From: Sipunculus nudus
Taxonomy: Eukaryota; Annelida; Sipuncula; Golfingiida; Sipunculidae
Direction of reading: 5' to 3'
Length of the DNA stretch: 64,000 bases
NCBI GenBank assembly: GCA_026874595.1
Contig: CM049307.1
Coordinates: 77,352,643 to 77,416,642, forward strand
The notes under the pieces are model-generated. The model did no database searches. It had not been told where the DNA came from and saw only the letters and a list, made by a program, of their open reading frames with translations. A program made the position numbers and the translations under genes. Shown piece by piece: positions 1 to 64,000 of this stretch. Within the stretch, counting starts at the first letter, position 1. Each line of letters opens with the position of its first letter.

Positions 1-635
1 GAGCCATATGAAGGTCTTAAACAGCCGTATGCGAGTTACTGAGACTGTGTGCTGGGGTGGTTTTGCTGGAAAACATTTGTATAAAGTTAGTATCAGTTAG
101 ACTTAAAAAGATGCCAATAAAACTGTCATCAGCGTACATTAATATGCTAACATTTCTACGTTTACATCTATTGCCCTACATTTTGTTGATACCTTATTTT
201 CTTATTTATTTTCTCTAAATCCATTATTCTCCTCAACTAAGATCTCATGAACATCTGAGTATTTCATAAGTCGTCTATTAAAATGCTCCTATAGACCTTT
301 GCCTTACAGCATCAGAAACTGACACCCCTATGATTCATTGGCACCCTAGGGTCATCGGCAGTAGTCATCAAGATCGGAAATATCATTGAATCAGACCATA
401 CGAAAGAACCTTTCCATAATCATATATCATATCAAAGAAACTGATCATTTTCGTGAGACTCATTTATACCCGCATACATTTTTTTTTTTTCAAAATCAGA
501 TTTTCATTTGCTTAAGACACTTACCTTGTCATATATAATATGATCGCCAACGTCATACAACTCTAACAGAATGCAATTCTTACCGGAAGGACCCAATCGT
601 TAATATGTTGCCAAAATAGCTAGGAACTGTGTAAC
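1..635. other. No gene seen; AT-rich sequence
   Basis: AT-rich sequence with no open frame or exon I can support. It includes a T-run near 480-490. It may be intron of the receptor gene whose later exons start at 4332. Confidence 0.4.
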
Positions 636-905
636 TCTAACTCCTCAATCCTAAATATTTTGTCCCATGGTATTGTCTCTCATAATATCTAAATTTTCTA
701 ACTGTAACTCCTCAATCCTAAACAATTTGTCCTTATTGTATTGTAGCTCATAATATCTGAATATTCTAACTGTAACTCCTCAATCCTAAACATTTTGTCC
801 CTGTGGTATTGTTTCTTATATCATCTGAATTTTCTAACTGTAACTCCTCAATCCTGAACAATTTGTCCCTATGGTATTGTCTCTCATAACATCTGATTTT
901 TCTAT
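636..905. repeat. Minisatellite, about 67-bp unit, four copies
   Basis: The phrase TAACTCCTCAATCCT recurs at about 638, 705, 772 and 841, each followed by a diverged ATTTTGTCC..GGTATTGT..CTCATAATATCT segment. Copies differ at scattered positions, so the array is not new. There is no coding potential. Confidence 0.85.
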
Positions 906-1566
906 CAAACAACAATAATTTTCATTAAAAGCTTTTACAATTTCTATCTGCTGTTTTCCAGCACTAACACATTTTTTATATTCCTTTTCAGTTTTCTTTT
1001 ATCTTTAAACAATGCATCTATTTCATAATTACAAAATGGTTTTACTCTGCGTTTGTATTTATACCATCAATGCATAACAGAAGATCATTCATTTCATCAA
1101 TAACTGGACGTTCTTACTAGTTCGTGCCGACTCTTTTCGTAACGTGAGCGTAGCCCTGCATTTTAGTTTGAGTCGACTCGAAACATTTTGGCCGCTGCTG
1201 CATATTTTCAAATTTCGTAAGTCATATGCTACTCAGAAGCTCATAATACATCGGAAGATCAGTTCTTGGAAGTGGAAACGCCCCTTAAGAAGACATTCAA
1301 GAACTACCAGATGCATACACACGTGTAGGTTTTTTTAAATTATACTTCGTTTATTTTGCCACATGGTGTGTCTGTATTACAGACTGTAAGCATCTTCCCC
1401 TCAAATTATATGAACGGGATTTGATGAGTTTTTTCTTCAGGTTAGGGTAATATTCCAGGAAAAATCAATTGATTTTAGGTAGTGGGGTCGATGCACAGTA
1501 TTTTTATTTGAATGGATTCTTTTTCATTGTTACGCATTTATTGGTACAAGGGACTGGTTTTGTGAA

Positions 1567-1672
1567 GTCACCAGTTCACTGGGTTGGTGACCGTTACAAG
1601 GTGTGATGCCACCTGTTACCTGGGCTAGTAAACCGTTACAAGGTGTGACGTCACCTGTTACCTGGGTTGGTG
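1567..1672. repeat. Short tandem duplication, 42-bp unit
   Basis: CCGTTACAAGGTGTGA starts at 1591 and again at 1633. Each copy runs into CACCTGTTACCTGGG. A third, weaker copy precedes them. The flanking DNA from 906 to 1566 shows no supportable feature. Confidence 0.75.
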
Positions 1673-4331
1673 TTTCGTTAGGTGTGCACGGGAACACATG
1701 ACAGTTTAGTTACAGGAGACTGGCGGAGGAATCCATATAGGATCCAACTACAGTTCAACTTTATAATGGTCCCGCATGAAAAGTGGTGCCCTATATTGAT
1801 CACATTGTCCGTCCGTCTTTCCGTCTGCAAGTCAGTAACGCTTCCTTGCAATCTTCCTCACATTCCCCAGAAAACAATATATAAAAAAACCTGCCAAAAG
1901 TCCAATATGGTTGCCACAGAATAATCGATAATTTTCTTCCGCATTATTTCGGAGGGGCTATGTTCGACCTTTCTTAAATTCATGGGGGCAATTTGTGCCT
2001 ACAAAGGCTCGAGCCGTATCAAATTCCAAACCTGCCTAATATCGAGTATGACAGCCAGAAAACAATCACTGATTTTCTTTTACGAATATTTGACAGAACA
2101 TTGACACCGATGAGGGGTCAGTGCTTTCAAATTTCAGACCGACCCTGTTGAATCAAATATGGCTGCCATTAAAGGATATGGCATTCGCGGGGCCCTAATT
2201 GAGGACCTGAAAGTTCCTAAACCTTAAGTTTACATTATCATATTGTAGCATGGTGGTGTAACGCAGTGCTAGATTTTCAACCACATGATTATATGTTAGC
2301 TCCCCGCCTGTTCTCGGCGATAGAAATATAGGTAACTTAAAATGTGGTCATGGCAACCGAACTAGCCCCATCGCACCCTAAGTGTTATTATTTATACGCA
2401 TATATTTCATTAAACTTGACTTGGTTTCTTTGTTTGTTTATCCCTCGAGTTTGGAGCGGTCTTTCATCTGAGTGAACTATAATTCGATGGCGCAATATCT
2501 GTAGTTCACTTTCAAACTTTACATGAGCTTTGCGTGCTCAGTTGCATCATTACAGGATGCAAATTCTCAGAAACAAACGCCGAAGCACAACTCAGGTGTG
2601 AACTGCTTAATTCCAGGTCTGCCAACACACCAAAACCTTATTCCATATATGTTTGTCGGACGTGTACCAGGCCCTTCCATGCCCAGACTGGGCACACCCC
2701 TACCCCCACCTTGTCTTACAGTCTGTCACCAAAAATTTGATTTGATTGCACCCACGTACAACATAAGTTTGTTGAAGTCATTTGTTAGAGCAATATTTTA
2801 GCTTTCATATGGAACTGGATGTCGCTTTAAAGCATTACTTTTAAGGGAGTCACATGCAATTTTACAAAATGACACCTTGATTTCATTAAGTTGCTAACAG
2901 TATATTATACCATGAACAGCCATGAACAACAGCCATGAACAAGTCATTTCAGTAAAAAAAAAACCCACAGAAATCGGAATAAAGTGATAGGAAGCGATTT
3001 GTAACATCAACATTACATAAAATAGCGATAATTATTAATTACATTATCAAATGCCTTCTTCAAGTTAAATCCATGAACTTATGTGAATATCAGTAACATT
3101 CAACTCTTAAAAACTGAAAAAAAAACTGGAAAAAAATAGCATATTGGAACTATATGTTCTAAAATCTCGGGGCTTCATCAAAATAACTGTAAAGCTGAAA
3201 TGTTTTACAGTCATGCATTCAATTTAGGAATTTCAATTAAAGATTTCAGTTAAACCATTAACAGTGAATGATTTGTAAAGCTAGCGTACTTTTCAATTGA
3301 TACAGTTTTGCCGTTATACCTGGTAAGAGACAATATAAAACCACTCTGAGAGTTGATTCTCCTAGATCTGCAAGAACACAGACCGACTGAGAGGGTAACC
3401 TGCATATGTTATGTATCGATATGGGGTTTCATTTTTAGTTGTTCTACATCAGAACTGAGACAGGCTCCAACTCAGTCATGCACGCTACATAAGGGAAATC
3501 ATCTGCAGCCCTAGCCCCAACCAGGTTCGTACATAATGTAAAGAAAAACACAAAAATTCTGAACCGTTTAGACTGGAAAGACCAAATAGTGTATGACATT
3601 TTGGTGGTTAAAAACATCTTCATATAACGCAGTATTTTTGATACTTGCTTAGAATATATGACATGTCTAGCGTATCATCTTGTTTCTAATAGTGCCAACC
3701 CCTTTACATGGGTCCTCCGTTTACATGTATAACGATGGAGGACTTAAGGGAGTTTCGAAGCGCACACTCAAGTAGTGTGTTTTATGATTTCTTAAATAAA
3801 GCCACATTTGACCTTTTGCGTGTATTATGTGCACAGAAAAATCTTGTTTTCTGTCATTCCGTTCCTCGTTTGCGCGAGTGCCTGCAGACATCCATGGTCC
3901 ACTTGTCCACGACTTTGCATGGATGTAACTTGTACAAGGAATGTCAACTCGTGACCACGACAACATTTTTAGGAGATAAAAAACTCACGATCTCTGGCAG
4001 AATAGTATGGTTCGGCTTTATAATAACATTATTTTTCTCAATGTGGGCAGACCATTCAACTATTTAGGTGATTTAAAACTAAATTGTCTGGTTGGTTATT
4101 TTATCTTTTGGAGAAATCCTTCATGCTGATGGAACGTCTTATACATGAGCGATTCATGTTTGCTTTACTATCCGTTTCGCGAATATCGGGAATTTGAAAT
4201 CAGCGTAAATATAAAGCTAGGCACAGTAGCATAACATTACAGGGTTCTAATTGTAGAATTTGATTATTATTATTTTATTATTTGGTCTTTTAAGGAATGA
4301 ATTGTTTCTTTTGAGTTCCAACTTTTTGCAG
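1673..4331. other. No gene seen; degenerate repeat-like DNA
   Basis: Several short open frames occur here (for example near 2523 and 3708), but none resembles a known domain or has convincing splice borders. From about 1780 to 2260 there are phrases such as GTCCGTCCGTCTTTCCGTC and CAATATGG(T/C)TGCCA. They resemble the old non-coding repeats found elsewhere in the window. This is probably intron of the receptor gene. Confidence 0.4.
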
Positions 4332-4543
4332 GATACGACCGGGTCCCGCGGGCCTTGGCTTCTAAACTGATCGCATGCTTCTGGTTTGTGTTTGTGACGG
4401 TGGCGCTGATCACCTACACCGGAAGTCTTATGAACCATCTCTACTGGGCCAGTCACGGGCATGGCGTCCATACGATCAAACCACCATTCCGTGACCTAGA
4501 GCATCTCGTCACCTCAGGCACCTACGACTACGGTGCATTAAAA
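4332..4543 (+). CDS. Ionotropic glutamate receptor-like gene, exon with M3 (first visible exon)
   Basis: Internal exon of a ligand-gated cation channel subunit of the plasma membrane. It opens after a pyrimidine-rich acceptor (TTTTTGCAG) and ends at AAA|GTAAGC. The first two bases complete a codon started in an upstream exon. The translation begins YDRVPRALASKL and runs into a hydrophobic helix ending in TYTGSLMNHL. This corresponds to the family's M3 helix and its SYTANLAAFL gating motif, which here is strongly diverged. The following DLEHLVTSGTYDYGALK matches the start of the S2 ligand-binding lobe. The exon ends in phase 0, as the next one requires. Exons for the amino-terminal domain, S1, M1, pore and M2 are not recognisable in bases 1-4331. 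The family call is secure. The subfamily (iGluR versus ionotropic receptor, IR) cannot be settled from this part. Confidence 0.9.
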
Positions 4544-4689
4544 GTAAGCGTATACTTCATTATACGGTAAGTAATCCTCATTAATCCGAACTATAATAAA
4601 TCGACAGGAAAACTTGAAAATCCACTCTTTATGTAACAGAAAGACATCCGTAAATAGTCGTAAAATCATGAATTCTTGCTCAACTGACG

Positions 4690-5335
4690 TTGGTCATCGT
4701 GATTTGTACAGCGTCTATCCTTCCGTTAATAGGACTCAAATTGTTACCGCTGGACTTAGAAACTTCTGACATAAATCCAAAGAGGTTTTTCTTTACCAGC
4801 AGTTTTAAAACTGCCAAATAACGGCAAATTGCATCATTTTCCCTGCTATGGTTCCATCTAGCGCCCTGGCACCTGGTATGTATGACTTGAATTGGTTCCT
4901 CAGGACTGGTGGCGCCACCAGTATATTTTCTATTTTTTACCTATGCTACCTGTATTTTGAGTGCAGTTAATTGCCAGCATTCGTATCAGTTTCTTAACTT
5001 TGGTTTATTCTACTCTCCTGAAACTTTGTATGCTTCTTTTTCATGACTAGTTAAATCCGGTAATAATGACTTGCGGCGCCATCTGTAATTTTGTATATTC
5101 ACGCAATTTACATGTATTTTTCAGACTACCATATTATAGCAATTGTGCTATTTTTTAATTGTGGTCTCATGCTTATATAATGCTCTGAAATTCCGATGTG
5201 CTACAAGGCATAAGTCACACCCGTATCTGGAAACACATTACTTACGAGCCAGGGAGGTCCTGAAAAAAAGTCTCCTTGGAAACCTTAAATTAAATCTCGG
5301 CAACCTGTACACCCAAAATCATCATTTTGACTATT
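4690..5335. repeat. Diverged relative of the 340-bp minisatellite, in receptor intron
   Basis: Contains the exact 16-bp palindrome CTGGTGGCGCCACCAG (core at 4908-4919) followed by TATTTTCTATTTTTT. Nearby are TTACCGCTGGACTTAGAA and AAGTCTCCTTGGAAACC. All of these are diagnostic phrases of the array at 26.0-28.3 kb. Only one to two degenerate copies remain. The rest of this intron (5336-7058) has no recognisable gene. Confidence 0.7.
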
Positions 5336-5811
5336 TAATTTTCAATCATGTATAATATTTTAATCACTTGCGCTGAATCTTACCAATTGTGCAAGTAGTA
5401 GGCCATAACCCACGTTTACCTCTACATGGGTCATCATGACCTTATTGCAAAATTCACATGTAAGGTGCACTCATTTATAACTTTTATGACGAAGTTGGAC
5501 ATCCAAAAATCATCGATTCGACCAACTGAGTAAACTCCTATTCATAAATTTTTTGAACATACGAACATTATTGCTATTACCCTTTTATAACTTTGATTTG
5601 AGGTTTCTACTTCATTTTCAGTGAGACATCTGCACAAAGGCGAGAGGACAATGATTGTATAACCTTTTTTCATGAAACATTGACATATTTCAATATATAA
5701 CAGAAATATCGATTTAAATCCAACATAAGTGAGGTATATGACGGTAAAGAAAGGAACAATCATATTATTAATGATAATGTGCGTGATTATAATCCTACAT
5801 GTCCTGATTCA

Positions 5812-5814
<3 letters not shown>

Positions 5815-5862
<48 letters not shown>
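5815..5862. repeat. (TA)n followed by (CA)n microsatellite
   Basis: About 38 bases of TA repeat running directly into CACACACACA. Confidence 0.95.
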
Positions 5863-7058
5863 AATATCACATTTTTAAAGGGACATAATCAAGGGCAATA
5901 TTTAGTTTATTTTCACACTATCAGGTCTGTTTTGCTTTTTCCCAGCAAAACCGCCCAGCACACAGTCTCAGTACCTTCCTTATGGCTGTTTTAACACCTT
6001 GTTAACATAATGGTTTTGCTTGCAGTCCACTTGCATCTCTATACCATAACAAGGCCGCGTGACCGGAAGTCAGATTTTGCTCATGCTCAACATATTGCAA
6101 GCAAGGACTAGTCCATACATATACATAAACATTCATGGTTTCTTATATATCTCTGCGGGATGGACATTACGATCCATTGGCCGAATGTAGAGCCTGCCGC
6201 AATAGATCTGTACGATAGATCCAGGGGCCTCAGCTGAAATGACCCGCACTTGTGACCCTGTGTATCAGGTCGCTGAGCCACCGCAACATACGATGGTTCA
6301 GTCAGCGGGAACATGTATCACATTTTTTGGGCCAAGTCAGTCAGGGCTAGGAGTTTATAGTCCTATAAACTCCTTGGTCATGCCATCTCCTGATTGACAG
6401 GTGTTTTTGCCACGCGCTGTGTTTATATTAACGCCTTGGTTCGAGCAGCTCCACTTTTTTAACATTCGTGTACAAGAGTAAGCCATCGCATTAAGGGCAA
6501 TATTTTGGCCGGTACCAATTTATTTAAAAGAGAAGACCTTATTTTTCTTATTAATTCAACATGATTTATAGATGATTAGGCCCTTTAAAATAATAAATTA
6601 CCTATAATTTCGACATCCGACCTGTGACATCCGGGTGTTTGTGCGACGCAAAATGAGAGCCTCAAAGAGCGGTTTCGAGAAACGTGGAGAATAGCATCTG
6701 TCAGAGTAAAATAATAGGGCGGGGATGCGAGATGAAAGTACTCAGCGTCAAATCGAAAATCTATTTTTGTGGCAAGGGAACGTGCATCGGCAAAGTTTAA
6801 TATAACGCTTTAAACTTAAATTAATAATACTATTCAAACCTCGACCTGATCTTCAAATTGAATTAGGATTCACTAAGAAATTCTTTTGTTTGTGTTGTTC
6901 TGGCTATTTTTTCTTCACCAGTGCTGGTATCAGTCCAACTTGAATATACATTTTTTTCTTTTACTCTTTATTTGCATTATTTTTAATTTATTTAAATCCA
7001 CACTAACATAATACGTAAGAGAACTGCGAAATACACATTGATTTCTATTTATAATCAG

Positions 7059-7328
7059 GGTAAGAAAATTGAATACATTTTAAAAACTCTGGCGACGGGT
7101 CCTTTGTACAACCACATGAGAAGCTACTGGGCCAATAACAAGGACAGGAACTTGTTTCCCGCCACAAGAAAGGAAGGATTGGAAAGAGTCCGACAGGAAA
7201 ATTACGCATTCATTGTACAATCTTCGTCTGCTTACATTGAGAAGGGGAAACGCCCCTGCGATCTGACAACTATTGGTGAGATCATGCACCCTGGGAGCTA
7301 CGCCATGGCGGTATCAAAAAAGTTTCAG
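7059..7328 (+). CDS. Ionotropic glutamate receptor-like gene, S2 ligand-binding exon
   Basis: Ninety codons, phase 0 at both ends, with acceptor ATAATCAG and donor CAG|GTCAGG. It encodes most of the S2 lobe of the ligand-binding domain. PLYNHMRSYW aligns with the family's YEKMW region, ENYAFIVQSSSAYIEK with the AYLLEST..YIE strand and helix, and CDLTTIGEIMHPGSYAMAV with the conserved CD...G......GYGIA region. The cysteine of CDL is the family's disulphide half; its partner is in the next exon (SEC). Two positions that usually contact glutamate look changed. The GST motif after YGxL reads GKK, and the acidic residue of LLEST is Q. This suggests a ligand other than glutamate, or no classical amino-acid agonist; that is inference. 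The following intron runs to 15435 and is mostly transposon sequence. Confidence 0.92.
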
Positions 7329-7701
7329 GTCAGGAAATTTCTTTCAAAGGACACATAATCACTAAACTGTTTTTAATATAGCCTCGAATGTCAGATAATT
7401 AATAGACGTTTTCCATGCGCATGCGCATTGCACGTTTAAAGCTTTTTAAGAATTCGGATCCGGTCAGAGAATCTTGAGAAATTTGTGAAATAAGTTGAAT
7501 ACAAGCAAGAGCAACAACTGGAACTTTGAATTATAATTTTAATGTAAACTTTCGTCATTTGATAAATAATCTTTCTTGTCAAAAAATGGAATCGGTTATT
7601 TAGTGGCGTCAATTTATCTTCCAGGGTTGGGTAAGGATGACTTGCAGACACACCCACATATCAGTATGACACTTAATCACCTTTCATATATAATAAAGGG
7701 T

Positions 7702-8475
7702 TGTTACGGAACCTAATAACAACATATCACGTAGTCGTGACGAGCACAAATTTTGTCATGCAGATTAAAAAAAAATCAGATTCTGTAACACTAGGCAGCG
7801 TGAAATGTCTAGGGGAATGTATAAAGAAGTCAGTGGTTTTATGTTAACAAATAATTCTAATTTATTCTTAAAACAACCCTAACATTACAATACACTAAAT
7901 CAATACAATTACACAGTATGACACATGTACAACAGCAAATCAATACAATTACACAGTATAATAAATAAAGTGTACAGTACCTGAATACCACCACTGTCAC
8001 AGCGACAACAAGTCCTTTAAAACCAATAATCCACGTAAAAAGTTCAGATAGTCCAAAGTAAAGCCCTAATAATAATCCCGAAAGCAAACTGGAGACAGGC
8101 CGCAATAAATCTGCATAGAGTTCGTAGAATCCCTTACACTACTGCATATATGGGATAGGCCTAAAACTGACTCACACTCTTTCGGGTCCGCTGGAATATT
8201 TCTCTCTCCTCTCTCGGCTCTAAACAGAGCCATATATTTATAACTTGTCACCTCAAGCCGAGAACTTTCCATTTCACGAACAATCCAAAAGAACCCAAGA
8301 ATACGTAATACACACGCCCAAAGAACATACTAGAACAAAGAACGCTGTGTTTCTACACGTCAGACACCACACGTGGGCCGAGCTAGCCCGCGCGTCTCTA
8401 ATGGCAACGGACAATGCTAGCGCTACACAGGCACATGTAAGACTGCTGCACACAATAAAAGAGACATCTGTAACA
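7702..8475 (-). repeat. 3' LTR of the Gmr1-like element
   Basis: 774 bp bounded by TGTTACGG at the low end and CTGTAACA at the high end, so on the element strand it starts TGTTACAG and ends CCGTAACA. It aligns with the solo LTR at 37019-37812 in opposite orientation and with 13549-14120. On the element strand it has a TATA-like TTATAAATA (near 8235) and an AATAAA at 7861-7866, consistent with promoter and polyadenylation functions. Confidence 0.9.
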
Positions 8476-8486
8476 CTCCCCCTCCT
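8476..8486 (-). other. Polypurine tract
   Basis: On the element strand AGGAGGGGGAG directly abuts the first base of the 3' LTR. This is the position and composition of a plus-strand priming site. Confidence 0.85.
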
Positions 8487-8595
8487 GTAAGAAAAAAGAA
8501 AGTTTTCTCAAAAAACTTTCTTTTTGCGATCACAATCACTATATTTTTACAATATTTCAACAATCATCTTATTTACAACATTACATAAACATCTC

Positions 8596-9974
8596 GTTAC
8601 AACAGTTAATTAACATCTCGATAAGCAATTAGCAAGTACATCGTTTTTCCCTTAAATGTGTCTGATTTCAAGATTGTAATCCTGTAAAAACAAACTCCAT
8701 CTCAACAATCTTTGATTTTGTACACTTCAACTTGTCCATGAACGTGAGGGGATTGTGATCACTGAAGACAATGATAGACATGACTGATGAAGTAACATAA
8801 ACCTCAAAATGTTGCAATGTCACACTCAAAGCCAAACATTCTATTTTAATAGTGGTGTAGTTTTTCTGGATTGCATTAAATTTTCTTGAAAAATAACAAA
8901 TTGGATGATCTATGCCATCACTGCCTTCCTGTAACAACACAGCACCAGCAGCCGTATCACTAGCATCTACAGCTAACTTAAATTTACAGAAAAGTCCGGA
9001 GCTGCTTAAACTGGTGAACTTTCAGAATTCCTTTCAAATTCTGAAATGCATTTTCACACTGAACATTCCATACAAACTTTTATTTCTTCTTTAACAAATT
9101 AGTCAAAGGTTCAGTTACAGCAGAAAAATTGGACAAAACTTCCTGTAGTATCCAACCATACCAAGAAAACGCATTATTTGATTTTTTTTTCTGGCCTAAG
9201 AAATGCAGAAATAGCACTTATTTTAGCATCACGGGTTTTACTTGATCCTGCCCTACAATATGACCCAAAAATGTTACTAGTGCATGACAAAACTGAGATT
9301 TGACTAAGTTTATGGTCAGACAGGCTTCACTTAGTCTTTTGAAGAGGTCGCGAAGAATTTGCAGGTGTTTCTCCCAGTAATCGCTGTACACGATAAGGTC
9401 ATCATTATATGCGTCGCAGGCCTTAATGTCCTTGACAAACATATGGATGAGGCTCTGGAACGTGGCTGGCGAGTTCTTCATGCCAAACGGCATAACTTTA
9501 TACTGGTACAGACCTTGCGGCGTCACAAATGTGGACACTTCTTTCGCTCGTTCTGTCAGCGGAAATTGCCAGAATCCTTTTAACAAGTCAAACTTTGAAA
9601 CATATCTGGAGCTACCGACTCTATCAATACAATCATCGATCCTCGGAATTGGGAACGTGTCAGTCTTGGTGACAGAGTTCAGTTTTCGATAATCTGTGCA
9701 GATACGGTAACTTCCATCAGGTTTTGGCACAAGAATACATCTTGCAAATATTGAACTTCATCATGTGGATACTTTTGCTTTTCTTGATTCAGTCTATAAG
9801 GATGCTGCTTGACTGCGCTTGCCTCGCCAACATGGACGTCATGGCACAATATGTTAGTTCTGGAATGTCACTAAACAAATGTTCATATTTCCGTAGCAGG
9901 TTCTTTAGGTCTTGTTGTTGTGTTGTAAGGTGTGACAGTTTGGCATCAAGGTTGTTAAGCACATCTGAGCACAT
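8596..9974 (-). pseudogene. Reverse transcriptase-RNase H region of the LTR element (broken)
   Basis: The longest intact piece (9730-9218) carries MPKPDGSYRICTDYRKLNSV, FDLLKGFWQFPL, MPFGMKNSPATFQ and AYNDDLIVYS, typical of the fingers and palm of Ty3/gypsy reverse transcriptases. The catalytic box is YNDD where YIDD or YVDD is usual; both aspartates remain. The thumb follows across frame changes (FLGMVGYYRKFCP). RNase H (8940-8668) is recognised by AGAVLLQEGSDG, ICYFSRKFNAIQKNY and VFSDHNPLTF. The remaining C-terminus reads on, with stops, to about 8596. The N-terminal part (9974-9740) has a deletion next to the PKPDGS motif. The protein would convert element RNA to DNA in virus-like particles; this copy cannot. 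Confidence 0.9.
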
Positions 9975-10084
9975 CTGGTACTGTTCTACACTGAATGTCT
10001 ACATCACACTTACAATCAGTATCTACTTTAACTGGGTCAGGGTCAGTTTTTAAACAAATAAGAGCAGTAACATGATGTACAACA

Positions 10085-11235
10085 TCTGATGTGCTATTTC
10101 TGTCATAATATGGTTTCAACATGTTAACATGGCGCAGTTGTTTTTTCTTACGCCTATCTGGTGTTAACAGTATGTTATTTCAATCACTGACTTTCTTGTC
10201 AACAATGTAAGGACCAAAATACCTAGCTTGCAGAGGTCTAACAGGGATAGGTAGTAAGGCAAGGACCTTTTCACTAGGCTAAAAACTTCCTACATACAGT
10301 GTGCTTGTCATACTGTTTTCTTTTACTTTGTGCAGATATTAGATTAGACGTTGCAATCTCACAAGCATTGTGTAGTTTAGTACGAAAGTCTGACACATAC
10401 TGCAATAAACTAAGAGAATCAGGATTTTCACACAACAGTTTTTCTTTAAGCAGTTTTAATGAACCGCGAACTGAGTGTGAAAATAGTTCAAAGGGACTGA
10501 AACCCAAGGACTCTTGAAAGGGTTCTCTGACAGCAAACAGCAATTGGTGGATTCCTTCATCCCAGTCTTTCTGTGTGTCATAGCAATAAGTCCTAATCAT
10601 GTTTTTTAATGTCTGGTGAAAATGCTCGAGCACGCCCTGACTCTCAGGATGGTATGGCCAAGAGCTGTACTGTTTTATACCTAGCTCAAGCTAACTTGCT
10701 GGAACAAACCAGACATAAAATTTGACCCTTGGTCTGACTGGACGGATTTTGGTAATCCAAAAGTTGTAAATAACTTTGTCAGAGCTTTGACAATATTTTT
10801 GGCAATTATTTTGCGTAATGGTATTGCCTCTTGGAACCTGGTAGATGCGCACATAATTGTCAGCAAGTATTCATGGCCAGATTTTTTTTCTGGCGGTGGT
10901 CCTAAGTGGGGCTTTAGGAGGATTCTGATTGGGCTTGCCTATCGTCTGGCATGTGTGGCATGATTTACATTTTTGTACAACCTCAGTCCTGAGGTTAGGC
11001 CAATAGAAGTGTGTACTAACTTTCTGATAAGTTTTATTTATACCTAAATGGCCTGACAAAGGAGCCTCATGTGCCATGCTTAGAATTTCATTGCGATAAC
11101 TTTTGCACATTACTATTTGATTTTTGGAGGCCCACTCATCATCAGCGCATACATGAGGTGGTCGCCATTTTCGCATTAGCACTCCATTTTTAATATAGAA
11201 AAAAACTAGGTTCTGTGGCAGTTCATCTATAGAAA
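10085..11235 (-). pseudogene. Integrase of the LTR element, active site partly deleted
   Basis: The N-terminal zinc-binding module is present (HEAPLSGHLGINKTYQ, YWPNLRTEVVQKCKSCHTCQ). The core follows with LLTIMCASTRFQEAIPL and SVQSDQGSNFMSG, the second catalytic aspartate. Then comes a glutamate-bearing GVLEHFHQTLKN, readable only after a frame change. The C-terminal GPY/F-type module is visible as LQARYFGPYIVDKK near 10220. Between KAPLR and GPPPEKKSGHEYLL the family normally has about 20 residues holding the first catalytic aspartate, and this copy lacks them. Integrase ends upstream of the reverse transcriptase, which is the key order feature of the element. Confidence 0.88.
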
Positions 11236-11509
11236 CTGCCCTGGGAAACAAACATGAAATATCAGGGTCCTTATGCTTTTTTGCAATAAGTACTGACCTT
11301 GAAAATGCTGCGTCCTGTACGGACGAGTCGACAGACGAGTCACTAGTGACTCCGAGAGTGTTATTATCTGGACCATTATCCTCATGTTTGTTTTTCTTGG
11401 CCATTGATCTAGTTACAGCACATGAAGGATACAAACAAGGAATTTCCTGACTTTCAGGATCAGTGTCATGATCAAGTGACGGTATTTCTGTCACTATTGG
11501 TACAGGCTG

Positions 11510-11870
11510 TACTTTGTCACCTGCAACATCATTGCCTACTTGCAACATAATTCCCTTTAAGGGTAAAGTAGTTTTTATGCCCACAGTAATATTCCCAGAA
11601 ATCAAATTTGACTTTAAAAGTATACTGTGAAGTAGGACTGAAATGTGCTTGTCTGAAAAACACCATTAACAAGTGCATGTGCACCAGTAAAAGACCTATT
11701 AGAAAATGGCAAAGTGTTTGTGTAGGTGTAGAATCTGAAAAATCACTTGAAAGTGACACAAAACCATCATGTATGAAAGGCTCAAATAACTCCATTTCAG
11801 AGTTAGGAGAGGAATCTACTACCTCAGTTTCATAAAACAAAGAACTGACACAGATAGTGCCAGTGATCAA
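11510..11870 (-). pseudogene. Retropepsin-like protease remnant of the LTR element
   Basis: Pieces in different frames resemble the protease region of Gmr1-like elements: FEPFIHDGFVSL, then LPFSNRSFTGAHALVNGVF, then LPLKGIMLQVGNDVAGDKV, followed by PVTRSMA-like CAVTRSMAKKNK. No intact DTG or DSG active-site triplet is visible; where one is expected the frame reads SDSTPTQ. Frame changes and stops break it. Identity rests on position between gag and integrase and on the LPLKG...GND pattern. Confidence 0.55.
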
Positions 11871-12289
11871 TTCTTTTTCTGAGTCATTAAAGGAATCTAC
11901 ATCCTTATTACAATCTAACTCCTCATGGGAGTCAACAGAGGAATTTTCCTAGCAGAAACAAACTTCTGTTTCTCATAAGAGGACCTGGCCTAATTTGAAA
12001 TACTCTCGCAAGAGGCATAAAAGGACTTAGCCTTATTTAGAGGATACTCCTCGCAGGAGTCTTGAAAGGACCTAGCCTTATTAAATTCCTCGGATGAATC
12101 AAATGAGGTATTTACCTCGCAAGCTAGGGATTCTTCTTTAGAGTCAGACGGCACGTTGGCCTCCGTAGCATCAAACCCTTTATTAGAGTCAATAAAGGAG
12201 TTGTACCCCTCATTTACATGAAAAGAACCTGGATCTTGTACTATGCTATGCATAGATTTTGAAACAAAACCAGAAGGTTTACCCTTTGG

Positions 12290-13379
12290 TTTATTTGCAA
12301 GTTTCCAGCGGTCAGATATAAGATGACCTTCCTTTTTGCAGAAAATACAGATTTTATGGACTTTGTTGTACTATCAGGACTACTTGTACTGGGTTACTGC
12401 GCTTTAAACATCTTTTGACCATACTGATTTCCGTTCTTGTTTGTAAAGGACTGGTTTAATTTGCTAGTAAAGGACATTTTATGTATTAATGAATAATCAT
12501 CAGCTAATTGAGCTGCAATGTCAAGTGTTTCAGGACTCTTCTCAACAAAAATGTTAACATCTGCGTTAATGCAGCGCTTAAATCCTTCAAGCAAAATCAA
12601 CTGGCGCAAATTGTCATAATATTTCATTACATTTTTTGCACTACACCAGCGATTAAACAACTGCTGTTTTGTCCTAGCAAATTCGACATAGGCCTGTCCT
12701 TTGCGCATTTCCGATTTTTGAATTTCTGGCGGTAAGCCTCCGGAACTAACTCATAACCTTTTAGGATTAACCGTTTAACCTGGTCATAATCAGCAACGGT
12801 TTCTACTTAAAGCTATGTATTTTCGCTGGCCTTGCCAGTCAATACACTTTGTAATACATAGTCCAATTTTCCTTAGGCCATTTAAAATTTTCAGCTACCT
12901 TCTCAAGGTGTAAGAAATATTCATCAAGCTCTTTTTCTTGAAAAGGTGGGACAAGTTTAATGTGTTAAGTAATATAAAAACTGCAAGTTGGGGCAGCAAG
13001 TAGGTCATGTTGTATTTTAAGTCTTTCTAACTCCAGTCGTTTTAACTCAATTTCTTTTTCTTTTTCTAGTCTTTCTTTTTCTAACCTTTCATGTTCTTTC
13101 CTCTCTTTTAATGCTAGCTCATGTTACATTTCTAACGTTTATAATTCTAACTACATAGCAAGGCTGTCATTTTTTTTATGTTTCCACTTCACTCTCTTCA
13201 ATTAAACCCATGCTAACCAGATCTTGCATGATTGTAGCAATGATATCAGGCTTTCTCAAAGCGTTTTACACACCTAGCCCTAAGTGTTGTCCTAAACGCA
13301 ACAACTGATCTTTTGTCAACTGTTCAAGTTGATTAGGGTCGGGATCGACAACAAATGTCTCAGGTTTGGAATCTGCCAT
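12290..13379 (-). pseudogene. Gag of the LTR element (broken)
   Basis: The start ATG is at 13379-13377, about 145 bases after the primer-binding site, and reads MADSKPETFVVDPDPNQLEQ, then LTKDQLLRLGQHLGLG before the first stop. A lysine/glutamate-rich coiled-coil stretch follows (about 13000-13140), then KLVPPFQEKELDEYFLHLEK and YVEFARTKQQLFNRWCSAKN, the SCAN-like capsid fold seen in vertebrate-type gypsy gags. Near 12310-12355 a CCHC knuckle reads CIFCKKEGHLISDRW, with the last cysteine replaced by arginine. A serine- and acid-rich linker (12253-11990) separates gag from the protease remnant. Confidence 0.8.
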
Positions 13380-13523
13380 GTTAAGATGTTAAAACAATAA
13401 CAAAAAAACACTGGGAAAAATCCTGTTAAAAATGTATTTCAAACAATATGTAATCTTGTAAACAATGTATGATAAAACAATATGTCTCGGTCAAGGCCTA
13501 ATAAAGTTTCAAAACTGTTAAGC

Positions 13524-13541
13524 TTCCCGGACGAGCCCCCA
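13524..13541 (-). other. Primer-binding site, tRNA-Pro type
   Basis: On the element strand TGGGGGCTCGTCCGGGAA lies seven bases inside the LTR end. It is complementary to the 3' end of tRNA-Pro at 17 of 18 positions, judged against the well-known proline-type primer site. Confidence 0.85.
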
Positions 13542-13548
13542 ATTTTTA

Positions 13549-14120
13549 TGTTATGGAACCTTATAACAACAGATCACGTAGTAGTGACGAGCACAAATTT
13601 TGTCATGCAGATAAAAAAATCAGTTTCTGAGAAATCGGTGTTTTTTTGTTAACAAATAATTCTAATTTATTCTTAAAAAAATACTAACATTACAATACAC
13701 TAAATCAATACAATTACACAGTATAACAACAGTACAACAGCAAATCAATACAATTACACAGTATAATAAATAAAGTGTACAGTACCTTGATACCACCACT
13801 GTCACAGTGACAACAGGTCCTTTAAAACCAAAATTCCACGTGAACAGTTCAAATAGTCCAAGGTAAAGCTTTTGCAATATTCCCGAAAGCAAACTGGAGA
13901 CAGGCCGCAATAAATCTGCATAGAGTTCGTAGAATCACTTACACTACTGCAATTATCGGATAGGTCCAAGACTGGTTCACACACTTCCGTGTCCGCTGGA
14001 ATATTTCTCTCTCCTCTCTCGGCTCTAAACACAGCCCCTTATTTATAATTTTTCACCTCAAGCCAAGAACTTTCCATTTCACGAACAATCCAAAAGAACC
14101 CAAAAATACATAATACACAC
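13549..14120 (-). repeat. 5' LTR of the Gmr1-like element, truncated
   Basis: Aligns with the inner ~570 bases of the 3' LTR (shared AACAAATAATTCTAATTTATTC, AAATCAATACAATTACACAG and CATTTCACGAACAATCCAAA segments). It lacks a stretch of about 45 bases and ends abruptly in ACACACACATATATA at about 14120. The terminal TG/CA has a mutation (TGTTATGG). Confidence 0.85.
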
Positions 14121-14149
14121 ACACATATATATATATAACACTGAAGAAA

Positions 14150-14216
14150 AACAACACTGTAAATTCAGTTCCGACTGTTTCACTGGATGCGACCCGATCA
14201 TCAGGTTAATGTTGTT
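14150..14216 (-). ncRNA. Degenerate hammerhead-ribozyme-like motif
   Basis: On the minus strand AACAACA...CTGATGA...GAAA...CAGT(CGGA)ACTG...TGTTGTT forms three helices around the two conserved hammerhead boxes. Stem I would be AACAACA/TGTTGTT and stem III CAGT/ACTG. The putative stem II (GGGT CGC ATCC) is flanked by mismatches, and the base before the expected cleavage site is A rather than U, so it is probably inactive. Hammerheads of this layout are known in Penelope-like elements and retrozymes. This may be a fragment of one, wedged between the broken LTR and a TA repeat. Confidence 0.3.
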
Positions 14217-14219
14217 AGA

Positions 14220-14222
<3 letters not shown>

Positions 14223-14289
<67 letters not shown>
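14223..14289. repeat. (TA)n microsatellite
   Basis: About 67 bases of pure AT/TA repeat ending exactly at the 3' terminus of the Helitron-like element. Confidence 0.97.
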
Positions 14290-14290
<1 letters not shown>

Positions 14291-15288
14291 TAGCTGATAA
14301 ACCCGGTATACCGGGCTTATTACCTGGGTTGTGGAGATATATTAACTGAGATGTGGAATGTTGGCTCATTTTATTTTTTTATTCTAAAAGTTAACGAAAA
14401 TACAGGTTTTCAGTGGGAATCTGTTTCAATAAGATATGTATAAATAATTTTACATTTATTTTGTTGCGCTGTGCTCGTGGCACGAAGTTCATACCCCAGT
14501 GTGTTTACCTTGAAGACCTAGTCAGTGATGATGTTTACATTGCAAAACGGAATGAGACGGGGGCATTCCGGTTTTCGATGATATTTGACTGGATTCTTTC
14601 GTTGGACGTATAAAGATAAGGTTCATGTGAGGAACACATGAAAGATTTATCAAATATACGTTGCAAGGAAACTGTTCCTGTAGAAAGAAACAGAAATATG
14701 CATACATCGTAAGTAGCAGAAGTGGACCCAACAGGACTCCATGCAGAGGGTCCGTATCCCTTTTTCAGCCACCGCAACCTTTTTCTTCATCGTATCAGAC
14801 ACATTTTAAGGCCTTAAACCCCCGCCACCCCTACCCAACCCTGTTCCTGAAATTAGGACCTTGAATTAGGTCATTAATCCTCCTGGGTTCAACTCTCCAT
14901 TTCATAAAGCGAGAAACGTGGTTTTCTCTTTTACTGACCATGCACGTGGGTGAGAGCCTCGTACAAATGTAATGCCCGACATGCTCAAATCCCTCAATGA
15001 AAGCTAGCGTTATTCATATGAACAATAGTCTGAGGATGAGTGACCACGTTGCACGCTTTCCGGTCATTGCCGAAGGCAGTTCGGCTGTGCTCGGTCTAAC
15101 CTCAGTGCAAGTCAGTAAAAACGGAAAAAAATCACTCAAAATTATATGTACATAAATTTTTTTTATTTTCATATCGCCTATGTCACTACGGGGATAATAA
15201 CCTTTAAAATGATGTATGGCACAGTATTGTACACATCGTGGTTTTAGAGAACATTGCGAACAAACGTGAACCGAATTCCTTTTAAAAG

Positions 15289-15295
<7 letters not shown>
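14290..15295 (-). mobile_element. Non-autonomous Helitron-like element, copy A
   Basis: About 1.0 kb that aligns along its whole length, in opposite orientation, with 23978-24980. On the minus strand it ends with a perfect 14-nt palindrome CCCGGTATACCGGG, eight bases, then CTAG followed by host T. This is the Helitron 3' signature: a hairpin just before CTRR, with insertion between A and T. The 5' end (AATACTTTTAAAAGGAA) merges with a TA repeat, and the expected initial TC is no longer exact. No Rep/helicase coding is present, so it would depend on an autonomous relative. TA microsatellites on both sides suggest insertion into a TA tract. Confidence 0.78.

Positions 15296-15346
<51 letters not shown>
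15296..15346. repeat. (TA)n microsatellite
   Basis: AT repeat adjoining the 5' end of Helitron copy A, 90 bases upstream of the receptor M4 exon. Confidence 0.95.
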
Positions 15347-15352
<6 letters not shown>

Positions 15353-15435
15353 TTTCCTCAACAGTAGGGACCATTGTGGTGTAGCATTATTCTGAAATAA
15401 CCTGTTTACTCAGAAGATAATTTTTTTCTCCACAG

Positions 15436-15711
15436 GACATAGAGCATTTCCACGTGGCCATCATGGCATTACACGAGTCAGGGGAGATACAGAGGCTCCG
15501 GGATAAATGGTGGAAGTACAAGAGTGAGTGCTGGAACGTCACTCAGGCTGAGGAGAACCGCATGAAGAACATGTATTACAGTCTCAAAAATTCTCCTAAA
15601 CGTGTTGGGCTTGACAGCTTTTGGGGGCCACTGGTTTTGATGGCCGTTGGAATCGTGCTGGGAATCATCGTTGGTGTCATTGAAGTCCTGTATTACAAGC
15701 ATCGCGGCAGG
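15436..15711 (+). CDS. Ionotropic glutamate receptor-like gene, end of S2 plus M4
   Basis: Ninety-two codons between acceptor TCTCCACAG and donor AGG|GTAAGC, both phase 0. DIEHFHVAIMALHESGEIQRL followed by RDKWWKYKSEC matches the last S2 helices of the family (LAIL.L.E.G....L..KWW...GEC). The cysteine of SEC should pair with the CDL cysteine of the previous exon. After a ~25-residue linker comes one hydrophobic segment (FWGPLVLMAVGIVLGIIVG), which is M4. It is followed by EVLYYKHRGR, a basic stop-transfer end facing the cytoplasm. Length and spacing from C to M4 are normal for the family. The reading frame has no stops, and codon use is richer in G+C than the surrounding DNA, so this looks like a live exon rather than a relic. 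Confidence 0.93.
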
Positions 15712-16347
15712 GTAAGCTGATAAACCAGGGAGGGAGGGAGGACCCCGGGGAGCGAGTACCCCTTCCCCCCTAAAAGTCTTGGGCACAGCAAAACTTCAGC
15801 TTATTATCGAAAATCACATCAAGATTTTGTCCCACCGAAGTTGAAAACCAGCACATCTAATACGCCCCCCCCCCCCCCCCCCCGGGTCAGGCTGTTGGGA
15901 TGCCCCCTATGATTGTTCAAATCTGTTGGTAAAAGAAATTTTTTTTTTTCAATCACAGGAGGAAAAAATCACTCTTGCTAATGAACAAGCTATTTCTACC
16001 TCCACATACTTGTTTTGGTTCTTTAGATTGTTCAGGTATAGATAAAATGCGTGACATCCATGATTAGAAACTTAATACAATTACTCGGGAGACAAACAAT
16101 ACTTATTCATGTTTTAAGCTTTACACATTTTGTACATTACACATTTACGCAAATTTTACATGGAATTTTATATAATATTAATGTACGGCCAGAAGAAAAT
16201 AATAAATATGGGACAATGTTGTTTGTCTGACTTCCAATACTCTTGTTGCTATATTGTTTAAATCGAGGTCTAACTGATCTTTATCCACTAAATGGACATT
16301 CATGATTATTCTGAAATGTTTTAATTAGTTATTTTTTATATCTTTAG
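15712..16347. other. Last receptor intron; no other gene
   Basis: Begins GTAAGC and ends TTTAG. It holds a run of about 19 C bases (near 15865-15883) and AT-rich sequence only. Confidence 0.55.
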
Positions 16348-16419
16348 TATCACGCAAGCAACCGCCATGTTGACCGACAGTTGGCCAACAAAATGGACGA
16401 AGATGATGGCAGGATTTAA
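16348..16419 (+). CDS. Ionotropic glutamate receptor-like gene, probable terminal exon
   Basis: Directly after the acceptor TATATCTTTAG the frame set by the previous phase-0 donor reads YHASNRHVDRQLANKMDEDD, then GRI and a TAA stop. It would give a charged cytoplasmic tail of 23 residues. Tails of this family are often short, so the length is acceptable. The support is the matching phase, the plausible acceptor and the hydrophilic composition; there is no homology I can recognise. A different distal exon or alternative splicing is possible. No clear AATAAA polyadenylation signal stands out in the next 300 bases. Confidence 0.6.
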   Translation, partial: YHASNRHVDRQLANKMDEDDGRI

Positions 16420-16933
16420 AACCTGCGCATGCGTATCAGCTTCACCAACACAACAAGAAAAGACTGGTCTCCAGGGTCTTCCTTTCCAATTTGGAGCAGA
16501 GCGAGGGATTTATCTTTATTATAATGACAATATACATAATCCTGCTTCATTTATTAAACTAAACCCCTCCATCAGAATGCCTAAGAATTCAGAAGCGGAT
16601 CCTGGGGAGGGGTACAGGGGTTCCGGACCTCCTACACCCTCCTGCCCCTGTTCAGCAGCCGCAATCATTTTTAAGGGTTTCAGACCCTTTTTGCGGTCTG
16701 GACACCCCTCCTCCTCCTCTGGATCTGGAACCTTTAATTCAGGTTTTGTCATTAGTCCTCCTGCGATGGATTTTCCTAAATCCTAGATCCGCTCCTGTAT
16801 TAACATACATGACATGGCTGGCGCTTCAAGTTTATCGATATATATATATATATATAATTAGGAATATTATTTTTCGAAACAGAGTACTGAACTCTCTGCT
16901 TGATTGTTCCTTATAACGAGGGATGGTTATTTT

Positions 16934-16999
<66 letters not shown>

Positions 17000-17140
17000 A
17001 ACAGGAACTATATCTCGGCCGTTTTTGTACGGCAGTGTGTCGTTATGTATAATGCCATCGATAGTCGCGGTAATATCGATATACCCCGCAAGTCTTGACT
17101 GATTAACACATTCTGTCTTTTCTAGCATTTTTCACCAGTG
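16420..17140. other. Region after the receptor gene; TA repeats, no gene
   Basis: Includes (TA)n at 16839-16855 and a longer one at 16937-16996. The open frame across 16519-16752 is proline/glycine-rich with no domain. No gene is supported. Confidence 0.5.
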
Positions 17141-17159
17141 CTTTCACCATCACAATAAG

Positions 17160-17370
17160 GCCTCCTTTAACAGTCACTCACTGTATATATAGGTTGCCCG
17201 ACAATGGAGAGGTAAGAATAGTTCAATGTTCCACATGTTTAGGCCTGTTCCATCAGACCTGCGTCTCAGGTAAAAAAAAAGGTCTTCAAAACCCATTACC
17301 TGAGCAACCAGTGGAAATGCCGAACCTGTTCATCTTCTGTGAACTATATGATTTATACACAATGTCTTTA
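17160..17370 (+). pseudogene. PHD zinc-finger fragment, broken
   Basis: Reads THCIYRLPDNGEVRIVQCST, then CLGLFHQTCVSG. After a one-step frame change at an A-run (17272-17280) it reads THYLSNQWKCRTCSS. Together these give the order of a PHD finger (C-x-C, CxxC, HxxC, WxCxxC), a module that reads histone tails. The second ligand is Y instead of C, and the frame is broken, so it cannot fold as it stands. The sequence TCAG|GTAAAA at the break could alternatively be a splice donor. No flanking domain was recognised; such fingers occur in some transposon-derived proteins. Confidence 0.55.
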
Positions 17371-17459
17371 TTCAAATTAAAGATATCGTCAAAGTGGAAA
17401 AGAGATGGTGAGCTACAACTGCCAAGTAACCAAAGCAGCAACACTTGAAGTTACCACTT

Positions 17460-17975
17460 GCATGTGACATATAAACAACAATGATTGTGTGACATGCTCA
17501 ACAATACGTTCCCATTAATCTTGCTAAGGAACAGCAGAGAAAGGAGGACTGTGTAGTGTGTGTATATGTGGGGGTTCACATGACCACATCTGGATTTTAC
17601 CACAGATAGCTTTATTGTTAATTTAGAATATATCTATATTTTTTCAAAGATTTTTCAATTTATTATTGTAATAATTTAACCACATTTTTTACATTGTCGT
17701 GAATGTAATACTAATTTGTGATGTTGGAAACCTTTGAAAATTGTATGAAAAGTTATGTAATGTGTATGCTAAATATTGGTGTTCATGGAAAAGGAATCCA
17801 TTCAGTTTGCAGTTTCTCATCCTATTTAAAGATACATATTCAATCTTGGCCTGTTGGTATATCTGTTTACACATACTGAAAGACTTTGGTTAAAATTTCT
17901 TTTTTCAAGCCGACATATTCATAAACTTTTTATCAAAATATCTAGAATAATAAAAGATGCAGTACTTCCATTGTT
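17460..17975. other. No gene seen
   Basis: AT-rich spacer. The open frame at 17874-17689 on the minus strand has no recognisable domain. Confidence 0.4.
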
Positions 17976-20570
17976 AAAGGTCCAACAGTTCTGCCAAAAA
18001 TAATTCTAGTAAACTTGAACAAAGGCCACCTAAGAATACTTTTTGTGCAATGTTACAGAAGATATAATTGAAATAATAATTTTGTAGAAGAACACTTTTG
18101 CAGTCCTCAGTTTGAAAAAGGCATAATAATGGCCATAAGACCAACTTAAGCTTTTCACAACTCAACCAAAAATCAACAAACTCAGTATATTCTGATATGA
18201 TTGAAAGAACCATGTCCTAGGATAATTCTTTTGAAAAATTGAACAAGTCAACTTGACAGTTTCATCATTAAGCTGAAAGAGGCTAAAATTATGAGTTTTT
18301 TTGCCCATAAAAAACAGGTCAATGTAGGTGGCACCACTAAATCTACAACTTCAAATATGAGTCATGTAACCACCATTTGCACAATACCTGGTAATGCTAG
18401 CTTCTGTCATTTCTGAGAGTACTATGTCAGTATGCTTACTTGGCCGAATGACTGTTCAAATTTGTGAAACTCCACTAAAATTCACCAAATGCAAACCATT
18501 TGACAAACTTGAGAGAGCTTGCCTCTGGGATCATTTATGTAAAATATTTAACAATTTGGCTGGACCGTCTACAAGAAGACGACTTTTAAAATATTGTCAA
18601 CTTTTTCCTTATAAAATCTAAGTAAATGCAGATAGCAAAAAAATAAGCTGAATCCAACAAAATTTGATATGTGACAGATTATTGCAAAAAATCTGGGAAT
18701 GGTAGCTCCTGCTATTCCTGAGAAATTATGGATTAATGTACAGATGACCAATGACCCCCGTACAAAAATAGGTCAATTCAGGTGGTGCCACCAATACCTG
18801 AATTTCATATATGACTCATGTGACCAACACTGGCAAAATATTTGGTGATGATAGCTCTGGCTGTTTCTGAGACTGTCATTTTAGTATGCTTTTTTGGACA
18901 GATGACTAAGTTCAACTTCCTGAACAAAATTGAGTGAGATGGTATAAAAGATTATTTCTGTGAAATATTGAACAATTTGGCTTGAGTGTTTTGGAGGAGA
19001 AGATTTTTAGAGGTTGATTTAGCTTTTTCTCTATAAAATTTAAGAAAATTTTCAGATGGCTATTTTTTTTCATTAAATTTCATGATGCTAGCTCCAGTCA
19101 TTTTCAAAATAGTATGGGTAAACGTACAGAAGACAAACGCCGCCACACCATCGCATTAGTTCACAGGTTAACTAAAAATTAATACAGATGCAAATTGAAT
19201 GCGAAATTTTAATACAGATACATCTCACTCATGGTAAAATCTTGAATTAATTTGACTATAGATACCAATTTTTTATAATCAATGTCGGCCGTCTTTATAT
19301 ACCCACACAGAGCTGTATAGCTGTGATTGTAAACATTGCCTGGCATGAGGAATATCTAAAAATCATAAATCTACATGTTTTAAAAGCTTTTAAATAACAT
19401 TCTTGTCAATATTAACCATAGATAACCTGAAATATAAATGTCTAGAGGCATGATGTAATAAATGCTGATAAACTGATGCCAGTCTAGATGTATCTAGATG
19501 TATCTGTGTATCTGCTTCACACAGCTAACATATATGGTAAAATGACTCAATTGAACCTTTATAATTCAGCCAAAATTCATTCTTTGGAACCATAAAAGGC
19601 AATTATTATAAGAATTATTCAGGGGATTATTCTTGTAAAATATTAAACAAATTGGCCTCAGTAGGGTCAGTCAAAAAAGTTTTACAGGTTTATAACTCAT
19701 ATGGGAAAAACAGCAAAATTGCTAAGTTAAGCTTCCCATAACTCAGCCAAAAATCACTAAACCAAAACCATTTGAACAAACTTGAATTATCAACATCTAA
19801 GAATAATTAATGTGTGAGATTTAAGAATTTGGCCCATTGGTCTTTGAGGAGAAGAGCTTTGTAGCCACTGAGCTAAAATGGGCTGTTACAGCATATGACT
19901 AAATTCAGCTTCCCATTACTCAGCCAAAAGTCACTGAACTTAGACCATTTGAACAAATTTCAGAAAGCACTTCCCTAGGATCATTTCTGTGCGATATTAA
20001 ACTATTTGGCCATATGGTTTCAGAGAAGAAGTTTTTTGTAGCCGTCAGTATGATACGGGCACTGATGACCCCCGTACAAAAAAGGTCGATGCAGGTGGCG
20101 CCACCAATACCTCAATTTCAGATATGTCTCATGTGTTCAACATTGGCATAAAATTTGGTGATGATAGCTCCAGCCTTTTCTGAGATTTTAGTATGCTTTT
20201 ATGGACAGATGACTAAGTTCAACTTCCTGTAACTCGGCCAAAAATCACCAAACTTAAACCATTCGAACAAACTTGAGAAAGATTATTCCAGAAATCATTT
20301 CTGTGAAATATTTGACAATTTGGCTGAACAGTTTTGGAGAAGAAGATTTTTTAAGCTTTTTTAGCTTTTTCCCTATAAAATCTAAGAAAATGCAGTTAGC
20401 CAAAAAATAAGCAAAATCCGATATAGTTTTTTAGATGACTAATTTTTTGCATAACATTTTGTGATGCTAACTCTTGCCGTTTTCAAGATAGTATGGGTTA
20501 AGGTACAGACGACGGACGCCGGACGACGCCACACCATCGCATAAGCTCACAGGTTCGCTAAAAATGTAAC
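17976..20570. repeat. Degenerate repeat block with two long direct copies
   Basis: A patchwork of related units containing phrases such as ACTCAGCCAAAAATCAC, CATTTGAACAAACTTGA and CAATTTGGCTGAAC. The segment 18755-19178 is repeated at 20066-20568 in the same orientation, and 18300-18750 is a third, more distant copy. These copies start near GACCCCCGTACAAAAA and carry GGTGGTGCCACC or the exact GGTGGCGCCACC (20094-20105). They end in GCCACACCATCGCAT(T/A)AG(T/C)TCACAGG. Non-coding. The ends do not give clear inverted repeats, so the element class is open. Confidence 0.75.
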
Positions 20571-20639
20571 TTAGTTTTTTTTATGGTATTTATTGATATT
20601 AATTATTTTGAAACGATGGATGTCTCCGACTGCAATTGT

Positions 20640-20890
20640 AACGTGAAGATTATTCAGGCTTTGGGTGAGCTTGGTCTATGGTTCCTTGCTTTGTTGTGGG
20701 TATCTTTACCTACTGGGTGACCGATCCCTTGACCAATGGTTCTTGGATATCCTGGGGAACCTTGCCCTATGGTCCCGCGATTCGCTGCGGTATCTGAACC
20801 TACAAAGGGACCAAGTTGTTGACAGCGGGGACCGGTCTCTTGGCCATCTTGGGGTCCGTGACCAATGGTCCTCTCTCTCTCTCTCTCCCC
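20640..20890. repeat. Imperfect repeats with ACCAATGGT and ACCGATC/ACCGGTC motifs, then (CT)n
   Basis: Phrases such as GGTGACCGATCCCTTGACCA, GGGGACCGGTCTCTTGGCCA and GTGACCAATGGT repeat loosely. The block finishes with a short CT run at 20870-20888. No protein is supported. The stretch from 20890 to 21880 contains nothing I can identify. Confidence 0.4.
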
Positions 20891-21879
20891 CCATCTATAT
20901 AAACATACAAAATAATTAAGTTTATAATAATAATGTACTCACAACATATAGATCTTAATAATATATGTCATGGTTTTACAGTATTCTATAAATAATTTGG
21001 TTTATTTTATCAATTTATTTCACACAATTGCTTTTTCGTAACCTTGAACTTTTTTTTTAATTTTTAAATGTATAATATTTAACTTTTTAACTTTAACTCA
21101 TCTTGTAGACAGAGATTGGAGAGGTGTCTTGCAGCTGAGATAAAATTGGTGGTCCCATACAGACGATAGCATCTGACAGATCTTTTTTGATTGATTTTCA
21201 CGCCCCATAGGGACTACGTCATAATAAGTGAGGTCAAGGTATCAGACTCCCGTCATCCAGGTCTGTACTCAAGCGCAGATAACACCATTTGTATCTTCAT
21301 AAGTCATATATCAGTGACGTCACGGTATTATCAGTCACCAATCATCAAGGTTTGTACGCATGTGCAATTAACACCACTAGTGTTGCGGATCTGGTCCGAT
21401 CATTTACTGTGAATCAATGAATGTCTGTTGACTAGTCATTCCAGTTTTGGCAAAGATAGTTGATTTTTTTAGTTTTAATCGAATAACTAGAGGAAAGATG
21501 CCGCGGCAAGGATTGTAAAGGAATTTAAGTGAATCTGAAGAACTACTCACGCATGATGCAACATGACTCGAAATCAGAAGTTACCAGTGACACAGACATG
21601 GACATCGATGACATTGACATCGCGCAACTGTTCACGCATTTCTGTCACTGCATCTGGTCCCGGCCGGGACATTTCTTCCTCATTGTTTATAATAATAGTA
21701 ACTTAGATATACAAAATTAAAAGCTGCCCTTTTCCGATCATTTCAATTATGTACCTAGATGTTCTTCTGAATTATTTGTATTATTATTATTAATATTAAG
21801 ATATTATTATCATTTATGAGCTGTGACCCTTCCAGCAGTATTCGGTAGCAATGTGAAGTGTAATTGTATCTGCCAAAAC

Positions 21880-23272
21880 AGTTTTGCGCCACTTGGGTTT
21901 CCGGAGAACTCCTCCGTAACCACTGGGCAATTTTTTTTTTTAATTTGGAATTATGATCGGGTCACATGTGAACTGCTGCGCCCTCATTTTTTGGTTGACC
22001 TCTGACCTTTCCATTCTGCCCAACGGTCATTTATACGTCTGTTTCCACACATAAACCCACATATCTCGGGAACCGTTTGACCGATCAGGCTTAACATTTT
22101 GCACAAATGTAGCCCTTGGATAGCTTTATAACACACACTAAAATGGTGGCACCACCTGCAACCGTTTTTGCACAGCGTCCATCTGTTTATCTGTCTTGGG
22201 ATAAAATCCCTCATATCTCTGTATAGGTTGGACTTATCTACCTTAAATTTTGCATGTGTATACATCCTGGACAGCTTTCCTGATTTTATGACAGGTGGCG
22301 CCACCTACATTCATGTTCACGCTGCAGACATTCAAACTCAAAACTCGGGAACCGTTTGACCGATTTGGCTCTAATTTTGCTTGTGTATAGAACTCATATA
22401 GCTCTTTATCCTACGCAAAATTGATGGCGCCACCTGTAACAATTTTTGCACAGCGTCCATCTGTTTATCTGCCTTGGGATAGAATCACTCATATCTCCGC
22501 AGTGGTTTGACATATCCACCTTAATTTTTTCAGGTTTATACATGCTTGACAGCTTTTTTTATATGTTGACAGGTGGCGCCACCTTCATTCACGTTTACGC
22601 TGCAGACATCCTAGCTCATATCTCGGGAACCGTTCGACCGATTGGGCCAAAATATTGCATGTTTATAGATCTCACATAGCTCTTTATCATACGCAAAACT
22701 GCAACCACCTACAACCATTTTTTGCACAACGATCGTCTGTTTGTCTGCCGTGGGATAAAATCACTCATATCTCGACAGTGGTTTGACATATCTGCCTAAA
22801 ATTTTGCATGTTTATACATCTGGATAGCTTTCTCGATTTTCTGGCAGGTGGCATCACCTACATTTATGTTTACGCTGCGGACATTCCGGCTTATATCTCA
22901 GGACTGGTTTGACATATCCCCCTGAAATTTTGCACATGTATAGATCTCACATAGCTCTTTATCAAACAAAAAATTGGTACGGCCACCATTTTTGCACAGC
23001 GTCCTTTTGTTTGTCTGCTGTCGGATAAAACCACTCGTACAGTAGTGGTTTGACTTATTTGCTTGAAATTTTGCATATGGTTACCATTTGGACACTTTTC
23101 TGGATTTTGTGGTAGGTGGCGCAACTGAACACATTACGGCTGCAGACATCCATGCTAATATTCAACACCTCACTCTATTTCCTCTTGCCACTCAATCCAT
23201 GCCTTCACCCGTCCCACTCTGATTTCGACGGATACACGAAGTCGCTTGTGGACTACCTGTATTCTAGTTAAG
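21880..23272. repeat. Minisatellite element, ~277-bp period, copy 1
   Basis: About four units, each with ATATCTCGGGAACCGTTTGA, TCACATAGCTCTTTATCATA, TTTTTGCACAGCGTC and ACAGGTGGCGCCACCTACAT-like segments; exact palindromes lie at 22294-22305 and 22572-22583. The block opens with CACATGTGAACT...TTGACCTCTGACCTTTCC and closes with CACTCAATCCATGCC...CTACCTGTATTCTAGTT. Both ends recur at the matching places in copy 2 (28345-29492), so the array is part of a bounded element and not just free satellite. Confidence 0.85.
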
Positions 23273-23977
23273 ATATACATTCATGTTTATATGGCAGGCC
23301 TTAGAAGCGTGGGGGTTCACATTAGGCCCTACATCTGACACTACATTTAAAAGGTTTTTCCTTGATTGAAGAATCACAGACTCGTGTGAAGTCTTATATA
23401 TGATCCAAAGAAAAAGTATTTAAAAGAAGGACAAGAGATAAATGAACAAAAAAGGAACAAACATAAAATTGTCCATGGCACCACAATTTGTTTTAGAATC
23501 GGCCATTGCTGAGAAAATTTTATTGGTAGTGTCAACATTCACAGATCACGTGCACTTATTAAGTCCATTCGACAATGTGTTGGTGACAGTTCTGAAAAAT
23601 TGGTCGGGCCAATTTTCTTCAAAGTTTGTATGGTCACAGGCACAATGTGGTGTGGAAATTGCAGAAGAATGATGACCGGATGACGGACAACATACATATG
23701 TCACGTCATTGCTTTAGCACCGCACGGAGCTAACAATTAAGATTTTAGATAACAACAAAATTCAAGGCCAAGCCAAATGACATCATGGTATAAAACAATT
23801 AACACAAGTTCACATAATTTATTATTGATTTAACAATACCTGACAGGTTATGTTACTGACAGATGAAATGTTACAAATATCTCAGCATTATTATGATGGA
23901 GATCAGAATTATAAATTATTGTTTCAGAGGGAATAACCAAATTTTGTTATGTGTCACTTGTTCCATCTTTATGCACA
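23273..23977. other. No gene seen
   Basis: AT-rich spacer before Helitron copy B. The open frame at 23442-23672 has no recognisable domain. Confidence 0.4.
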
Positions 23978-24980
23978 TCTAATACTTATAAAAGGAAATC
24001 GCTCCAACTCTGTCCTCAATGTTCTCTGAAACCGCATTTCGTATGACACTGTTCCATACCCCATTTCAACGGTTATTATCCCCGTAGTGACATTGGCGAT
24101 AAAAGAATAAATCATTTTTTAATGTACATATAGTTTGGAGTGATTTTTCCTTTTTTAATGACTTGCACGGAGGTTAGAACGTGCACAACGGAACTGTCTT
24201 CGGTAATTACCGGAATGTGTTCATCGTGGTCACTCAGCCTCAAACACAAGATTAAGGACTATTGTTCATATGAATTTGGTCGCTTCAATGAGGGATTTAA
24301 GCATGTCTGGCTTACGTTTGACCAAGGCTTTGACCCACGTGTGTCGTCAGTAAAAGGGAAAACCACATGTTTCTCGCTTTATGAAATAGAGGGTTAAACC
24401 CAGGAGGATTGATGACAAAACCTAATTCAAGGTCCCAATTTCAGGAACAGGGTTGGGCTGAGTTGGGATGGTGGCGGGGGTTCAGGCCTCAAAATTGGAA
24501 TGATACGATGAAAAGAAAGGTCGCGGTGGCTGAAAATGGGATACGGACCCTCTGCATGGAGTTCTGTTGAATCCGGGGTTTGCATATTTCTGTTTCTTTC
24601 TTCAGGAACAATTTCCCTGCAATGTACATTAAATTAATCTTTCATGTGTTCCTCACATCAACCTAAAATTTATACATCCAACAATAGGATCCAGTCAAAT
24701 ATCATCGAAAACCTGAATGCCCCGCGTCTAATTCCGGTTCCGAAAGTAAACATCATCACTGACCAGGTCTTCATGGTAACCATACGGGGGTATTTCACGA
24801 GCACAGGCCACAAATTAAATAAAAAAAATATTTATACATATCTTATTGAGACAGTATCCCAGTGAAAACCTATATTTTCTTTTAACTTTTAGAATAAAAA
24901 ATGAGCCAAATTTCCATATCTCAGTTAATATATCTCCCCAACCCCGGTAAAATCCTCGGTATACAGGGTTTATCAGCTGG
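23978..24980 (+). mobile_element. Non-autonomous Helitron-like element, copy B
   Basis: Starts TCTAATACTT after host A and ends TTTATCAGCTGG before host T. This fits a Helitron (5' TC, 3' CTRR, insertion between A and T). The 3' hairpin is decayed (CTCGGTATACAGGG) compared with the perfect one in copy A. The 1003-bp length matches copy A without large gaps. Several open frames cross it, but none is conserved between the two copies. Confidence 0.8.
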
Positions 24981-25080
24981 TGTATTTATAAATACAATTA
25001 CTTTATGCGGTCAACATGTTTGGGGTTCAGAATTTTACGTGCTTCTTCTAAACCTGCGGTCTTACAGGGTGTACCTAAAG

Positions 25081-25218
25081 CTTGACCTGAGGCTGTGTCA
25101 CAGGCTTGATCTGAGGCTGTATGACAGGCTTGACCTGAGGCCGTGTGAAAGGCTTGACCTGAGGCTGTGTGACAGGCTGGACCTAAGGCTATGTGACAGG
25201 CTGGATCTGAGGCTATGG
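25081..25218. repeat. Minisatellite, 24-bp unit, about six copies
   Basis: Unit CTTGACCTGAGGCTGTGTGACAGG repeated with few changes, starting 100 bases past the end of Helitron copy B. In one frame it would read as repeats of LDLRLCDR. The surrounding frame (24901-25302) begins inside the Helitron and is not conserved, so I read it as non-coding. Confidence 0.85.
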
Positions 25219-25509
25219 TTCATCTGTTACATCAGCTCTAGCAAAGTCACCATCAGTGAAATTATCTCGCTTGACAGGCCACAAACCTGGAAAATCCTAT
25301 AAAGTTGATGCTCCACTTTTCTTCCTCATTGGATTCTCATGAGGAAATGAACGACGACATGTTCATGAGGTAGTTTTAAGTAGGGCCTATGACCTAATTG
25401 CAGCCTTAAATAGGGATTTTATGTTTCATTTTAGCAGTTACTACGGTTATTTGATAGTAAGCTTAGTCATATATAACGTTACATGATTTTCATGTAGAAA
25501 AAACTTGTA

Positions 25510-25965
25510 TTTGATTTTTAACTCAGCTGACTGAAATTCATCTGAGCAAAAGCGATCACCCTTTGTCCGGCGTCCGTCCGAATGTCAATTAACCAGGCAC
25601 AAATCATAACCATTGCACCTAGTATCTTCTAACTTGACATTTAGATCTATTTTATCCATATCCTCTGAGCTAAGCTCCAGTTGAATTGGGACACCACCTT
25701 CAAAATTTGGCATTCAGATGTCTTCTTAGGCAGCTGAGCGTCATGGGTCCCTTGTTATCCTTGGTGCATACCGGGAATCAATCCCAAAAATATATAATTA
25801 TGCAAAAGTCCATCACAAAATTTTCAGATTGGTCGGAAATGCAGTTTAAAGAATATTTTTCCACCAAGGATGAAGACCGTGTTGAACCTGTTAGGTGTTT
25901 GAATTTAAATTGTCATTTTTTAGCTCAGCTGACTTTCAGTCATGCTGAGCTATAGCAATCACTCC
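25510..25965. repeat. Left-hand leader of the 340-bp array
   Basis: TTTTTAACTCAGCTGACTGAAATTC at 25517 and TTTTTAGCTCAGCTGACTTTCAGTC at 25917 are a direct duplication of a leader. Each is followed by CA..CACTCCTTGTCCG(T/G)CGTCCGTC or the like. A matching inverted phrase (CAGTCAGCTGAGCGTCATGA) lies at 29639, so 25.5-29.7 kb may once have been bounded as one unit. Confidence 0.55.
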
Positions 25966-25969
25966 TTGT

Positions 25970-28335
25970 CCGTCGTCCGTCTGTCCGTCTGTCCGTTAAC
26001 CTGGCACAAATCGTAACCGCTGGAATTAGAATCTTGTAACTTTACATTCTGAGAGGTCAATGAAAAATCTCCTTGGAAACCAGAAATTAGGTCTCTGTTA
26101 CCCATATCCTTCCAGCTATTGGGCCCCAAAGTACCCCCCAGAAAAGTCCAAAATTTCATACAAAACCTTCAATATCTGATTAACTACTTGACTGATGGTC
26201 ATGATTTTTGGCATACATATTGATCATGAGATGTTCCATCACTTCCTGAAGACTGGTGGCGCCACCTGTATTTTTTTTCGATTTTTTTTCGAATTTTTTC
26301 TCTATTTTTGATACCTTTAAAAATGTGAACATCTGTTAACAAGGCACAAATCGTAACGACTGGACCTAGAATCTTAATTCTTGACACACTGAGAGGTTCA
26401 TGAAAAATATCCTTGGAAACCAGAAATTAGGTCTCTGTTTACCATATCCTTCGAGCTATGGGGCCCAAAAGAACCCCCCAGAGTAGTCAAAAATTCCATA
26501 CAAAAACTTCAATATCTCAATAACTACATCACTGATGGTCATGATTTTTGGCATACATATTGATTATGAGATGTTCCATCAGTTCCTGCAGACTGGTGGC
26601 GCCACCTGTATTGTTCGATTTTTCACGATTTTTTCCTCTATTTTTGAGACCTTTAAGGATGCTGTCATCTGTTAGCTTGGCACAAATCGTAACGACTAGA
26701 CCTAGAATCTTCATTCTCGATACACTGAGAGACCTATGGAAAGTCTCCATGGAAACCAGAAATTAGGTCTCTGTTACCCATATTCTTTGAGCTATGGGGC
26801 CCCAAAGTACCCCCAAGAAAAGTAAAAAATTTCATACAAAAACTTCAATATCTCATTAACTACTTGACTGATGGTCATGATTTGTGGCATAACTATTGAT
26901 CATGAGATGTGTCATCACTGCCTGCAGACTGGTGGCGCCACCTGCATCGTTGGATTTTTTATGATTTTTTTTTCTCTATTTTTAAGACCTTTCAAAATGT
27001 GAACATCTGTTAACAAGGCACAAATCGTAAAGACTGGACCTAGAATCTTAATTCTTGCCACACTGAGAGGTCCGTGAAAAATCTCCTTGGAAACCAGAAA
27101 TAAGGTCTCTGTTACCCATATCCTTCGAGCTATGGGGCCCCAAAGTACCCCCGCCCCCCAGAGTAGTCAAAAATTTCATACAAAAACTTCAATATCTCAA
27201 TAACTACATCACTGATGGTCATAATATTCGGCATACATATTGATCATGAGATGTATCATCAGTTCCTGCAGACTGTTGGCGCCACCTTTATTGTTTGATT
27301 TTTTTACGATTTCTTCCTCTATTTTTGAGACCTTTAAGGATGCTGTCATCTGTTAACGTCGCATAAATCGTAACGACTGCACCTAGAATCTTCATTCTTG
27401 ACACACTGAGAGACCTATGAAAAGTCTTCATGGAAACCAGAAATTAGGTCTCTGTTACCCATATCCATTGAGATATGGGGCCCCAAAGTACCCCCCAGAG
27501 TAGTCAAAAATTTCATACAAAAACTTCAATATCTCAATAACTACATCACTGATGGTCATGATTTTTGGCATACATATTGATCAAGAGGTGTTTCATCAGT
27601 TCTTGCAGACTGGTGGCACAACCTGTATTTGTTCGGGTATTTTTTTACGATTTTTTTCCTCTATTTTTGAGACCTTTAAGGATGCTGTCATCTTTTAGCG
27701 TGGCACAGATCGTAACAACTGGACCTAGAATCTTCATTCTCGATACACTGAGAGACCTATGAAAACTCTCCATGGAAACCAGAAATTAGGTCTTTGTTAC
27801 CCAACCCTAGAGCTATGGGGCCCCAAAGTACCCCCCAGAGTAGTCAAAAATTTCATACAAAATCTTCAATATCTCAATAACTACAACACTAATGGTCATG
27901 ATTTTCGGCATACATATGGATCATGAGCTGTGCCAATAGTTTCTGCAGACTGGGTTCGCCACCTCTATTTTTTTTCAAATTTTTACGATTTTTTTTTCTC
28001 TTTTTTTGAGACCTTTAAAGATGTGGTTATCTGTCAACAGGGTACAAATTGCAACAACTGGACCTAGAAACTTCATTCTTGTCATACAAGGAGGCCCATG
28101 AAGAGTGCCTGTGGAAACTTGAAATTAGGTCTCTGTTACCCATATCCTTCAAGCTATAGGACTCTGAAGTATCCCTAAGAATAATGGACAATTTGATACA
28201 AAAGCTGAAGTATCTGAACAACTAATGCAGAGATCACCATGATTCTTTGCATGGATATTGACCATTAAGTGTTTTTATTAGTTTCTGCAGACTGGTGGAG
28301 CCACCTGTATTTTTGTATCCTCCAAAACGAAGTTT
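25970..28335. repeat. Minisatellite array, ~340-bp unit, about seven copies
   Basis: The phrase GATGGTCATGATTTTTGGCA recurs at about 26192, 26535, 26872, 27216, 27553 and 27893, with a weaker seventh at 28237. Each copy has CAGACTGGTGGCGCCACCTG (exact core at 26255, 26595 and 26931), CTATTTTTGAGACCTTTAA, AATCGTAACGACTGGACC, CTCC(T/A)TGGAAACCAGAAAT and GGGGCCCCAAAGTACCCCC. Copies differ by a few per cent to perhaps 15 per cent. Non-coding. Confidence 0.92.
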
Positions 28336-28344
28336 TGCAGATAC

Positions 28345-29492
28345 TATGTTTTTGACCGGGTTCCTCCGCCGCCACGTTTGTTTCCAGAGAGCTCCTCTGA
28401 GAAAAATGGACCGATTTTTCCGAAACTTACACTAATTATCTAGTCACATGTGAACTAGTGCCTAACCAATTTGTGTTGACCTCTGACCTTTCCCCTCTAT
28501 CCAGCATCCATTTGTGCGTCTGATCCACACATAAACCCTCATATCTCGGGAACCGTTTGACCAATCAGGAAATAAAATTTATACAAATGTAGCCCTTGGA
28601 TTGCATTATAACATACACAAAAATGGTGGCGCCACCTGTAACCATGTTTGCACAGTGTCCATTTGTTCATCTGCCTTGGGTTAAAATCACTCATATCTCT
28701 GCAGTGAATTGACTAATTCACCTGAAATTCGGCATGCATATACATCCAGGATAGCTTTCTTGATTTTATGACAGATGGCGCCACCTACATTCACGTTCAC
28801 GCTGATCACATCCAAGCTCATATCTCAGGAACCGTTTGACCGATTGGGCCAAAATTTTGCATGTGTATAGATATCACATAGCTCTTTATCATACGCAAAA
28901 CTGGTGGCGCCACCTGCAACCATTTTTGCACAGCGTCTGTCTGTTTTCTGCTGTGGGATAATGTCACTCATATCTCGGCAGTGGTTTGACATATCTGCCT
29001 AAAATTTTGCAGTTTTATACATCCTGGATAGCTTTCTTGATTTAATGACAGTTGGCGCCACCTACATTCTAGTTTATGCTGCAGATATCCGAGCTCATAT
29101 CTCGGGAATGTTTGAACGATTGGGCCAAAATTTTCCATGTGTATTGATCTCACATAGTTCTTTATCATACACAAAACTGGAGGGGCCACCTGCAACCATT
29201 TTTGCACAGCGTCTGTCTGTTTGTCTGCCGTCGGCTAAAATCACTCATATACATGTAGTGGTTTGACTTTTCTGCCTAAAATTTTGCATATGTATACAAC
29301 TTGGACAGCTTTCTGGATTTGTGGTAGGTGGCACAACCTGCATACACATTTAGGCTGCAGACATCCATGCTAATATGCAACATACCTTACTCTATTTTCC
29401 CTTGCCACTCAATCCATGCCTCACTTCAACCGTTCCACTCTGATTTTTGGCGGATACACGTAGTCACTTGTCGGCTACCCGTATTCTAGTTT
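28345..29492. repeat. Minisatellite element, ~277-bp period, copy 2
   Basis: Same orientation and same end sequences as copy 1 at 21880-23272, with about three units. Exact GGTGGCGCCACC palindromes lie at 28625-28636 and 28903-28914. It abuts the 340-bp array directly. Confidence 0.85.
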
Positions 29493-29699
29493 TTAAAGTT
29501 TACACATTTTTTCTCTATTTTTGAGATATATTAATACAGACTAAATCTTGGCCTGTTGGTTAATCTGTTTGATGCTTCAGTTGAATGGGTATATACTACC
29601 ATTCTGATGATAAAATTTCCTTTAGCGAATCTCTTCCCAGTCAGCTGAGCGTCATGACCCATGGGTCACTTGTTATATAACCCGTTCCTGCACACATGG

Positions 29700-30495
29700 T
29701 AGTGCGGGTTAGTGATGTGGTAGTGGCGCGCGGAAAAAAAATCCACAGGTTATATTGTACCCGGTGTTGAAATTTATATAAAACTCGTATGATATTCCCA
29801 TATTTATTTTATTTTCTTTACGGTTGGCATTGGCCTCCGGGTGCATGTCGATTGTGACCAGTATACGTTCAGGACCTTTGGGGTCAGGTTTTTTTCAAGG
29901 ACGTTCCTCTAAACGTATAAGGTTGGGTGAAATCTGTATGAATTTTTAAAATAGAATCTATTTCATAAGGGCGTTATTGGCCTTGGTAAACGGATAGTTA
30001 ATATCCTTTTTTTTGCACCCGTATCTTTGGTAATAATTGATTATGATGAAACATATCTTTGGGTTGTTTTTTAGTACCCGTAAACCCAGTATGGTACTAT
30101 TCCTGTATCATATTGTATCATGAACATTTTTCTCCTTTTTAAAATCGCCTGTATCTTTATGATATATGTTTATCTTTATGATATTATGTTTAAATCCTTA
30201 GATGTTTTTTAATGTTTTCGTCCATTTCAATACGATATTCTTGTTTGTTTGTGAGTGCGGTTATTTTTTTTTTTAATTTCGCGCTTGGAAAAGTAATTCC
30301 GTAAGTCAAGTTGTATTTTAAAGTATTGATATTACCATCTTCTGTGTGCTTTGCTTTTAGTCTTATTAAGGGTACTGTACTGTCTTTGAAAAGAATGCCG
30401 TTTAAATTTAATTTGGATATTTTATCACATATTTTTTTAATTAGGTCGTGCAATGCTTTAATTGGTCCAAGAGGCACAGTTAATTGCAGAACTGG
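29700..30495 (-). pseudogene. Coding-like stretch of unknown identity
   Basis: On the minus strand a 104-codon open frame between stops runs from about 30500 to 30190. It contains PLGPIKALHDLIKKICDKI and FKDSTVPLIRLKAKHTEDG and ends ENIKKHLRI-stop. A second open piece about 300 bases further along (near 29900-29730) reads KKPDPKGPERILVTIDMH and then KENKINMGISYEFYINF. Both have a lysine-, isoleucine- and asparagine-rich composition like real AT-rich genes, and they differ from the low-complexity frames around them. I do not recognise the family. Stops separate the pieces, so it is probably a broken gene, possibly viral or transposon-derived; that last point is a guess. Confidence 0.3.
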
Positions 30496-30499
30496 TTTG

Positions 30500-32850
30500 A
30501 CCGATCATCACATTTGACACTCAGGTGTTTTCACGTACATAATATAACGTCTGTTGCAAAATATATCGGGGATAGCTGCAGCCATCAGAACCAACTTTTA
30601 TCGGAACACTGACTATGTGGCTGGTATGCAAATGAAGTCATCAATGGTGTCATATCTTAGAAAGAGGTGGAGTTCTTACCTCTGGAAAAGCCGCTACGTT
30701 TTTAGCCATTGTTGGTTGGTTGTTGGCTGGATAAAGCAAAAACTTCCAAAAAGAATTAAAAAAAAAACTTTGTCGAGGCGTTGACAAGGACCAAATAAGT
30801 CTTACCCCATTAAATGATCATGCAGATCCAAATTTAGGGGAAGATCGGTTTGTTAAATTTGATATGTCGTAGGTATATGCGCTCTACTGAATGCTATTTT
30901 TAGTTCTTAATCAGCTCAGCTAGAGCCCCCTTGTGGGTAATGATGGTACTGGAAAATATTTCAGCTCAGATTTTTTTTATCAGCATTATGTTCATTTGGA
31001 TTATATTTTTTTAAATTTGAATGGGGGGGGGGGGGGTAATGACCAAGTATTTAATATAATGTCGGGGAAAGATAACTTCTAAAATATTAAAGCTTTTTAT
31101 GTGCAGTTTGCTTCTGTTGTTGACAGGTTGCAATGGGCCTGCAATTTTTTTAAAATCCTGCAAGAATTAATGGCACAGATTATGTGAGCGTACCAAACTG
31201 TAAAGAAGATTCAATTCGTAATTTATGTTTAAAAAATATTTTCAGGGGCCTGGGGAGCTTGGTGTTATTATGTTATTATCTTCAGATTTATAGTACCATG
31301 TGTTTTGGACGCAGAGGTGATAAAAGCTTCATGATTGTGTTATAATGTCAAGCATATATTATTTGTACTTTGAAGAATTTACTCTAATAAATAATTTTAA
31401 CTATATGGGTATAAATCAAATTAGAATTTTATATACACGTTATTAAATTTCAGAAACGGTGTATATTTATTTTACGTGATATAGGTGCAACTTTAAAACT
31501 ATATTTTCAAGGCAGGCATTAACAAAGTACCCTCTAGTGTCTGTATCTCAATTATTTTTTTCAAGGCAATCTTTCATGATTTTAAGCAGTTTCCCGAAAC
31601 ATTCTTTACTTACATAATCAGTCTTTTCTAAGAGAGCAAAACTGCACCCAGTGTAGACAAGATAACACAGTTCCTTCAACAGAGTGACCGTCTGACCGAC
31701 AATTTTCATCAGACAAATCATATCACGACGGTGACCAACGGATGTCTTCTTTTCTAACCTTTTACAAGGCTTTCGACTTTGTCCATCATATTTTACTGCT
31801 TTTCAATTGTTATTCTTCAATTTAATAAATGATAAATTGTGTGTATATAACAAGTTATGTAAATAAGGTATGGTTTTCAGGCACTTTTTTCAGAAATCAC
31901 TGCGGGCGGGCGGTATTTTATTTTTTACCTTTTTTCGTATGTTTCTATAAATTTGTCATATGATCAGGAAAAAGCATGTAAATAACAGGTTTGTTTTTGC
32001 TAAACAGGTAAGGGCAGTACATAACAAAGGAAATCGTATCAAAAAATGTATTATTTTATCTTCACTTGTTACTGTTCACTGCATGCTTAGACTAAGAACA
32101 AGTTATGAAGATTTTGTTACAACTTGTGACCCAATAGTTCGCAGGGTACACGTGGTCAAATTTGTGACAGATGATGCAAATGGAATAAAATAACAGCTAT
32201 GGTTAATCATTGGATCTTTAGGTTCAAAATCATGGTTTCTTACTTTTTATATATTATTCTTACTAGCTTATTACCTTTTGGAATGAAAAGAAGATATTGA
32301 AATTGATGTAAAAATTGTGCATGAGTTTTCCCTGTTCCACTCAAATAATATATATAAGAAACTAGATTGATGTATATTGTACCAGTTAAGTTTTATTAAA
32401 GCCCAGATTTGCACAGTTATACCTGCATCTATGAGAAAAACTTCTGTAGAAAGGCTAGTATGATTATAAAGAACAGGTAGTCCTGGAGTATTATTATATA
32501 AAAAATAAAGAAACCTATTATAACTAAACATTCATATTAAACAGTATTTTTAAAAAAAATTAACAACACTTTAAAGATATGTTCAGATGTTGCACTGTGC
32601 AGTCTGAAATATACTGTAACTTAGAATAGTGAAACACCGATTTCAATCAAAATACGATAAATAAGGCTGTACTCGACACACAGATGTGAAGCTTCTGATA
32701 GATGGCACAAATTTCCAAAATATGGAAAAGAACCCCCCCCCCCCTCCCCCTTAGAACACACTTGAGATCATTCCTGACAATTCAAGACCAATATTGAGCA
32801 TTTCTGAGGGCCAGAGAGGAGTTGCATTACAACAATTAAGTGCCACTCTC

Positions 32851-32884
<34 letters not shown>

Positions 32885-33030
32885 CATGATTTGCAAAATT
32901 AGGCTCTCCCAGTGTGAATGACCCAAAAATCGAAAGAGTAAGCTAAGTATTTTTAGAGTAATGCATGCTGGTATGAAATATTCTGTTCCATGTATTTTTG
33001 TTATTCTTTTTTATGCATGCTTGTTATTGT
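30500..33030. other. No firm gene; possible LINE scrap
   Basis: AT-rich DNA with a G-run at 31024-31036 and (TA)n at 32853-32882. Around 31735-31795 one frame reads FLTFYKAFDFVHH, resembling motif A of LINE reverse transcriptases (DFSKAFDxVxH). It is too short and isolated for a call. Confidence 0.35.
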
Positions 33031-33516
33031 TGCATTTGTAGAAAAAGATGCCAAGGAGGATATGACGGAGGAAAATGTAGGTTCCTTGAAGATAATATCT
33101 TCTTTAAAATTATATTAATAGTTTAATAATTTACAGTTTCAACTGTATTAGACTTTTTTAGATTCAAATAATTTCTATCAATATTAACCATAGCTATTTA
33201 TCAGTTGCCATTGTCCATATCCTTAAACAGATCACATTATTTATCCAAATATACAAGTTAAACCATTCATAAATTATGAAAAAAATGTTAAAGAATGGAA
33301 GAAGTAGTGAAGCTTAAGTAGTGACTAGCAGCTGCAGTTTCATATATATACTTTCATCTTCAGATGTATGTATGAATGATCACTCATTTGATCCCATGTT
33401 TGAAAAAGAAAATGTTCCTAAGGCATAAATAACAACAAATAAAACCCAATTCAAGTAATTTATATCCCCATTTGTTGATAAACACCCTCTCATACAGATT
33501 TATTTTCCCAAATCAG

Positions 33517-34620
33517 GTGTATGATCGTCTGAACACTCTCGGTGTGTGTTAATCCCCAGAGGGAGCACAGAAATTTGTCAAAGGTGTAGGAGATCACTAT
33601 GTCACTGTTCTAATGCAAGCCGCAAAAGATGGACATTATGTGAGATTCATTGGTGACAATCTTAATTTCATGATTGACATTAAATATGAATCAAAAGACC
33701 AGCACAAACACATGGAACACATGTTTGCTTCCTGTGCCTTGATAGATCCAGGTCTGAAAGATGTTTTCAGCTGCAAACCTGAAGTGCCAAGAATCTCAAT
33801 TCAGCAGTTTGGAGTAGAGCAGTGTGTCTTTTCAAAGGCTGAATACCGGATGATAAAACAGGCATGTGTAAAATTGGTGGTAGATGTTATAGATAAATAT
33901 CGACCAAACTTGAGTTTTATGAAAGACTCAGTACCTAAAACTCTCTAACAGTCCCATGCCAAAGAACTCTCGATGAAGACCACAGTGATTCCTCTTCCTG
34001 TTCTGCCATATAATGAACAGTCATACCAGGATGTGGTAAAGATTCTTGACCACTATGAGGAACTCATCAAACAAATGATTGATGCAAAAATTTGGCCCTC
34101 TGACACTAAAATTCACATAGGAGAGGACCAGTTGACAAGGGAGCGGTTCTCGCATGCAAAAATGTGGAGGCTAGGGAATTTTGACCCTTACTCCCGCTAT
34201 GATCATCTAGGTCCAACTACCTTTGAGTTTTTCTACTTAGGGATGAACTATCTGGAAACGATGATTTTTGGGACTCTGTGGAACAAAGAGGGACCAGTAG
34301 AGCTTGGAACTATGAAATGTGAGAAAGAAAGGATTCTGAGACATTCTGTTGATCCAGATGTAATGAAAGCCTATGATGCTGACAAAGACTATGTACAGTT
34401 GTACGTAAATGCCACTATAGTGGAGGCAACCATGCATTACTTTGGCATGGAAAATAGGAATGATGCACCTTCAAAAAACAAACCTCAATTTGTTGACAAA
34501 GCTGCTCAAAAGGAATGGGTCTATGAGAATATTGGGAATATAGTTGACAGATATGCCTTTCCCTGTTGGAGTGGACATGACAAAGAAGAATTTGTTGAAG
34601 GCAATTTCAGATTATTCTAA
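33517..34620 (+). pseudogene. DUF6589-like gene, N-terminal and middle part, with stops
   Basis: One frame runs from an acceptor (TTTTCCCAAATCAG) at 33517 to the stop near 34620. It starts VYDRLNTLGVC and has in-frame TAA codons at 33550-33552 and 33946-33948. Recognisable family pieces are RFIGDNLNFMIDIKYESKDQ (the GDN box), then the GGDQLTxER box as HIGEDQLTRERFSHAKMWRL. The middle helical part TFEFFYLGMNYLE...LGTMKCEKERILR follows, where relatives usually have E-W-H-type residues. The function of DUF6589 proteins is unknown; they are multi-copy and probably transposon-derived. A 37-base possible micro-exon with good borders (33041-33077) lies upstream. The stops make this copy a pseudogene. 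Confidence 0.72.
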
Positions 34621-35221
34621 TTTTTTATGCAAGTTATTGATTTTAAAGGCACTAGTCACATTATTCATGTTAAATCCCAATACATACTTATGGAGACAAC
34701 AGTGAGTATAACTCATATGTATTGCCAAACCAATATTCAGAATGATTCTGTTTTGTAAATATAATCCAACAAGAGAAATATTTTGATACTGCTATAAAAC
34801 TTACTCATTCCATTCTTAGTAATTTTTATGGTACATTGGAACTTGTCTCACTTGCCTAATTTGACCATCTGCTTTCTAACATTTTCTTGATTAACAATAG
34901 TCCATATATATGTTGGAACAATGGGTTATTCTTAAGTAATTCTGTCATTGATTTCTAGAAGGAAATGATAGTGATGGCCCATTAAGGTTAAAATTAATAA
35001 TTCTTGAAGATGTTTCAGACACGCATAACAGTTTGTGACATCTCAAGCACCAGGAAAGTTGAAACACTAGAGTTCAGCAGAAGAGAAGCACTTAATTGTA
35101 TTGGATAACTGTTTATTTTACAGGTCCATGCTTTATGTAGACCCATGTATAAAACTATATTTTCACATTATGAATCTGTTTTCAGGATTATTAATCTTCT
35201 CTCATTCCCTTCTCATATTAG

Positions 35222-35817
35222 AGACAGTTGAGGTGCAGGCCTACACATCTGTGGCTCTGTCAAATGGAGAAATGGTATGCATACCATTATGTTAGAGAAA
35301 TGTTCAACAACATCGCAAGGAAGAGGCAGATAAAGTGAAAGACTACAGTCACTATGTCCTTGAAACATGACTCACTTTCAGGTACTTCTTATATCTGTTG
35401 AAAAGGCCTGACATGGACAATATTGTTGCGATCTTAACATTGATGATGCTCCAAATGAATTCAAGGAATCCAAAGGCAAAATATCCACTCGAAATACTGA
35501 GAATGTTAGTGCAGCAATATTCTCTGTTAACTGAAAGAGAGGCATGCATAACTCTGTATTCCTGTTTTGTCAATACCAAAGGTAAAGCAGACTCTAATGT
35601 CCCAGCAGACCAACAAATGGAGTGGATAGTTCAGAAAGAAAAGAAACACATAAAGCATATGATGTCAAACAAAAATGGTGGCAAAACTGAAACAGGGTCA
35701 TCTGCAGTTGCTGGTTTGGGTGAAATAGCAGATAATTTTGACACTAAGGCATGTGCAAGAGTTCGTTGTCAGGGTCACCATGTCAATGACCCAAGCACTG
35801 ATGAGTTAAAATGATGA
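35222..35817 (+). pseudogene. DUF6589-like gene, C-terminal part
   Basis: Two likely exons. 35222-35274 lies between TCATATTAG and ATG|GTATGC. 35296-35817 follows TTATGTTAG in the same frame. It reads RNVQQHRKEEADKVKDYSHY, then an in-frame TGA at 35368-35370, then RYFLYLLKRPD...KYPLEILRMLVQQYSLLTE, VNTKGKADSNVPADQQMEWI and the final NFDTKACARVRCQGHH. The last segments match the family's R-x-KY..E.L, VNT.G..G.NIP.D..MEH and closing helices. The link to the upstream part (34620-35222) is inferred from domain order; its exact donor is not clear. Confidence 0.68.
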
Positions 35818-35819
35818 AT

Positions 35820-36634
35820 GATCTCAGACTTGTAAACCCATTTTACCATCAGGAAGGTAGATCTTACAAGAATTTTCCATCAGTGCCAAAATCACACATT
35901 AAATAAAATTAATTGGTTTGAAATTCCATGCTTGGGTCAATAAACAGAAAGAATTCATTGCTTAGAACATACTATCACTGTTGTTATAATTTTTAATTTT
36001 GATTTGTTAAGCTGTTTACAACAGTGTAACTGTTTTTTTCTTTAAATCCTAGCTTAACATAAGAATAACAAGTCTGTTAATAACTAGTATAGATATTTGT
36101 TGATAAAGTTCCTGTCATGCTAGAATAACCGTTTAACAGTCACATCTGTAAGGCATTAATGTGAAGGAGGAAAACTTGAAAAAAGATTCATTTCTAACAA
36201 AAATATATTTTAATATCCTTATATAACAGGCTAACAAATCTAAATGACAAATTATCTTAACAGTGATAATATCATGATATACTATATTATGATTAGGAGT
36301 CAGTGTTACCTTTGGGTTTTACAGAACAGTATGTCAGGTTGAGCCAGTGGAATAAGAGAAGGGCAATGTTTTCATATTTTGTCAAATAGTTAACAGTAAT
36401 TTCAGACAGCATTTGAGATCAGAATGTATTAACTAGAGTAAATCTTCTTATTATATTACTTATACTAAGGTCTTCATGTAGAATGACCCAAGAAGTGCCC
36501 CAATATTTTCTGTAATGTTCTGCCACTTGAGGAAATTCTTTAGCAAAAACAGATGGCTGTGAGTATTTGGCAATGTCTTTTGCTAATCTTTCTGTTTAAT
36601 AGGATGACAGCCCTATTATACACTCTGGGAAAGG
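35820..36634. other. Space between two convergent broken genes; no gene
   Basis: AT-rich; no open frame or repeat I can name. It separates the 3' ends of the DUF6589-like gene and the RecQ-like gene. Confidence 0.45.
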
Positions 36635-36975
36635 TTAATCAATTAATTTGTTCTCTTGATTAAAGTAATGGGTTAGGCAGAACTTTGCATCCTCAGAAAC
36701 ATGTTGATCAGCAGGCAGTTCCTCGTCCATGGGAGCATAGAAGATGCATTCAATACATGAACATTCAGATCTGCAATTGTCACAACAATTGTGCAGATCT
36801 TTATCTGGCCTATCAAAGTCAAAATAATTAAGGAGATATTTTCTTCTGCAGGTCTTTGAATGACAATACTCCCTCATATAATCCTGTAGATGGTTATGGT
36901 TTGCTGCTATATCACTGGCATTGTCCTTTGATGGTTGCTCATCACGTCCACAACGCCCAATTCCTTGAATATACG
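36635..36975 (-). CDS. RecQ-like helicase, terminal exon (motif VI and zinc-binding domain)
   Basis: Starts after acceptor TTTCTTTTATAG. The first two bases join the single base left by the upstream exon to give METYIQGIGRCGRD, helicase motif VI. Next come a linker and a RecQ-type zinc-binding segment, MREYCHSKTCRRKYLLNYFD followed by CCDNCRSECSC. Four cysteines in this pattern bind zinc in RecQ enzymes, which unwind DNA 3' to 5'. The frame runs without stops to TAA at 36637-36635. The usual arginine finger QxxGRxGRD is kept, with C for the usual A/T at one position (GRCGRD). There is no HRDC or other accessory domain. Confidence 0.82.
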
Positions 36976-37018
36976 CTATAAAAGAAACAGACAAATGTAC
37001 AGGTGCACGACTGTTAAT

Positions 37019-37812
37019 TGTTACAGGTGCTCTTTTTATTGTGTGTCACGGGCGTGGCTCCTGTTGTGGCGTTCGTGTCTGGCCGCGTGTTACATTCTAT
37101 GTTTAATCCATACTGGCTGAACTCTCGTCATGTTAGCCTTGGGTTTTCACGCCTGGCCGGGGTCACGTGATGAGCCTGGTGTGTGGAGATACACAGCGCT
37201 TTATTTCTAGAGAATTCCTGAAACGCGTGTTGCGCAAGATCTTATAAACTGTTCTAGAAGTGGAAAATTTTCGACTTGAGGTGTGAAGGTATATAAAGGG
37301 GTGTGTTTTAGAGAGAGAGATCAGAGCAGATTTTCCAGGGGACGCAGCAGCGTGTGTGGGTTTCTGGGACCTTATCCGACGGATGCGGCAATTATAGATT
37401 TTTAAAGACTTTCTCCTGGATTTTATGCATTGGACTTCAGTTTACTTTCTGTGTTGTTGCAAGAACTTTCTACTGGACTGTCATTCTCCGAGAGTTTACA
37501 TTTAAAGGACTTATCGTTGTGATGGTGTTGGTATCCAGGTACTGTGCACATACATTATTTTCTCTGTGATTGTTTGGCTTGTTGCTGTACCGCTGTTTTA
37601 CTGTATATTTGTATTGATTTTGTGTATTGTATTGTTAGGGTTGTTTTAAGAATAAATTATAGTTATTTGTTAACAAAAAAACACTGACTTCTTTATTCAT
37701 TCCCCTAGACATTTCCCGCTGCCTAGTGTTACAGAATCTGATTTTTTTATCTCCGTTACAGAATTTGTGTTCATCACGCATACGTGATCTGTTTATATTA
37801 GGTTCCGTAACA
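37019..37812 (+). mobile_element. Solo LTR of the Gmr1-like family
   Basis: 794 bp starting TGTTACAGG and ending TTCCGTAACA, homologous over its length to the LTRs at 7702-8475 and 13549-14120. It is flanked on both sides by TAAT (37015-37018 and 37813-37816), a plausible target-site duplication. Solo LTRs arise by recombination between the two LTRs of a full element. It carries TATATAAA at 37290-37297 and AATAAA at 37651-37656. Its sequence is less decayed than the Region 1 LTRs. It lies inside the intron between the last two exons of the RecQ-like gene, on the opposite strand. Confidence 0.92.
37290..37297 (+). promoter_or_regulatory. TATA box in the solo LTR
   Basis: TATATAAA about 270 bases into the LTR, followed 20-30 bases later by a GAGAGA-rich stretch. 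This is the usual place for an LTR promoter and start. If active it would transcribe antisense to the RecQ-like gene. Confidence 0.55.
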
Positions 37813-38284
37813 TAATTTACAAAATATTTATTATTATTACAAAAGTCAATAACAGATTTCTATAAATTATTTTCAAACTTTTTACAGGCATCTGACAATA
37901 TCTTCTTAATTTATGTAATAATTACTCGTACAATATTTATAATAATCCAAAGTCCAAAACTAAATCACACAATCTGAATTTCTGAAAATTAGAATAAAGA
38001 AAAATGTGAAATATAGGCAGAGCACCTTTGATTTTTTCACCAATATTACCTAACAACTCTTGGCTATCACACTTCTGGCTCTAGTGTATTTTATTTAGTG
38101 TTTGCAAACTGTGGCATATATCATGCACAAGTAAAGAGAAACAAGAGCACTTTATGGAGAAAAAGTACTAATTAAGTATTAATATTAAAGTTCAAAAATA
38201 ATTGTTTGGGTCCCTTGTTTTAAAACTGAATCAGTTTATGAATTTTAACTGTACTGAATAATTTTGTATGAACTAAATCCTTAC

Positions 38285-38426
38285 TTTCCATGGTAGATAG
38301 TGGTCCAATATGTATTACCTGCCGAACATCGGGGGGATCAGCTCCCATCCCATATGCCTCTGTGGCAAGAAGTAGGCGAAGGCTTCCTTCTGGGTTCTGG
38401 AAACTCTTGGTGATAAGAGATTTCAT
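38285..38426 (-). CDS. RecQ-like helicase exon (motifs IV-V)
   Basis: Bounded by acceptor TTTTTTACAG and donor GGAAA|GTAAGG. It begins MKSLITKSFQNPEGS and continues LRLLLATEAYGMGADPPDV and RQVIHIGPLSTME. These match the RecQ signature in which a short stretch of F..G...LLATEAFGMGxDxPxVRxVIHxGxP forms motif V. It ends in phase 1, exactly what the next exon (36975) needs. It is open throughout. Confidence 0.85.
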
Positions 38427-38817
38427 CTGTAAAAAATTACACAGACATTTGTATTTCAGAACAAGAACAACCAAGTATGTTTTTTTAGTAATCCACTGTC
38501 TGTGATGTTAACTTCATTGAATGTATGATCATTTTCATGGTGTCAAAGTATGGTATTCATGTAGTTTCACATTTTACAGGAGACATGAGAAACTTAAGCA
38601 AAATGTAAATGAATGTGTTAATTTTCTATCATATATAACTTGTTTGTATAGATGTTGTTTTACGATAAGAACAGGAAACAAATGATAAAATGCCTGCTAT
38701 ATCTGCAGATTTGCTAAATATGATTTGTTTATGTTTGTTATGTCATATAATACCTGATAAGAGAAACAAATTATAAATTTTGCAAAACAGCACGTGTGCA
38801 TTATTATTGACACCAAC

Positions 38818-39105
38818 CTCACTTGTTTGAGGTGCATGATGTTGAGCCACCATGCCACCAAGTTCTCTGTTTGTTGCTTCTTGCTGTAACTGGTTGTCTT
38901 TAAGAGAGTTTTCCACAGCATGATGGTACATCTGACCACAAAACTTCAGTGGTAGATAAACAATTGTCTTATCACAGTGAGTCCCCTCATGACAGAGCTG
39001 CTCAAGAATTTGACCCATCACCTTCTGCACTGATTCATAAGCTGTGGTCTCACTTCCACAAGTTGGCAGGCGTTTTTTTTTTTTACCTCCAAGTAAATAT
39101 TTGGT
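38818..39105 (-). CDS. RecQ-like helicase exon (start of second RecA lobe)
   Basis: Ninety-six codons between acceptor TTTGTTTACACAG and donor AGTGAG|GTTGGT, phase 0 at both ends. It reads TKYLLGGKKKKRLPTCGSET...KVMGQILEQLCHEGTHCDKT, then IVYLPLKFCGQMYHHAVENS. The last part matches the strand that opens the second helicase lobe (TIIFCRT...C...Y). The run of four lysines is encoded by a long A-run, a likely site of length change. The first helicase lobe, with the Walker A and DExH boxes, was not found upstream as far as 41 kb, so the gene is probably truncated or those exons are lost. Confidence 0.7.
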
Positions 39106-39769
39106 CTGTGTAAACAAAGCAAAAACATGTTACTTATTGTAACTGTATATGAATAACGTTTCCCACAGTTTATCATTACTTTTCCTACCATTTAAGTATG
39201 TTGGGGGTGCATGATATGGTTACATATTTAAGACATTTAAAATATTTAACTTGGATTTCCTTATTAATTTTCTATATCTCATTTCACTGTCGTAACAGCT
39301 TTACCAGGCAGTCTCCTTTAGTTTTCTAGCCAGCTATTCACTAGAGGTAAAAATTCTAATGCACTGTCCACTGTCCACTTTAAGTTACTCCTGGTAAGAT
39401 GTAAAGTGTTATTTTCAATAAGAGGGCAAGACAAAAACAATCAATTTTCTCAAACTTGCATAAATGCCTTCTTTTCAGTGTTAAATAGGTCACTATAAAT
39501 ACTCTCTGCCAGTTTAATGGGACATAATCAGGAGCAATAATATGCCTATTCTCTCACAATATCAGTTCAGTTTTACTCTATATGAAACTTTCCCAGCAAA
39601 ACTATCCCAGCACACTGTCTTAGTACCTCCCTTTGAGCTGTTTAACACCTTCTTATGCATGGTTTTAAAGTTCTAGTTGGTAAGTGTGATATTGTTATGT
39701 TTAAACGTTTTCATAATATTTCTTCTCACCACTACTTTTAATCGCTTTAATTAGTTACCATGTCCTCAC

Positions 39770-39937
39770 CTTGGTTTCCATCCGTCAGAGGAAACTGAAC
39801 CCAGTCTGGCATTCCAGTTTCTTCTGATCCCTCTCCCTCTCTAGCAAGCAGCTTCAGCAGGAGCTTTCTATTGGCAGCCTGTTCTTTGAGGATGTCACCC
39901 AAAGTCACTTGGACTTTGGTTACAGTTTTAAGAAGCT
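39770..39937 (-). CDS. Candidate coding exon, helical, possibly DUF4806-like
   Basis: An open stretch reads LLKTVTKVQVTLGDILKEQA, then ANRKLLLKLLAREGEGSEET and GMPDWVQFPLTDGNQ before CAAG|GTGAGG, a good donor. The acceptor (GATAAATAG) is weak. A leucine-rich helix followed by PxxVxFPLT resembles the region before DUF4806 domains in invertebrate proteins; I am not certain. Its donor phase (1) does not fit the frame of the RecQ-like exon at 39105, so it may belong to another transcript or a lost exon may lie between. Confidence 0.35.
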
Positions 39938-39949
39938 CTATTTATCCAT

Positions 39950-41855
39950 GTATCCATAAATATTAAACTATAAACATAACTCCTTATAAAAGAGATCTGA
40001 AGACCAAATCAGCATATGTCACATAATCATAGGATGTGTAGCATATTCATTAGCCAGATATAAAAATAATAACTTTTAACTAATAACAATTAAGTGCGTC
40101 AGTTATTACTCTAACTTTTACTGTCAGTATAAAGATTTGGCAGTCTTATTAAATATACTTTTGATTCAGAAATTATCATCGGTTTCACCTTTCTTTGTTT
40201 TGACCTTAAACACTATTCGTTGGGTTAACACTTTCGTGGATTAATCGTTCCTGTTTATGCATTTTATCAGAACTCATTTGTGAACAGACCTGAAAATAAG
40301 CCAAAGATTGTTCGGTAAACATTCACTGGAATTTTATATCTTTAAGACTCGTTAAATAAAAAAATAGTCTTGGCTCATTGACACAACAACTAAAATACCT
40401 TTTGTCTTAACTGAATCGTGGGTGAAAATATTCAGATAAATCTTGATAGATTTCTTCGGGATAATTCCACAAATGAAGTCATGCATTACTAGGTTAATGA
40501 GAGCAAGTGCCGGCTCTAGAGATTGGTATGTCGTTTGTTCAGAAGAAACCCCGTTTCCACTCCAGCGGGCACCAATGCACCTCCAGCACGAGGCCACAGT
40601 TAAACTGGGCCCCCGCTCAAAATAGTGCTCAGCTGACCGTGTCTCATCTCCAAGCCCACTGACTTACTAGGTTATCTCTCTCGCACGGTTTAGCTCTAAA
40701 TGTTTAGTCCGCAATTAACGGGATACAGTAATATGGTGGAGTTGCCTTGTTTACAGGATGCAGTTATCTGGTTGTTCCGAACATCACACGGTACTTTTGC
40801 CAGAAACCATGCATGCAGAAGTACCGTCACTCGGCCGCATCAGCGGCTAGTCGGCTAAGCCTGTCATTACCAGCATCAAACATGATTAATGAAATGATCA
40901 GTATCTATTGTTGTTTCTTCAAATAAAAATTGTTATTACTAAAAAAACAATTAAAACGACGAGAAGTGCAAAATGAATAAAGGACAAGCCGACTTGGTAA
41001 TATCATGATATTTTAATCGGCGGCTCTCGAAGCAGAGGTAAGACATTCCATTCAATCCAATCAGGATCATCCTTATGCACACTAGCCATGACAAACACGA
41101 CTCAGTTAGGACCCTCTACTGAGTCGTGACACAAGCCAAATTTAGAACCGCCCTGCAAGTCCATGCCTGGCTATTTAACCGTATCTCCGCATACAGTCAG
41201 CAGACGGACCGCAGGCAGAAATCTCCCATACATGCAGAACAAAATACGATTATATTGGGTTATAACGGAATATTTCACACACATGGTGGGTGTAGTTGGA
41301 GAGATAAGAAACTTATTAAAAGGTCCAGCGGGTTTATTTGATGTGACAAGATACTTGTAAGCAATGAGGCGTTGTCAAAAATGACGAAAATATTTGCATC
41401 CTCATGGGGCCTTATAATGCGATCCTCAGAGCTAGATGTCCAGGCACTCTGGCAAGCCAGTGATCTGGCCATAATGCCAGAGGGCCGATCTGGCGCTATA
41501 TGCACACCTGACCTAGCTCTCATCACAGTGGTGACTGTGTCAATTAGTTTAAAGTTATTGTTACACTAGTAACTGGACAGTTGAGGGGTAAAACGCTTTG
41601 TACTCCCCGCTGACGACCTTGGTTCAAGGCAGGTTGTTTTTCTCCAGGCAGTCCATGTTCCTTCCCCTCTAGACACTATTTGTGTAATGACTAATCGTGC
41701 AATCCATGTATAATAAAGTTTATAGTTTAATTGCGCTAACATTAGATCACAGACGGACGGTGCATTAAAATGTGAGCCTTCTTGTTTACAACTTTCTTGT
41801 TGATAAGTTTCTTGCTCTCAGGTTAAAAGCAGTAATGAAGACGACATCTGACATG
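39950..41855. other. No gene identified
   Basis: A relatively GC-rich patch at 40510-40680 could be a 5' region for the minus-strand RecQ-like gene, but I see no clear first exon. Other open frames (40352-40597, 41275-41569) show no domain. Confidence 0.35.
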
Positions 41856-41857
41856 AA

Positions 41858-42258
41858 GGTTAATGATAAAATGAACGATTAGGCTATTCTTGTGTTCCTT
41901 ATCAAGTTTTACCAATATTGCAGGAGCTGAACTTTTTACCAAATTCTTAAGGGTCATCAAAACACCCTCGGAACAATTTCCATCTGAAACAATTTCTCAA
42001 CCGAATAATAAATCAAGACAGAGCCTGTGAAGGAACATGGAGTGGACCTGCTGGTGAGTTCTCTTTCTGACTTTATGCCTTTAAAGGACACAGAAGATTA
42101 TTTTTTCCCACCGTGTTGCCTTCATTTGCAAGAAATGCAATGATATGCTTGCACTGTATCGTGTTGTGTATCTTCCTGATAATAAATCCACATACATTGG
42201 AAACAACATTTGCAACAGTACTAAAGCAATGAAAATCATCAGTTGTCTGTATTATTGT
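41858..42258. repeat. Dispersed repeat, copy 1 (CKKCN-type)
   Basis: Aligns in the same orientation with 63327-63727: TATTCTTGTGTT..TTA..CAGTTTTA, GCCTGTGAAGGAA(C/T)ATGGAGTGGACCTG and CTTGCAAGAAATGCAATG-like segments are shared at roughly 70 per cent. In one frame both copies read HRVAF(I/L)CKKCN, VV(Y/H)LP and NSTxAxK at equal spacing. This suggests descent from a coding element with a C-x2-C motif. I do not recognise the protein. Confidence 0.65.
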
Positions 42259-43660
42259 ATTTTAAATAACAGGTACCAGTGTATATTTAATAAACGAATG
42301 TGTGACTTGAACATTCATAAAAAATATTACTGAATAAACTTACACGCATCGGTGTGAAAGGTGGAAGGTAGATATGCTTCATCGTGAGTTTTGGGGCGAG
42401 TCTCGCGGGTCGTTCTACGTCACAGTTATAGTAGAGCTGAACATCCTTCTAAGAAGCAGTCTGTGGTATTCAAATTTGAGCCTTTATTTCAAAATATTTA
42501 GGAGATAAAGTTTATATATTTACTCGTCAATATTTACTACGAATCATTAAAGATTGAATAGACCATGATGAAAATTTGCACAAAAATATACTGCATCTGT
42601 AAAATAAAAATACACCACTTATGTTATAGTGCAAAATATCCAGCAGAAAACGGAGTATTGACATTTATTGGTTCCACCATTGGCACCATAACATCAATGA
42701 AAAGTCTCTGATATATAGACATATAAAATCAAAAGAGGCAGGTATTAAGCATATTAAGTTGTTTCAAGCAGGAAATACATCTGATTCAGTTTTAATATTT
42801 TCTTGCCAAACACATTATGTATTTTTAAAATCAATCTTAAAAACCATACTGATAATCGAAATCAACTTTCTTTATTGTCTCATGTTTTCCAAAAATAGTA
42901 TAATTTTAAATAACAACCGTTATGGTCATTATGTCAAACTTTGATCGGCGTCATGTTACATTTGTAAGATGTCTTTAAATTACAAAGGTATTATAGGTTC
43001 AACTCGGGCAGATTCTCACACTCTGAGGCAAGTTTCTCATACCATAGATTCACAGTATGGTTAACCATGGAATCACCGCTTAGCTAATAGTTCATGCTAA
43101 GGTGAGATATTTATGAAATGAGCAGATATTGGTAGTGTCGCAGGGGACAAGATTTCGCCCTTAACGTGTCCAGGCTGCGAAAAAAAATCGGTTGTCCGTC
43201 TCGGAGATCTGTTCGTCTTGTTCCATCTGCCGCCGGGCTCTCTCCTGATTGGCTGTTGCCATGACACCAGGTGTCAGGAAAAGTTAGTTCTCATATCAAA
43301 GACACACTTTATTGCATCGGCCCCTACTACATTGGGTTGGAATAATGATAAATACTTTTTCATCATATTTGTGGGGGTTTCTTTCTTGTCAATCTTGCCA
43401 GAAACACACACATAGGAAATACTATTTATGCTGAAAATGACTAGTTTCATGTGACTGAATCTGTATTGAAAAAATTCTACTTTCCGTAAAATAAGTGACC
43501 ATGGATCTTGACTTTCAGATAGTTTACATAAAGGTGATGCATGAATTAATTATTGATGTAATGATCTGGTGAAAAATATTTGTTAAGGAACCTTGAGCAT
43601 AAGAGTGCTCAAAAATCATGTTTTTGCCGTAGTGCTTAGAAAATAAGTAACTGGCCCAGT
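42259..43660. other. No gene seen
   Basis: AT-rich; no supportable coding sequence or named repeat. Confidence 0.4.
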
Positions 43661-43666
43661 CGTAGA

Positions 43667-43778
43667 CCCAGTTGTGGCTCTGTTGTAAACCCAACATCAG
43701 GTTTAGCCTTCTCCCGTCCGCTACATAAATAAAGGCAGGCACCTGGGGCACTGTGTTTACAACAGAGCCACAACTGGG
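43667..43778. repeat. Perfect 24-bp inverted repeat with 64-bp spacer
   Basis: CCCAGTTGTGGCTCTGTTGT (then AAAC) at 43667-43690 is perfectly complementary to 43755-43778. Just outside lie GGCCCAGTCG and GCCCAGTCG, in direct orientation. It could be a short foldback element or an RNA hairpin. There is no clear target duplication. Confidence 0.8.
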
Positions 43779-44834
43779 CCTAGCCCAGTCGATTCATTGG
43801 CTTAAACATAATCTCTCTCTTTATCAGAGCCACCAAACTTACTCTTGCTGTTTCGCAATGCGAAAACAAGTACTACCACCTCGTGGCAAAATATATAATT
43901 TAATTGAGGCTTTCTGGCCACTGGAACGGAGTTTCGTCTATTGGTACATGAAATCACGTTTTGATTTAAACGTTTTAGTAGCAAACGTATTTCTGAAGGC
44001 CAGGCAGGGCTTGTTGTTCTTATTCTCATTATTATGAACAAATCAGCCGAAACACATAGTAATATATCCTCTTAATTAAATAAATGTATCCCTTAAAAGT
44101 CTAGTAAGGACCCATTAAGAATGACCATGGTTAATTTTTACTGAGTACATACAGGTGCGTCAAGGAATCCAAAATTAACAAATCGCACATGGTAAGTTTC
44201 AGTGTCATAGCTGGGCTTCAACAGTCATGTCCCTAATACTAGCACATGCACAGATGATAATTTCATCTCACCTGATTATAAGCTCAAAGGTTTATTCGAT
44301 CTACCACTGCATAACTCTCCTTTAGTTATTAACATTCCTGAAAATCGCTGATTTGCTACATTTCCCTACGCTACGATTTATTCACATCCCCTAAGTCCAC
44401 ATTCTCGTCTAACACTTGAGTTGGCACAGCATTTGGAATCGTTTCCATCTGGTCCTCTTCCACCAGTTAAGAACCACCTGGTTCACTACTGGCTCGTCCA
44501 CTAACCAGGTCAAGATCTCCTTGTGTTTGGTCACTAATGGCAATCTTAAATGCCACACAGCGCCTGCGACGTTTACACGGGTTTTAAATGCACTTTTTTT
44601 TTTATTTTCTCAGCATGAGTACGGTCAATATTCTGCAGATGCTGGCCATGTAACACCCAATTGCCATGGGTTTGGTTATTTCTTTTTTTATCTGATGTTA
44701 GTAGATCGTAGTGACCTCGTTTCAAGTCCTAGTGCAAATGAAAACTAATAGTTAATATGCCATCCAGTGGCCATGCCATTATCCTCACACCGAGCAGATT
44801 AAGAAAATATTATCCTAAGAGGGAAGAAACTGAG

Positions 44835-44905
44835 CTAATCCCGAATTCGAACATGTACTGGTGCCGCACAAGTCCAGCGTTCCAACGGCTTAGCTAGAAA
44901 AGCAA
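44835..44905 (-). ncRNA. tRNA-like sequence, probably the head of a SINE
   Basis: On the minus strand TAGCTAAGCCG matches a polymerase III A box, and 43 bases later TGTTCGAATTC matches a B box. GCTGGACTTGTG lies between them, as in tRNA-Thr-like SINE heads. The T-arm stem does not pair well and no full cloverleaf forms, so it is not a working tRNA. The tail toward 44760 shows no clear family. Confidence 0.45.
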
Positions 44906-44969
44906 GCTGCCCTGTAGACTCTGTTCGGTCCAGTTGTTTTGTGCAACCTTTCACCATAACAACATACAC

Positions 44970-44970
<1 letters not shown>

Positions 44971-45031
<61 letters not shown>
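44971..45031. repeat. (TA)n microsatellite
   Basis: 61 bases of TA repeat between the tRNA-like head and the LINE fragment. Confidence 0.97.
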
Positions 45032-45034
<3 letters not shown>

Positions 45035-45061
45035 TACTTCAAAGACGCTATTGTAACGGTA

Positions 45062-45640
45062 TTAAAAATAAAACATATTTGGGTTTTGAACAACTGAGCA
45101 ACTACACACCTGTGTGCAATCTGCCTTTTCTTGCAAAGGTCCTTGAAAAGGTAGTTGCTGGCAGGATCAAGAACCATCTTTCTGCATGTAACCCCCTAGA
45201 ACCACTAGTCTGCGTATCGCAAATTCCACAGCTGCGAGACCGCGCTGGTTAAGGTTCACAATAATTTTGCGCATGCCCTTGACCAGAAAAAAAAACAGTA
45301 ATATTGCTTGTAGATCACAATGCCGCATATGATACGATAAACCAAGTCATCTGATCAAAAGATGTGAAGAGGTGTATGACATCACAGGTGGAGCTCGTTC
45401 CTTGATCATCTCTGACAGGAAGCAGATTGTGTGTGCGAATGGTGAAAAATCAAGTGCTTCATTGATTAGCTGTGGGGTACCACAAAGCTCTTTTTTAGGG
45501 TAACTTTTATTCACACTGTATACCTGTTCACTTGGTGATATATACTGCGCCAACAAAACACCCAATACCATCTCTACGCAGAGAACAACACCCAGTTGTA
45601 ATGTCAATTGACGTGGAGAGGGCCGTTAACTACATGGAAG
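45062..45640 (+). pseudogene. Non-LTR retrotransposon reverse transcriptase fragment
   Basis: Reads LSNYTPVCNLPFLAKVLEKV, VAGRIKNHLSACNPLEP, then across frame changes KRCEEVYDITGGARS, SDRKQIVCANGEKSS and SCGVPQSSFLG. Last is YHLYAENNTQL, where the catalytic YADD box should be. This matches the palm of CR1/L2/Jockey-type LINE reverse transcriptases. YADD has become YAEN, and GVPQGSVLGP has become GVPQSSFLG with a following stop. Several frameshifts and stops confirm that it is dead. No endonuclease part or 3' tail was found. Confidence 0.72.
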
Positions 45641-48600
45641 GGGCACGATATGATGATGATATAGCGATTTCGCCGGTTCCGCATATCTATGAGTATCACA
45701 TACTGACGTGCCGGGACATATGAATTTCTCAAAATTCATTCCGCATTCCGTACATCAGGAATCTTAGCTTTGATCGAGATGGCAAAATGATTCTGGGATT
45801 TGTATGTGTGCATGATTCAGTGTCACGTGGTTCATTTGACTGATCACACACCAGTACGGGTGTACTTTCCCTCCAGGGCAGTGAAATTAACAACACTCGT
45901 CGGACTCGGCTTGTACATTTCAGTGTCACAGCTGGTCATTTTAATCGATACTGCTTTTTAGGTTGGCTACATGGACGGTGAATTTAAGGAATATTCGTCA
46001 TCCCCTACACGTATTCCAGAAACATATCTTTAAACGCTGCAAATGGTCCCCCTTATATTTCAACACAACCTCTTGGGATAAAACCTTGAAAATGAGCATT
46101 AGGTTTCATTTTTTTTTTTAAATACGAAGGAATAAATTTGTCCACCCAATATAAATATAATTGTGTGTGCTTATTGTTATTTAAAACATTTATTGCTCCA
46201 AACGTGATCCCGATAATAATACCTGGATTTCATGTTTGACGAAATAAGAGGAACCGCCAAGACAAAACCATCTCAACCGTCGATTTAACTGCAGTAAACA
46301 CCAAAACACAAATATATATGATACTAATAAATTAACGAGCACTACAAATGTTGAAACTTAACAGCAGGGACCAATTTGTCGACGACACGTCTGCTAAAAT
46401 AAAAAAAAAAAAAAAAAAAAAAAAAGGCGAGAACTCGTGCAGGTCTGCCAATGCCAGTGTCTTCCCTTCTATGAAAAGTGACATTTTGAGTTGATTGCAT
46501 CATAGAGCCTCAATTTTCATTTGATACATATACACGTTAATTTAACTGTATTCAGTATGAAACAATTTATATTATATTAAACATGCAAAACAAGCGGTCA
46601 ATAATGCGTTATTGACACAACTGGTTAAAGACAAGTTTATAAATATGAAAAAGAAACACATGAATGTTGCCTAAAATCTGTAACATATATATATATAACA
46701 CATTTTAAAAGAAAAGTAATATTTTATGTCTGATGAAATGTCCTCGCGTCCATAGACAAAGTCAAAGGCCTTGAAAAGTCCATGAAATAAAACGGTTACC
46801 GTCATGATATCCGCTAGACGTCGTTTCAAATCTGTTCCTTGTAGTAGGCATTGTGGCACGGCAGGAACTACTCCTCTGAACTGTAAAACATCAAATTCAT
46901 TTTTTCGTTACATCTGCCGGAAATATTTTGTTTGTATTTTACACGAGTATACTTACAATATATTTCTTATGCAGTTAAGTCCTTACAACACTTTATATAA
47001 TTGTCCTGGGAACAATTCTAACCCAACATATTGGACCCGATTCCAATAACCTCTTCATCACATTTTTAGCTGCGCGGCTGGTGTCTGTAGAAGCCGCAGG
47101 GCATTGTTGGGTCAGACTTTGAAGACCATAATCCCTAATCAGCAGTCGTACCCGTGTGAGTGTAGGTCTGCACAGAAGTTTGTATGGCTGATGCAATATC
47201 CAAGCGAACGAGGAAAGGAATAGTTAAACAAAATCGATAGACAAGGTGGAAACCCTTGGAAAAGGCCAAAAATGACTTTCGTCAATGGTTACTCTCATGA
47301 AGTAAATGCATTATCCAATAACTGACAAACCAAAATGTGTAGTGTGAACGCGCCCGTTGCATGATCCGATCATTGACACACCAAAATGTGTAGTGTGAAT
47401 GCGTCGGTGACAGTAATCCAATCGCACCAACCCGCGGAGAATAAGTGCATGTACTCGAGTCATTGGATTAGTTCAATTGCCTTGTTCTGTGAAGCCTAGC
47501 CGCTTGATAGTATGAAGATGCAGTAAACCCTTTGTTGTAAAAGGTAATATAATCCCCCCCCCCCCCCCTTTAAAAAAATCCAACCATGACTCTTCCATTT
47601 AGAGCACATTGGGACTCTCATGAAAGTCTATAAAAGTCAACCAAATGGTTTTCATTTATATCAGGACAATAATAATAATTTTCTTGAACGTCTAGAAAAA
47701 CGTTATGTATACAATATACTAGTAATCAAATTTAATTGAAAAAAAGAAAAAAGTATAACCTGATTAGTAATTTATTTTTTAGAGAGCACAATTCAACTTT
47801 TGCTACATTGGAAGACAAGATCGATGAATATCTGTATATCATTAGCATATGTTTTGTATCTTTTGGTCTTTCTGCAAATGTATGTGTCTGCCACCTCTTT
47901 AACATGTGCCCTCTCCAGTATTTCCAAAAACTGCCTGACATCTGGCCAGCTCTTTCGTCTTGGGTTGTTGTGTAGGATCCATGGCCACGTCTCAGATGCT
48001 TTTAAAACTCCAAGATTCTTAATGTTTCAACAAACTACTATGACATATATTATATATTTTATACATGTTTGGTAAATCTATTTCATGTTGATAATAAGTT
48101 ATTTTGCTAAATGGATGTTCAACCACTTGCATGATCATGTTCATTTTGTATTAAAGACACAGCAAACATTCAGCCTGCATCCTCTCATTTTGGGGTGTCC
48201 CCATCTGTTCTTTTTGCTCATATGTAATCAAGTTACTTACATTTACCTACATATCTCTTTATATTCTTTGTGTAAACAAAAATTTTCAACTCCAGGGATA
48301 ACAGTTTAAATAATATAAATGTTTAATTGGTAATTCATAATTTACACAAAGATTAATAATAATTAATAATAAGATTTCTAAATAGGTTTCTTGTCTGGCT
48401 GTGTATTCTATAGAGGATTCCTGCAGATTCGTATGGTGTTTAAGGGAAGCGTGTTTTGTTGATGATACGTCTTCTGTTAAGTATTTTATGGGACATCAAT
48501 TTAAGTAGTGACTGCATGTTCATTCTTTCAAGCATTTAACATTCATTTATCATGGCATGTATTACCTTTATTATCGTTATTGCTGTGCTCACAGAGAGGT

Positions 48601-49178
48601 TCAAGGGCCACATTGTGACCTGGCTGACCCCATTTGTTGGTAGTCCTGTCATGGATCACATGATGTGCCAATCTTTGTGGTGACCACCCGTTAATACCTG
48701 AAGGCCAAATATAAAATATGTAACAGTAGGTTTTCCTTAAAGAGGGTACTCAAAAACATCTGCATACACCTGTCCAAGGTTTGTGAACACCTGTTTCAAG
48801 TTTTTTTTTAACAGTTGAAACTGGAATTTATGTAGGTAACTACAGGTTTATGTATACACAGCTGTGGGAGAAATTATATACACAAAAAAAATTATAAATG
48901 TTCCTGCTCTGTACCCATGGAGACTTAGATCTCCTCATCACATGAAACTCTAAATGCATGTGTGTCCTCATGTTACGCTCTTTACACAACGCTTTGCCTA
49001 TAGGGCTACTACCTATATCGTAAGGCGCTGTTTGTTATGTCCTCGTATCCTGAATTGCAACACCAGAGGGGAGCACTGTATTTTTTTCCAATCAGATGAG
49101 ACCTTGTGCTAGAAGACAAAGCCAAGCGAGGAATACACGGAGCCAATCATATTAATTTCTTTTTGAGTGACAGCTCAT
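45641..49178. other. No firm gene; A-run and small duplications
   Basis: Contains a 25-base A-run at 46401-46425, which could be a retroposon tail. There is a tandem duplication of about 55 bases around CCAAAATGTGTAGTGTGAA (47330 and 47386) and a C-run at 47556-47570. On the minus strand near 46790-46750 LFHGLFKAFDFVYG weakly resembles LINE motif A. No complete gene is supported. Confidence 0.4.
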
Positions 49179-49187
49179 CCCCCAGCG

Positions 49188-49752
49188 TAGCCCGATTGAA
49201 TCGGACTTAATATTATTAGGCCCTGCCATAAAATGAGTCCGATAGCCATACAATGAAAGTTTCTACAATATAAGCCACGGAAGATGCAACGGATCCGTTG
49301 TATCTTCTTTTACTGCCTGTTTACTGCCAAACAACAAGACACAGGATTATACCATTTTAACACCAATAAGTATGTGTTTCATGGTTTCGATAGCAACTAA
49401 AATCAAACGTGGATCATCATTTTTAAACATTTACTGACCATTTAACCAGAGGCATGTCGGCGAGTTTACTAGGGACAGAGAAGAACAGTCGAACAGGTGC
49501 ACTTGATGACCTCACTGATAGCCTCGCTGACTGGAGTGATTGACAGCTAAAATGTTGTTACATTTTGTTTCAACGGGCCCGGCGCTGAAAAATGACCGCA
49601 CGCATGGGGTAATAAACACCTGTTGATACTGGTTACAAGGGCATTGGGTGGCGTGTAGTCTGAGGCTTATATTGTAGAAACTCTCACTGTATGGCTATCG
49701 GACTCCATATATGGCAGGGCCTTATAATATTGAGTCCGATTCAATCGGGCTA
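49188..49752. mobile_element. MITE with 89-bp terminal inverted repeats, 9-bp target duplication
   Basis: TAGCCCGATTGAATCGGACT at 49188 is repeated in inverse at 49752. The two arms (49188-49276 and 49664-49752) match at about 90 per cent. Both flanks carry CCCCCAGCG (49179-49187 and 49753-49761). Long inverted ends with a 9-bp duplication point to the Mutator (MULE) superfamily; a hAT origin would give 8 bp. Just inside the left arm is a further near-perfect palindrome, AAGATGCAACGGATCCGTTG and on (49282-49307). No coding sequence. Confidence 0.9.
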
Positions 49753-49761
49753 CCCCCAGCG

Positions 49762-51670
49762 TAACCGTCTGAAAAGGCCACAGGCTCAGAGAGAATTGCC
49801 CCTGACGTGGTTTGCTTAGGGCTTTGGGCACATAGGATGCTCGGCCGGTGAGCTGTAATTCAAACGAAACGTAACAACAAAGGCTGCGTGCACACCTCGC
49901 TGGCTGGTTTCAGTTTTGAGACAACAGATACATGGCTACGCTAACACAGTCATAATGTCATAATCGAATCGGTCGATGATGCGAGAATGCAGAGGGAGCA
50001 ATTTAAATTCGACCGGAAACTCATCAAGCGGCGCTTGAAGCGCAGCAATGGGTGGAGCCAGGAGGCCTGTCGAGTGTTTGTTTATTGGCATCTGATTGGC
50101 TGCTTGTCACATCGTGCGCACGTTTATTTCAGTGGACAACAAACCGCCATCTGGCGTCTAAATATATCATAAACGGTCAAAGCTGGCAGCGTGAAAATCA
50201 GTTGCTTCTTTAGAAGCGCAAGATTTCCGCTGCCTCGTGAGCGTACCTCATGTGGGCATAAAATAAAACATTCAACCATAATATTACTTACATTTAGGTT
50301 AAAACAAATGTGTTCTGGCTGATGACTATATTCTTAAAAATGCAAGCCCAAACATTCTCTAGGAACTAAACCATGATATATAACCTGTTTTTTCAGACTA
50401 GATGCCTTACTACAAATATTGGAAACTTCTGAAATATTACTTTGTCACCTGCTAGCAGCCTCTGACCCTAGCTCAGATATTTGTGACGACTGTTCTGCAG
50501 GAAGCTTGGCATATCATACCGCCACAGCCACATCATGATGATTAGATAACCATTTCCCTCGCGTTCCGCATCAACTCGATTCATGTGGATCAGACCATGT
50601 CAGGTTAAGGCCTTGTTTGTTGAGGTCACATTCCCATCACCCTTCTTCCCTCTAGATATCTTCCTCGCTGACTTTCTTTTCACATTTTTGCTGCTGGTCC
50701 AGGGTCCGCACAGGCAGGACGATCTCCATCTTGAAAAAAAAAAACAGTATAAGAATTTGAGGATTTTGACTGTCTTCACTTTTTTTGTATTAATTCTTGC
50801 AATATAAAAGCTTAAGAAACTTAATTTTAAGTCTTGATGAGAGACTGCTAATCTAGTGTTTACATCAGAGCTTGGAACGTGTATTGGTCATGCCATACAA
50901 TAACAGAGAGTGAACTTGTTGCAATGTCACCAGTTATTAACTGAGGTGAACATTTAATATTATCACAAGAACTGGAAAGAACATTAAAGTAGGCTGAAAT
51001 CTGAATATTGTTGATAAATGTACAAGTAAGCTCCATGCGGGAGCAAGAAAAATAAGGACAGTCCATAAGTGAGGAAGCAATTTTTGGCGGGTCACCTATA
51101 CCGCACTTTTACTTTGTTTTTAATGTTCTTACTAGCGGAATGCTTGTATCTACTATTTTTATCCTATCCGCATGTTTTTCCGGTAAAGTTTTTCAGACAA
51201 TCCAAAATATTACAAAACAGGTTACAGCAATTACGACTTTTTCACCGCAGGAGAACTGATAATAAACAAGTCAGGCAAACTAATAACGTCAGTCAATACG
51301 CGTGTCCGGAGATCCCTGCCCTCTAGTAAAGGAGGTTAGATTAGCAATGGGCTTTTGATCAGTGTGGGTCAAAAATGCAACATGGCGGCAAGCAGTATTA
51401 GACGTGGTACATTATTTTCTTTATACTTTTGTTTACATGGACATGAACATTTATATTTGGCCCTTGTTAACTCGTGGTGCATGTGCATCTGTTATTCGAT
51501 GCTACGTCCCAAAATATACTAACATTACGCGGCCTAGTTATGTTACCCATGCCAGGGACATTGGCATTTTGCGGTGAACCTCCCAGCGAACATCAAGCCA
51601 CCTGTCCCAACTGTTAAAAGTGAAATATACATGTTTGAAATGTACATGTCTAGCATTCCATCTCCCGGTT
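49762..51670. other. No gene seen
   Basis: Open frames such as 49987-50172 lack recognisable domains. Nothing else was identified. Confidence 0.4.
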
Positions 51671-51671
51671 T

Positions 51672-51880
51672 GTGACTGAAATGTACAAACGTCTCTGGCA
51701 TGACGTCACAAGTCAACCAGTGCTTTAAAACACGGCTTATAACCTGATAATACCGCAGACAGCCAGGGTGATAAAACGCACTATCAGTAACCAAACAAAG
51801 CGGCTACCCTCATCTTAATTTTACTGTTACAACCCAAAGAAAAGCGTTTCATATTGAGGTTTGAAAATAATTTAAAATAT
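51672..51880. repeat. Direct repeat, copy 1
   Basis: TGTGACTGAAATGTACA...AACAAAGCGGCTACCCTCAT...TTTACTG(T/A)ACAACC is repeated in the same orientation at 52299-52500, with scattered changes and small indels. Confidence 0.8.
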
Positions 51881-52298
51881 ATAAATACTATGCGAATCTC
51901 ACTACAATTTAACCCCTAAACCTGGCGTTCGCTAAAAACCCGGTCATTCCTCATAATAATTAACACTGGACACAGTCACACTAATACTAGGGAGAAACCC
52001 AACTTGTTTCCGCAACAGAACTGGCATGAATACATATAGAATAAATAAAAATTCAGGGACAGCGGGTGGAAACTATTAACATTATTATCCTTTTACATTG
52101 TTGTACTAGAGTCCCTGCTACCAACCACGTTTGACATTACTGTATGAATTCTAAATGTGCATATACCGATCCTAGTTCGAATCATGTAAGTATATATAAA
52201 ATATACGTTCATCATGGCAAATCAAAGCTGTGATTTACGGCTTGATTCCGGTACAAAGTTCCCATAAAAACACAGAGGCGAGTACTCTCGCTCGCCTC

Positions 52299-52500
52299 TG
52301 AGTGTGACTGAAATGTACAGGCGCATCTGGCATGAAGTCAAACAGAGCTTTAAAACACAGCGTATGGCACAGCGCGGGTAGCCAGGCTCATAAAACTCGC
52401 TACCAGTGACAAAACAAAGCGGCTACCCTCATCTTAATTTTACTGTAACAACCAAAAGAAACGCTTTTCATATTTGGGTTCGAAAATAATTTGGATTTTT
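52299..52500. repeat. Direct repeat, copy 2
   Basis: Second copy of the ~200-bp unit at 51672-51880. The 420 bases between them do not repeat. Confidence 0.8.
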
Positions 52501-53800
52501 AAAGAATACCATAAGTTCATGTGCCTTGGGGAGATTAATGATGAGATTTGGTTTTCTGTACCCTGATCCCTGACAAAAAAATAAGCTGTGCAACAAATAT
52601 TATTTAATTTCAAATTCTGACACAAACTTAATGGATAGTTATGAATGGTTATCCTCCAAGCTAAATGTTATTATTGAATGTCCTTAGGTAATTTCTTTTA
52701 ACGAGGGTAAATAAATCATTGGGCGTAGACAGTTGCCAAACTTCAAATAATAAATGTTTGAGTTCCGCAAATATATTTCCATGTATACATGTTTAACTAC
52801 ATAATAGAATATATAGGGGACATCCTCACTATGAATGTTCTGAAAGATCGTTTTCATTATTTGCACGGACCTTCTTCTGAATATTCATCACCTTGTATCT
52901 GTTTGCTAATTTATATATGTCAGTTTATCGAATTTTCCTGTTGGTGAGCCTACAATATACATGTATTGTATAATTTATGGGATTTGTGTAGGTGTACCAA
53001 TAATGACTTGGTTAAGAACTAGTTGGTGCACTTTCAAACCGCACTTTGAGATGAGCTTGGTAATTCTTTATCTATACATAAGGCATTTGTGGAGTCGATC
53101 CTTATGTTCAGCAGATAATGTGATTTTCACTCCAAATAGTTGACGGCTGGAGGACACGCTAACATGAATATAGGTCTTCTGTTTGAAATAATACTATCCA
53201 AAAACTAATGACGTGTTGCCATTTAGGGACATGCACATGGATGTATGCTACTCCAAAACTATTATAGGTACGCCGGTAGCCAGTTTTCATTATTCCAGCA
53301 TATTTTTTTCTCATGTGTCATGTTAAAAAATCAAGACCGTCCCAGTAAGGGTTATCTCTTTTCTATTGAATCTTACAATAATTTGAAGGTTCGTGCGTGG
53401 TTCTTAAAAAGCGTTTTTCCGCTCTTTACTATAACGATACACAGCACCATCTCTGCAGACAGATTGTCGCCTGGACGCTGTATCTTCGGAGTACTTTCGT
53501 GTCGCATACGGCATACCCTTACCCTTACCGAACATTGGCAGGTTTATTTCTCACAGTTTCTCGAAAACGTTCCTTGGGACACAGTAAAACCAAGATGCTA
53601 CTTGTCTCATGTCGAAATTATGAGCTTACCGCAGGTTCTCATATTATTTGTCTTGTTCCAATCTACAAGACATCGGGGCGTGTCCAGGAACTTATATATA
53701 ACAGTTGTATAAAATAGGTCATCTCATGGACATACATATATTACAGGCCATCTCTGTACATCTCATATTAAACATTTATATATATATAAAACATGTCATC
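52501..53800. other. No gene identified
   Basis: The longest + strand open frame of this half (53245-53712, 155 codons) overlaps another frame of 106 codons and resembles nothing I know. I treat both as chance. Confidence 0.35.
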
Positions 53801-53806
53801 TCATAA

Positions 53807-53810
<4 letters not shown>

Positions 53811-53855
<45 letters not shown>
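53811..53855. repeat. (TA)n microsatellite
   Basis: 45 bases of TA repeat. Confidence 0.97.
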
Positions 53856-53858
<3 letters not shown>

Positions 53859-53892
53859 AACTCATGAACATTTATAAATTTACGGAGGTGTA

Positions 53893-54156
53893 TTAACTGA
53901 GCAGGCGACTTCCTTCTTGGGCCTTTCTGCAGCCGTCCAACTTTTTGGATAACTCCACGAGTGTCTTCCTTAGTGACTCTGGGTGTTTTGTACATGTGAC
54001 AGGTTTCAGTTTCTTAAAAGTACGGAAACACGCCAGGTTTATGTGAAAAGAGTGCTCACCTTTAAGGTGAGCAACAAAGTCCGCGCCGATGGAATGGTAG
54101 TGCTCGTGCATACTCACATGCAAGTATCTCAAAGAGCCTGCCAGGATCTCATCCAA
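53893..54156 (-). CDS. Coding-like open frame of unknown identity
   Basis: Eighty-seven codons containing DEILAGSLRYLHVSMHEHYH, GADFVAHLKGEHSFHINLA and RTFKKLKPVTCTKHPESLRK. It is G+C richer than its surroundings and mixed in composition, unlike the neighbouring low-complexity frames. No domain is recognised and no splice context is convincing. It could be an exon or a transposon fragment. Confidence 0.25.
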   Translation of the reverse strand: MDEILAGSLRYLHVSMHEHYHSIGADFVAHLKGEHSFHINLACFRTFKKLKPVTCTKHPESLRKTLVELSKKLDGCRKAQEGSRLLS

Positions 54157-55367
54157 GGGACCCAGCTAGTTTGGCATACCTACTCACGACGGCTTCAGTG
54201 ACGTTTGACCCAGCGTGATACAATCCATCTGCAAGATAAGGCACATGCATGATGATGCTTGTCGAATTGAACATTTAAGAACCCATGTGGTTGTTTTATT
54301 TGATGTGTTATTTTTCTACTTAGCATGGTTTTGAACAACCACTGTATGGTTTTTGCGTTATTAGAATATCAACCCAACTACTTATATATTATCTTCGGTG
54401 AAAGATGCTACTCCTGGTTTGAGCCACTGCACAAAATGTGACCTAATTTGACAGAATTCGGGAAGTTATTGTCCGAAAAGGAATCCTTGATAGAAAGACT
54501 GACAAGCAGAGAAAAAGAGAGACAATCAAACCTGACCGAAGTAAGAAGCGAGAAACACTAATATGTGTGTGAGAGAGAGAGAAATAGAGAGAGAGAGAGA
54601 TCCTCCCAATAATATTAACCTTTAAACTCTCGGTTTAAAAACTCATTCACAATATCCAGCTCCAGGTTGTGGCCAGCTACACCTCGCAGGTTATAGCAGT
54701 CCTGTTCCATATAGGGGATCCATTCTCACTCTTTCGCGCGCAAAGCCATGGATATCTTAAAAAAGACACAATTCATGCTGGCACAGTAATTGGTAATGTA
54801 CTGCACATTTCTGGATATGTTTCTTTAACTATTGATAGTACACACATTTTATGCTTATCCACCCACCCCCCATCCAACATAATAAGGACATAAGGAATGT
54901 TTATTACGTATCCTACATTATATAGGTACCTTCGTAGTTAATTAACACCACCCCTATAGGATTGCATGTAAGAAGGTTATAATATAAATGAAGCTTCTGG
55001 CGGTATCTTAACATACAGAACTTGTGAAAATATAATGATATCATCTGCACCCTATGTTCATTACATCTATAAGTTTTCTTTTGACCAAAGCTTCAGTAAT
55101 TTTACAAGACACTGTTTTATTATGTCATTGTTTTGCTGGACCTTCTGTCTGCCAAATCGGGAAGCTAAATACGGGTTTTTGCAAGCAGAAAAGTCTCAAT
55201 CCCCTGCCCTGGGCAGTCGGGTATTGGTTAATGTTAATCCCTGTATATATGCTACTTTATGATTGTTTTCATTTGAATTATTAAAATTTTGGTCAAACTA
55301 TTTAATATTTTTAATATATGTACAAAGAAATATATATATATATACATTTTTTAATATATGTACAAAG

Positions 55368-55405
<38 letters not shown>

Positions 55406-58400
55406 CTATTTGTCTGTGCCAACATTTTTCAAAAATATTAATGTTGTTTAATTGCGAGGAGTCTCTCTGGCCATTCGCAAATATTACTGGCTTATATGTT
55501 AAAAAAATGCATATTTTACAAAATGAAATGTATTTCAATATAAAAATGCAGAAAAATCTATTTTTATTTTTAATTACACAAATGTATATAATTTTGTGTC
55601 TCTCTTATGCCCTTATAAGGACATAAAAGGATTTAACTTTTTACTACTACTCCCTTGGGGATTGATAAGCAGGCCTATAAAAGAAATAAGGCCTGTTATA
55701 ATTATTAACTATTGCTTGAATATCACATATGATTTTGTCAATTTGATCCTTTGTTTATATCACTTACCACGGAACAACAAATGTCACTGATATCTGATGC
55801 CGCCGTGTGCCGGTCAAATGCTTTAAGTGTCTCCTTTTCAGTTCCACGGAAGTCTGTGTAAATGTCCAGGAAACTGACTCTTGGAATCAGGTACAGATTT
55901 TATCAGTCAGCGACACGTAAATCAGATCGCTGTTATCAAATGACAGGGGAATCTCACACGTCATTGTTTACACCGAGTTGATCAGCTCTCGTGATCCCAC
56001 TGTCCCATGTCGCTTCCTCTGTTTAGCAACAAGGGCATTTGTCCATGATGTGTTTGATCAAATCAGATTTAGTCATCTATTCACAATAGTTTTCTCCATC
56101 ATTCATTGACCTGGCTATGCCTTCCAAATCTTTTTTACGAAGTTTACTCCCATCTCTTTCCTGGTAGGCCGTGGTTTCTTTACATTGGACAGAGGTTGGA
56201 AAACAAAAATACCATCAGGAATTCCCGTTCCATTTTTTTGGTCTTGAAAATAATTTTAATATATGATAAAACAACACCTTCGGAAAATAATATCAATAAT
56301 TATAATAAATAGTATGTATAAGAAAAAAAATTACATGGCAGTCTGAATCGCGCTATGGGTATATCAGTCACTCTTTGCTCAGTATAAACCTGATTCTGCC
56401 ATCATACTTGCCATCTTACATGCACGTAAGCTAGAAAAAGGAACTGAATGTTTTAAATAGAGTGGGACCTTTACATGAGAAACACGGTTTTGCATGGAGA
56501 AAAGCCAGAAAAATATAAAGACAATTTTTTTTTGAAAATATGTGGAGTCTTTGAGGGAACACCTGTAAAATAGTTTTCTTTTTTGTTACTACCTATCAGC
56601 TACTTATTAGGAAAACATCTAGGTGTTGACCTTTTCAACGAATGGTACAAAACATAAAACGCTTTTCCGTGCACGTGTTTGCCTAACTAAGGCAGGCGGA
56701 ACAGCGTTGTTTCGAGCCCTGGTAAGTGAAAACAACGTTGGACTTGAACCTGCGAGTTCTTTATGTATATTTAAAATATAATATCTATTCTTTCCCAACA
56801 AAGACTCCAGGAGGAATTGGAAGTGATCTAAGAAATTGTTTTAATTATCAATAGAGACATCATATCAAATGCCCTACCACACACATGTTAACCTTATATC
56901 ATTAACTTTACTATACACCTGCAGTAAATGGTTGTTTTCAGTGTAGCCAGTTTCTTTTCAGGTCTGAACTAAGAACGAGAGTTCCTCTTCAGATTGCCGG
57001 CTACACTTCCTTATATCCATTAAGATGTTAGGTCTTCAAAGAAAGACAATATAATTTTTTTAATAGAAAAATGCATGTATATGAAGTGCGATTAAACGAT
57101 AATCTTGAAAATGGCATGTTAAACGTCTTTTGTAGATGTTGCAGCACAACACAGGGCTATCCGGGAAGAATGATCGGAGAAGACCAATTTCCCCATAAGC
57201 TGGTCGATACTCCTGGCCCCTGTAAAATGGAAATGTTCATCATACAAACTGAACATATATATCATTTTTCACTTACTTTAAGGTTTATTATAATTGTAAT
57301 ATTATGTTTTTATTCTGTTTTGATCTCACGTTTTTATTCATTTTGACTGAATACACAAGCCTTTTTGTAAAATCATTACACGGCATTATGCCTATCTCCA
57401 ATGCATTTTATCCAAATGCCATAGCGGCTGAAACATATAAAAAAGATGAAATATAAAGGTCCCTAAAATTGTATTCACCCCGATATATATGTGTGTATAT
57501 GTATGTAAATATAAATTGTAATTTTCAAATATTATCATATAATCATATATAATATGTTATTTTGTACATTCTCAGAAATGATACTTTTCAATAAAAGAAC
57601 CATTTCTGAGAATGAACCTCCTTCGGCAAGTGGTGCATCTGAAGGTGTGACAATCCGCACGGCTTGCATCTTTCCTGATGTTCGCTGGTCTTTTTGCAAA
57701 ATGTGCAACTCTTACCGTTCCAGTATCCCTGTCTACCTGTTTTTCGCGATTTGTTTTGTCAAGTCAAAGGCGCCCTAATGTTTTTGCACCAAGGACAGAA
57801 AGAGTAAAAAGCGTAATTAACTTGATTCGAAATGGTCAACTTACTCATTCAATTTTCCTATGAACAATTTAAAATGATTTTATGAGAAACAAATCAAGTC
57901 TGCAGCGACATCTTGCCACCAACAATATATGAAACCGGCCAAAAAAAAAAATAGAACCGTGATGACGTGATTCCAACGAAGCAACTAGGATGCCCTGATC
58001 ACGAGACATCTGGCGGCGGAAATATAAACAACATGTGCTGATTTATGATATTTGCAAATAATAAAGTAACAAGGTGATTGTTATTGTTTATGCAAAAATA
58101 GGTTTGGCTCGCTTGGTGAACAGTGAAATAACCTTAATAAAATTATAAACAAGATATAAATAAAATGATAAAAAAGGTAACGTGAATTTTTAGGGGCATG
58201 AGTAGGTTTCTCATAATCCCATTCTTCCTCCTTTTCCCGGGCCAAGGACCGGCAGTGCACCGTTTTGGTCACCAGGCGGGTGAAAAATGGGGAAAGGGAT
58301 TGTAGAAGAGGGATGCAAAGGTGCCATAAAACGACAGACAAACAACGAGTACACAAGAGGTGTAATGATGCTTGGAAATTCCATCTGAAATAGAAAATTA

Positions 58401-58480
58401 AAGTTGATAAATGATGTGAAAATATATAAATTATTTATGTTTGTAAAATACATATAGGGATTTATATACTGTTTTGGCTG
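54157..58480. other. No gene identified; simple repeats
   Basis: Includes a GA-rich run at 54567-54600. A small tandem duplication, TTAATATATGTACAAAGAAA (55312 and 55352), is followed by (TA)n to 55403. Nothing else is supported by domain or splice evidence. Confidence 0.4.
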
Positions 58481-58560
58481 TAATATGCTTTATTAATGTT
58501 TAAATATTATTGTACAAAATATAACTAATTTAACATGTAAACATAAATATATGTAAAAGG

Positions 58561-58773
58561 CATTGTTCGAAATAAACACGTTTGCTAAAAAATCATAACC
58601 ATGTGACACGTTTTCTTGTGCTTGTCTGATTATCTTGATCACGTGACCCAGTGTACTGGTCTTGTGATTTGACGATACGTAACCTTTCATGTATCCCCAG
58701 CACAACTCGATAGGATTGAGATTGGAGTGGTAAGGGGGAAGTTTAGGTACCTGAATAAGGAGGACACGCGCTG

Positions 58774-58777
<4 letters not shown>
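58561..58777 (-). pseudogene. IS630/Tc1-type (DDE_3) transposase C-terminal fragment
   Basis: Reads VLLIQVPKLPPYHSNLNPIE, then LCWGYMKGYVSSNHKT and IIRQAQENVSHGYDF. The LPPYHxxLNPIExxW pattern is the end of the catalytic domain of IS630/Tc1-mariner-type DDE transposases, and the glutamate of NPIE is the third catalytic residue. The fragment is cut off upstream by a (CA)n repeat, so the two catalytic aspartates are missing. Confidence 0.7.

Positions 58778-58819
<42 letters not shown>
58777..58819. repeat. (CA)n microsatellite
   Basis: About 43 bases of CA repeat abutting the transposase fragment. Confidence 0.97.
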
Positions 58820-58824
<5 letters not shown>

Positions 58825-59022
58825 CGGTGTTAATTATTAATATATTCTTAAACATCGTGATTGGTTTTAGATAAATAATATTAAATTTACCTACTAATAG
58901 TAGTGTTACTCAATATGTGTATTCATTTGGGTTATTCATATGTCTGAATTTTTTATGTTTACGGTAATTGATTTATTTTGTACAACTAGACATAATAACT
59001 AATACGAGGCAATATGTATGGC

Positions 59023-59375
59023 TCAGATGTTGGCGCCATGTCTGCTCCCCACTGGTGGTCCCAGAAGTCTGAGGGCTGTGACGTGATTAGCATCCTCACA
59101 TGAAATTACAAAAGAACGTTTCTGATTCACGGGAACCACAACTTTCTGGTTGATTTTATTGAGAACAATGCGAACCTCATCGCAATTAAAAATTAAATTA
59201 GGTTTTCCCTGTAAATTATTATCAACTAAAGTTGTTTGTAAAAAATTAAAATAATGTTTAACAACATTATTGTTGGCCATGATGGCTTTTCTTCGGTCCA
59301 GCATTCCTGGATTGCTTGGGCGTAGCTCTTGGTGTCTTTTGGCAAAACCCCGCGATCACTTCTTGGTGGGCCCAT
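59023..59375 (-). pseudogene. pogo/Tigger-type (DDE_1) transposase fragment
   Basis: On the minus strand SRGFAKRHQELRPSNPG...RRKAIMANN marks the end of the DNA-binding part; the tryptophan before SRG is a TGA stop. KPNLIFNCDE carries the first catalytic aspartate of the DDE_1 fold. NQKRSFVISCEDANHVTALR matches the following strands. The rest of the catalytic domain is missing. The usual DETG reads DEVR. The preceding DNA at 59400-59500 is a GC-rich insert. Confidence 0.72.
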
Positions 59376-59419
59376 TGTCACCAAAAGAACTGTGGAAGTT
59401 AATTATTTCCATATTATCC

Positions 59420-59492
59420 CCACTTAGCGGGGGGCGGCAGAGGGCGGTCCGCCCCGGGCGGCACGTTTTGAGGGGCGGCATTTTGATGGATT
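59420..59492. repeat. GC-rich palindromic patch
   Basis: GGGGGGCGGCAGAGGGCGG followed by TCCGCCCCGGGCGGCACG and TTTTGAGGGGCGGCA, sharply GC-rich in an AT-rich region. It can fold on itself (GGGCGG/CCGCCC). Origin unknown; possibly a short element end. Confidence 0.45.
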
Positions 59493-60084
59493 TGTATAGA
59501 ACTGAGATTAAGCATGACGAGTTCATTTGTACAAATTTGGCTGTTTTTTTTTTAGTTTGAATTTGTCGTTTTTGGTTGTGTTTCCCGAACCATGACGAAG
59601 TTGTATCTTCAATTAATAACGTCATATGATTAACGTGTCTCTATAATCTGATAGTTTGTCGTATTGGCCCCATATGAGATGTTCCATGCATTATATTATA
59701 GGAAAATTGAAAAAAAAAATCGTATGATTGTTGTTGTCCTTTTACGCAGGTTCAAAAGGAAACAATAACATATCAGAAGTATTACAATAACAAAACGTTA
59801 TCGGGATAATAACCTGTCATATAAAAGCATGTTTATGAAGGCCGTACACTGGCAGAAATTTCTTTATGGCTATTAACTATAGAGAAACAATTCTTGAAGA
59901 CCAGTTGATACAGTCAACATGAATTCAGTTTACTTCATAATTTTAAGTTTTACGTTGTTATTTATGTATTAAAAATGTCTTTCTTTCCCTGCATGAAGAT
60001 ACCATCATATTTAAAGACCTAAATTTAAAAGACCTAAATCATATTTTAAAGACACCAAAATACATCTTGCGTATTTCGCAATGT

Positions 60085-60490
60085 TCATACAATAGTCACA
60101 TTAAAATACAAAAATATTGCACACTCCTGAACATCTGAAGGACTACCTGATTTGCTGCTACATCTGTGTATGTACCATCGGTGATTAAATATGGTCTTAA
60201 CAAATTCAAGTGGAAAATCGGGAAATTGTTCGTCGCGTTCGTTTATTCGTGCAGAAGATTCCAAGCGGACGGCGTCTCTTGCCACTGGGTACTTGATGGT
60301 CACGTATTGTGAAACTGAGCTTCATCTGTTATTAAACGCCTGTACTAATGCTATTGTATTAACCTGCTCCTGTATACAACTAGCCCCGGTCTCCCCATCA
60401 CTATATTTTCTGAAATCCGTGTTGAGTCGATTCCACCAAGCTGTGTCCACCTTTTTTTATTATTTTCTTAAAAGGTTATATTTTCAATAA
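60085..60490 (-). other. Possible broken coding stretch, unidentified
   Basis: One frame reads YPVARDAVRLESSARINERD and EQFPDFPLEFVKTIFNHRWY. It lies between the pogo-type and YqaJ-type fragments on the same strand and looks protein-like, but I cannot place it. It could be a third transposon relic. Confidence 0.25.
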
Positions 60491-60782
60491 TTTTCTAGAA
60501 AATTTGACATGGAAGTTATAACCCAATATGGCAATTAAGAATTTCACATTAAAGCTCCAGTTTTTGTTTCGCAAGTGTTTGGTTTTACCTGATGATATGA
60601 CAGATCAGATGTGTCCCCGCATGAGTAGCCATCTTTGATTTAACTGGTCATATTTTTAAGTGTGTACATTACATCATCCAAACAGCAGCTCTGAATTGAG
60701 GCTATTGTTTTGAATGTTACCAATGACCTTAACTGCCACAAGTGCCATGGGTCTTATATGTTGCAAAATATAGACTGATTTC

Positions 60783-61501
60783 TCATAATTTTAAATAATT
60801 ATGACAGTGGTTAAGAAAGATTTTTCCTGAATGGGTGTCGTTTCGCAGACAGGAGTTTTCTTGTTCAGCGACTTTACGTATAGATAGCCCTCTGTACTTG
60901 TATGGGTGTTTTGCTTCAACTTGGCATGTGCCATGACAATTAAATGTCATGATTGCATCAGGAGAGCCTGCAATTATTAGCAGTCTATCATGTACGTAAA
61001 ATCCACATGAATACATCTGCAAATTATGGTGATGTCGCCGAGCTGCCTTTTGAATGCCATCAATGCACTGCCCTGTTGTATTGGCCCCATTGAATTGCTA
61101 GTGAATACGCTGCTGGCCCATAATTCATAATTTCTTAACATAAGGTGTTTTCTTGGCTGATGGTGTCCAACTTTACTTTGCATGCTGTAGTATGTACAAT
61201 ACTTGCAGTTATTCGACCTGCTCGGTGTTTGTACCATTCATCACAGAGAGACTGATCTTTTGTAGCAATGACTATGTCAATGGCGCTCTGTCGGTCTGGT
61301 TGTGTTGTAACAGACGGGAATAGTACTCCAGGTGATAAGCTTGTGGCAGCCATGCAGCTCTGGCATTGTAGGCGGCAATATTTGATCAATTAGAAATTTT
61401 CCTTCATCCTGAGTTATTACCTGTTTACAGAAATCATTGAAATCAGAACAGTTCATGAACTGCTCATTTGGATCTGCACTGGGAGGAAAGTATACCAGCA
61501 C
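60783..61501 (-). pseudogene. YqaJ-type nuclease, broken
   Basis: Across frame changes the minus strand reads SLCDEWYKHRAGRITASIVH, AIQWGQYN, LLIIAGSPDAIMTFNCHGT and CQVEAKHPYKYRGLSI. This is the order of a YqaJ (lambda-exonuclease-like) fold: W...R.GRITAS, wG..nE, aSPDg and EIKCP. The E-x-K of the active site is kept (VEAKHP), but the SPDG glycine is alanine and the EIKCP cysteine is changed. At least three frameshifts or stops break it. In invertebrates such genes are multi-copy and often linked with transposons. An N-terminal stretch (61501-61277) ending near LPPTMPELHG resembles the usual linker. Confidence 0.7.
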
Positions 61502-62664
61502 ACTAGCCTGTCCATATGTGATTTATCTTAGTTTATCTATATTCATTTGGTTTATGGATCGTGGTATTTGATGATCTTCTGCTCGAGAGTCAGATTAACA
61601 CCTGAGAGATTTGGACACCTGTTCTTCTAGTAAACAGTCACCAAGGAAAATCACAATTAAAAGGATGTAACAATGTTATGAGACTTGAAGTTTATGTAAT
61701 TAGAGATGCAATAGTATCTCCAGGAGCTGTGCAAGGATCTTTTTTAATATTGTGTATACACAAACAACCATACAGTCACTCATATAACACACTTTCCACC
61801 TGACACACATGCATGAACACCAAGACAGCCATACAGGCTAACTTAACTGAAATAAAAGACATTTTATTTATTAATTATTTTTCAGAACAATTTACCTGAC
61901 ATTATAAAACGTGCCGATCCTTAGTTAGGCCTACTTTTAATTAGCTTAAAAAGACTAATTTATTTAAATGATTTTATACATGAACCGTTTCATGCACTAA
62001 TTCCTATCAGTTCTACTTTTCGTGACATTGTTCGTTTTTCTTTAGCTTTGTTGTCTTATATTGTACAGCGATTTAGGGGTTTAATAAAAATGTGGTACTA
62101 GTGATCATCATCTCAGCGCTTTCTTGTGTATACGCGGTGAATCACAACAGACATCCTAATAGTAATACAGTGGAGTGGATTACCAACGTGAAATATAACT
62201 GTTTTCCCTCATAAGAGCTGACATGATTCAAGCTAACCGCGAGCTATTATTCAAAACCTATAAATAGTGTAAAATCTTAATACAAGATGGCACTGAAAAG
62301 CAAAGTCTACATAAGTAAATAACAATGGTCATATTCCAAAGCATTTCATTAACATTTGAGATAAAAATATTTAAAGTGAATGTAGATCATACGATCAGAC
62401 AAGTTTTCATTGTCAGCTCTGTAGTGTCATTTGTGCAATTCACAGTCTAAGAAACATTAGCAATATTCTCAGGGCCCGTTGGTTCAGTTTCTTCTATGTC
62501 ATGGCAATGTAAGGCAAAGCGTTTGTCCCAGGATTTGCTTCCTAAAAATTGTTGTTTGACCAAAGACAATTGGATTATAACTAGGACCATAATGTGATAC
62601 AGTGGAGTTGGTATTCATCCTATTGCACAACCGTCTATTACATCCAAGTTAAAGTATCCTGGTC
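61502..62664. other. No gene seen
   Basis: AT-rich spacer without a supportable feature. Confidence 0.4.
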
Positions 62665-62667
62665 TTA

Positions 62668-62988
62668 AGCTGGGTGTCCACTTATGCGGTACGGATACGG
62701 ATGCGGACGCGTTTTAAATCGCGCATATGGAATAAAGAAGGAGTGTGTCCACTTATGCGGTGCGGAGTGTGTGCGGAAACGGATAGGTTTTTTGAAAACC
62801 GGACCATGTAGCCGCGGGTACGGAAACGCATGCGGAAACGCATGCGGAAAGTACCTTTTTGTAGAGGAGAAAGAGGGGGAAAGACCTAAAAACGCACTGT
62901 AAAACGTATCTAATGGATACACTAGCACAAAATATCCGCATACGTATCCGCACCGCACACGCACTGACGTACAAGTGGACACGCGGCT
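62668..62988. mobile_element. PIF/Harbinger-type MITE
   Basis: 321 bp starting AGCTGGGTGTCCACTTATGC and ending GTGGACACGCGGCT. The ends are inverted copies of AGC(T/C)G(G/C)GTGTCCACTT(A/G)T, flanked on both sides by TTA (62665-62667 and 62989-62991). A 3-bp TTA duplication with such ends is characteristic of PIF/Harbinger. Inside, GTGTCCACTTATGCGGT occurs again at about 62747, and CGGAAACGCATGCGG is tandemly repeated. The GC-rich interior has no coding sequence. Confidence 0.85.
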
Positions 62989-62999
62989 TTACTGTGATA

Positions 63000-63326
63000 T
63001 TGTCTGCTACACAGCGTTTTTATAATTCACAGAAGCCAACTCTGCATGATTTGATTTATCAGATGCCTGGTACTGTCCAGTCAAGGGTTTGCCATGACCT
63101 GACTCTACCATTCACTGGAAAAGGCCAGCACTTTAGACAGTTGAATCGGCCGTTGATCACCTGGATCAGCTATGGGCCTGTTTTTATCACAGAAAATATC
63201 TACAAAGATGCTTGTGTTCTCAATGAAGGTCAGTGTGCTAGACAATTGGTCTTCAAGCTGATTGGCTTAAGCATATGCCTGCATACGTGTCACCAGAGGA
63301 CTGTGACTTTATTTATTAAACTAACA
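63000..63326. other. No gene identified
   Basis: An open frame continues from the MITE through here, but its upstream part is MITE sequence and no domain is visible. Confidence 0.35.
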
Positions 63327-63727
63327 TAAAGGTTAATGTTCTGTTTAACAACTTGGCCATTCTTGTGTTTCTTAAACAGTTTTAACAATCTTGTATGAAC
63401 TGAACATATTAACGAATTCATTAGAGTCATCTAGAAACCCTTGGAATATGATTAATTTTCCTCTGAAACACTAAAAAATCGAGACAAACCCTGTGAAGGA
63501 ATATGGAGTGGACCTGCCGCTGAGTTCTCATTCTGTCTGTATGCCTTAAAATGACACAGAAAATCATTTTACTTCCACCGTGTGGCCTTCCTTTGTAAGA
63601 AGTGCAATGCAATATTTGTACAGAATCTTGTTGTGCATCTTCCTTTTAATAAAGCCACTCATATAAGAAACAAGACTTGCAATAGTACTACAGCACTAAA
63701 ATCTTCAGTTGCCTCTATTATTGGACA
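63327..63727. repeat. Dispersed repeat, copy 2 (CKKCN-type)
   Basis: Matches 41858-42258 in the same orientation, including GAAGGAATATGGAGTGGACC and the frame FLCKKCN...VVHLP...NSTTALK. A one-base length difference upstream of CACCGTGT shows that the two copies are not both in frame there. An open frame runs on to 63911 without a recognised domain. Confidence 0.65.
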
Positions 63728-64000
63728 TACCATACCTGATGGTATTTTATTTGCACTTTTTGCCAGGATTTTTATTGCTTTTGCTGGAATGTCAGTTTAC
63801 GAAAGACTGCGCTTTTTAGCACAAACTGTTTGGCTGATATCAGGAATTAGAATTACCTTTCAAAAACATGTTTGTTGTAGAGGAACGATAAGCGAAAGCA
63901 TGTTCCCTTAGTTTAGGATTGAAACGGTGTTCACATTTGAATCGAATTTGTGCAATGAAGCTCGGAGAGCAATCCTGGTTCAATTGACCAGTGAGCAGGA

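Follow-up and report, generated by a model that had tools for sequence, protein, structure and literature searches.

In a 64,000-nucleotide stretch of the Sipunculus nudus genome (contig CM049307.1 of assembly GCA_026874595.1; hereafter the window, in whose numbering all positions are given), a DUF6589 pseudogene on the forward strand and a RecQ-like helicase gene on the reverse strand, represented by its C-terminal half, lie tail to tail, separated by 820 bp. The locus is read here, with slightly better than even confidence, as a decayed RecQ-carrying DNA transposon of two genes, in which DUF6589 would be a DDE-type transposase and whose closest known kind would be AcademH. What is observed directly is the pair of remnants, the way they face each other and the fact that the DUF6589 gene is dead. 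An earlier note on this DNA had already placed the two genes in convergent orientation about 0.8 kb apart, and profile matches now support both identifications.

A dead DUF6589 gene

DUF6589 is a Pfam family of unknown function, widely distributed (animals, fungi) and marked by GDN, GDQ and KYxLE motifs. The copy in the window is broken into two blocks:

33517..34617, + strand, 5' block of the DUF6589 pseudogene (PF20231, E 2.3e-16; stops at 33550 and 33946)
34618..35217, + strand, gap between the DUF6589 blocks (about 0.6 kb; intron or insertion)
35218..35814, + strand, 3' block of the DUF6589 pseudogene (PF20231, E 5.3e-12; last stop at 35812)

Both blocks, at 59.9 and 45.6 bits, score above the curated Pfam cut-off for PF20231 (27 bits). 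With 33553-34617 of the forward strand as the query, residues 96-335 (window 33838-34557) correspond to profile positions 17-245; profile positions 249-406 correspond to window 35257-35766, in the same frame as the 5' block, and the two blocks are thus nearly adjacent in the profile (245 and 249) despite the gap between them. Three in-frame stops (33946, 35293 and 35368) fall inside the profile-matched stretches; the copy is dead, as the earlier note had held. A fourth stop in this frame, at 33550, falls in 33517-33837, beyond the coverage of the profile, a stretch that probably belongs to DUF6589 by continuation of the same frame.

A GEDQLT motif (D at 34126-34128) lies inside the PF20231 match and a GDN motif (D at 33655-33657) outside it; the two aspartates are candidate catalytic acids of DUF6589, and the glutamate of a KYPLE motif in the 3' block (35491-35493) is a candidate for the last one. 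A single-sequence model of the first block, built without an alignment, has a mean pLDDT of 36.0 and a pTM of 0.24 and is unusable for recognizing an RNase H-like core. The PDB search with this block returned four sequences, the best at E 0.21, with names that suggest no relation, and a literature search returned no paper naming DUF6589, its PF20231 matches being, as listed, on unrelated topics.

A RecQ-like helicase remnant

The helicase gene is represented by three exons, one of whose introns carries a long terminal repeat (LTR)-like sequence:

38818..39105, - strand, exon A of the RecQ-like helicase (Helicase_C covers its last part only, from spliced residue 73)
38285..38426, - strand, exon B (Helicase_C; found by tblastn of E. 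coli RecQ at 5.9e-4)
36635..36975, - strand, exon C, GIGRCGRDEQPS, with the RecQ zinc-binding domain and the stop (found by tblastn of E. coli RecQ at 1.1e-4)
37044..37733, + strand, LTR-like sequence (TG...CA) within an intron of the helicase

Spliced on the reverse strand as 39105-38818, 38426-38285 and 36975-36635, the exons yield an open reading of 256 amino acids, in which Helicase_C covers residues 73-154 (E 2.8e-11; 44.1 bits, cut-off 23.5) and RecQ_Zn_bind residues 168-212 (E 9.9e-8; 33.1 bits, cut-off 25); the latter domain reaches E 1.7e-9 in the unspliced ORF 36635-37045 (-). The top PDB match of the reading is the WRN helicase (E 4.8e-14), and its pairwise identity to E. coli RecQ is 31% (46 of 148 positions). 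The exons are bordered by AG and GT, with phases 0/0 and 1/1 as judged by eye, in agreement with the earlier description of open exons with phase-matched splice sites. No profile matches residues 1-72, which make up most of exon A, and the placement of this exon, which includes a run of 12 A, rests on its splice borders and on the last part of its reading.

None of 5000 order-1 Markov simulations of these exons was free of stops (mean 15.3). Applied to 256 codons, the rate in DUF6589 (3 stops in 410 matched codons) predicts 1.87 stops, with a Poisson chance of zero of 0.15. The argument that the helicase is alive because it is open was rejected on this ground, and an open helicase beside a dead DUF6589 does not demonstrate different fates.

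The DEAD (first RecA-like) domain was not detected in the three minus frames, which were followed from 39100 to 54099, 48100 and 45101. Nor was this half found in the whole window by tblastn of E. coli RecQ, whose other matches were at E 0.079 or worse; the reach of that search is limited, since it found exons B and C and missed exon A. As the DEAD domain went undetected, the gene is named a RecQ-like C-terminal remnant and not a whole RecQ helicase.

Extent of the locus and candidate ends

The span first drawn around the locus is 33517..39937; its far end takes in an ORF at 39747-39941 (-) whose membership was not borne out, this ORF having only sub-threshold Pfam matches (E 0.14 and 0.18) and none at 0.01. 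Elsewhere the window contains other transposon remnants, namely a reverse transcriptase, an integrase zinc-binding domain, DDE_3 and LTR-like repeats. In self-blastn the LTR-like sequence in the helicase intron resembles other parts of the window, at 7.7-8.0 and 13.5-14.1 kb, with 84% over 320 positions and 68% over 584, and inspection of its ends by eye revealed no matching flanking repeat; it is probably a later insertion, lying outside the two-gene unit.

In the search for element ends, the duplication length was set beforehand from a passage on AcademH (9-10 bp), and a first scan for terminal repeats, swamped by TA microsatellites, was rerun with simple repeats masked. One pair of weak candidates stood out:

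30180..30193, + strand, candidate left end (weak; 13/14 bp inverted repeat with 43802-43815)
43802..43815, - strand, candidate right end (weak; paired with 30180..30193)

An 8/9 bp direct repeat lies outside the inverted repeat, for a score of 12 with a 14-bp repeat. The 16 block shuffles reached no more than 10, and the 100 Markov nulls no more than 11. Extended to a 20-bp repeat, the pair scores 14, which was equalled in one of six shuffles, and the similarity of the inverted repeats fades beyond 14 bp. Pairings of other parts of the window reached at least 12 in 2 of 51 cases, both of which involve LTR-like repeats, and the count stands with these included. Duplication lengths of 5-7 score 11 at the same place, with fewer matching bases required. 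No second copy of these ends was found.

With duplications of 3-4 bp, in a search that was not TTAA-specific, nothing rose above the shuffles (best score 12, shuffled range 12-14). Generic inverted repeats in 30500-42500 amount to 22 pairs, three of which flank both genes:

33110-33131/39958-39979, inverted repeat around both genes (22 nt, 86%)
30627-30643/42114-42130, inverted repeat around both genes (17 nt, 88%)
32971-32987/41264-41280, inverted repeat around both genes (17 nt, 88%)

The 22-nt repeat shares positions with the pair 33115/39974, whose score of 12 in the 3-4 bp search falls inside the range given by the shuffles.

Relation to known helicase-carrying transposons

AcademH elements are reportedly helicase-encoding Academ DNA transposons, of animals and fungi according to the title of Kojima 2020 (Mob DNA 11:15). 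In the passages available from the respective papers, Academ carries a RecQ helicase (PMC3627910) and AcademH, with its helicase, produces target duplications of 9-10 bp (PMC10045372). The present locus is similar in having a helicase remnant alongside a putative transposase gene, and a duplication of 9 bp would agree with the weak candidate ends at 30180/43815. It differs in being dead and truncated, and its link to Academ through DUF6589 is a putative one.

Kolobok offers further parallels. As described in the passages of PMC9587614, its elements have a DDD/E transposase and TTAA target duplications; KolobokH encodes RecQ and is reported from fungi only, the red-algal Kolobok-1_CCri encodes RecQ on the complementary strand, and KolobokP carries a His-Me finger nuclease on the strand complementary to the transposase, together with long terminal direct repeats. 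By description, KolobokH and Kolobok-1_CCri share with this locus a RecQ helicase and, if DUF6589 is one, a transposase of the DDD/E kind, on complementary strands in Kolobok-1_CCri, but the former is reported from fungi only and Kolobok duplicates TTAA. KolobokP likewise encodes its transposase and a partner enzyme on complementary strands, although the partner is a nuclease, with no helicase, and the long direct repeats set it apart. A fungal RecQ family is subtelomeric, and the passages available from its description give no tie to a transposase (PMC4522978). Because a transposase gene with a RecQ helicase of its own is already documented in these partial accounts (Academ, AcademH, KolobokH and Kolobok-1_CCri), the two-gene mobile unit suggested in the earlier note is plausible, but it is not a new kind.

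Weighing the explanations

That both genes derive from one element, with DUF6589 as its transposase, is consistent with two remnants that are real by profile and lie tail to tail 820 bp apart. By analogy, the RecQ-carrying DNA transposons in the published passages also argue for it, as may KolobokP, with the same layout and another partner enzyme, and the candidate ends, above both block shuffles and Markov nulls, weakly point the same way. Weighing against it, no second copy came from the collections searched, hence shared ends are not evident, and the helicase is without its DEAD half where tested. With other transposon pieces in the window, two unrelated remnants could be neighbours, and a chance meeting of a dead copy of a DUF6589 gene or transposon with a separate truncated RecQ-like copy in a repeat-rich region, which the missing DEAD half and the unproven shared ends would also suit, is unlikely, though it retains an appreciable probability. 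Against such a coincidence stand the mere 820 bp between the gene remnants and the published passages, in which more than one superfamily combines a transposase gene with RecQ.

The helicase might instead be a living host or co-opted gene, its first half missed or beyond the tested region, beside an unrelated dead element. Its 256 open codons and canonical, phase-matched splice borders would fit, but openness is weak evidence at the neighbour's decay rate (chance 0.15) and no DEAD half turned up in the frames followed to 45-54 kb; this is improbable. Marginally less probable still is an element of the Kolobok type that encodes RecQ on the opposite strand, as in the red alga: the opposite-strand layout matches Kolobok-1_CCri (PMC9587614, in the part available), whereas KolobokH is there reported from fungi only and the best candidate ends have a 9-bp repeat, not TTAA, in an end search that was not TTAA-specific.

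If the locus is a decayed two-gene transposon, the DUF6589 transposase would have bound the element ends, excised the element and joined it to a target cut in staggered fashion, while the RecQ-type helicase would have unwound the ends or aided the resolution or repair of the joined product. No relative was found in a viral contig collection scanned with three stretches of the DUF6589 copy and two readings of the helicase, nor in a genome_contigs scan and a phage tblastn with block 33949-34617 only; these searches say little because they used single-sequence patterns and viral and prokaryotic collections.

Implications

The locus, being a dead and truncated copy, contributes no new mechanism, but one lead is worth keeping, a possible role of DUF6589 as transposase in elements that carry RecQ; if so, an uncharacterised protein family would gain a function. 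Tentatively, and at somewhat less than even confidence, DUF6589 may supply the DDE catalytic core in a transposon lineage that is widespread among animals and fungi and has a convergent RecQ gene, its acids lying near GDN, GDQ and KYxLE. If this is true, a single mobile system would account for many of the annotated DUF6589 genes and for surplus RecQ-like genes, and the latter, in such genomes, could be counted as transposon genes and not as host repair genes.

Two gene remnants in convergent orientation

The DUF6589 gene survives as two blocks recognized by profile search (PF20231), both read in the same frame:
33838-34557, plus strand: 5' block, profile positions 17-245, E 2.3e-16
35257-35766, plus strand: 3' block, profile positions 249-406, E 5.3e-12

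The blocks are separated by ~0.6 kb, yet their profile positions are almost adjacent. Three in-frame stops (33946, 35293, and 35368) fall inside the matched stretches, and the copy is dead, as had been proposed. Its frame extends upstream to 33517 through a segment outside profile coverage that holds another stop at 33550, and nothing suggestive of the front of the gene was found in three plus frames of ~26501-33555, where two matches (E 0.074 and 0.1) were sub-threshold.

The RecQ-like helicase is encoded by three exons, listed with a nearby reading frame:
39747-39941, minus strand: exon-like ORF, 64 aa, with only sub-threshold Pfam matches
39105-38818, minus strand: helicase exon A
38426-38285, minus strand: helicase exon B
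36975-36635, minus strand: helicase exon C

The exons join into 256 open codons across AG/GT borders with matching phases (judged by eye), in line with the earlier note, and none of 5000 order-1 simulations of these exons was stop-free. The spliced reading matches Helicase_C (2.8e-11) as well as the zinc-binding domain of RecQ (9.9e-8), has the WRN helicase as its top match among solved structures (4.8e-14), and is identical to E. coli RecQ at 46 of 148 positions in pairwise alignment. The front (DEAD) half was not detected in three minus frames read from 39100 to 54099, 48100, and 45101, with stops replaced by X. A tblastn search with E. coli RecQ across the whole window did not detect it either; that search reached exon C (1.1e-4) and exon B (5.9e-4) and missed exon A. 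Just upstream of the exons, 39513-39655 forms a dispersed repeat pair with 5874-6004 (74% identity over 144 positions).

The two genes lie tail to tail, and the distance of 0.8 kb noted earlier measures 820 bp. Within the extent first assigned to the pair (33517..39937), both gene remnants stand, while the right border was set by the ORF at 39747-39941. The contrast between an open helicase and a dead DUF6589 is likewise seen; however, at the DUF6589 rate (3 stops in 410 profile-matched codons), 1.87 stops are predicted in 256 codons and the chance of zero is 0.15, so the contrast speaks only weakly for the helicase having outlived its neighbor.

Candidate element ends

The end search used a 14-bp repeat, masked simple repeats, and a duplication length of 9-10 bp fixed beforehand from a published passage on AcademH (PMC10045372). 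The top pair around both genes, 30180/43815, scored 12 (inverted 13/14 bp, outer repeat 8/9 bp), whereas the maximum among 16 block shuffles was 10, and 100 Markov-null sequences gave 9 in 48, 10 in 43, and 11 in 9. Among 51 pairings of other window parts, two scored 12 and 13, both with LTR-like repeats. With a 20-bp repeat, the pair scored 14, equalled in one of six shuffles, and its similarity declines beyond 14 bp. Other duplication lengths at this place scored 11 (5-7 bp), 10 (8 bp), 9 (10 and 11 bp), and 7 (12 bp); duplications of 3-4 bp gave no score above shuffles. Both genes are also enclosed by three generic inverted-repeat pairs, none of them outstanding; these and 30180/43815 serve as leads only.

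Other repeats in the window

An LTR-like sequence with TG...CA ends (37044-37733), probably a later insertion, lies within the intron between exons B and C. In or just past it, 37501-37812 resembles 7702-8021 (84% identity, 320 positions) and 37250-37815 resembles 13546-14087 (68%, 584 positions), and these two counterparts bracket reverse transcriptase and integrase zinc-binding domain sequences. Further transposon-like pieces in the window are:
7702-14087, minus strand: LTR-retrotransposon-like region with RVT_1 (7.1e-34), integrase zinc-binding domain (4e-20), and LTR-like repeats at ~7.7-8.0 and 13.5-14.1 kb
58493-58909, minus strand: DDE_3 endonuclease remnant (1.1e-6, 29 bits against a cut-off of 28.6)

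The former includes a SCAN-like match at 12394-12750 (7.3e-6, 26.1 bits, slightly below the cut-off of 27), and the ORF adjoining the latter (59026-59355) has no Pfam match at E 0.01. An unclassified dispersed pair, 41848-42257 and 63321-63723, shares 75.5% identity over 417 positions.

Relation to published transposons and proposed mechanism

Published accounts state that Academ carries a RecQ helicase (PMC3627910), that KolobokH, known only from fungi, has a RecQ gene following that of its transposase, and that in Kolobok-1_CCri RecQ lies on the complementary strand (PMC9587614). Target duplications are 9 or 10 bp in AcademH and 3 or 4 bp in AcademX, a difference that, per the authors of the passage, seems tied to the helicase and nuclease (PMC10045372), and fungal AcademH is described as low-copy (PMC10799480). 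With Academ, AcademH, KolobokH, and Kolobok-1_CCri on record, transposons that carry a RecQ helicase of their own are already published and are no novelty. A literature search for the name DUF6589 found no paper, and no link to such transposons, and scans of viral, prokaryotic, and phage collections found no relatives of either gene.

Three candidate catalytic acids were picked by reading the sequence and from patterns of the DUF6589 family:
33655-33657, plus strand: GDN, outside the profile match
34126-34128, plus strand: GED, where this copy has GEDQLT
35491-35493, plus strand: KYPLE

A single-sequence model of the 5' DUF6589 block places short strands near the GDN and GED sites, but at a mean pLDDT of 36.0 it proves nothing. 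By analogy with DDE elements, DUF6589 as a proposed transposase would cut the element ends and join them, and the helicase would unwind intermediates or aid their repair.
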